IMG/VR virus record: IMGVR_UViG_3300022752_004063
Span: 1-30,786 of that record
Strand: one strand, 5' to 3'
Length of the DNA stretch: 30,786 nucleotides
Source of the DNA: a virus
The position numbers and the translations under genes were made by a program. Below, one piece after another: positions 1 through 30,786 of this stretch; position 1 is the stretch's first letter; every line of letters starts with the position of its first letter. Under the pieces are notes generated by a model, which was not told the DNA's origin, made no database searches, and saw only the letters and a list, made by a program, of their open reading frames with translations.

Positions 1-13
1 AAAAACCAATATG

Positions 14-42
14 TTGACATAGAGTCAATTAGATTGTATTAT
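14..42 (+). promoter_or_regulatory. sigma70-like promoter of the tRNA array
   Basis: A perfect TTGACA -35 box (14-19) is followed after 17 bp by TATTAT (37-42), overlapping an alternative TATAAT at 40-45. It lies just upstream of the first tRNA (51), so it probably drives the array. The same architecture recurs six more times in the window. Confidence 0.8.
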
Positions 43-50
43 AATAAAAA

Positions 51-127
51 GCCCCGGTGACGGAATTGGCATACGTGTATGACTTAGGATCATAATTTTG
101 GGAGTTCGAGTCTCCCCTGGGGCACCA
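51..127 (+). tRNA. tRNA-Leu(UAG), short variable loop
   Basis: Acceptor GCCCCGG pairs with CTGGGGC (one G-T), the anticodon stem is TATGA/TCATA around loop CTTAGGA (anticodon TAG, G37), and the T-arm is GGGAG/CTCCC; CCA is encoded. The D-arm has the GAATTGG signature of leucine tRNAs. The variable region is only about 5 nt (ATTTT), whereas bacterial tRNA-Leu normally has a long variable arm. Confidence 0.88.
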
Positions 128-265
128 TATTGAAGCACATCCTAAAATCCCGAAACTTTCTAGCAAGGTCCGGAACAATCTAGAAAGCAAGCGGAAAAAG
201 CGTAAGAACCCTTAGGGTAGTGGGATAGTCGGCGGTGAGAATCCGCAGAGTGTGTGTTTCAATAT
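128..265 (+). ncRNA. gene-free, possibly structured RNA segment between tRNAs
   Basis: No plausible ORF is seen in this 138-nt gap. A perfect 8-bp inverted repeat CTTTCTAG/CTAGAAAG (156-163 with 180-187) encloses a 16-nt loop. Short hairpins follow: ACCC/GGGT near 208-217 and GCGG/CCGC at 232-246, and ATCCC (148-152 region) could pair with GGGAT near 222. It is more GC-rich than the flanking genes and would be co-transcribed with the tRNAs. I recognise no known RNA family; an ncRNA, a processing element or intron remnant are all possible. Confidence 0.35.
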
Positions 266-341
266 GGTAATGTAGCATAGCGGCTAATGCGGTGCCTTCA
301 TATGGCATCTATCGTAGGTTCGAGTCCTTCCATTACCACCA
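266..341 (+). tRNA. tRNA-Met(CAU), elongator type
   Basis: Acceptor GGTAATG/CATTACC is perfect, anticodon stem GTGCC/GGCAT holds loop TTCATAT (anticodon CAT), and CCA is encoded. The paired position 1-72 argues against an initiator. The T-stem has one mismatch. It differs clearly from the Ile2-like CAU tRNA at 5534. Confidence 0.85.
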
Positions 342-349
342 AAGACAAC

Positions 350-423
350 GCCCTGTTAGTTAAATGGTATAACTACTATTTTGTAATCAGAGATTGGCAG
401 TTCGATTCTGTCACGGGGCACCA
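350..423 (+). tRNA. tRNA-Thr(UGU), copy 1, weak anticodon stem
   Basis: Acceptor GCCCTGT/ACGGGGC, loop TTTGTAA (anticodon TGT), T-loop TTCGATT and encoded CCA. It is strongly similar to the tRNA-Thr at 20153, but the anticodon stem pairs at only about two of five positions (ACTAT against TCAGA), so it may be degenerate. Confidence 0.75.
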
Positions 424-444
424 ATCAAATCATATAGGATAAAC

Positions 445-645
445 ATGGCTAGAATTACATCACAGAAAGCAGAACAAATTATCGGAAATAAATTCGATAT
501 GATTCTTATCGCAACTGCAAGAACAAGAGAACTTCGCAATGGTTCTGCTCCTAAAGTTGCAGGTAAAAATAAACCCATAGTCACTGCAATTAGAGAAATC
601 GAGCACGGACTGATAGGAAGAGAATACTTAAGGAAAGTTAGATGA
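445..645 (+). CDS. rpoZ: RNA polymerase omega subunit homologue (RpoZ-like)
   Basis: A 66-residue protein starting at ATG 445 (AGGAT Shine-Dalgarno just upstream); the in-frame upstream start lies inside tRNA-Thr and is unlikely. It carries the hallmarks of bacterial omega: the MARIT start, GNKFDMILIATARTREL at 14-30 (NRFDLVLVAARRARQM in E. coli) and the block TAIREIEHGLI at 47-57 (E. coli IALREIEEGLI). It is shorter than E. coli omega (91 aa), lacking the variable C-terminal tail. Omega binds the beta-prime C-terminus and aids RNAP assembly and promoter choice. The stop overlaps the next start (ATGA at 642). A phage copy inside a tRNA array suggests it enters or competes within host RNAP; that role is inference. 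Confidence 0.88.
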   Translation: MARITSQKAEQIIGNKFDMILIATARTRELRNGSAPKVAGKNKPIVTAIREIEHGLIGREYLRKVR

Positions 646-1469
646 AAAAACTTATTGTGTGCGGGGATAGTTATATGACTCCTATGAACCGTCCTTGGAA
701 AGGAAAAGAAGTCGTAGGAACTCATTTCAGCGAAATTATAGCCCGCCGCATAGGTTATGAGTTAGTAGTTTATGCCAGAGGTGGCATGAGTAATTTAGGT
801 ATCTGTATTCAATTACACACTGCTTTAAACTATGAACCTAGACCAGATCTCATACTATTAGGTACTACCAGTCCGGACAGATCAGAATGGATCTACAATG
901 ATCTGCAGAGAATTGACAAGGTTTCTATAAAGGATATAAATTATCATCATCCAAATAGTAGAAGTCATAAAACGCCGCTAGCGGGAGATAATCCTAAGGT
1001 TACCAGTTTTCAAATTTCTGATTATTTTATCAAAGGTGGTTGTCTAGAACAAGACGGAGATATCTATAAACAAGAACGAAAACAATCAATGGAAAGTTGG
1101 CTAACTTGGCTGTATCATCCTGATATTAAAAAATTTAATGATTTGCAGATTAGGAAAGCCATGTTTGCTGACCTGGATCAAAGTGGTATACCCTATGTAA
1201 TATGCTATGATTGGTTTAAATTACATGATAGTGAAATAAAAAAGCCTAAAAATTTAAACTATGCCATGGATGATTTAATACAAATTCCTGCATTTGGACA
1301 TATAGACAATGATGACGATCCAGGATATCATACACCATTAGAAGTTCAGCAAAAAATAGCAGATGTTATTTTAGAAAAATATTTACTCGGTATAGCACAG
1401 CCCGGTAGTGCGCTCGCTTTGGGAGCGAGAGGTCGTCTGTTCGAACCAGACTACCGAGACCAATCTTAA
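642..1469 (+). CDS. SGNH/GDSL-hydrolase-like protein; 3' end runs through tRNA-Pro
   Basis: 275 residues, start coupled to the omega gene by an ATGA overlap. The N-terminus VCGDSYM (6-12) matches the catalytic-Ser GDS block of SGNH hydrolases; GGMSN near 46-50 resembles block II, and DDPGYHTP near 235 could hold the Asp-His pair of block V. Such enzymes are esterases or lipases, often acting on acylated glycans; the substrate here is unknown. The domain should end near residue 249 (IADVILEKYL). The last 26 residues or so are read from the complete tRNA-Pro gene (1386-1462), and the first stop is TAA at 1467-1469, so this tail is probably not selected as protein. Confidence 0.68.
   Translation: MKKLIVCGDSYMTPMNRPWKGKEVVGTHFSEIIARRIGYELVVYARGGMSNLGICIQLHTALNYEPRPDLILLGTTSPDRSEWIYNDLQRIDKVSIKDINYHHPNSRSHKTPLAGDNPKVTSFQISDYFIKGGCLEQDGDIYKQERKQSMESWLTWLYHPDIKKFNDLQIRKAMFADLDQSGIPYVICYDWFKLHDSEIKKPKNLNYAMDDLIQIPAFGHIDNDDDPGYHTPLEVQQKIADVILEKYLLGIAQPGSALALGARGRLFEPDYRDQS
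1386..1462 (+). tRNA. tRNA-Pro(UGG) inside the 3' end of a CDS
   Basis: Acceptor CTCGGTA/TACCGAG is perfect, the anticodon stem CTCGC/GCGAG holds loop TTTGGGA (anticodon TGG), the T-loop is TTCGAAC and CCA is encoded. The whole gene lies inside the open frame of the SGNH-like gene. Confidence 0.93.
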
Positions 1470-1544
1470 GCCTCGTTAGTTTAATGGTAAAACGTCGCCT
1501 TTACACGGCGAATAGCGGTGGTTCGATTCCATCACGAGGCACCA
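1470..1544 (+). tRNA. tRNA-Val(UAC)
   Basis: Acceptor GCCTCGT/ACGAGGC, anticodon stem TCGCC/GGCGA with loop TTTACAC (anticodon TAC), T-loop TTCGATT, encoded CCA. It begins directly after the TAA stop of the preceding frame. Confidence 0.93.
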
Positions 1545-1550
1545 ATCAAT

Positions 1551-1626
1551 GGTGTTCTTAGTGTAGTGGCCTGCACATCTCGTTGTGACCGAGAAGGTAT
1601 GAGTTCGATCCTCATAGTTCACCCCA
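1551..1626 (+). tRNA. tRNA-His(GUG)
   Basis: Anticodon stem TCTCG/CGAGA with loop TTGTGAC (anticodon GTG). An encoded extra 5' G opposite discriminator C is the identity element of tRNA-His. The acceptor GTGTTCT/AGTTCAC has two T-T mismatches; CCA is encoded. Confidence 0.88.
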
Positions 1627-1630
1627 ATAC

Positions 1631-1706
1631 ACCAGGTTAGCTCAGTTGGTAGAGCAGCAGACCGATAATCTGTTGGTCGCAGGTTCAAATCCTGCACCTG
1701 GTACCA
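1631..1706 (+). tRNA. tRNA-Ile(GAU) with C33
   Basis: Acceptor ACCAGGT/ACCTGGT, anticodon stem GCAGA/TCTGT, loop CCGATAA (anticodon GAT), T-arm GCAGG/CCTGC, encoded CCA. Position 33 is C rather than the near-universal U. Confidence 0.9.
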
Positions 1707-1713
1707 AATCTGA

Positions 1714-1788
1714 CCGACCGTCGTTCAACGGAGAGGACAGGAGTCTTCTAAACTCTAAATGGGGGTTCGATTCCCTCCGGTCGGGCCA
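1714..1788 (+). tRNA. tRNA-Arg(UCU)
   Basis: Acceptor CCGACCG/CGGTCGG, anticodon stem GGAGT/ACTCT with loop CTTCTAA (anticodon TCT), T-loop TTCGATT, discriminator G, encoded CCA. Confidence 0.92.
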
Positions 1789-1795
1789 AAACAAT

Positions 1796-1884
1796 GGAGG
1801 GTTAACTGGGCTGGGCCCAGCACTGTCTTGAAAACAGATGGACCGCTGACGCGGTTGGAGTTCGATTCTGCCAGCCTTCCACCA
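1796..1884 (+). tRNA. tRNA-Ser(UGA)
   Basis: A class II tRNA of 89 nt. Anticodon stem-loop CTGT-CTTGAAA-ACAG (anticodon TGA), long variable arm closed by ACCGC/GCGGT, acceptor GGAGGGT/GCCTTCC with two G-T pairs, encoded CCA. Confidence 0.9.
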
Positions 1885-1907
1885 AACAGCAGTATAAGTA
1901 AGAATAC

Positions 1908-2000
1908 GGAGAGTTGACCGAGAGGCCGAAGGTACCTTCCTGCTAAGAAGGCAAGCGGTCAAAAACTGCTTCGTGGGTTCGAATCCCACACTCTCCACCA
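1908..2000 (+). tRNA. tRNA-Ser(GCU)
   Basis: A class II tRNA of 93 nt. Acceptor GGAGAGT/ACTCTCC, anticodon stem CCTTC/GAAGG with loop CTGCTAA (anticodon GCT), long variable arm, T-arm GTGGG/CCCAC, encoded CCA. Confidence 0.93.
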
Positions 2001-2005
2001 AATAT

Positions 2006-2653
2006 ATGAAAAGCAAAGTAGCCCTATTTAAAAACCATCCAGAATGTAGCATAGACTGCTGTAATGGTATCATTGAGGCTCTTTCAACTGAATATAAAAT
2101 TGATCTATTTGAAAAGCAGGATTTCAATAAAGTCATATTTAGAAACTATGATCTTGTTATATTTCCAGGTGGGATAGGAGATAGTCATAGTCACTACAAT
2201 TTATTCACAAGACGTCAAGGTAACATGTTGGCTGAATATATTGAGAATGGTGGCAAATATCTTGGTATATGTATGGGTGCATACTGGGCAGGTCCATGGT
2301 ATTTTGATCTACTAGAGAACATCGAAGTCGTACAATACATAAAACGTCCAACAGCAGATATTCGTCGTCCCTATAAAACAGTGGCTAACATCACATGGCA
2401 CAATCAAGAATACAATATGTTCTTTTATGATGGATGTACCTACCTAGGAGACGAATCTACATTCATAACTGTTTCACGATATGCCAATGGTGACCCACAG
2501 GCTATAATACAGGGAAACGTAGGACTCATAGGATGCCATCCAGAAAGTGAACGTTATTGGTATAAAGATAGATATTTGAAAAAAGATTGGCATAACAAAG
2601 AACATCATGTTTTACTAAAACATTTTGTAAATCAACTATGTGAAGGTGCCTGA
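2006..2653 (+). CDS. BPL_N-type class I glutamine amidotransferase-like protein
   Basis: 215 residues from ATG 2006, five bases after tRNA-Ser; the longer in-frame start lies inside that tRNA. DLVIFPGGIGD near 47-57 and the nucleophile elbow YLGICMGAYWAG near 85-96 fit the flavodoxin-like class I GATase fold, closest in pattern to the N-terminal domain of biotin protein ligases (BPL_N). IGCHPESE near 187-194 could carry the His and Glu of the triad. No ligase or biotin-binding domain follows, so the reaction is unknown; hydrolysis or transfer through the elbow cysteine is inferred. The stop codon lies 14 nt inside the following tRNA-Cys gene. Confidence 0.72.
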   Translation: MKSKVALFKNHPECSIDCCNGIIEALSTEYKIDLFEKQDFNKVIFRNYDLVIFPGGIGDSHSHYNLFTRRQGNMLAEYIENGGKYLGICMGAYWAGPWYFDLLENIEVVQYIKRPTADIRRPYKTVANITWHNQEYNMFFYDGCTYLGDESTFITVSRYANGDPQAIIQGNVGLIGCHPESERYWYKDRYLKKDWHNKEHHVLLKHFVNQLCEGA

Positions 2654-2717
2654 GTGGCCCAAAGGAACAGTCTGCAAAACTGTAAAGCCGTGAGTTCGAA
2701 TCCCACCCTTCACTCCA
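2640..2717 (+). tRNA. tRNA-Cys(GCA)
   Basis: Acceptor GTGAAGG/CCTTCAC, anticodon stem ACAGT/ACTGT with loop CTGCAAA (anticodon GCA), T-arm GTGAG with TTCGAAT, encoded CCA. Its 5' end overlaps the last 14 nt of the preceding CDS. Confidence 0.92.
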
Positions 2718-2721
2718 TAAT

Positions 2722-2795
2722 GCTCTTATAGTTAAATGGCATAACACAGTCTTGGTAAGACTGTATTTCAAGTTCGATTCTTGGTAAGAGCACCA
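2722..2795 (+). tRNA. tRNA-Thr(GGU)
   Basis: Acceptor GCTCTTA/TAAGAGC, anticodon stem CAGTC/GACTG with loop TTGGTAA (anticodon GGT), T-loop TTCGATT, encoded CCA. Confidence 0.93.
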
Positions 2796-2800
2796 AAACA

Positions 2801-2879
2801 TGCCGCTCTGGTGAAGGAGGTCCTCACGCTTGTTTGAAGAACAAGAGAACGCGGTTCGATCCCGGGGGGGGCGGCACCA
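2801..2879 (+). tRNA. tRNA-Phe(GAA)
   Basis: Acceptor TGCCGCT/GGCGGCA, anticodon stem CTTGT/ACAAG with loop TTGAAGA (anticodon GAA), encoded CCA. The 3' side carries an unusual run of eight G; the T-stem pairs less regularly than in its neighbours. Confidence 0.82.
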
Positions 2880-2885
2880 TACAAT

Positions 2886-2960
2886 ACCACCTTAGTATAA
2901 TGGAGAATACCCTTGGCTACGAACCAGGAGATGTGAGTTCGATTCTTGCAGGTGGTGCCA
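2886..2960 (+). tRNA. tRNA-Arg(ACG)
   Basis: Acceptor ACCACCT/AGGTGGT, anticodon stem CTTGG/CCAGG with loop CTACGAA (anticodon ACG), T-loop TTCGATT, encoded CCA. In bacteria A34 is normally deaminated to inosine by TadA, so the host enzyme is presumably needed. Confidence 0.92.
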
Positions 2961-2965
2961 GTTTT

Positions 2966-3026
2966 AGGATGCGTTCAGCAAAATCAATACATTAGACTTC
3001 TAATCTAACCCGTAAAAAAGCATCCT
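2966..3026 (+). ncRNA. armless tRNA-like element with Arg(UCU)-type anticodon loop, or terminator
   Basis: A perfect 7-bp closing stem AGGATGC/GCATCCT (2966-2972 with 3020-3026) encloses a perfect 5-bp stem TTAGA/TCTAA with the 7-nt loop CTTCTAA (anticodon position TCT, with U33 and purine 37). The 19 nt between acceptor and anticodon stem match D-region length but do not fold well. Only 11 nt replace the variable and T regions, and no CCA is encoded. It is followed by GTTTTATT, so it may instead act as a terminator before the promoter at 3043. Real structure, uncertain function. Confidence 0.45.
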
Positions 3027-3042
3027 GTTTTATTCAAATAGA

Positions 3043-3071
3043 TTGACACAGTCATATAAGTAATGTATTAT
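3043..3071 (+). promoter_or_regulatory. sigma70-like promoter before tRNA-Gly
   Basis: TTGACA (3043-3048), a 17-bp spacer and TATTAT (3066-3071), with tRNA-Gly starting at 3085. It restarts transcription after the armless element. Confidence 0.8.
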
Positions 3072-3084
3072 TTGATCTAGTTAT

Positions 3085-3157
3085 GCGGGTGTTCTCCTGG
3101 GAGAGGACACAGCCTTCCAAGCTGTTGAAGAGGGTTCGAATCCCTTCGCCCGCTCCA
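3085..3157 (+). tRNA. tRNA-Gly(UCC)
   Basis: Acceptor GCGGGTG/CGCCCGC, anticodon stem ACAGC/GCTGT with loop CTTCCAA (anticodon TCC), T-arm GAGGG with TTCGAAT, encoded CCA. Confidence 0.92.
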
Positions 3158-3438
3158 GAATCCCCGGCCCTACGCCGGTTAGTGAGTAGGCGCGATAAGA
3201 CAAGCGTTAGGAGTCTTAGGTTAGCCATGCGACCTCCCTCCGGGCCCTTACATCCGGCGGGGTAAAAGACTGTGGCAGGGTTTGACCAGCCCGAACTTGG
3301 TACGGACAGGGTAACAACTCAAGTTGGGGCTCTTGGGAAAGAGTAGCCTACACATAACAATATAGCTTCAAATTGGGCAATAAAAAAATAAACTTTGAAC
3401 GTAAAGAGTTGAAGAGTTTTCATAATTTATAGATAACG
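3158..3438 (+). ncRNA. gene-free leader with a GC-rich structured segment (3164-3345)
   Basis: No credible gene lies here; the short frame across it starts upstream of tRNA-Gly. The first 190 nt are conspicuously GC-rich for this genome and fold locally: CCGGC/GCCGG (3164-3168 with 3174-3178), AGGT/ACCT (3218-3221 with 3232-3235), AACTTG/CAAGTT (3294-3299 with 3320-3325) and CTCTT-GGGA-AAGAG (3330-3343). The remaining 90 nt are AT-rich leader before the ATG at 3439. It could be a structured ncRNA transcribed from the 3043 promoter or a cis-regulatory leader. I recognise no known riboswitch, tmRNA or RNase P signature. Confidence 0.45.
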
Positions 3439-4044
3439 ATGTTTTACTTGAAATCAAAATTTCAGTTCACAGATAATTCTAAAGAAATTATTATAAAAAT
3501 GTTTCGGGATCTTTTTAGGACACATTTTAATCATGATCTGTATTCAAAAATATCTAGCAATTTTATATATACTCAACCTGGAAAAGAATTATTAATTTAT
3601 TTTAAAAATCATAAAATTAAATTTGGTAAAATACAAGCATTTGTATCAAATAACGATAAATGGTTTAGAGGAAATCCGCATATAGATCTAACTCCCGAGG
3701 TTAATCCAATTATAATACAGAGTAGATTCAATGTATTAATTTTAGGAAACCCAAACGACAGAATGTATTGGTGGGATAAATTTTACGCTATCGAACATTT
3801 AGAACTGAAAGAGTTTACCTATCTCAATGGAATAAAATATAAATCATATGGTGTCAAAGGTGACACTATTGATGAAAGATGGAATTTTGTTGGAGAACCA
3901 ACATTTAGTGTTGCTGATATTTTATGTCCAAGTGCATTTGTTAAAACTGACTGTGTTCATACCGTTAATGTTTCTGAAGGCCCTAGATTGGTTTTAACTG
4001 TGGCCTTAAATGAAAGTATAGAAAATTTAAATTATGAGAATTGA
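3439..4044 (+). CDS. 2OG-Fe(II) oxygenase-like protein
   Basis: 201 residues. H81-I-D83 and a distal H174, followed by R183 in PRLVLTVAL, fit the HxD...H...R arrangement of 2-oxoglutarate/Fe(II) dioxygenases on a double-stranded beta-helix. The family hydroxylates peptides, nucleic acid bases or small molecules; the substrate here is unknown. The 3' end overlaps the QueC-like gene by 11 nt, so the two are likely co-translated. The first of the oxygenase island. Confidence 0.65.
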   Translation: MFYLKSKFQFTDNSKEIIIKMFRDLFRTHFNHDLYSKISSNFIYTQPGKELLIYFKNHKIKFGKIQAFVSNNDKWFRGNPHIDLTPEVNPIIIQSRFNVLILGNPNDRMYWWDKFYAIEHLELKEFTYLNGIKYKSYGVKGDTIDERWNFVGEPTFSVADILCPSAFVKTDCVHTVNVSEGPRLVLTVALNESIENLNYEN

Positions 4045-4705
4045 GTGCGGTCCATTATGGGATAGAAGATATTTAGATTTTGAGTTACCGGTTTACACGC
4101 CAATATCTAATCCTATTTTAGAAAATTTATATCGCAGAAGTCAAAAGTTAAAAAGAGATTATAGAATAGGTGTATTAGTCAGTGGTGGATTAGATAGCGC
4201 ACTTTTATATTACCTTATGCTTTTAGAAAATCAAAGAACAGGAAATAAATTTATTATCACTCCTTACACTATCTTACGTAAAGAAGGTTCAAAAAATTAC
4301 GCAATTAAGGTTATCAATCATATTCATAATCTATTCCTTTTAAACCATATAGATTTAAACATAGTCGGAGACAACCAACTTGAAGAAATACAACAAGTTG
4401 AATCAGGTGCAAAAGATGTCTTAATTGAAAATGATTTTGTCTATATTGGTATAATTGAATCTAGGCCAGAACATTCTATAAATTGGCTACGTGGAAAATT
4501 TACTGAAACTGTGCGTAGGCGTTATCCTTTGTTAAATTTACAAAAATCACACATAATAGACCTATTCTATAAATTTAACCTAGTTTCACTTATTCCCATT
4601 ACTCATAGTTGTGCTGTTAGAGAACTTGTACCTTGTCTAAATTGTAATGGTTGTAATGAAAGATCTTGGGGATTTAAAGAAATGAAAATCACAGACACAA
4701 GTTAG
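4034..4705 (+). CDS. QueC-like PP-loop ATPase (7-cyano-7-deazaguanine synthase family)
   Basis: 223 residues, near the size of E. coli QueC (231). The PP-loop SGGLDS is at 50-55; YPLLNLQKSHIIDL resembles QueC's P...K.EI block before the SC motif; and C193-x7-C201-x2-C204-x2-C207 matches its zinc site. QueC makes preQ0 from CDG, the precursor of queuosine and of 7-deazaguanine DNA modifications in some phages. FolE lies at 26429, but QueD, QueE and a DpdA-type transferase are not in the window. The stop is TAG. An adenylating enzyme for another carboxylate is the main alternative. Confidence 0.72.
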   Translation: MRIECGPLWDRRYLDFELPVYTPISNPILENLYRRSQKLKRDYRIGVLVSGGLDSALLYYLMLLENQRTGNKFIITPYTILRKEGSKNYAIKVINHIHNLFLLNHIDLNIVGDNQLEEIQQVESGAKDVLIENDFVYIGIIESRPEHSINWLRGKFTETVRRRYPLLNLQKSHIIDLFYKFNLVSLIPITHSCAVRELVPCLNCNGCNERSWGFKEMKITDTS

Positions 4706-4778
4706 TCTAATAATTCAAAATTAAAAGCAATTATGGTTTTTATACTACTTATTTCTTCGCTAATGGAATTTTGTCGTA

Positions 4779-5228
4779 TTAAGATTTAAGATCTAAAAAA
4801 CAAAAAGCATTAGATTCACTAGTCTCACTTGCTTGCCATTTAGAACCTAAGTTAAACCCTACAGATTGATAAGTAGTCCAACTGGTCTTTCTAGGGTAAC
4901 TCCATATGTGATTAGATTGTTCATATTTGCCTTGCTCAATAGTTTCCAACAATAGTTCTTTACCATAACCTTGTCCCCTGTAAATAGGATCTACCCATAA
5001 TCCACGAGATCTATATGATCCGTCAACACAAATATGCCCACTATTAACACCTATCAGTTTATTATTAAGGTAATAACCAAAAAACGTTGGCACAGATTCC
5101 ATATTTCTAACATCATGACCTTCTATATACAACATGGCACTGGTCGGTTCTATAGCACTCAATCTTCCTGGCCACAAATGGTTTTGCCAAATTTGATATA
5201 TTTTTTTCCATGAAATCTTTTTAATCAT
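4779..5228 (-). CDS. GNAT-family N-acetyltransferase
   Basis: 149 residues on the minus strand. LWVDPIYRGQGYGKELL (77-93) is GNAT motif A, with the acetyl-CoA pyrophosphate loop RGQGYG at 84-89; YQSVGFN further on fits motif B. GNATs acetylate amines on proteins, sugars, polyamines or tRNA; the substrate is not evident. It converges on the QueC-like gene with a 73-nt gap and faces the divergent tRNA promoter at 5257. Confidence 0.82.
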   Translation of the reverse strand: MIKKISWKKIYQIWQNHLWPGRLSAIEPTSAMLYIEGHDVRNMESVPTFFGYYLNNKLIGVNSGHICVDGSYRSRGLWVDPIYRGQGYGKELLLETIEQGKYEQSNHIWSYPRKTSWTTYQSVGFNLGSKWQASETSESNAFCFLDLKS

Positions 5229-5256
5229 TCTTTATTTAAATTATTAACCATCTATA

Positions 5257-5285
5257 TTGACAATTCTTTTATATAGTTGTATACT
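5257..5285 (+). promoter_or_regulatory. sigma70-like promoter before the CUA tRNA
   Basis: TTGACA (5257-5262), a 17-bp spacer and TATACT (5280-5285); the tRNA-like gene starts at 5292, almost at the expected start site. Confidence 0.8.
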
Positions 5286-5291
5286 TAATGT

Positions 5292-5387
5292 GCGATCGTG
5301 AGTGGAATTGGAAGACCTCTGCCTCTATGGCAGGATGGGGCAAAGTCTTAGACACCGCCTTTGTAGGTTCGAAGCCTACCGATCGCA
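5292..5387 (+). tRNA. tRNA-like gene with CUA (amber) anticodon and long variable arm
   Basis: Acceptor GCGATCG/CGATCGC is perfect, T-arm GTAGG-TTCGAAG-CCTAC is canonical, the discriminator is A, but CCA is not encoded. The D-region GGAATTGG is leucine-like. The best anticodon arm is TCTGC-CTCTATG-GCAGG, giving anticodon CTA, which would read UAG. The variable arm is very long (about 28 nt; GGGGC/GCCTT with an inner GTC/GAC). U37 is unusual. CTTAGAC within the variable arm resembles a Leu(UAG) anticodon loop, so a rearranged tRNA-Leu is the main alternative. Confidence 0.6.
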
Positions 5388-5393
5388 AATAGG

Positions 5394-5422
5394 TTGACAG
5401 GCATTTAGTTTTTCTGTAAAAT
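5394..5422 (+). promoter_or_regulatory. sigma70-like promoter before tRNA-Leu(UAA)
   Basis: TTGACA (5394-5399), a 17-bp spacer and TAAAAT (5417-5422); tRNA-Leu starts at 5432. The CUA tRNA just upstream has its own promoter. Confidence 0.75.
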
Positions 5423-5431
5423 CATTCAGTT

Positions 5432-5521
5432 GCGAGTGTGGTGAAATAGGTTGACACAAGAGACTTAAAATCTCTCGCTTCCGAAAGGGGCGTGCCGGTT
5501 CGAATCCGGCCACTCGCACCA
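5432..5521 (+). tRNA. tRNA-Leu(UAA)
   Basis: Acceptor GCGAGTG/CACTCGC, anticodon stem AGAGA/TCTCT with loop CTTAAAA (anticodon TAA), a normal long variable arm, T-arm GCCGG/CCGGC, encoded CCA; 90 nt. Confidence 0.95.
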
Positions 5522-5533
5522 AGTATCAAATAT

Positions 5534-5612
<79 letters not shown>

Positions 5613-5618
5613 CAAAAT

Positions 5619-6239
5619 ATGAAAATTATAGATTCTCTACACATTCCTTTTTATGAATTTAGATGCGATGAAGCATTAATTGATAGCATCGTTGAAACTT
5701 TGCCCTCGATTAAATTTAAAAAGGATTCCTCAAACAGCAACTCTGGTAATTTTTACAACAAAGAGTTGTTCTCTTGGTTTGACGAATGCTTAAAAGAGCT
5801 TTGCAAAGAATTATATAGTGATAGTATAAAGCTATCCATAACCGGATGTTGGCTCAACAGAGCATCTAGATTTGAAAAAACACAGTCTCACTGTCACATC
5901 AATTCTATTGTCAGCGGTGTGATGTATTTCTCTAATGAAAATAGCGGGAAAACTATTTTTAAGATCGATGATCCCTGGTATCATGCTCAAAACAATAAAG
6001 TCTTGCAGCTGACAAAAACACCAATTCATGAAAGATCCGTAACACTGAAGTCTGAAATTTTTCCAGAAAAGGGAAAATTAATTTTATTTCCCAGCAATAT
6101 ATACCACGAAGTAAATACACATAATGGTTCTCATTACAGGTATACACTAGCCTTCAATACATTTGTATCAGGATTGATTATGTCAAATGATGCAACAAGG
6201 CAGTTGAATCTAAATTCATTAGAAGTTCGAGCTGTATGA
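5619..6239 (+). CDS. 2OG-Fe(II) oxygenase (2OG-FeII_Oxy_5-like)
   Basis: 206 residues, seven bases after tRNA-Ile2. H91-C-H93 followed by SIVSGVMYF, then KGKLILFPSNIYHEV with H163 and R174 in RYTLAFNTF, follows the layout of the phage-rich 2OG-FeII_Oxy_5 group. It shares this layout, including CWLNR/SWLTR before the first strand, with the minus-strand gene at 13685, so the two are likely paralogues. The ATGA overlap couples it to the next gene. Confidence 0.82.
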   Translation: MKIIDSLHIPFYEFRCDEALIDSIVETLPSIKFKKDSSNSNSGNFYNKELFSWFDECLKELCKELYSDSIKLSITGCWLNRASRFEKTQSHCHINSIVSGVMYFSNENSGKTIFKIDDPWYHAQNNKVLQLTKTPIHERSVTLKSEIFPEKGKLILFPSNIYHEVNTHNGSHYRYTLAFNTFVSGLIMSNDATRQLNLNSLEVRAV

Positions 6240-6769
6240 TTACAGATAAAACAAATAAATTAAAAGTTCCGGATCGACTTCGAGAGGATTTATTAGATTT
6301 TGCTCTCACTCCTAATTTATCATACTGGGTTAAGAACCCTTACGGCCCAAATCGTAGATGTTGTTTTTTAAACCGTTTAAATTTGCCGTTAACAACCGAT
6401 GTAAAAACTTTTGCCGAGTATTGCTTCAAAGAAGTTTTTAATACTACTGTTGCTGAAGAAGTAGAATTTGGAAATTTCTTAGGATTTAATAGTGAAGGAG
6501 CATTTGTTCACAGACATCGAGATCGTCAAGGACCTAATGGTGAATATCATGTTAGGTTAAATTTTTTAATACAAAAACCAGAAGGTGGCGGCATGCCTAT
6601 TATTAATGAGTCTCCATTAATAGTCAACGAAGGACAGTGCTGGATTAACTGGGCAAGCAAAAACTATCATTCGTCTACTCCTGTAGAAGGGTGTCGACCT
6701 AGAATAGTGCTAAGTTTAGGATCTTATATAGATCTAGCTATAATAAAAAATTTTGAAAATGTATTTTAG
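6236..6769 (+). CDS. 2OG-Fe(II) oxygenase-like protein
   Basis: 177 residues, start overlapping the previous stop (ATGA). H94-R-D96 is followed by a beta-rich core with GGGMPII, a distal H145 in NYHSSTPV and R154/R156 before IVLSLG. This is the full HxD...H...R set. The substrate is unknown. The stop is TAG and overlaps the next start by 11 nt. Confidence 0.75.
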   Translation: MITDKTNKLKVPDRLREDLLDFALTPNLSYWVKNPYGPNRRCCFLNRLNLPLTTDVKTFAEYCFKEVFNTTVAEEVEFGNFLGFNSEGAFVHRHRDRQGPNGEYHVRLNFLIQKPEGGGMPIINESPLIVNEGQCWINWASKNYHSSTPVEGCRPRIVLSLGSYIDLAIIKNFENVF

Positions 6770-7262
6770 TCAAAATTTAGAATTGCTTAGGGCAATTAGC
6801 ACCAAGCGACATTTGCAATCCCATATCGCAGATCTTCCTGCAATATCTTGGGACGATGTAGTTAGCTGTATAAATGAAAATGTCTGCAACGAAAATCAAA
6901 TAACAACCCTTGAAAATTTTGGAATTGTATTATTAGATACTGGTCCTCTAATAAAATTAAGAAGTGTTTTTAGAGATTTTTGTAACCTTAATCCAAAAGT
7001 TCCTTGTTCAGCACATCTTTATATTTCTCTTTCAAGCAAGTCAAAAACTTTTGGATGGCATAAAGATACATCAGATGTTATTTTTTGGCAAGCATTAGGT
7101 CAAACTTTATTTTCAGTAAAGGAAGGAAGTAAGATCTATGAATATGAACTGTTAACCAATGATATTATTTACATTCCGGCAGGAGTGAAACATTGTACAC
7201 AACCATTGACACCGAGAGTAGGTATTTCTTTAGGTATTGATTATGCCGCTATTGCGACTTAA
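6759..7262 (+). CDS. JmjC/cupin-type Fe(II) dioxygenase-like protein
   Basis: 167 residues from ATG 6759; an in-frame TTG at 6753 is less likely. HLYISLSSKSKTFGWHKD (86-103), with H101-K-D103, then the flat strand IYIPAGVKH with H145, resembles JmjC/Cupin_4 hydroxylases, whose known members act on ribosomal proteins or histones. Its 3' end overlaps the convergent gene at 7249 by 14 nt. Confidence 0.7.
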   Translation: MYFSQNLELLRAISTKRHLQSHIADLPAISWDDVVSCINENVCNENQITTLENFGIVLLDTGPLIKLRSVFRDFCNLNPKVPCSAHLYISLSSKSKTFGWHKDTSDVIFWQALGQTLFSVKEGSKIYEYELLTNDIIYIPAGVKHCTQPLTPRVGISLGIDYAAIAT

Positions 7263-7749
7263 CTTCAAAGTTCATAGCTACTATCGATTTGATATTTGAA
7301 CCTTTGTTAGTGGGAGACTTATGTTTTATCCAACCTGGAAAAATGATAATATCACCTTCTTGAACTTTTGGTTTGATTTCAGCAGCTGACCTGTACTCTT
7401 GGAATACCGTACCGCCTGCTCCCTCTGGAAGATTTAAGTAATAGACCAATGCCCATTGGCAATAGTGTGTATGGTATGGATGGAAAGAATATCTTGCATA
7501 TTCTTGAAACCAGAAATCAAGTATTTTAATTTCTGATTTCTGAAAAATTTTTTCTAGATTCTTTAACAAGAACGGAAGTATAAATTCTTGATAGTCTTGT
7601 TTTTTCTTCAAGTGAAAATCAGATTTGGTTATTTCATCTGATATCTGGAACTCTGCATAATCAATAAAACTTTGCAACCGTGATTTTATTTCAAGGTGCT
7701 CATTCATTTTAATTATGTAGTAAGGAATCTTAAAATAATTTTCTTCCAT
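7249..7749 (-). CDS. 2OG-Fe(II) oxygenase-like protein
   Basis: 166 residues, minus strand. The first strand has H93-T-H95; AGGTVF and QEGDIIIFPGWIKHKSP supply the core and distal H143. The usual 2OG-binding Arg position looks like K154 (NIKSIVAMNF), an atypical choice that could alter co-substrate binding. It converges with the JmjC-like gene and diverges from the cupin gene at 7800, leaving only 50 nt for two leaders. Confidence 0.72.
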   Translation of the reverse strand: MEENYFKIPYYIIKMNEHLEIKSRLQSFIDYAEFQISDEITKSDFHLKKKQDYQEFILPFLLKNLEKIFQKSEIKILDFWFQEYARYSFHPYHTHYCQWALVYYLNLPEGAGGTVFQEYRSAAEIKPKVQEGDIIIFPGWIKHKSPTNKGSNIKSIVAMNFEVKSQ

Positions 7750-7759
7750 AAAGGCACTA

Positions 7760-7766
7760 ATAAATA
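7760..7766 (+). promoter_or_regulatory. possible T4-type late promoter (ATAAATA)
   Basis: ATAAATA sits about 34 nt upstream of the cupin start at 7800 and resembles the T4 late consensus TATAAATA. Such a short motif is weak evidence in AT-rich DNA, but similar AATAAATATT boxes occur at 15031 and 26360 in intergenic DNA. Confidence 0.3.
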
Positions 7767-7799
7767 TTATTTAATACATATTTTTAATGAGGAAATTTT

Positions 7800-8261
7800 A
7801 TGTCAAGACCAGATATCACAATCATGGCAGTTAGTAATGTTTATTCTAGAGTAATGCATTTTTCAAAAGCAGGAGATATCGAACTAGGGCATTATCATAC
7901 ATATGATCACGGTACCTTATTAAGTTCAGGTGTATTAAAATTAGAAATTCTAAACGATGACGGCACAGTTAAAGAAGAAAAAGTTTACACCGCTCCTAAG
8001 ATGATTTTAATCAAAAAAGAGTTTAAACATAGATTAACTGCATTGAAAGATGATACTGTAGCAGTGTGCATCCATGCTCTTAGAGATGTTGAAGGAGAAT
8101 TACTACCTGTCGATGCGCTAGAAGAGGTTACCGAATATCAACCGGAAGAAGATAAAAAAGCACTAATCGAAAGAAGAAATACTCGAAGTGTGAAAGGTAC
8201 ATTACAAAGAGAAAAAGATATTGTAATAGGAAACTTTATATCAGAAAAACCAGTGTTATGA
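7800..8261 (+). CDS. small cupin-domain protein
   Basis: 153 residues after a GAGGA Shine-Dalgarno. GHYHTYDHGTLL (30-41) with H31, H33 and H37, then KEFKHRL with H77, is the metal site of a single-domain cupin. Small cupins may be isomerases, dioxygenases or sensors. The last 45 residues or so are charged and lie outside the barrel. The ATGA overlap couples it to the oxygenase at 8258. Confidence 0.68.
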   Translation: MSRPDITIMAVSNVYSRVMHFSKAGDIELGHYHTYDHGTLLSSGVLKLEILNDDGTVKEEKVYTAPKMILIKKEFKHRLTALKDDTVAVCIHALRDVEGELLPVDALEEVTEYQPEEDKKALIERRNTRSVKGTLQREKDIVIGNFISEKPVL

Positions 8262-8854
8262 CCGATATTCAAGTTGTAGAAAATTTTTTTCCTACAATTA
8301 TTCTCAAAGAAGTAATCTCAAAGGTAGAACATTCTGAAGCTAGGTGGACTTATAAAGTTCGAAATCCAACTCATTCAGACTATTACGAAGTTTATAAGGC
8401 TCAAAAAAATGATCCAAATATTGTCGAGGATCTAAGCTATTTTCAATATAAATTTTACGGTTCTAATTCTACACTTCAAGATGAACGAATTGCTGAAATC
8501 TTTAAAACTTACATACAGAGCCAGTTTAAATTAAATGTTAGAGAAATACTAAGAATAAACTGTAACATTACATCTCCTTACCACAACTTTCAAGATCATC
8601 AATATATGATGCCGCACATTGATGCGAACATTCCACATCGATCTTTAATTTTTTATCTGCATGACTCAGACGGTGATACTGTTTTATTCGATCGATGCTA
8701 CGACGGAATAAGCGAAAATATAACAGATCTAAAGGTGGTTAAAAGAGTAAAACCAAAAAAGAATTTGTGCTTGACCTTTAATGGTTTAAGATATCATTCT
8801 GCATCACCGTCTAAGTCTATTCTAAGACGAATTATCAATGTGAATTACTTATAA
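8258..8854 (+). CDS. 2OG-Fe(II) oxygenase-like protein
   Basis: 198 residues. MMPHID supplies H120 and D122, GLRYHSASP gives H180, and R190/R191 in RRIINVNYL completes the HxD...H...R set. The insert between strands is short, as in other phage members. It ends 3 nt from the convergent minus-strand gene at 8858. Confidence 0.78.
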   Translation: MTDIQVVENFFPTIILKEVISKVEHSEARWTYKVRNPTHSDYYEVYKAQKNDPNIVEDLSYFQYKFYGSNSTLQDERIAEIFKTYIQSQFKLNVREILRINCNITSPYHNFQDHQYMMPHIDANIPHRSLIFYLHDSDGDTVLFDRCYDGISENITDLKVVKRVKPKKNLCLTFNGLRYHSASPSKSILRRIINVNYL

Positions 8855-8857
8855 CTT

Positions 8858-9481
8858 TTATTCACTTAAAAAATAATCTTTAACTGACATCCAAGAAGGA
8901 TCGGTTTTTAATTCATTGTAGGGATGCTGTTGACTTTTATATTCCCACCAGCCTGTGCTAATATATTTTATCTTCTTTCTAGGTGGATTACCCCTGTGAA
9001 TGTAATTAAAATATGCCGGCCAAATTAAAATAGTGCCTTGTGTTGGTTGTACTTCCAAATGTTGATAAAGAAACTCAGTAGTTCCGTCATCTGCATCGAG
9101 GGTATTTAGGTACAACATCCATACTAATACTCTTTTTTCTTGTTTATTATTTGTAGTATGTTCATGGTGCCAGTTATGAAAACCGCCATATAATGGAGTT
9201 TTTTGAATTTTACATTGATCGCTCACAAGCCCATATTGGTGCAAACCTCTATATTTTTTAGCATAAGTTTGTAAGCAGTCTATTAAGTTTATTTTGAATT
9301 TTTTTAGATCGGGAGTATCTGTAAATTTAAATGCTTTACTAAAATCATTTCGATCGTTTTGCTGAATTGCTGTGCCTTCAGCTTCCGAATGATCAAACAA
9401 ATAAATTAAATTTTCGCAGGTCTCTTTTGATGCTGCTTCATGAAAAATTGCTATGTCATTATTAAAGATTGGTTTGATCAT
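8858..9481 (-). CDS. 2OG-Fe(II) oxygenase, prolyl-hydroxylase-like
   Basis: 207 residues, minus strand. NWHHEH places H105-H-E107 at the first metal site (Glu in place of Asp). LVWMLYLNTLDADDGTTEF and QGTILIWPAYFNYIHRG give the core and H162; basic residues follow at 168-172. The spacing resembles prolyl 4-hydroxylase-type phage proteins. It is followed, with a 4-nt overlap, after the minus-strand gene at 9478. Confidence 0.75.
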   Translation of the reverse strand: MIKPIFNNDIAIFHEAASKETCENLIYLFDHSEAEGTAIQQNDRNDFSKAFKFTDTPDLKKFKINLIDCLQTYAKKYRGLHQYGLVSDQCKIQKTPLYGGFHNWHHEHTTNNKQEKRVLVWMLYLNTLDADDGTTEFLYQHLEVQPTQGTILIWPAYFNYIHRGNPPRKKIKYISTGWWEYKSQQHPYNELKTDPSWMSVKDYFLSE

Positions 9482-9972
9482 TTTCTTATTAAAATACTTC
9501 CAACAATTATAGTTTCTTCGTTAGCCTGTATTGGATTTATTCTAAATGCAAATGTAAAGCAAGAAGGAAAAATTATTACAGAATAATCAAGTAATGAATA
9601 CCTTCCATTACGAATAAATTCAACCGAAACTGGATGTTCTGATTCTGTTATTTTTGCTATAAATGTAAGAGTCGACGGTTGACCGTCGATTTGATCTAAG
9701 AAAACCCAATCGTTTAAAAATCCATATTTTTCAAACTCTACTATTCCTAAATAATTACAAAACGAACCTTTTTGAGAAGCTAGTAAAGGGTTAGTATATG
9801 ATTTACTAAATTTACGATATATTTTATTAGACAAATCATAATCGTTAACTGTCCAATGTTTTGTTTCGTACAGCTGATTTTTTTTGATCTGAGGCTGAAC
9901 TGATGCCTTATAAATAATCAATGGTTGACAGACTTCATAACTAAGTTTATTGTCTAAATAAAGGATATCCAT
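9478..9972 (-). CDS. 2OG-oxygenase-like protein lacking metal ligands (pseudoenzyme)
   Basis: 164 residues. The strand pattern parallels the active oxygenase at 10187: GQPSTLTFIAKI matches GIPTLSIVGIL there, and YSVIIFPSCFTFAFRINPI matches GDILVFPSIFMYRHKVLPV. The HxD site is replaced by NDWVFLDQ (no His), and the distal His position falls in FAFRI. It is therefore probably inactive, perhaps a binding or scaffold subunit. Its start lies only 2 nt from the divergent start at 9975. Confidence 0.55.
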   Translation of the reverse strand: MDILYLDNKLSYEVCQPLIIYKASVQPQIKKNQLYETKHWTVNDYDLSNKIYRKFSKSYTNPLLASQKGSFCNYLGIVEFEKYGFLNDWVFLDQIDGQPSTLTFIAKITESEHPVSVEFIRNGRYSLLDYSVIIFPSCFTFAFRINPIQANEETIIVGSILIRK

Positions 9973-9974
9973 AA

Positions 9975-10193
9975 ATGAACCATATTAGTAAAATAGCTGA
10001 AAGATTACAGGGTAAGATCAGAGCAGTTTCCGCTAGTTTAATTGTTTCTGAAGAAGTCAAATCTGAAAGGCTAAACATCTGCTTGCAATGCGAATATTTA
10101 GTGAAGCCAACCAACCAATGTACTAAATGTGGTTGCCTGATGAATTTAAAAACTAAACTCAAAGAAGTCAATTGTCCAATAGGAAAATGGTAA
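9975..10193 (+). CDS. small zinc-ribbon protein
   Basis: 72 residues. C36-x2-C39 and a second CTKCGC knuckle near 49-54, then KTKLKEVNCPIGKW at the C-terminus, form a pattern I recall from many small T4-like marine phage proteins (DUF6171-like). Zinc binding is likely; the function is unknown. Its Shine-Dalgarno (AAGGAT) lies inside the divergent gene's first codons, and its stop overlaps the start of the oxygenase at 10187. Confidence 0.7.
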   Translation: MNHISKIAERLQGKIRAVSASLIVSEEVKSERLNICLQCEYLVKPTNQCTKCGCLMNLKTKLKEVNCPIGKW

Positions 10194-10747
10194 AAACCTA
10201 CAGATCTCTCGACGATTATATCGTACTTTACAATAATTTGCTAACAGAAAAGAACTGCAATCTAGTAGTTCAAAATTCAAACTTTCAATGGAGTAAACAC
10301 GAATGGTCACATTATGACAATATCGTTGATTCCACAAATAGAGACAATGAATTTGACATTGCTTACGCTAAAGACATTGTTGTACGCTTAATTTTAAACT
10401 CTGCAATTAACAAAGCATTAGAATTTTATTCTACTGAATTCAAAGTATCATACCAAACTCACACGATTCCAAGAATAAACAAATATAATGTAGGGAATCA
10501 AATAGAAAGTCACTTTGATCATATTACATCTATTTTTGATGAGAGCAAAAAGGGTATTCCAACACTTTCAATAGTCGGAATTCTTAATTCAGAATTCGAA
10601 GGTGGCCAATTTTATTTTTGGGAAGATAAGGAAATAAAATTTTCCAAAGGAGATATTCTTGTATTTCCAAGCATTTTCATGTATCGACACAAGGTATTGC
10701 CAGTAACATCAGGCACTAGATGGAGTTTTGTCAGCTGGGCTTATTAA
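10187..10747 (+). CDS. 2OG-Fe(II) oxygenase, prolyl 4-hydroxylase/PKHD-like
   Basis: 186 residues from ATG 10187 (overlapping the previous stop as ATGGTAA); a TTG at 10172 is an alternative start. RINKYNVGNQIESHFDH holds H109-F-D111, GGQFYFW is the core, and DILVFPSIFMYRHKV gives H168 with R178 before the last strand. All catalytic positions are present, making this one of the most canonical members of the island. Confidence 0.85.
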   Translation: MVKTYRSLDDYIVLYNNLLTEKNCNLVVQNSNFQWSKHEWSHYDNIVDSTNRDNEFDIAYAKDIVVRLILNSAINKALEFYSTEFKVSYQTHTIPRINKYNVGNQIESHFDHITSIFDESKKGIPTLSIVGILNSEFEGGQFYFWEDKEIKFSKGDILVFPSIFMYRHKVLPVTSGTRWSFVSWAY

Positions 10748-10748
10748 T

Positions 10749-11657
10749 ATGAATTGGATTAAATTTAGCTGGAGCGACGGAACTGATATAACCCTTCCAT
10801 CAAAATCAGGAACCTTTATAGTTGATGCTTCAAATGTCGTAGTTTCTGATGCACCTATTATAGAAAAAGCAAAAGAAGCTATTAGCATAATAGTAAAAAA
10901 CAATCCTCCACCATACCGATTGCTTGTTAGCGGTGGGATAGATAGCCAAGCAATGATTTATGCTTGGAAAGAGTCTGGAGTAGAATTTGAAGTTCATACA
11001 TTTGTGTATGATCAAAACATGAATCTGCACGACTTATCTTTGTTATGGGAATATGCCAAATTACATGATATCAAGGTTACTCATCATAACATCAGTCATT
11101 TTGAATTTTTAAAGAATGATTTATTTTCCTATAGTAAAAAATATAGCTGTAATAGTCCTCAAATTACATTCTACATGTCTATGATGGATAGGTTTACCGA
11201 TGGAACCCTTATACTTTCCGGTAACCCTCCATTAAATATTCCCTTTTTTAACTTCGCTATTTTAGGATTAGAGAGGTATAGAATCATTAATCGTAAAAAT
11301 ATAGTTCCATTTTTTTGGATACACACTGCTGAACTTGCAGGGGCCTGGATTTATTTACAATCCAAACACGAAGCTTCATGGGTAAGATCAAATTTTAAAT
11401 TTACAGAAAATAACGAAGCAAAATGTTTTTTTTATCACAGTGCAAAAATACCCGTTATACCATCCTATAAAAAATCAGGTTTTGAAAAATATAAGCTCTA
11501 CTACGACAACTATAAGATAGATCCTGCGACCAAGATAAAGTTACTACTAAATACAAAAAAAAATAATAAGAGTAAAAGAAATTACGATATATTATTTAGA
11601 TTTTCGCTTATCTACGAAAATCCGATCTCATTAAATTTTGAAACTATAGGAATCTAA
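10749..11657 (+). CDS. PP-loop ATP pyrophosphatase, asparagine-synthetase-like
   Basis: 302 residues from ATG 10749, just after the oxygenase stop; an upstream TTG is less likely. RLLVSGGIDSQAMIYAW puts the PP-loop SGGIDS at 61-66, followed by a Rossmann-like ATPase core (FEVHTFVYD, LILSGNPPLN). No glutaminase domain and no QueC cysteine cluster are present. PP-loop enzymes adenylate a carbonyl or carboxylate, then add N or S. The substrate is unknown; it may act with a neighbouring oxygenase or the protease. Confidence 0.72.
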   Translation: MNWIKFSWSDGTDITLPSKSGTFIVDASNVVVSDAPIIEKAKEAISIIVKNNPPPYRLLVSGGIDSQAMIYAWKESGVEFEVHTFVYDQNMNLHDLSLLWEYAKLHDIKVTHHNISHFEFLKNDLFSYSKKYSCNSPQITFYMSMMDRFTDGTLILSGNPPLNIPFFNFAILGLERYRIINRKNIVPFFWIHTAELAGAWIYLQSKHEASWVRSNFKFTENNEAKCFFYHSAKIPVIPSYKKSGFEKYKLYYDNYKIDPATKIKLLLNTKKNNKSKRNYDILFRFSLIYENPISLNFETIGI

Positions 11658-11658
11658 A

Positions 11659-13698
11659 ATGACTGATTTTATTATCGATTTTGAACAAACAGCTTCGGAA
11701 GAACAAATTCAAAATTACTTTACAAGAAACGGCTGTACTGTAAAGCATGTATATAGTAACTTTGACAAGGTCTATGTTGTACAATCCGATAATGTTCTTC
11801 CTAAGGATGATATTGTTACCAGCATTATCAATGACACTGAGTCAAACATTGCTCCTCTATCAGACACTGCTATAGCAATCGATAGCTATAATGCGTCATC
11901 TTTAGCTATTCAGGACGATAAAAATTGGTGGAAAGTTGTAGTTTATGTAGGTGTTGATTTTACACAAGAAAATCTTAATTTTAAAAAGTTTGGTCAAAAG
12001 GTTACTGTTTATCTTTTAGATAGTGGTGTCGATTTAACACATCCAGAATTTGACGGAGAAGATGTTAGTCAAATTTTTACCTTCAACGGTAATCCTACAG
12101 ATGTTAATGGACACGGTACTGCTTTAGCAAGCCTCATTACTGGTAAAACTGTATCGCTAGCTTCAACAAAGGTTGTTTCTTTAAAAATATTCGAAGAAGG
12201 AACGCCTACTCCTTTAAGTAAGTTAATAGAGGCGTTTGATTTAGTTTTAACAGATTCTGTTAATCAAAAGTTTTCACTATTAAACATGAGTTGGGGTATT
12301 CCATATAACGAATACATCAATAATAAGTTAAAACAATTACACTATGCGGGTAACATAGGATTAATTGCCGCAGCCGGAAACAATGGAAGTCCTATCGCTG
12401 ATATTACTCCAGCCTGTGTTGACGAAGTATTTGTTGTAGGAGCATTTGATAAAAACTTAGATCCTTGCGATTTTACAAATTACACCAGCGATCTTGCTAA
12501 TACAGAAGGTCCTACCAATTATGGAGCCTTAGATGTATGGGCCCCGGGCGAAGATATCTATGTGGCGCTACCTAACGGTCAATATGGATCAGTTGCGGGA
12601 ACCAGCTTTGCTGCTGCAATACATTCAGCAGCAGCGGCTGCAGATGTTGATATCATGTATTCCCTAGATTCAAATAATCTAGCACCTAAAAATATTTTGT
12701 TAGATCAAGTTTTGAAAGAATCTTTTTCTAAAGGAAGGCCCGGCCTGCTAGATCTGACTGGTCAATACAGTAATTCAGTTAATGAAATTACATGTATGTA
12801 TCCACTCGATAGCACATCTCGTACATTCAGCTTACCTAACACACTTAGATTATTTGCAGATATTGATCAGTACGAACATTTTTTGCAACCACAGAATGTT
12901 AAGTCTGTGAAGTTGTTGACACCGCTTCCGCTAGGATTTAGCCTTACAGAATATGGGTGGATTGTAGGAAAACATGCTCCCCTTAATCCGGGAGTAAATT
13001 ATATTACATATCCATTAAAAGTTGAGTGGATATTAAACAACGACAGTGTGGTTAATCGCACTTATGATTTATATGTAGTGTCTTTGTCTGCTATTCCCGA
13101 AGAAATACCAGATGAGCATGTGTGGATCACACAATACGGTATTAACTGTACCAATACAACCTTTGTCTGCGGTAATCTCAGATGTCCATTTAATAATAAC
13201 AGTGCCTTAAGATATTGTTGGGATTTCGACGGAAAAGGGGGTTGTGAATACTGTTGCATCGGTGCAAACTGCTGTTTTACTCCACACACTTTAATAACCA
13301 TGGGAGATGGTTCAAAACTAGAAATTAAAAATATTAAAGTAGGTGATGTTGTCCTTGCAAAAGATCAAGCCACTGGAGATATAATTCAAAAGGTAGTTAG
13401 ATGCGTTATCACAAGAACTGAGAGACCTATGTATACATATAGGTTCTCTAACGGAGATATCTTAGAAGCATCGGAAGATCATCCTTTATTTGTTAAAGGT
13501 AAAGGTTGGGCATCGGTAGTGCCACCAGATGTATATAAAGACTTAAAGAAAGTAGAAAAAATCTTTGTTGGAGATAAAGTAGTTACTGCTGATAATTCTG
13601 AATTAGAAATTGTTTCTATTGAGCAGTTAGACTATCCAGATGTGGTCTACGAATTAGATACATCTGGATTCTTTGCTAACGGAGTTATGGCCTATTAA
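11659..13698 (+). CDS. subtilisin-family (S8) protease fused to a Hint domain
   Basis: 679 residues. The peptidase has D121 (LLDSGVD), H152 (NGHGT), oxyanion N241 (AAAGNNG) and S316 (GTSFAAA), preceded by about 110 residues that may be an inhibitor-like propeptide. No signal peptide is evident. After a beta-rich region, eight cysteines cluster at 497-538. A Hint domain follows, with C539 as first residue, DHP (H608) as block B and a terminal FFANGVMAY. The C-terminal His-Asn and extein nucleophile are missing, so splicing is unlikely and N-terminal cleavage or hedgehog-like transfer is conceivable. The gene overlaps the minus-strand oxygenase by 14 nt. Confidence 0.9.
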   Translation: MTDFIIDFEQTASEEQIQNYFTRNGCTVKHVYSNFDKVYVVQSDNVLPKDDIVTSIINDTESNIAPLSDTAIAIDSYNASSLAIQDDKNWWKVVVYVGVDFTQENLNFKKFGQKVTVYLLDSGVDLTHPEFDGEDVSQIFTFNGNPTDVNGHGTALASLITGKTVSLASTKVVSLKIFEEGTPTPLSKLIEAFDLVLTDSVNQKFSLLNMSWGIPYNEYINNKLKQLHYAGNIGLIAAAGNNGSPIADITPACVDEVFVVGAFDKNLDPCDFTNYTSDLANTEGPTNYGALDVWAPGEDIYVALPNGQYGSVAGTSFAAAIHSAAAAADVDIMYSLDSNNLAPKNILLDQVLKESFSKGRPGLLDLTGQYSNSVNEITCMYPLDSTSRTFSLPNTLRLFADIDQYEHFLQPQNVKSVKLLTPLPLGFSLTEYGWIVGKHAPLNPGVNYITYPLKVEWILNNDSVVNRTYDLYVVSLSAIPEEIPDEHVWITQYGINCTNTTFVCGNLRCPFNNNSALRYCWDFDGKGGCEYCCIGANCCFTPHTLITMGDGSKLEIKNIKVGDVVLAKDQATGDIIQKVVRCVITRTERPMYTYRFSNGDILEASEDHPLFVKGKGWASVVPPDVYKDLKKVEKIFVGDKVVTADNSELEIVSIEQLDYPDVVYELDTSGFFANGVMAY

Positions 13699-14353
13699 CA
13701 TGCTCAAGATATCTAGCCTTAATATCTTTTACGGTATATTCTAGATATGAGCTTTTAGTGGAGCTAATAACTCCAGTTGCATGTGCATTAAATATATAGG
13801 TATATCTTGTATTTTTTTGCGCTGGTAATACTCTAACTCTATGTTTTAGTCTTGACGGGTAAATTATTAATTTTCCTTTGACACTAGGAACTTTTACAAG
13901 CTCGTAATCACCATGTCCTAAAGTTTGAACATTTAGGTCAACTTCTTGTGGTAGTATCTCAAAAACTGTTTGTGAATTATTATCAGTCAAATAAAAAATT
14001 CCTGTTAAGTGACTGCATGAATGAGAATGAGTCGAAGCTGTGTAGTTAGAAGTTGATCTTGTAAGCCACGAGTCACAAATAGCAAATTGAAGTTTTCTAT
14101 TAGGAAAATAAAAATTGCCAGCTTTGGCTAGACATTCATTTAACCAATTATAAAGTGTTTCGTCGTAAGAAGGAACATTTACATCATCATCTGTAAAACC
14201 AACTTCAAACCCACTGTTAGTATCTCCTGGTCTAGCAGTTCTCCAAAATCTAACTTGTTTAACAAGGTTGTCAGTTATAGAATCTAATTCTTCTAAGTCT
14301 GGAAAATTAAATTCAACCATCTTTGATGTACTATCAAATTCAATAAAATTCAT
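13685..14353 (-). CDS. 2OG-Fe(II) oxygenase (2OG-FeII_Oxy_5-like), paralogue of 5619 gene
   Basis: 222 residues, minus strand, AGGACA Shine-Dalgarno. STHSHS with H109 and H111, LTGIFYL, KGKLIIYPSRLKHRV with H171, and R183 in RYTYIFNAHATGVISS match the gene at 5619 motif by motif. It forms a minus-strand pair with 14369 and converges on the protease gene. The duplication of this type on opposite strands suggests independent acquisition or inversion. Confidence 0.82.
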   Translation of the reverse strand: MNFIEFDSTSKMVEFNFPDLEELDSITDNLVKQVRFWRTARPGDTNSGFEVGFTDDDVNVPSYDETLYNWLNECLAKAGNFYFPNRKLQFAICDSWLTRSTSNYTASTHSHSCSHLTGIFYLTDNNSQTVFEILPQEVDLNVQTLGHGDYELVKVPSVKGKLIIYPSRLKHRVRVLPAQKNTRYTYIFNAHATGVISSTKSSYLEYTVKDIKARYLEHVNRP

Positions 14354-14368
14354 TTGTTGTCCTTTGTA

Positions 14369-14953
14369 TTATTTTGGAATGTTTAGATAAAAGTTAAATC
14401 CTAGAATTACTCTTAAAGAATCAATAGTGCTTGCATCCACTGAATGTTTATAGTTGGAATCAAAAAAGTAAGCGGTGTTTTCTGTTGCCGGCAGGAAGAA
14501 ATTATCTTCAAAAGTTATACCTGGATGTCCTTCTTCAGATTGAAGATATAGCACTCCAGAAAATTGACAATACTTTCCGTGACCATGAAGATTGGCATAG
14601 TTGCCTTTGGCATATACAGCCGCCCACATTTCGCTAACATATAATCGATAGCCGTGTTTCAATCCAACAAAATAATTTACTTTATCATTTAAAATGTCTA
14701 TCAACCCGTCTAGTAATTTTGTTTGTTTATGTAAGAAATAATCACTTTGCCAGCAAACTAATTGACCGTTATTTTGGCCTTTTTCGGTTTTATATCGTTC
14801 TGTGATATAATTTAAAATATCTTGTTTGTTATAATTGGAAGGTGGTATTATTGATCCATAAACTTTACAACGGTCTTCATGCTGTACAGTAGCAACATGC
14901 AAAGGCATCTTGTTGGGATAAAGTTTATCTAATGCCAAGGTTTCTAAGTTCAT
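14369..14953 (-). CDS. 2OG-Fe(II) oxygenase-like protein
   Basis: 194 residues, minus strand. NLHGHG with H123 and H125, FSGVLYL, GITFEDN and YFFDSNYKHSV with H170, then R181 before VILGFNF, give the double-stranded beta-helix metal and 2OG sites. It is the first gene of the minus-strand pair; an ATAAATA box on that strand lies 7 nt before its start. Confidence 0.8.
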   Translation of the reverse strand: MNLETLALDKLYPNKMPLHVATVQHEDRCKVYGSIIPPSNYNKQDILNYITERYKTEKGQNNGQLVCWQSDYFLHKQTKLLDGLIDILNDKVNYFVGLKHGYRLYVSEMWAAVYAKGNYANLHGHGKYCQFSGVLYLQSEEGHPGITFEDNFFLPATENTAYFFDSNYKHSVDASTIDSLRVILGFNFYLNIPK

Positions 14954-15115
14954 ACTCGATATTTATGAGTGGTCTTGACTACCTGGAAAAGTTTTTACAT
15001 TCAAAACATAAAAACAATATTAACCGAAACAATAAATATTCTTGACTGTCAAAATTTTATTTCATATAATAAGCTATACTATATAAAAGTGTATTGTTTA
15101 TGTATTCCTTTATAT
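14954..15115. other. divergent intergenic region
   Basis: No gene is seen in these 162 nt. It separates the leftward oxygenase pair from the rightward tRNA and tailoring operon and holds the strong promoter at 15042-15070 plus AATAAATATT at 15031-15040. Confidence 0.6.
15042..15070 (+). promoter_or_regulatory. sigma70-like promoter before tRNA-Ala and tailoring operon
   Basis: TTGACT (15042-15047), a 17-bp spacer and a perfect TATAAT (15065-15070). It precedes tRNA-Ala by about 45 nt and may also serve the genes from 15344. Confidence 0.82.
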
Positions 15116-15191
15116 GGGGGTATAGCTCAGCTGGGAGAGCAGTAGCTTTGCAAGCTAAAGGTCATCGGTTCGATCTCGTTTACCTCCACCA
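15116..15191 (+). tRNA. tRNA-Ala(UGC)
   Basis: Acceptor GGGGGTA/TACCTCC, D-arm TAGCTCAGCTGGGAGAGC, anticodon loop TTTGCAA (anticodon TGC), T-loop TTCGATC, encoded CCA. It closely resembles bacterial tRNA-Ala. Confidence 0.93.
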
Positions 15192-15199
15192 AAATCTAT

Positions 15200-15274
15200 T
15201 CCCTGGTAGCTCAGCGGTAGAGCAGTTGACTGTTAATCCGTTGGTGCGCGGTTCGACTCCGTGAGGGGGCACCA
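15200..15274 (+). tRNA. chimeric tRNA-Asn(GUU), probably defective
   Basis: The 5' half (TCCCTGG acceptor strand, loop CTGTTAA, anticodon GTT) looks like tRNA-Asn, but the last 41 nt (15234-15274) are identical to tRNA-Ile2 at 5572-5612. The acceptor TCCCTGG against AGGGGGC therefore pairs at only three Watson-Crick and one wobble position, and the anticodon stem has a mismatch. A recombination or gene-conversion product is likely; charging and function are doubtful. Confidence 0.7.
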
Positions 15275-15276
15275 AC

Positions 15277-15315
15277 AATACCAAAGTAAATTTTTGGCAA
15301 ATACCAAAGTAAATT
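15277..15315 (+). repeat. 16-bp direct repeat, period 23
   Basis: AATACCAAAGTAAATT occurs at 15277-15292 and again at 15300-15315, just after the chimeric tRNA and before the Shine-Dalgarno of the cupin gene. It may be a slippage duplication or a protein-binding site. Confidence 0.75.
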
Positions 15316-15343
15316 AAATACGTACATTATAAGAGGATTTTAC

Positions 15344-15748
15344 ATGTATCAAGATGATTTAACCCTAACACATAAACTAGATTTAGAAAATGGATTTGTT
15401 GACGCAAGAGGCAAAATTTTACCAATTGTACATGACATTGCTAACGTGCAAATGATTTGGTCTGAAACTGGTGCTATTCGTGCAAACCATTATCATAAGA
15501 CTGATACACATATTTGCTATCTAGTCTCGGGAGATATGGACTATTACTGGCGCAATCACGGAGAAACTAAGATTCATAAAGAACGTATTGTTGCTGGAGA
15601 ACTGTTTAAAACAGGTCCCTTAATCGACCATGAGATGGTATTCACTAGTCCATCTGTTATGGTAGTTGTTAGTGAGCACAAACGTGATGCACTAAGTTAC
15701 GATCAAGACATCGTTAAAATTGATCCATTACACGAACAATATGTTTAA
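15344..15748 (+). CDS. cupin-domain protein of the tailoring operon
   Basis: 134 residues, AGAGG Shine-Dalgarno. NHYHKTDTH provides H49, H51 and H56, LVSGDMDYY is the cupin turn and LIDHEMVF supplies H96. The pattern resembles small sugar-related cupins (FdtA/WxcM or epimerase-like) rather than the oxygenases. Its stop overlaps the next start, placing it as the first gene of the sugar-like operon, so a role on a nucleotide sugar is plausible but unproven. Confidence 0.7.
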   Translation: MYQDDLTLTHKLDLENGFVDARGKILPIVHDIANVQMIWSETGAIRANHYHKTDTHICYLVSGDMDYYWRNHGETKIHKERIVAGELFKTGPLIDHEMVFTSPSVMVVVSEHKRDALSYDQDIVKIDPLHEQYV

Positions 15749-16883
15749 GTACGATGTTTGTAGATGTTGTGGTAATGAAGATATAAAAAGTTTTATATCA
15801 TTACCAGATAGTCCTGTGGCGAATGCCTTATTTGAGCAGCCCAATTATAATAGATATCCTTTGGATTTAAATTATTGCGATGTCTGCGGGCATCTACAAT
15901 TAGATAGTGCGCCTGATCCTGATGTAGTGTTTGAAAGTTACAGATATAGATCGGGAGTTTCTAATTCTTTTAAGTTGCATTTTCAAAATTATGCTCAAAC
16001 AATTTTTACCAATTACAATCTAAATCAAGACAGCAGTATCCTAGAAATCGGTAGCAATGATGGTTATCTGTTGAACCAATTTAAAACTTTAGGCTGCAAG
16101 GTTCAAGGAGTTGAACCTAGTAAATATCTGGCAGACTACTATAAAGAATTCGATATTCCTTTACATTCTGGATTTTTTACCACTGATATAGTTAGTCGTA
16201 ACAAGTGGCAAGAAACATACGACGTTGTCTGTGCAAATAATGTGCTGGCACATATACCAGATACTCATGATGTTATTCAAGGTATTGCAGACAGTCTAAA
16301 AGAAAATGGTTTATTAATTGTAGAATGTGGACATAGAGATGCTATTTTATCAGGTTCGTATTTAGATAATGTATATCACGAACATATTGATTATTATAGT
16401 CCTCACTCTTTTGGAACACTTATCGAGCAGTATAGTTTAATTGTAGAACATGTAGAACTAATTGAATCACATGGTTTAAGTTTTAGGTTAATTGCCAGAA
16501 AGTCTAAAAAAGACTCTATGACATCTTTTGAATCTATCAACTTAGATGAGATGAGAACGAAGGTTAAAGATATCATTAATTCTCGTAAAGAAAAATTAGA
16601 ATCCTTAATACACCAAAGACCATTTGTTGCCTACGGCGCAGCAGCCAAGGCAGTTACCAGTCTTTACAGTCTAGATCTTGTTAATGAAAGATTGGTAGGG
16701 GTTTACGACGACAATGAATTAAAACAGGGTTTTTATTTTCCTGGAACAGATATCTTAATTGAACATCCTAGTAAAATTGATAAAAACAGTCTTGTGGTTG
16801 TAACAGCCTGGAATTTCTTTGATGAAATAAAAAACAAATTAATTGCCAACGGTCACAAAGGAGATATCATCTGTATGCTCTAG
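15741..16883 (+). CDS. SAM-dependent C-methyltransferase (TylCIII/NovU-like)
   Basis: 380 residues from ATG 15741, overlapping the cupin stop. Domains in order: N-terminal zinc-binding region (CRCCG near 7-11, CDVCGH further on), SAM-binding core with motif I ILEIGSNDGYLL, the conserved VYHEHIDYYS, and a C-terminal domain with FVAYGAAAKAVT (Methyltransf_14-like). This three-part layout is that of C-methyltransferases acting on dTDP-4-keto-sugars in antibiotic and surface glycan pathways. The substrate is probably a keto-sugar nucleotide. The stop is TAG. Confidence 0.9.
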   Translation: MFKYDVCRCCGNEDIKSFISLPDSPVANALFEQPNYNRYPLDLNYCDVCGHLQLDSAPDPDVVFESYRYRSGVSNSFKLHFQNYAQTIFTNYNLNQDSSILEIGSNDGYLLNQFKTLGCKVQGVEPSKYLADYYKEFDIPLHSGFFTTDIVSRNKWQETYDVVCANNVLAHIPDTHDVIQGIADSLKENGLLIVECGHRDAILSGSYLDNVYHEHIDYYSPHSFGTLIEQYSLIVEHVELIESHGLSFRLIARKSKKDSMTSFESINLDEMRTKVKDIINSRKEKLESLIHQRPFVAYGAAAKAVTSLYSLDLVNERLVGVYDDNELKQGFYFPGTDILIEHPSKIDKNSLVVVTAWNFFDEIKNKLIANGHKGDIICML

Positions 16884-16912
16884 TATATGGGACGGGGAAA
16901 TGGGCTAGATTA

Positions 16913-17593
16913 TTGGCAAGAAAGATCAAAGAACTTGATTATATTCCTGTTCATATAGGCACAGACTCTACTGTCAGTTTCCTGAAACGAGGATCTATTA
17001 TTGATCTATCTAGTAATATTCCTATTTTTATTGCTTCTAAAACAACTTCTCATTTTGGAGATTTTTTAGAATCCTTAACCTATAATCCAAGTCTGATATT
17101 TGTAGAAAAAGGTTTTAGTACGCAACAGGAAATAGATATAGCAAAAACTATGTCGCAAGGAGTTCCGGTTTATTTTCTCAGTCAGTACAGATTTTCAAAA
17201 GTCATTAATGAATTCATAAATTTGAAATTAGGTATAAAATCTATACACTATGATTGGCAAGTAGAAAATCATGCTGCTCAAGAATGGTTGTATCACATAA
17301 TATCTATTGATAATTACATGAAGCAAACTAACAACACATTGTTCATAAATGATTATGGCAATTATGAGTTGGACAAAATATCAACTATCAATATAGAAAA
17401 AAATATACAGCGATCATGTAAAATATTCTTGAACACTAAAGACGACCAACAATATGTAATTGAAATTGGAAAAAAATCTATTTTAATGGCTGACTCTTCT
17501 ATTTTACTAGAAGTAGAAAACGAAGATTGTTTGTCCTATCAGTTGCAGGAAATTTTAATTAAAAAAGACACAACAAGATTAGAAAGGTTATAA
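16913..17593 (+). CDS. Gfo/Idh/MocA-like oxidoreductase-like protein; start unresolved
   Basis: 226 residues if started at TTG 16913. IFVEKGFS, a run of helix, then PVYFLSQYRFSKV resembles the EKP block and the region after the Rossmann domain in Gfo/Idh/MocA sugar dehydrogenases. The same frame is open upstream and reads VYGTGKWARLLARK, a dinucleotide-binding GxGxxA motif, so the true N-terminus probably includes it. The only candidate start there is CTG 16871, because the nearby ATG codons are in another frame. At about 240 residues it is still shorter than the usual 330-350, so the C-terminal domain looks reduced. Confidence 0.6.
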   Translation: MARKIKELDYIPVHIGTDSTVSFLKRGSIIDLSSNIPIFIASKTTSHFGDFLESLTYNPSLIFVEKGFSTQQEIDIAKTMSQGVPVYFLSQYRFSKVINEFINLKLGIKSIHYDWQVENHAAQEWLYHIISIDNYMKQTNNTLFINDYGNYELDKISTINIEKNIQRSCKIFLNTKDDQQYVIEIGKKSILMADSSILLEVENEDCLSYQLQEILIKKDTTRLERL

Positions 17594-17594
17594 A

Positions 17595-18593
17595 ATGAAA
17601 ATTTTAATATTAGGCTCAGATGGATTTATTGGTTATCATTTAACCAATTCAATTTTATTGGACGATCGCTTCGCACAATATTCAATTGTGGGAATAGACG
17701 CTAATAGAATGAGGACAGATATGTTGCCTAAAAGTTCTAGATTCTCTTTCCATCAAACTAATATTCTTGAATCTAGACCATATGTTGATTCACTAATTCA
17801 AGAAGCAGATGTGATTTTACCCTTAGTAGCAATTGCTACACCAAAGATCTATGTAGAACGTCCTATGGATGTCTTTGAACTAGACTTTGAAGAGAATTTG
17901 AGAATCCTTAAATTATGTCATAAGTTGGGTAAACGTGTTATCTTTCCTAGTACCAGCGAAGTTTATGGAAAAGGTGTTGCACCGTTTGACGAAGAAACGA
18001 CAGACCTTGTCTATGGTCCTATTAAGTATAGCAGATGGATCTATGCCTGTTCCAAACAATTATTAGACAGAGTAGTATTTGCTATGAATCAAAAATCTAA
18101 ATTTAGGTTTACTTTATTTAGGCCTTTCAATTGGGTAGGTCCATATCTAGACAGTTTAGAATCTAGTTCAGAAGGTTCAAGCAGATTGATTACTCAACTT
18201 ATAAACGATGCTAGAATTAAGGGAGAAGTAACCCTAGTAGACGGTGGTCATCAGAAACGCTGTTTTACAGACGTGAGAGACGGAGTAGATGCTCTAAAAC
18301 TTATGATTCTACACGAAGACAAATCCGACGGAAAGATCTATAATGTAGGTAATCCATGGAACAATTTCAGTGTAAGAGAAGTGGCAGTAAAATTAATTGA
18401 TAGGTTACATCAAGAAGGTCTCGCTACAAATGTGCAGATTAAGGTTAAAAGTAGTTCAGACTTTTATGGATCTGGATATGAAGATGTAAGCAATAGAGTT
18501 CCAAGTATCAACAATATTGGCAATGATCTAGGTTGGACTCCCGCTCATACATTTGACAGCAGTCTAGAAAATATTTTAAAATCTTTATCATAG
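17595..18593 (+). CDS. NAD-dependent SDR, ArnA-type UDP-glucuronate decarboxylase homologue
   Basis: 332 residues, an extended SDR. GSDGFIG (7-13) binds NAD; S121-E122 and Y150-x3-K154 form the active site, and R301 in GYEDVSNRVPSI matches the decarboxylase Arg of ArnA. DGGHQKRCFTDVRDG and GKIYNVGNP are strikingly ArnA-like. ArnA's dehydrogenase domain turns UDP-GlcA into UDP-4-keto-pentose in lipid A modification. The formyltransferase domain is absent. It sits between the Gfo/Idh-like and halogenase genes. The stop is TAG. Confidence 0.88.
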   Translation: MKILILGSDGFIGYHLTNSILLDDRFAQYSIVGIDANRMRTDMLPKSSRFSFHQTNILESRPYVDSLIQEADVILPLVAIATPKIYVERPMDVFELDFEENLRILKLCHKLGKRVIFPSTSEVYGKGVAPFDEETTDLVYGPIKYSRWIYACSKQLLDRVVFAMNQKSKFRFTLFRPFNWVGPYLDSLESSSEGSSRLITQLINDARIKGEVTLVDGGHQKRCFTDVRDGVDALKLMILHEDKSDGKIYNVGNPWNNFSVREVAVKLIDRLHQEGLATNVQIKVKSSSDFYGSGYEDVSNRVPSINNIGNDLGWTPAHTFDSSLENILKSLS

Positions 18594-18602
18594 GGATTAA
18601 TA

Positions 18603-19850
18603 ATGCCTAAACTAGCAATTATAGGTAAAGGCACAGCCGGTGCATTATCTATAGGACATTTTTTAAGATACACAGATTGGGAAATAGATTGGTATTTTGA
18701 TCATTCCGTGAAGGCTCAGGCCGTAGGTGAGGCATCTACTCTTACTCTTCCTAACGCACTTTACCAATATTTTGATATTACTATTGAAGAATTACAAAAA
18801 CACCTAGACGGTAACTACAAATATGGAATTAGAAAGAAGAATTGGGGTACAGGCAAAGATTTCTTTCATCATTTTTCTCCACAAGGAAACGTAGCCTATC
18901 ATTTTAACGCAGTAAAACTACAAGAATACGTATTTGATTTTGTTCAGAAGAGTAGGCGTGTAAAAATATTTGATCAACATGTTCATAGTCTAGATTCCAT
19001 AGATGCTGATTACATAATGAATTGTAGTGGTAAACCTAAAGATTTCGAACCTTTTCATATGTCCGAATATATTCCAGTTAACAGTGTTTATGTAACTCAG
19101 TGCTATTGGGATCATCCTACCTTTCAATATTCTTTAACCTATGCTAGAAAATACGGATGGGTTTTTGGTATTCCTCTACAGAATAGGTGTTCAATAGGCT
19201 ATCTTTATAACAACACAATTACCAGTTTGGAAGATGTTAAAGAAGATGTTAAAATAATGTTTGAAGACTTTAACCTTGTTCCAAGCGAAGACACTAATGC
19301 TTTTAGTTTTAATAACTATTATAGAAAAAACAATTTTGAGCAGGACGAAAGAGTTGTCTACAACGGTAATGCCAGTTTCTTTCTAGAACCATTAGAAGCA
19401 ACAAGCATACACTTTATGGAACATATTTTTAGATTAGCATGGGATTTATGGAATGGACGTAGATCTGTAGCAGAATGTAATCAAGGTTATATAAGGTATA
19501 TCACAGCAATAGAACATATGATAGCCAATCATTATTATGCAGGCAGTATTTGGGATAACCAATTTTGGACGATGGCCAAAGAAAAAGGTAAAAATGCTAT
19601 GAATAAATATTCCGAAAATGCTGCATATCAAAATATTTTAGATTGCATGAAAAAGAATAAGAAACAATGTTTAAAAATGCTTATAACTGAATTACCTGCT
19701 GAGTACGGGCAATGGAATGCTCCACAGTTTTATCAAAATTACGAAGGTTTAGGTATTCTTGATAAAGTATTGAATGAGTTTTACATACATCAAATTAGTC
19801 CAATGAGAAACGACATGCTATCAGCATTGAGAGGAAATTACAGTGTCTAA
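18603..19850 (+). CDS. flavin-dependent halogenase (tryptophan-halogenase family)
   Basis: 415 residues. GKGTAGA (8-14) binds FAD, and GEAST (42-46) matches the GEAT block. NYKYGIRKKNW puts K73 at the catalytic Lys position of FDHs (K79 of PrnA/RebH). WVFGIP (186-191) corresponds to the WxWxIP signature, with Phe at the second Trp. A flavin reductase partner is not seen. FDHs oxidise halide to hypohalous acid, which the Lys channels to the substrate. A halogenase from cyanophage Syn10 (VirX1) is known, so the family is established in marine phages; the substrate here is unknown. Confidence 0.9.
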   Translation: MPKLAIIGKGTAGALSIGHFLRYTDWEIDWYFDHSVKAQAVGEASTLTLPNALYQYFDITIEELQKHLDGNYKYGIRKKNWGTGKDFFHHFSPQGNVAYHFNAVKLQEYVFDFVQKSRRVKIFDQHVHSLDSIDADYIMNCSGKPKDFEPFHMSEYIPVNSVYVTQCYWDHPTFQYSLTYARKYGWVFGIPLQNRCSIGYLYNNTITSLEDVKEDVKIMFEDFNLVPSEDTNAFSFNNYYRKNNFEQDERVVYNGNASFFLEPLEATSIHFMEHIFRLAWDLWNGRRSVAECNQGYIRYITAIEHMIANHYYAGSIWDNQFWTMAKEKGKNAMNKYSENAAYQNILDCMKKNKKQCLKMLITELPAEYGQWNAPQFYQNYEGLGILDKVLNEFYIHQISPMRNDMLSALRGNYSV

Positions 19851-19980
19851 GTCAAAAGATAAACAAGAACGTAAGGTAGTATCTAAAAGAACGAGTCAAG
19901 GAGGCAAGTTGCCTAAAACAAGTTCTATGAGCAAACACCAACGCAGGAATTTTAAATCTTATAGGGGACAGGGGAAATAA
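19843..19980 (+). CDS. small basic conserved protein
   Basis: 45 residues from GTG 19843, overlapping the end of the halogenase gene. It is rich in Lys, Arg and Ser, with a C-terminal SKHQRRNFKSYRGQGK pattern that I recall from T4-like marine phage proteins. No domain is recognisable; nucleic-acid or ribosome binding is a guess from charge. It ends 2 nt before the next start. Confidence 0.7.
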   Translation: MSKSKDKQERKVVSKRTSQGGKLPKTSSMSKHQRRNFKSYRGQGK

Positions 19981-19982
19981 TT

Positions 19983-20162
19983 ATGTCTAATGGAGGTAAA
20001 GGTTCTAGTCCACGCCCATTCAGCGTTGATCAAAAGACCTTCGCTGAAAATTGGGGGAAAGTTTTCCGCAACCAAGAAAAATTAGAGGTCACTCCTGAAG
20101 AGGACGAAGCCTGGAAAGAATTAGAAAAAAACTGTCAAAAGAAACAATTATCGCCTCCTTAA
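19983..20162 (+). CDS. small conserved phage protein
   Basis: 59 residues beginning MSNGGKGSSPRPFSV, followed by FAENWGKVF and an acidic helix. Proteins with this start and a short WxxxF motif are common in T4-like cyanophages; their function is not known to me. The stop codon lies inside the tRNA-Thr gene, overlapping it by 10 nt. Confidence 0.75.
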   Translation: MSNGGKGSSPRPFSVDQKTFAENWGKVFRNQEKLEVTPEEDEAWKELEKNCQKKQLSPP

Positions 20163-20226
20163 TTAAATGGTATAACGGTTGATTTGTAATCATCAATTGG
20201 CAGTTCGATTCTGTCAGGGGGCACCA
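20153..20226 (+). tRNA. tRNA-Thr(UGU), copy 2
   Basis: Acceptor GCCTCCT/AGGGGGC, loop TTTGTAA (anticodon TGT), T-loop TTCGATT, encoded CCA. It is very similar to the copy at 350 but has a better anticodon stem (four of five pairs). Its first 10 nt are the 3' end of the preceding CDS. Confidence 0.85.
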
Positions 20227-20231
20227 AAACA

Positions 20232-20669
20232 ATGAAAGAAAAATTTATCAATCTATACATGGATTGGGCTCAACGTGCTGCTGAACTTAGTCACGCCCGA
20301 CGACTTCATGTAGGTGCTGTAATCGTAAAAGATGACACTGTAATAAGTTATGGTTATAATGGTATGCCTGCTGGTTGGGATAACAACTGTGAGTATGAAC
20401 ACTATACACCGGGTACCCCCAATGACTATGAACTCAAAACCCGTCCAGAGGTTCTCCACGCAGAGTCGAACGCCATATCTAAATTAGCCCGTTCCACCAA
20501 TAGCGGTTTGAACGCTGACATGTTTATTACACATAGCCCTTGCCTAGATTGTGCTAAACTGATATACCAATCTGGCATACGAAATGTTTATTATAGAGAT
20601 CATTATCGGGACAGTGCGGGCATAGAATTTTTAACAAAATCAGGTATTGAGGTAAAAATGGTTAAATAG
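20232..20669 (+). CDS. dCMP deaminase
   Basis: 145 residues. The zinc site H76-A-E78 and PC104-L-D-C107 is that of the cytidine/deoxycytidylate deaminase family; the N-terminal block DWAQRAAELSHARRLHVGAVIV and GYNGMPAG are typical of phage dCMP deaminases. It supplies dUMP for dTMP synthesis during replication. It starts 5 nt after tRNA-Thr, so it is probably read from the same transcript. The stop is TAG. Confidence 0.92.
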   Translation: MKEKFINLYMDWAQRAAELSHARRLHVGAVIVKDDTVISYGYNGMPAGWDNNCEYEHYTPGTPNDYELKTRPEVLHAESNAISKLARSTNSGLNADMFITHSPCLDCAKLIYQSGIRNVYYRDHYRDSAGIEFLTKSGIEVKMVK

Positions 20670-20680
20670 GTATATAACTT

Positions 20681-21127
20681 ATGCCTATTATGTTACATCT
20701 AATTAAAGACTATGCAGATAACTTTTTCAATCTAATTAATGAAGATCCTGTACGTCCTCATATACCGCATCATTTAAGAATAGGCAATAACAAGGACATT
20801 TTTGTTTTAGAGCAAGAAAAAACTGCAGAGGCTATTACCTGTGTAAGTTATCAAGTAACTGTACCAGCAAGCGAAATCATGTTATTTGAAACCTGTGATT
20901 TGCCCACGACCGCAGTTTTCTATACCATATGGAGTTACAAAGCAGGAAAGGGACGGCAACTAATTTTAGATAGTGTGAATTATATTTTACAGAACAAACC
21001 GTCTGTAAATAAATTTGTTACCTTAAGTCCAAAAACTGAAATGGCTAGGAAATTCCATCTACGCAATGGCGCTAAAGTCCTAAGAGAAAACAAAGAAACA
21101 ATAAATTATGAGTATGAATTAAAATAA
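20681..21127 (+). CDS. GNAT-like protein
   Basis: 148 residues, 11 nt after the deaminase. WSYKAGKGRQLILDSVNYIL (about 88-107) reads as the acetyl-CoA-binding loop and helix of a GNAT, and MARKFHLRNGAKVL as the C-terminal GNAT block in which a residue-moved RNGA pattern is typical. The loop lacks a full RGxGxG, so binding or activity is uncertain. The intrinsic terminator at 21152 follows. Confidence 0.6.
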   Translation: MPIMLHLIKDYADNFFNLINEDPVRPHIPHHLRIGNNKDIFVLEQEKTAEAITCVSYQVTVPASEIMLFETCDLPTTAVFYTIWSYKAGKGRQLILDSVNYILQNKPSVNKFVTLSPKTEMARKFHLRNGAKVLRENKETINYEYELK

Positions 21128-21151
21128 ACTGCTCGAATTTATATTTCCATG

Positions 21152-21174
21152 AGCAGGTATTACCTGCTTTTTTT
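21152..21174 (+). terminator. intrinsic terminator
   Basis: A 7-bp hairpin AGCAGGT/ACCTGCT with a 3-nt loop (21152-21168) runs directly into seven T (21168-21174). It closes the transcript from the deaminase region and abuts the next promoter. Confidence 0.85.
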
Positions 21175-21175
21175 G

Positions 21176-21204
21176 TTGACTTTTTGTTTAATATATGCTA
21201 AAAT
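21176..21204 (+). promoter_or_regulatory. sigma70-like promoter after the terminator
   Basis: TTGACT (21176-21181), a 17-bp spacer and TAAAAT (21199-21204), beginning 2 nt after the terminator T-run. It would drive the gene starting at 21227. Confidence 0.75.
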
Positions 21205-21226
21205 TAGTCAAGGACTACAATATATC

Positions 21227-21472
21227 ATGAGCGTTATTCATTTAGATAAATTAGGTCAACCTTTAAAACAAGGTGACATTGTGGCTTTCCCTTATCAAAA
21301 TCGTCTACAAATAGGTAGAATAGTTAAAATTAATGCTAAGATGTTAAGAGTTGAAAAGGTTGAAAAAAAGAAGAAATGGGAGCCTGTTGGCTGGAATAAG
21401 TATCCAGAAGATGCTGTTAAGATAGAAGGTCCTCAGGTAACTATGTATCTATTAAAGACATTAGGAGAATAA
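21227..21472 (+). CDS. small KOW/SH3-like conserved protein
   Basis: 81 residues from ATG 21227; a longer in-frame start lies in the terminator and is discounted. GQPLKQGDIVAFPYQNRLQIGRIVKINAK reads as a small beta-barrel of the KOW/SH3 kind (a guess from pattern only). It is basic in the middle and followed 1 nt later by the phosphoesterase. Function unknown. Confidence 0.7.
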   Translation: MSVIHLDKLGQPLKQGDIVAFPYQNRLQIGRIVKINAKMLRVEKVEKKKKWEPVGWNKYPEDAVKIEGPQVTMYLLKTLGE

Positions 21473-21473
21473 A

Positions 21474-22061
21474 ATGCCCACAACTTTCCTTGTGAGCGAT
21501 ACACATTTTGGTCACGAAAAAACCTGTACTGTTTTCAAACGGGCAGATGGCTCACCTCTCCGTCCATTCAAAACTGTTGAAGAAATGGACGAGGAAATGA
21601 TTAAAAGGTGGAATGATCGTGTTCGTCCTAAGGACAAAGTATATCATCTTGGAGATGTCGTAATCAATCGTAAATTCCTCCATGTGCTTGGTAGGCTCAA
21701 TGGTGACAAGGTGCTTATCCGTGGCAATCACGATATATTCAAACTTGAGGACTACACTCCATACTTTAGAGATATTCGTGGATGCCATGTTATGAACGGA
21801 ATGATCTTTACTCATATCCCACTTCATGAAGAAAGTCTTGGACGTTTTGGTACCAATGTCCATGGTCACCTTCATTATAATCGTGTCATGCGAATGGACA
21901 GTTACCTAAGCAAGCCTGTGGTGGATGTCAGATACCATTGTGTTTGTGTAGAACATACTGACTTTGCCCCAATCAGCCTTGAAGAAGTAAATGAACGTAT
22001 AGTCAAAGAGGGCGGAACTGTGGGATTTCGCAATGGTAACGGGCCCATTGAAGTTATGTAG
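21474..22061 (+). CDS. calcineurin-like metallophosphoesterase
   Basis: 195 residues. Metal-binding blocks in order: D9-x-H11 (SDTHFGH), G60-D61, G84-N85-H86-D87, H114 (THIPLH) and H130-G-H132 (VHGHLH). This is the full set of the two-metal phosphoesterase fold, in the short form common in phages. The substrate could be a nucleotide, RNA end or phosphoprotein. It is co-transcribed with 21227. The stop is TAG. Confidence 0.92.
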   Translation: MPTTFLVSDTHFGHEKTCTVFKRADGSPLRPFKTVEEMDEEMIKRWNDRVRPKDKVYHLGDVVINRKFLHVLGRLNGDKVLIRGNHDIFKLEDYTPYFRDIRGCHVMNGMIFTHIPLHEESLGRFGTNVHGHLHYNRVMRMDSYLSKPVVDVRYHCVCVEHTDFAPISLEEVNERIVKEGGTVGFRNGNGPIEVM

Positions 22062-22070
22062 GAGTGAACT

Positions 22071-22247
22071 ATGAAAAAATTAAAAAAATTTGAACCTCTA
22101 AGTCTAGATGCAACTCAAAAAATTCAAGATCTAATAAAACGAGGTGGCCACATTATTTTAGAAAAGAAAGACTATGTTGAAATCAAACGTATTTCTAGTA
22201 TTGCTAAAATAGACCAATGGGGCCGTGTAGAATGGCGTCCAGAATAA
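22071..22247 (+). CDS. small hypothetical protein
   Basis: 58 residues, GGAGTG Shine-Dalgarno. A basic N-terminus, a helix (ATQKIQDLIKRGG) and a beta-rich end IDQWGRVEWRPE are visible. I recognise no family. It lies 9 nt after the phosphoesterase and 34 nt before the glycosyltransferase. Confidence 0.6.
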   Translation: MKKLKKFEPLSLDATQKIQDLIKRGGHIILEKKDYVEIKRISSIAKIDQWGRVEWRPE

Positions 22248-22281
22248 TCTCTTATCATTATATGCAAAGATAATTACAGAT

Positions 22282-23301
22282 ATGAGTACTCTTCACATAT
22301 TAACCGCCCCAGATAAACCTGTTCATATTGACAATAGAATTGATGCCTTTGCAGTTGGTGCTGTCAAATTTATAGAGAATATGCAGAAGTATGGATGGGA
22401 CTGTGTTCATTATGGTATACCAGGTTGTGAAGTAGATTGCGAAGTCTTTATGGCTTTGGATTTTTTCTATCAGGACTATCATGAAAACATGAGAAGGTAC
22501 AATGAAAACGCAGGAAAGGAAATCGCCAGAAGGAAAAAACCAGGAGACATGATCATGTGTTTTCATGGTTGGGGTAATCAACAGGCAGCAGAAATGAACT
22601 CAGACCTCCCTATAGTGGAGCCTTATATAGCCTACGATCATACGGCTGTATTCGCTCCCTATAGGGTTTTTTCGTCTTATGCAGTCCAACACATGTACTA
22701 TGGACATCACAAGATGTTAATGAATCCTAGTTGGTTTGATGCAGTGATATCTAATGGATTTACACCTAGTGAATTTGAATTTACCACTACCAAAGAAAAT
22801 TACGTTTTATATTTTGGAAGAGTGGTAGAAAGTAAAGGCATACACATCTGTATTCAAGCCACAGAAAGAACTGGTGATAAACTTATCATTGCAGGTCCAG
22901 GGACTCTAGAAGGATTAGGATACAAAAGTATACCAGAACATGTGACCTGTGTTGGCCTATGCAATGCCGAACAAAGAAAGGCATTAATGAAAAATGCCAA
23001 GGCAATATTTGGCCCTACATATTATATTGAACCATTTGGCAACATGGTAATTGAAGGATATCTATCGGGTACACCTGCTATTACCTCAGACTGGGGCGGA
23101 TTTATAGACACTGTGGTACACGGTATAACAGGATTCAGATGCCGAGAAATGCGTGAATTTGAATATGCACTAAAAAATATTCACACTATAGATCCACATG
23201 CGTGCCGTAAATTTGCAGAAGATAACTATTCAGAAGATGTTATCTATAAAAAATATCATGAGTACCTACTCAAAGTTCAAACTAAAGATTTTTACAGATG
23301 A
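22282..23301 (+). CDS. GT-B glycosyltransferase (GT4-like)
   Basis: 339 residues. The C-terminal half has LYFGRVVESKGIHICIQA, the loop KLIIAGPG and the donor-binding IEPFGNMVIEGYLSGTPAITSDWGG with the EX7E signature of retaining GT4-type enzymes. The N-terminal acceptor domain is divergent. It may glycosylate phage DNA, virion or a host surface. The ATGA overlap couples it to the next gene; the following three genes are similarly linked. Confidence 0.85.
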   Translation: MSTLHILTAPDKPVHIDNRIDAFAVGAVKFIENMQKYGWDCVHYGIPGCEVDCEVFMALDFFYQDYHENMRRYNENAGKEIARRKKPGDMIMCFHGWGNQQAAEMNSDLPIVEPYIAYDHTAVFAPYRVFSSYAVQHMYYGHHKMLMNPSWFDAVISNGFTPSEFEFTTTKENYVLYFGRVVESKGIHICIQATERTGDKLIIAGPGTLEGLGYKSIPEHVTCVGLCNAEQRKALMKNAKAIFGPTYYIEPFGNMVIEGYLSGTPAITSDWGGFIDTVVHGITGFRCREMREFEYALKNIHTIDPHACRKFAEDNYSEDVIYKKYHEYLLKVQTKDFYR

Positions 23302-24059
23302 AAAAAGCATTTATAATAACAAGTATAATAGAAGTAGATAATCAACATCCGTTAACATATAGCAGTGTTAGGTCACACTTTACTACAGAAGAAAGACTAA
23401 GACAGACCTGTTTTACGGTAAGTTCTATTGATTCTATTAGAGATCCTGATATAGATATCTATATAATCGATTTATCTGACAACTACGAACAGTATGCCAA
23501 GGTTCTAGGATATCAGAGAAATTTATATTTTATAGGTGTCAAAAAAGAATACCCAGAAATATACAATGAAGCAAGGACACATAATAATAAAAGTCATTGC
23601 GAGACACTATTATTAAAAACGTTTATAGAAAATAATTTATCTGATTTACAACAATATGATTATATCTGTAAGATAAGCGGACGTTATTTTATAGATAGTT
23701 CTTTTAATACATCACTGTTTGATGATAAAAATACTGATAAGTTATTTTTTAAATCTCCTTTAAGTTTTGATTGGAATGATAATTGGCCCTATCAAATGGT
23801 AGACAGACGTGCTATTCAGAAAGATAATAAACTATATCAATATAGCAGTGTGGCCTATGCTTGGGGCAAAGATTATTTGAATAACATTCTCAACATAAAT
23901 CGTGTGATATGTTCTATTACCGGTCAAGAATCTGGCAAATATTATGATGTAGAAACTCTACTATATTATTTCACCAGAGAATATGAAAAAGACATTATTC
24001 ACGTCCCTTGGTTAGTAAATGGATGGGACGGCGTAAATGGCAGATATCTAAGGTATTAA
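23298..24059 (+). CDS. putative glycosyltransferase-like protein
   Basis: 253 residues. YDYICKISGRYFIDSSF resembles the core of small GT-A-like phage and bacterial glycosyltransferases, in which the acidic site is poorly conserved; YQYSSVAYAWGKDYL may bind the acceptor. No clear DxD motif is seen. The start overlaps the GT4 stop and the end abuts the next start. The call rests on the SGRY motif and context. Confidence 0.55.
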   Translation: MKKAFIITSIIEVDNQHPLTYSSVRSHFTTEERLRQTCFTVSSIDSIRDPDIDIYIIDLSDNYEQYAKVLGYQRNLYFIGVKKEYPEIYNEARTHNNKSHCETLLLKTFIENNLSDLQQYDYICKISGRYFIDSSFNTSLFDDKNTDKLFFKSPLSFDWNDNWPYQMVDRRAIQKDNKLYQYSSVAYAWGKDYLNNILNINRVICSITGQESGKYYDVETLLYYFTREYEKDIIHVPWLVNGWDGVNGRYLRY

Positions 24060-24599
24060 ATGGATCTAACGCTGATTATTGTTGACAACTTTTACTTGAA
24101 TCCGGATGCTGTAAGAAATTATGCCTTAAGTTTGCCATTTGATGTAAAAGGTAATTTTCCAGGCATAAGAACCAAACCTTATCTACCAGATGATGTAAAA
24201 AATTGTATACGGCATTGGATGAGCCCTGTTGGTAAAATTACGAACTGGCATGAAAATTACGGATACACAGGTGCGTTTCAAATGGCTACAGCACTTGATA
24301 GAACTTGGATTCATTCTGATCATTTTAATAAATGGGGAGGCGTTTGCTACCTAACACCAGATGCTCCTATCTCCGCAGGTACTGCACTGTACCAACATAA
24401 AGAAACAAAACTATACAGGAGAATTGAAAAAGATTATGAAGGCTACGATTATACAAAATGGGATCTTGTAGACCGAATTGGCAATAGATATAATCGTTTG
24501 ATACTTTTTAGAGGAGACCTGTTTCATGCAAGTCTTGATTATTTTGGAGACAGTTATACAAATGGTAGACTGTTTCAAACCTTTTTCTTTGATATATAA
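24060..24599 (+). CDS. DUF6445-like 2OG-Fe(II) oxygenase-like protein
   Basis: 179 residues. TWIHSDHF gives H85-S-D87, GGVCYLTPDAP is the core strand, NRLILFRGDLFHASL gives H156, and R170 precedes FQTFFFD. The first block (VDNFYLNPDAVRNYALSL) is typical of a phage-rich oxygenase group. Embedded between glycosyltransferase-like genes with 0-1 nt gaps, it may hydroxylate the acceptor they modify. Confidence 0.72.
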   Translation: MDLTLIIVDNFYLNPDAVRNYALSLPFDVKGNFPGIRTKPYLPDDVKNCIRHWMSPVGKITNWHENYGYTGAFQMATALDRTWIHSDHFNKWGGVCYLTPDAPISAGTALYQHKETKLYRRIEKDYEGYDYTKWDLVDRIGNRYNRLILFRGDLFHASLDYFGDSYTNGRLFQTFFFDI

Positions 24600-25357
24600 T
24601 GAAATATAAAATTTGTCATGTAGTATTCAGCACTAATCGCCTAGAATATCTAATACCAAACCTTGAATCTCAATACCTATTAAATTTTGAAAATTGTGAA
24701 GTTCACAAAATTTTTATAGACGACTATCCTAGAGGTAGAAATAACATGCTCATAGAAGGGTTAGTTAGAACATTTGGATTTAGTGAAGTTATGCTAAATC
24801 ACACAAATGTTGGACTTAGTTCTGTCTGGACTGGACTTTGGAATCGTATTAAGGAAAGAGACTATGATTATATTTTTCATCAAGAGGACGATATAGTTTT
24901 TTTAGAACCTGTGGTAATTACTGATCTTATTGAGATTTTAGAAAAAGATCCTAGGATTAGCCAACTTACATTATCTAGGCAGGCCTGGTACAGTAATGAA
25001 GTCGATCCTAGACCTTTACCTAACGATCTAAAATATAAAAACTTTAGGTATCAAAAAGACAGCATGATTTTTAGTCCTATGGCAAGCCTATATAATCATA
25101 GACTTACTCGTATACCATATGAAAGATATTTCAATCATAACCTAAACGAAGGACTTATCGGTAAGGTTCTCTATGATGCCTATGGTATGAATTCTGCAAA
25201 TGTTAAAAACTTTTTTGGCAAGAAATTAATAAATCATATTGGAGAGTGGTTTACAGGTAGACGAATATTGCAAGGTGAACCCGGATTTGAACAATTCGGT
25301 CATTATGACCCAAACAAAAAATACTACAGTAAGGACGGTAAAGAATACGATAAATAG
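24599..25357 (+). CDS. GT-A-type glycosyltransferase-like protein
   Basis: 252 residues, start overlapping the previous stop (TAATG). KICHVVFSTNRLEYL begins the nucleotide-binding fold; HQEDDIVFLEP holds a DxD-like acidic motif for the metal and donor; LTLSRQAWY follows. This is GT2/GT-A-like in pattern. The stop is TAG. Part of the four-gene block 22282-25357. Confidence 0.7.
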   Translation: MKYKICHVVFSTNRLEYLIPNLESQYLLNFENCEVHKIFIDDYPRGRNNMLIEGLVRTFGFSEVMLNHTNVGLSSVWTGLWNRIKERDYDYIFHQEDDIVFLEPVVITDLIEILEKDPRISQLTLSRQAWYSNEVDPRPLPNDLKYKNFRYQKDSMIFSPMASLYNHRLTRIPYERYFNHNLNEGLIGKVLYDAYGMNSANVKNFFGKKLINHIGEWFTGRRILQGEPGFEQFGHYDPNKKYYSKDGKEYDK

Positions 25358-25362
25358 GTTAT

Positions 25363-26070
25363 ATGTATGTTTGGACAGACCTGAATCGTGAAAACATAAT
25401 AGAATCTCTTTTCCAAAAAAAACATATACTTACAAAAAAAATGTATGTGGGGGAATTCCATAGCAAATTAACTTACCAAATTCAAAAACTTGCACCGGTC
25501 CTAACTACAAAACAGACTTCTTCAATAGATAAAAATAATGTTTTTATTGGAGGGCATTATTGCTACGACCTAGACCAAGAAGGAAAGAAATCAATCTATT
25601 TAGATTTTATATACGATAAAAAATCCAAGCACCTTGATCTTTCCGAAATAAGTTTTTTTCAATTATGTGTAAGTATTGCAGACATATTATTGCATGAAAT
25701 CATCCACATGCATCAATACAGAAAAAGAAACTTTAGAGATATTAGGGAATATGTTAGTCATACAAGAAGTTATAAAAAAAGAATTACACAAAATTATCTA
25801 GGACACAATGATGAAATTGAAGCCTACGGTTTTAATATTGCCTGCGAACTGCAAGATAAATTTCAAGATAAAGAAACAATATTGGATTTTCTAGAAGGCA
25901 GACGAAAGGCACATACAAAAAATATTTACTCGCTACATCAGTACCTAACAGCCTTTGATAAAGATTGGCAGCACCCTGTTATGATTAAACTTAAAAAACA
26001 AATTGTAAAAAACATTCCCAAGGCTATAATTGGTAAACCTTTTACAGACAAAAATTGGATAAATTACTAG
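25363..26070 (+). CDS. SprT-like zinc metallopeptidase (zincin)
   Basis: 235 residues. LLHEIIHMHQY gives H111-E112-x2-H115, with HNDEIEAYG (E151/E153) as a likely third zinc ligand. The spacing resembles phage SprT-like and related zincins. SprT proteins cleave DNA-protein crosslinks in other systems; here the role is unknown. An ATAAATA box lies just before the start. The stop is TAG, followed at once by the promoter at 26072. Confidence 0.78.
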   Translation: MYVWTDLNRENIIESLFQKKHILTKKMYVGEFHSKLTYQIQKLAPVLTTKQTSSIDKNNVFIGGHYCYDLDQEGKKSIYLDFIYDKKSKHLDLSEISFFQLCVSIADILLHEIIHMHQYRKRNFRDIREYVSHTRSYKKRITQNYLGHNDEIEAYGFNIACELQDKFQDKETILDFLEGRRKAHTKNIYSLHQYLTAFDKDWQHPVMIKLKKQIVKNIPKAIIGKPFTDKNWINY

Positions 26071-26071
26071 G

Positions 26072-26100
26072 TTGACATTTAAAGCACATGGCCTTATACT
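26072..26100 (+). promoter_or_regulatory. sigma70-like promoter before 26107
   Basis: TTGACA (26072-26077), a 17-bp spacer and TATACT (26095-26100). The next start codon is at 26107, so the leader would be very short. Confidence 0.72.
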
Positions 26101-26106
26101 TAGGCT

Positions 26107-26352
26107 ATGATAAAATATTCTACCCCCAAGACAAAAGTTCGTAAAATCAAGTCAACTGATCCGAATTTTAATATCACAACTGAGTATATAATCTATCCTC
26201 GTGCTGCCATTCACGTCAGCCAACGCTGTCCAGAAAACTATAAACATCTTATAGAAGAGTGTGTTAATCACGGTTGGATTGAACCCGTGGCCTATATGAG
26301 CGAACGTGAAATGTTGTTCGTAGGTTTATCCGGAAATAATCAAGAGGCATAA
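26107..26352 (+). CDS. small conserved hypothetical protein
   Basis: 81 residues. A basic N-terminus is followed by ITTEYIIYPRAAIHVSQRCPENYKHLIEECVNHGWIEPVAYM. I recognise the general look of a phage accessory protein but no family. With the promoter only 7 nt upstream, it may be translated from a nearly leaderless mRNA. Confidence 0.65.
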   Translation: MIKYSTPKTKVRKIKSTDPNFNITTEYIIYPRAAIHVSQRCPENYKHLIEECVNHGWIEPVAYMSEREMLFVGLSGNNQEA

Positions 26353-26360
26353 AATTAACA

Positions 26361-26367
26361 ATAAATA
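26361..26367 (+). promoter_or_regulatory. possible T4-type late promoter (ATAAATA) before folE
   Basis: ATAAATA in the folE leader, followed by a small hairpin GCTAC/GTAGC near 26374-26389 and a strong GGAAGGAAAAA ribosome site. The motif is short and may be chance. Confidence 0.3.
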
Positions 26368-26428
26368 TTATGGCTACACAAAGGTAGCAACATTATCACA
26401 TTATCCGTGTTAGGAAGGAAAAATAAAA

Positions 26429-27118
26429 ATGAGTTATAATAAAACAAAAACTGACCCAGAACTTGGTATTAAAATCCACGAACATCTTGTTAAGTGTGGA
26501 GTAGAAACTCCAGTCAAAGATCATAATTATATTGTTGATCGCAAAGGTAAAATTGAAGTGATTGAGCAGTTATTTGCTCAAATTATGAAAACACTTAACC
26601 TGGATTTATCAGACGACAGTCTAGCAGAAACACCTAAGCGTGTGGCCAAAATGTATGTAAACGAAATATTTTGGGGACTAGATTGGGAAGCCTTTCCCAA
26701 ATGTACCACTGTCGAAAACAAAATGAAATACGATGAGATGGTCATCGAACGTAATATCAACGTTCAATCAAACTGTGAACATCATTTTGTAGTGATAGAT
26801 GGATTAGCCACAGTGGCCTATATACCTAAAGATAAAGTTCTAGGACTCAGCAAAATTAACAGAGTTGTAGAATATTTTAGTAAACGTCCTCAGATTCAAG
26901 AACGCCTAACTGAACAGGTTTTTCATGCGTTAGAATATATACTAGGCACAGATAACATTGCTGTGGTGATTGATGCTCAGCATTATTGTGTAAAGAGCAG
27001 AGGCGTAGAAGATACAGGTTCATCTACAACAACCAGTAAACTAGGCGGAGTTTTTAAATCAGATCCTAGTGTAAGATTAGAATTTATGAACATTGTAAAT
27101 TCTTGCCACAAACGATAA
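26429..27118 (+). CDS. folE: GTP cyclohydrolase I
   Basis: 229 residues. The zinc ligands C116, H119 (SNCEHHF) and C187 (YCVKSRG) and the block [21 protein letters not shown] are diagnostic of FolE, which makes 7,8-dihydroneopterin triphosphate from GTP. In phages it feeds folate or 7-deazaguanine synthesis; the QueC-like gene at 4034 supports the latter, but the intermediate enzymes are not in view. The leader is 76 nt with a strong ribosome site. Confidence 0.95.
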
Positions 27119-27133
27119 CTTTAAAGGTAATAA

Positions 27134-27862
27134 ATGAAAAAAGGTAAACTTAATATTCCAAGCCGTAGTCAACCGGCAAGTCCAGCAGCCTCTCAATCTT
27201 CTAATGTTCCCTTACCTCCAGGAGGTCAGGGACGGCCTCCTAGTGTAATGGTCGCAGTTCCTGCAATGGAAATGGTTAATGCTGAATTCGCACAACATCT
27301 AGCCATGTCCTGTGCCAATATGGTAGCACATGGAGTAAGAATTAATTGTGCATTTAACATTGGTAGTGTAATTACTATCGCTCGTCGTAACCTAGTTGAC
27401 ATTTTCTTGAAAAGTGATTTTGATTATATCTGGTGGGTAGACTCAGACATGAAATTCCCAGTAGATACTCCTATCAGGCTTCTCAAGCGTAACAAACATA
27501 TCGTGGGATGTAACTATCGTAGACGTCGTTTCCCTAATCCTAACTTTACAGGTATGATGGGTGCGGCAGGTCAATTTACTGAGTTTCAAACTACAGATAA
27601 TAGTCCAGCAATGGAATTAATTGATGTACTACCTCATGGACTAGTTTTAGTCAAACGTGAAGTATATGAGAAAGTACCCCAGCCTCATTATCTACAAGAA
27701 TTCATTCCAAGTTTAAATCTGGAAATTGGAGAAGATATTTTCTTTTGCCAACAAGCCCAAAAAGCAGGGTATGAAATTTGGTGTGATCAAGAATTAAGTA
27801 GAGAAATTGCACATATTGGAATTTTCCATTTTAACTATAATCTAAGCGTACCTAAATCTTAA
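27134..27862 (+). CDS. glycosyltransferase-like protein with Pro/Ser-rich N-terminus
   Basis: 242 residues. The first 35 residues are low-complexity (Pro, Ser, Gly). The GT-A-like core follows, with SDFDYIWWVDSDMKFP as the donor/metal motif and RRRFPNPNF and IGEDIFFCQQAQKAGYEIWCD as the acceptor-side blocks seen in many phage glycosyltransferases. No partner is obvious; it may modify DNA or virion proteins. Confidence 0.78.
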   Translation: MKKGKLNIPSRSQPASPAASQSSNVPLPPGGQGRPPSVMVAVPAMEMVNAEFAQHLAMSCANMVAHGVRINCAFNIGSVITIARRNLVDIFLKSDFDYIWWVDSDMKFPVDTPIRLLKRNKHIVGCNYRRRRFPNPNFTGMMGAAGQFTEFQTTDNSPAMELIDVLPHGLVLVKREVYEKVPQPHYLQEFIPSLNLEIGEDIFFCQQAQKAGYEIWCDQELSREIAHIGIFHFNYNLSVPKS

Positions 27863-27873
27863 AAGGTGAAATC

Positions 27874-28041
27874 ATGTTTGAGTCTATTGAAATTCGGCAA
27901 TGTAAAAATGGTGTTATTGTTACATTGCGGACTGATGACGAAGATGAAGAATATGTCTATGACACTGCTAGAAAAGCAATTAAATTTGTTAAAGACATGT
28001 TAGATTCTAAGCAAAAAGAAAAATTAGTGTCTTCTCAATAA
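27874..28041 (+). CDS. small acidic hypothetical protein
   Basis: 55 residues, AAAGGTG ribosome site. TLRTDDEDEEYVYDTARKAIKFV suggests a beta-strand then an acidic turn and a helix. I recognise no family. It ends 3 nt before the next gene. Confidence 0.6.
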   Translation: MFESIEIRQCKNGVIVTLRTDDEDEEYVYDTARKAIKFVKDMLDSKQKEKLVSSQ

Positions 28042-28044
28042 ATT

Positions 28045-28479
28045 ATGACTATTAAAAAAGTATACGAAGTAGGCGACTCTGCTTGGGTACATGGTATTCG
28101 AAGCGATAACAAATTGGTCAAAGGTCAAGTTATTAAAAAACTTGATTTGACCAATGAAGGATTTTCTGAGCCTTATTACATAATATCTATTCCTACCCAT
28201 ATAGAACCATTGCTTGAAATTCGTCAATGGGAAAATCTAAGTCAAGATGAACGCGGCCCTATTGGTATGTATAGAGATTTGCGCAATAAAATGGAAACTG
28301 ATAAGTTATTATCAAAAATGGGTTACATAAGTGGTGAGTCATTTGATGAAGAAGAGCCTACACCAGAACAAATCCATGCTGCACTTGAAAAATCACAGCG
28401 TACCAATAAACATGCGCCCTTGCTGATAAAAACAGAAAAACCTAAAAAAAGGTTTTACCCAAGAAAAAAGAAACAATGA
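28045..28479 (+). CDS. conserved phage protein with SH3/KOW-like N-terminus
   Basis: 144 residues. YEVGDSAWVHGI...VKGQVIKKLDL looks like a small beta-barrel, followed by a charged helical region and a very basic tail PKKRFYPRKKKQ. Function unknown. Similar proteins are common near replication and nucleotide genes in T4-like phages, as far as I recall. Overlaps the next gene by ATGA. Confidence 0.65.
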   Translation: MTIKKVYEVGDSAWVHGIRSDNKLVKGQVIKKLDLTNEGFSEPYYIISIPTHIEPLLEIRQWENLSQDERGPIGMYRDLRNKMETDKLLSKMGYISGESFDEEEPTPEQIHAALEKSQRTNKHAPLLIKTEKPKKRFYPRKKKQ

Positions 28480-28808
28480 ATAATCCTTGGACACATATCG
28501 TAAAGGCTTTAGAACCTGACTACGACAGAATTTATCATATGCTTAAAAAAGGTCCTGTTATAAAATGCAAAGTACATTGTACCAGTAAAGTAGCCATAAT
28601 GCAAATTGTAGAACTATATGAAAATAATGACGAAGATTTGTTAGTTGATGAAAATACTAAAACTTTTGACACCTATATAAATTTAATAGAGGAAGAATTA
28701 AAAAATTGGCAAGGTGTGAGGCGTATGGCCTACGACCAATGGTATTTTAAATCAAAGAAACAAGCAGAAAAATTTCAAGTTTTCTTTAACCTTAAATGGA
28801 CAAATTAA
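28476..28808 (+). CDS. tandem paralogue 1 of a small phage protein
   Basis: 110 residues. The C-terminus AEKFQVFFNLKWTN matches in layout the ends of the next two genes (YVFYKLKWAR and LAEFYLRWGKP): an aromatic pair, then (K/R)W. The central region differs. The start codon of the next gene (28796) is formed within the AAATGG that encodes Lys-Trp. Function unknown. Confidence 0.65.
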   Translation: MNNPWTHIVKALEPDYDRIYHMLKKGPVIKCKVHCTSKVAIMQIVELYENNDEDLLVDENTKTFDTYINLIEEELKNWQGVRRMAYDQWYFKSKKQAEKFQVFFNLKWTN

Positions 28809-29068
28809 TTAAACTCGTTGTTCACCAATGGCCCACGTCTGAGTGGATGGGTAGTATTGAGGCTCAATCAATCTATGAACATTGGTTATCACAAGAAGAA
28901 GGTACTTGGTTGAAAAATAATGCCATTGGTGACCTAGAAGTTAAACAAACGGACACTACATATGGTATAGATATGGGCGGAGGATACCCTATCGCTCATA
29001 ACTACGAAGTTACAGCAACACTAACAGAAAAAAATTACGTATTCTATAAACTGAAATGGGCAAGGTAA
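28796..29068 (+). CDS. tandem paralogue 2 of a small phage protein
   Basis: 90 residues, start inside the Lys-Trp codons of the previous gene. HNYEVTATLTEKNYVFYKLKWAR ends in the same FYxLxW pattern, and a Trp-rich segment (WMGSIEAQSIYEHWL) lies N-terminal. Again the next ATG (29056) comes from the AAATGG of its own C-terminal Lys-Trp. Confidence 0.65.
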   Translation: MDKLIKLVVHQWPTSEWMGSIEAQSIYEHWLSQEEGTWLKNNAIGDLEVKQTDTTYGIDMGGGYPIAHNYEVTATLTEKNYVFYKLKWAR

Positions 29069-29358
29069 GATGGCAAGAGGTAGAAGAAAACGACCACTTA
29101 GTAATTAAAGAAATTCACAAGGTCAGAGTTCATGCCTTTAATATGGGAGATGTAGAAGATCCAGAAATCTATGCCGGTGCTGCTATTTGGGATTGGCAAC
29201 AGACTGATTCGGGTAAATTTATCATGGCACATGGTAAGGATCATACATATAGTATCGGAATAGATTATAATACATACGGCTATAAATGTGTGATAACTTG
29301 TGAAATAGAATCAAAAAAACTAGCAGAATTTTATTTAAGATGGGGGAAACCAGTATGA
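29056..29358 (+). CDS. tandem paralogue 3 of a small phage protein
   Basis: 100 residues, start inside the Lys-Trp codons of paralogue 2. HTYSIGIDYNTYGYKCVITCEIESKKLAEFYLRWGKPV mirrors the others in its strand-then-FYxRW end. The AGATGG of its Arg-Trp also makes a possible ATG for the next gene. The three look like products of tandem duplication. Confidence 0.65.
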   Translation: MGKVRWQEVEENDHLVIKEIHKVRVHAFNMGDVEDPEIYAGAAIWDWQQTDSGKFIMAHGKDHTYSIGIDYNTYGYKCVITCEIESKKLAEFYLRWGKPV

Positions 29359-29717
29359 CCAATCCTTTTAGTGATCAAGAAAAATTCATGAGATCTTGCG
29401 ATCAGACTGTGGGCGAAATAAACGGAAGACAGTTCAGTTTGTACAAATCTCTTATCAAAGAAGAAGTAGAAGAGTTAAATACGGCTAGTGATCAATTAGA
29501 AGAATTAGATGCACTCATCGATATTCTAGTTGTCACTATTGGGGCTATTCATTCTATGGGAGCGAACGCAGAAGGAGCCTGGAACGAAGTTATGCGAACT
29601 AACTTTGCAAAAATAGACGAACATACAGGAAAAGTTCGTAAACGTGAGGACGGCAAAGTTCTCAAGCCCGAAGGATGGCAACCCCCTAATCTTAAACCAT
29701 TTTTACCTAAGGAGTAA
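29355..29717 (+). CDS. MazG-like/PRA-PH superfamily nucleotide pyrophosphohydrolase
   Basis: 120 residues from ATG 29355 (ATGA overlap); the longer form from 29340 is an alternative. E36-E-V-E39 and E49-x-x-D52, with D56, form the metal motif of the all-alpha NTP pyrophosphohydrolase fold, and the conserved tail TGKVRKREDGKVLKPEGW is common in phage members. It may remove modified or regulatory nucleotides such as dNTPs or ppGpp; the exact substrate is unknown. Confidence 0.82.
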   Translation: MTNPFSDQEKFMRSCDQTVGEINGRQFSLYKSLIKEEVEELNTASDQLEELDALIDILVVTIGAIHSMGANAEGAWNEVMRTNFAKIDEHTGKVRKREDGKVLKPEGWQPPNLKPFLPKE

Positions 29718-29719
29718 TT

Positions 29720-30415
29720 ATGTATAGTGTAGACACATTCGACAGTTTTTATCAAAATAGAACTGCCAGCGAAATTAACTCTGCTATGGGTAGAGTTTAT
29801 GGATACATGATGATGGCTGTGGTAGTAAGCATGGCCGTGGCTGGCTTTGTAGGTTTTAATCCTGCCCTATTGGCATTCTTTTTCACAGGTTGGATGAAAT
29901 GGGTTACCATATTCCTACCTTTAGTAGCAGTTTTTGGGATAGGTTTCGCACTGGCTAATGACCCGCCTAAACCCTTAGCAATAGCATTGTTGGTAGGCTT
30001 TGCTGCTTTGATGGGGCTGAGTTTTGCCACAATTTTTGCTGTTTATAAATTAGGCAGCGTGTTTACCGCATTTATGGGTGCGGCTATTTTATTTGGAGTT
30101 ATGAGTGGATACGGATATTTCACAAAAAAGAGCTTGGATAGTGTCGGAAAGTTTATGTTTGTTGGCCTTATCGCTATTATTTTGGCCAGTATTGTCAACA
30201 TTTTCATCGGTAGTAGTGTATTCAGCATGGTTATTAGCAGTCTTGCTATCATTATCTTTTTGGGACTCACCGCCTACGACACCCAAAAGATCCGTGAAAT
30301 GATCATGTACGATAGTTCGGATGCCGCAGAAGTATCAGGGGCCTTGACATTATACCTAGATTTTGTTAATATATTTCTATCATTGTTAAACCTATTTGGT
30401 GATAAGAAAGAATAA
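29720..30415 (+). CDS. BAX inhibitor-1 / YccA-like membrane protein
   Basis: 231 residues with about seven hydrophobic segments (starting near 28, 58, 86, 112, 143, 167 and 208). TAYDTQKI (184-191) and LYLDFVNIFL (211-220) are BI-1-family signatures. In E. coli YccA binds and restrains the membrane protease FtsH, and related proteins leak Ca2+. A phage copy may protect virus proteins from FtsH or delay membrane collapse; that is inference. Confidence 0.9.
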   Translation: MYSVDTFDSFYQNRTASEINSAMGRVYGYMMMAVVVSMAVAGFVGFNPALLAFFFTGWMKWVTIFLPLVAVFGIGFALANDPPKPLAIALLVGFAALMGLSFATIFAVYKLGSVFTAFMGAAILFGVMSGYGYFTKKSLDSVGKFMFVGLIAIILASIVNIFIGSSVFSMVISSLAIIIFLGLTAYDTQKIREMIMYDSSDAAEVSGALTLYLDFVNIFLSLLNLFGDKKE

Positions 30416-30416
30416 T

Positions 30417-30786
30417 ATGTCTTTAAGAAGTGAATATTGGAGTTGCAGTCCTTTCGCAGATTGGCTTCGTGGTACGCCAAAACCCAGTGCGGGTACTAGC
30501 GAACAATGGGATGCTTGGAATAAGGAGGCCAAAACTAATCATCCTATTCGTTATTGGCTGGCTGAAGAAGCATTGGACCGAATACAAAAATTCATCAAAT
30601 GGCCCTTGGATCAACTATATGACATTAAATATTATATTAACAATCGTTGGATTAGTCGTACTCATAGTCTCACTGCTCATCCACGTGATATTAAACCGGG
30701 TGCCTGGTGCGACGTGGGCAACCGCTTTTTACCTTGTCTGTTTAATGAGCTCGTTGACTTTGTAGAAGTTGAACTAGCCTGGTGGC
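30417..30786 (+). CDS. conserved T4-like phage protein, 3' partial
   Basis: At least 123 residues, open at the window end. Blocks such as SEYWSCSPFADWLRG, HPIRYWLAEEALD, YYINNRW, AHPRDIKPG and RFLPCLFNELVDFVE are ones I remember from a hypothetical protein widespread in T4-like cyanophages. Its function is not known to me. It begins one base after the stop of the BI-1-like gene. Confidence 0.82.
   Translation, partial: MSLRSEYWSCSPFADWLRGTPKPSAGTSEQWDAWNKEAKTNHPIRYWLAEEALDRIQKFIKWPLDQLYDIKYYINNRWISRTHSLTAHPRDIKPGAWCDVGNRFLPCLFNELVDFVEVELAWW

What the first reader, a model, noticed from the sequence alone, without database searches (positions are those of the whole stretch)
3439..14953. Eleven double-stranded beta-helix oxygenase-like genes in 11.5 kb
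The genes at 3439, 5619, 6236, 6759, 7249, 8258, 8858, 9478, 10187, 13685 and 14369 form the densest group of this type I would expect in a phage; a twelfth is at 24060. They are diverse in sequence and strand, arguing for accumulation of different substrates rather than simple tandem duplication. They share the island with two PP-loop ATPases, a GNAT and a subtilisin-Hint protein. This could be a modification system for peptides, virion proteins or modified bases.
Basis: partly seen in the sequence, partly recalled or inferred. Interest (0 to 1): 0.68.

Follow-up and report, generated by a model that had tools for sequence, protein, structure and literature searches.

The report
Phage oxygenase island in tRNA array
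A large tailed phage carries ten probable iron-dependent oxygenase genes and one related gene that has lost its active site, packed between tRNA genes; ten genes of this island (five of those oxygenases, the dead one and four partners) recur in nearly the same order in a second, diverged phage, so they probably work together, most likely to chemically modify a phage-made protein.

Summary
All eleven ORFs are where stated: eight match known double-stranded beta-helix (DSBH) families, two (3439, 6236) keep invariant HxD..H..R residues, and one (9478) is a DSBH relative that lost two of three metal ligands. Two cupins were missed. Dense 2OG-oxygenase groups are already known in aquatic phages: S-SSM7 has seven in about 12 kb, S-SCSM1 has 24 per genome, and a 345-kb phage contig has seven in 6.4 kb. 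The island is extreme, not unique. New here: a ten-gene core (3439, QueC-like 4034, 8258, 7249, 8858, dead 9478, zinc-ribbon 9975, 10187, PP-loop 10746, subtilase-Hint 11659) recurs between tRNA genes in a second phage, eight genes at only 35-57% identity, nearly in order, under purifying selection; the closest sister contigs lack it. I infer a cassette for oxidative modification of proteins, perhaps virion adhesins: similar clusters elsewhere sit beside tail-fibre genes, and a PF13759 member folds like prolyl hydroxylases. Substrate and cofactor use are untested.

The parts
3085..3157 (+). tRNA-Gly(tcc) that precedes the cassette; the same tRNA precedes it in L174
3439..4044 (+). DSBH gene (by motif), new family, H81xD83..H174..R183; core cassette; found beside a 4034-like gene in three phage lineages
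4034..4705 (+). QueC-family PP-loop protein (SGGxDS, C(x)7CxxCxxC), not canonical QueC; core cassette
4779..5228 (-). GNAT acetyltransferase; absent from the second cassette copy
5291..5612 (+). three tRNA predictions (His, Leu-taa, Met-cat); the Leu-Met pair lies near the conserved 15344 block in sister contigs L162/L163
5619..6239 (+). PF13759 DSBH, HxH91-93..H163..R174; model fold like prolyl hydroxylases
6236..6769 (+). DSBH-like by motif, H94xD96..H145..R156 invariant in 4 relatives
6759..7262 (+). JmjC_2-type DSBH, H101xD103..H145
7249..7749 (-). PF13759 DSBH, HxH93-95..H143..K154; core cassette (53% identical copy in L166/L174)
8258..8854 (+). phrog_274/PF13640-like DSBH, H120xD..H180..R190; core cassette (35% identical copy)
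8858..9481 (-). P4H-like DSBH (phrog_61), H105xE..H162..K172; core cassette (57%)
9478..9972 (-). catalytically dead DSBH relative, overlapping the start of 8858; core cassette (44%)
9975..10193 (+). small zinc-ribbon-like protein (DUF6171/phrog_13558); core cassette (49%); next to an oxygenase in two cultured cyanophages
10187..10747 (+). P4H-like DSBH (PF13640/phrog_61), H109xD..H168..R178; core cassette (52%)
10746..11657 (+). second PP-loop protein (SGGIDS), no zinc motif; core cassette (46%)
11659..13698 (+). subtilase (S8) with C-terminal Hint domain; core cassette (53%)
13685..14353 (-). PF13759 DSBH, HxH109-111..H171..R183; not shown to be core
14369..14953 (-). PF13759-type DSBH, HxH123-125..H170..R181; not shown to be core
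15344..15748 (+). cupin, start of the block shared with sister contigs L162/L163 (90%)
18603..19850 (+). flavin-dependent (tryptophan) halogenase; relatives lie beside oxygenases in several phages
24060..24599 (+). DUF6445/phrog_1644 DSBH-like gene, H85xD..H156..R170, conserved in sister contigs

Best explanation
The island is an accessory region in the tRNA array of a large tailed phage. Its core is a co-conserved ten-gene cassette: five DSBH oxygenases, one dead DSBH partner, a zinc-ribbon protein, two PP-loop ATP-using enzymes and a subtilase-Hint protease. It most likely modifies a ribosomally made phage protein. The DSBH enzymes would use Fe(II), O2 and 2-oxoglutarate to hydroxylate side chains, the PP-loop enzymes would activate and join or amidate carboxyl groups, and the subtilase would cut the product or a partner free. 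The likeliest substrate is an exposed virion adhesin, because similar oxygenase clusters in related phages lie beside tail-fibre genes. Shown: gene content, active-site motifs, fold class of one family, conservation of the cassette under purifying selection, clusters next to fibre genes elsewhere. Inferred: cofactor use, protein substrate, adhesin identity, order of steps.
For: Ten genes (3439, 4034, 8258, 7249, 8858, 9478, 9975, 10187, 10746, 11659) recur on the same strands and, apart from 8258, in the same order in L166/L174, flanked by tRNA-Gly(tcc) and tRNA-Leu(tag), at saturated synonymous divergence with pN 0.28-0.43 for eight genes and dN/dS about 0.2 for the 3439-4034 pair. Invariant metal motifs. 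The model of 5619 (pTM 0.72) matches PF13759 structures 3bvc/2rg4 first, then P. putida P4H, PHD2 and viral collagen P4H, which are protein hydroxylases; the P4H-like profile hits prolyl and lysyl hydroxylases. Clusters soon after tail-fibre genes in S-SSM7, S-CAM9 and ACG-2014h, after tail collar/short-fibre genes in L131 and around collar-like genes in L112, after a fibronectin-type fibre-like gene in L140. In 74 loci (seed loci removed) 51-53 of about 100 oxygenase genes lie within three genes of a fibre gene against 39-41 after rotation, about 2% of rotations reaching this.
Against: The window itself holds no fibre or other structural gene, so the adhesin link rests on other phages. The fibre enrichment is modest, and rotation does not control for everything. 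Only one further cassette copy was found. Genes lie on both strands in about five short units, not one operon. P-SSM2 has a cluster among replication genes, so fibre linkage is not universal. No 2OG binding, activity or substrate was tested.
Confidence: 0.4

Rival explanations
1. Tailoring of a surface glycan or small molecule rather than a protein: the oxygenases, together with the halogenase (18603), C-methyltransferase (15741), NDP-sugar epimerase (17595) and glycosyltransferases, decorate a phage-encoded sugar or host surface glycan.
For: Sugar-modifying genes lie downstream. Halogenase relatives sit next to or near oxygenases in L139-L141, L142, L144, L108/L118, L159, L176 and P-TIM40. 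Carbamoyltransferases lie beside oxygenases in L142, L159 and S-SSM5. Oxygenases adjoin nucleotide-sugar and glycosyltransferase genes in S-SSM7.
Against: The conserved ten-gene core contains no sugar or halogenase gene, and the sister contigs keep most of the sugar block without the oxygenase island, so the two blocks are separable. Halogenase and cassette are not conserved together.
Confidence: 0.25
2. An accessory hotspot with no common purpose: tRNA arrays collect small genes, and each oxygenase serves its own task such as host metabolism, 2OG drawdown or DNA repair, as proposed for cyanophages.
For: tRNA arrays in four relatives (L143/L157, L158, L168, L174) carry different oxygenase sets, and sister contigs carry fatty-acid desaturases at this position instead. 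The genes form several short units on both strands. Sullivan 2010 (PMC3037559) proposes roles in 2OG and nitrogen balance.
Against: Ten genes of different families kept together and nearly in order at saturated synonymous divergence is not expected of unrelated cargo. It may still be true of the non-core genes 5619, 6236, 6759, 7800, 13685 and 14369.
Confidence: 0.2
3. Modification of tRNA or DNA: the oxygenases and the QueC-like protein modify the phage tRNAs around them or make hypermodified bases.
For: The island lies in a tRNA array here and in L158, L168 and L174. 4034 is QueC-family, FolE is at 26429, and a JmjC_2-type protein is present.
Against: 4034 and its relatives lack the YxQxHxxE, VPxRN and YPDC motifs of canonical QueC. 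Oxygenase clusters in L112, L118, L140 and L160 have no tRNAs near them. No QueD or QueE was seen in the window.
Confidence: 0.1

Closest known systems
Multi-copy 2OG-Fe(II) oxygenases of T4-like cyanophages (S-SCSM1 with 24 genes, PMC9602691; S-CREM1 with 10, PMC9964418; S-SSM7)
   Same: Same families (PF13640, PF13759), low mutual identity, local clusters, halogenase in the same genomes.
   Different: No psbA or fibre genes in the window; island lies in a tRNA array; a conserved core with PP-loop proteins, subtilase-Hint and a dead DSBH is not described in the passages read.
Oxygenase-ferrochelatase partner genes of HTVC023P-type pelagiphages (PMC9599517)
   Same: Several non-orthologous oxygenases close together near tail genes.
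   Different: Partner there is a ferrochelatase-like gene; here PP-loop proteins, zinc ribbon and subtilase-Hint.
QueC-family protein-modifying enzymes Cap9 and QatC (type IV CBASS, qatABCD)
   Same: QueC-family protein in a multi-gene cassette; SGGxDS and a cysteine cluster.
   Different: 4034 lacks the canonical and Cap9 substrate motifs; no CD-NTase, QatA, QatB, QatD or Cap10 recognised near it.
Bacterial and viral prolyl 4-hydroxylases (P. putida P4H, PBCV-1 collagen P4H, PHD2)
   Same: Fold of 5619 and sequence profile of 8858/10187 match.
   Different: PF13759 members have HxH instead of HxD; substrates here unknown.

Membership tests
Fe(II)/2OG oxygenase, HxD/E..H type (8258, 8858, 10187, 6236, 3439, 24060) | 2-His-1-carboxylate facial triad HxD/E..H | tested here: met
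   Positions; invariant in relatives
Fe(II)/2OG oxygenase, HxD/E..H type (8258, 8858, 10187, 6236, 3439, 24060) | basic residue after the distal His for 2OG binding | tested here: met
   R or K 9-14 residues after the distal His, invariant R in the 3439 and 6236 families
Fe(II)/2OG oxygenase, HxD/E..H type (8258, 8858, 10187, 6236, 3439, 24060) | 2OG- and O2-dependent turnover | not testable with these tools
   needs purified protein
Fe(II)/2OG oxygenase: gene 9478 | facial triad | tested here: not met
   QxD and Phe in place of the distal His in both copies
PF13759 2OG-FeII_Oxy_5 (5619, 7249, 13685, 14369) | score over the Pfam cut-off | tested here: met
   57.6, 32.7, 38.0 bits against 27; 14369 at 26.8 is just below, with phrog_81 E 2.5e-23
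PF13759 2OG-FeII_Oxy_5 (5619, 7249, 13685, 14369) | carboxylate in the metal triad, as in classical 2OG oxygenases | tested here: not met
   HxH..H invariant in 22 and 15 aligned members; so 2OG use by this family remains open
JmjC_2 / ribosomal-oxygenase-like (6759) | PF08007 score over cut-off and HxD..H | tested here: met
   25.9 bits against 22; H101xD103..H145; only the end of the profile is matched
Canonical QueC (4034) | SGGxDS phosphate loop | tested here: met
   SGGLDS, conserved in relatives
Canonical QueC (4034) | C(x)8CxxCxxC, YxQxHxxE, VPxRN and YPDC motifs (PMC13329287) | tested here: not met
   C(x)7CxxCxxC; the other three motifs absent
Flavin-dependent tryptophan halogenase (18603) | PF04820 over cut-off and FAD motif GxGxxG | tested here: met
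   95.9 bits against 21; GKGTAG at the N-terminus
Flavin-dependent tryptophan halogenase (18603) | WxWxIP motif (known from the family, from memory) | tested here: not met
   WVFGIP, second Trp is Phe; so halogenase activity is likely but unproven

The most novel reading that the evidence does not exclude
A new phage protein-maturation system: a ten-gene mobile cassette in which an inactive DSBH subunit (9478) pairs with an active P4H-like hydroxylase (8858), and works with further oxygenases, two PP-loop enzymes and a subtilase-Hint protein to build a densely modified protein or peptide.
Probability: 0.25. Interest if true: 0.75.

Novelty: new variant of a known kind. Interest (0 to 1): 0.5.

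Why it matters
Marine and freshwater phages carry up to two dozen 2OG-oxygenase genes, and PMC9602691 states that their viral functions have not been specifically investigated. A small conserved cassette with defined partners turns that open question into a testable one: ten genes, one protease, two ATP-using enzymes and a dead subunit can be expressed together and searched for a modified substrate. If proteins are the target, it would be an unusually rich oxidative modification system in phages.

Tried and rejected
Nearest-DNA search of the island in cultured phages gave nothing, or only tRNA matches. tblastn with 3439 and 9478 found nothing in cultured phages; single-protein scans with 11659, 8858 and 9478 found no relatives in virus contigs. 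The structure of 9478 without an alignment was useless (pLDDT 32). Profile comparison of 3439 and 6236 with other DSBH profiles gave no signal, so they rest on motifs. A precursor peptide (RiPP) was looked for by reading the gaps between genes: only short spacers are left uncovered in 5619-14953. The small fibre-region protein phrog_7759 as a possible substrate: adjacent to oxygenases in L077, L119, L139-L141, DSL-LC04, S-SSM5 and HTVC023P, but with no detected oxygenase nearby in Greip, HTVC025P, Bellamy, CRP-143 and zth2-2, and absent from the window; rejected as a general explanation. Chance clustering rejected because and the conserved core. A further copy of the cassette in virus or bacterial genome collections was not found with the subtilase profile.
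Full report
What was claimed and what is there. The window is a 30,786-base linear virus record with 20 predicted tRNA genes and no recognised structural gene. All eleven listed ORFs exist. Eight fall into known DSBH families by Pfam or PHROGs: 5619, 7249, 13685 and 14369 in PF13759/phrog_81; 8858 and 10187 in PF13640/phrog_61; 8258 in phrog_274; 6759 in JmjC_2/phrog_4992. The 3439 family (eight members) and the 6236 family (four members) have invariant HxD..H..R residues, which is motif evidence only, since profile comparison with other DSBH alignments gave no signal. 9478 has no HxD..H; its two-sequence profile matches the P4H-like alignment at 95.8% probability over 148 columns, with the first His replaced by Gln and the distal His by Phe. 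It is therefore a DSBH relative that has lost its metal site. Two cupin-like genes (7800, 15344) were overlooked, and the twelfth gene at 24060 is a DUF6445 protein with HxD..H..R.

How unusual the density is. Profiles seeded with the window proteins count 12 genes in 11.5 kb here and at most 7 in 80 virus loci centred on a relative of 8858, but this favours the window because some profiles were built from it alone. With the three shared PHROG families, the window has 7 in 9.3 kb; S-SSM7 has 7 in about 12 kb, ACG-2014h 6 in 8.7 kb, P-SSM2 6 in 7.8 kb, S-H35 5 in 3.4 kb. A 345-kb contig, found through the halogenase, has 7 in 6.4 kb within a stretch of 27 tRNA genes (L158). S-SCSM1 is reported with 24 such genes (PMC9602691). 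Dense groups are thus a known feature of aquatic phages.

A conserved core. Scans with 22282 and 3439 brought close relatives. Contig L174 (the whole of L166's record, 11.5 kb) holds 3439, 4034, 8258, 7249, 8858, 9478, 9975, 10187, 10746 and 11659 on the same strands, preceded by tRNA-Gly(tcc) and followed by tRNA-Leu(tag), with 16 more tRNAs upstream. Only 8258 has changed place. 3439 and 4034 are about 86% identical with dN/dS near 0.2; the others are 35-57% identical with synonymous sites near saturation and pN 0.28-0.43. The GNAT, the second tRNA group, 5619, 6236, 6759 and 7800 are missing there. The 3439-4034 pair also occurs in L167 and in L171-L173, the latter with radical SAM genes. 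Sister contigs L162/L163 match most of the window from 15344 to 30415 in order but carry fatty-acid desaturases and other genes, not the island, upstream of 15344. The island is therefore an accessory block in a tRNA region, with a core kept together by selection.

What the enzymes look like. PF13759 members have HxH..H instead of HxD..H, invariant in two alignments; whether this family uses 2OG is open. The AlphaFold model of 5619 (pLDDT 75, pTM 0.72) is closest to two unannotated PF13759 structures and then to protein hydroxylases: P. putida prolyl 4-hydroxylase, PHD2 and the viral collagen hydroxylase. The P4H-like profile hits prolyl and lysyl hydroxylases in the PDB by sequence. 4034 is in the QueC family but lacks three motifs of canonical QueC and has C(x)7 in place of C(x)8 in its cysteine cluster; QueC-family enzymes are now known to modify proteins in Cap9 and QatC systems (PMC13279940, PMC13329287), which is a lead, not a test.

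Where such clusters lie elsewhere. In S-SSM7, S-CAM9 and ACG-2014h the cluster starts soon after a tail-fibre gene and is interrupted or followed by a helicase gene. In L131 it follows collar and short-fibre genes, in L112 collar-like genes lie inside it, in L140 a halogenase and four oxygenases follow a fibronectin-type fibre-like gene. A rotation test on 74 loci gave 51-53 oxygenase genes near a fibre gene against 39-41 expected, reached in about 2% of rotations: modest support. P-SSM2 is an exception, with its cluster among replication genes. Halogenase genes adjoin or lie near oxygenases in L139-L141, L142, L144, L108/L118, L159, L176 and P-TIM40, and carbamoyltransferases do so in L142, L159 and S-SSM5.

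Reading. The best-supported account is a cassette for oxidative modification of a protein, with a virion adhesin as the likeliest target (0.4). Glycan or small-molecule tailoring (0.25), unrelated cargo in a hotspot (0.2) and nucleic-acid modification (0.1) remain possible. Shown: sequence, motifs, fold class, conservation, neighbourhoods. Inferred: cofactor, substrate and order of steps.

Noticed in passing
window 18603-19850; L139-L141, L142, L144, L159, L176, P-TIM40 (L138): Flavin-dependent halogenase genes repeatedly adjoin DSBH oxygenase genes in diverse phage contigs; L159 has four halogenase-like genes, two PF13759-type genes and a carbamoyltransferase in 10 kb.
   Followed up: partly
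L158 6040-12476 (345-kb contig): Seven DSBH genes placed singly or in pairs between tRNA genes; 27 tRNAs in 17 kb.
   Followed up: partly
L163 810-4288; L164 427-1197: Fatty-acid desaturase genes occupy the island position in the sister phages, another kind of oxygen-dependent enzyme.
   Followed up: no
L140 9548-9964 and 13454-13843; L077, L119, L154: A small Trp/Pro-rich protein of the fibre region (phrog_7759) often lies directly beside oxygenase genes; possible substrate or partner.
   Followed up: partly
L172 4766-12358: Several radical SAM-like genes next to two 3439-family genes and a 4034-like gene.
   Followed up: no
window 29720-30415: Bax inhibitor-1 family membrane protein, conserved together with the MazG-like 29340 in sister contigs L162, L163 and L164.
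   Followed up: no
L168 1554-1985: Predicted permuted tmRNA gene in a phage contig with 32 tRNA genes.
   Followed up: no
L112 8625-9983: 453-aa fusion of a 'ferrochelatase' PHROG domain with a P4H-like oxygenase; the PHROG name may be wrong, since the N-terminal part itself shows an HxD motif (HTDRP).
   Followed up: no
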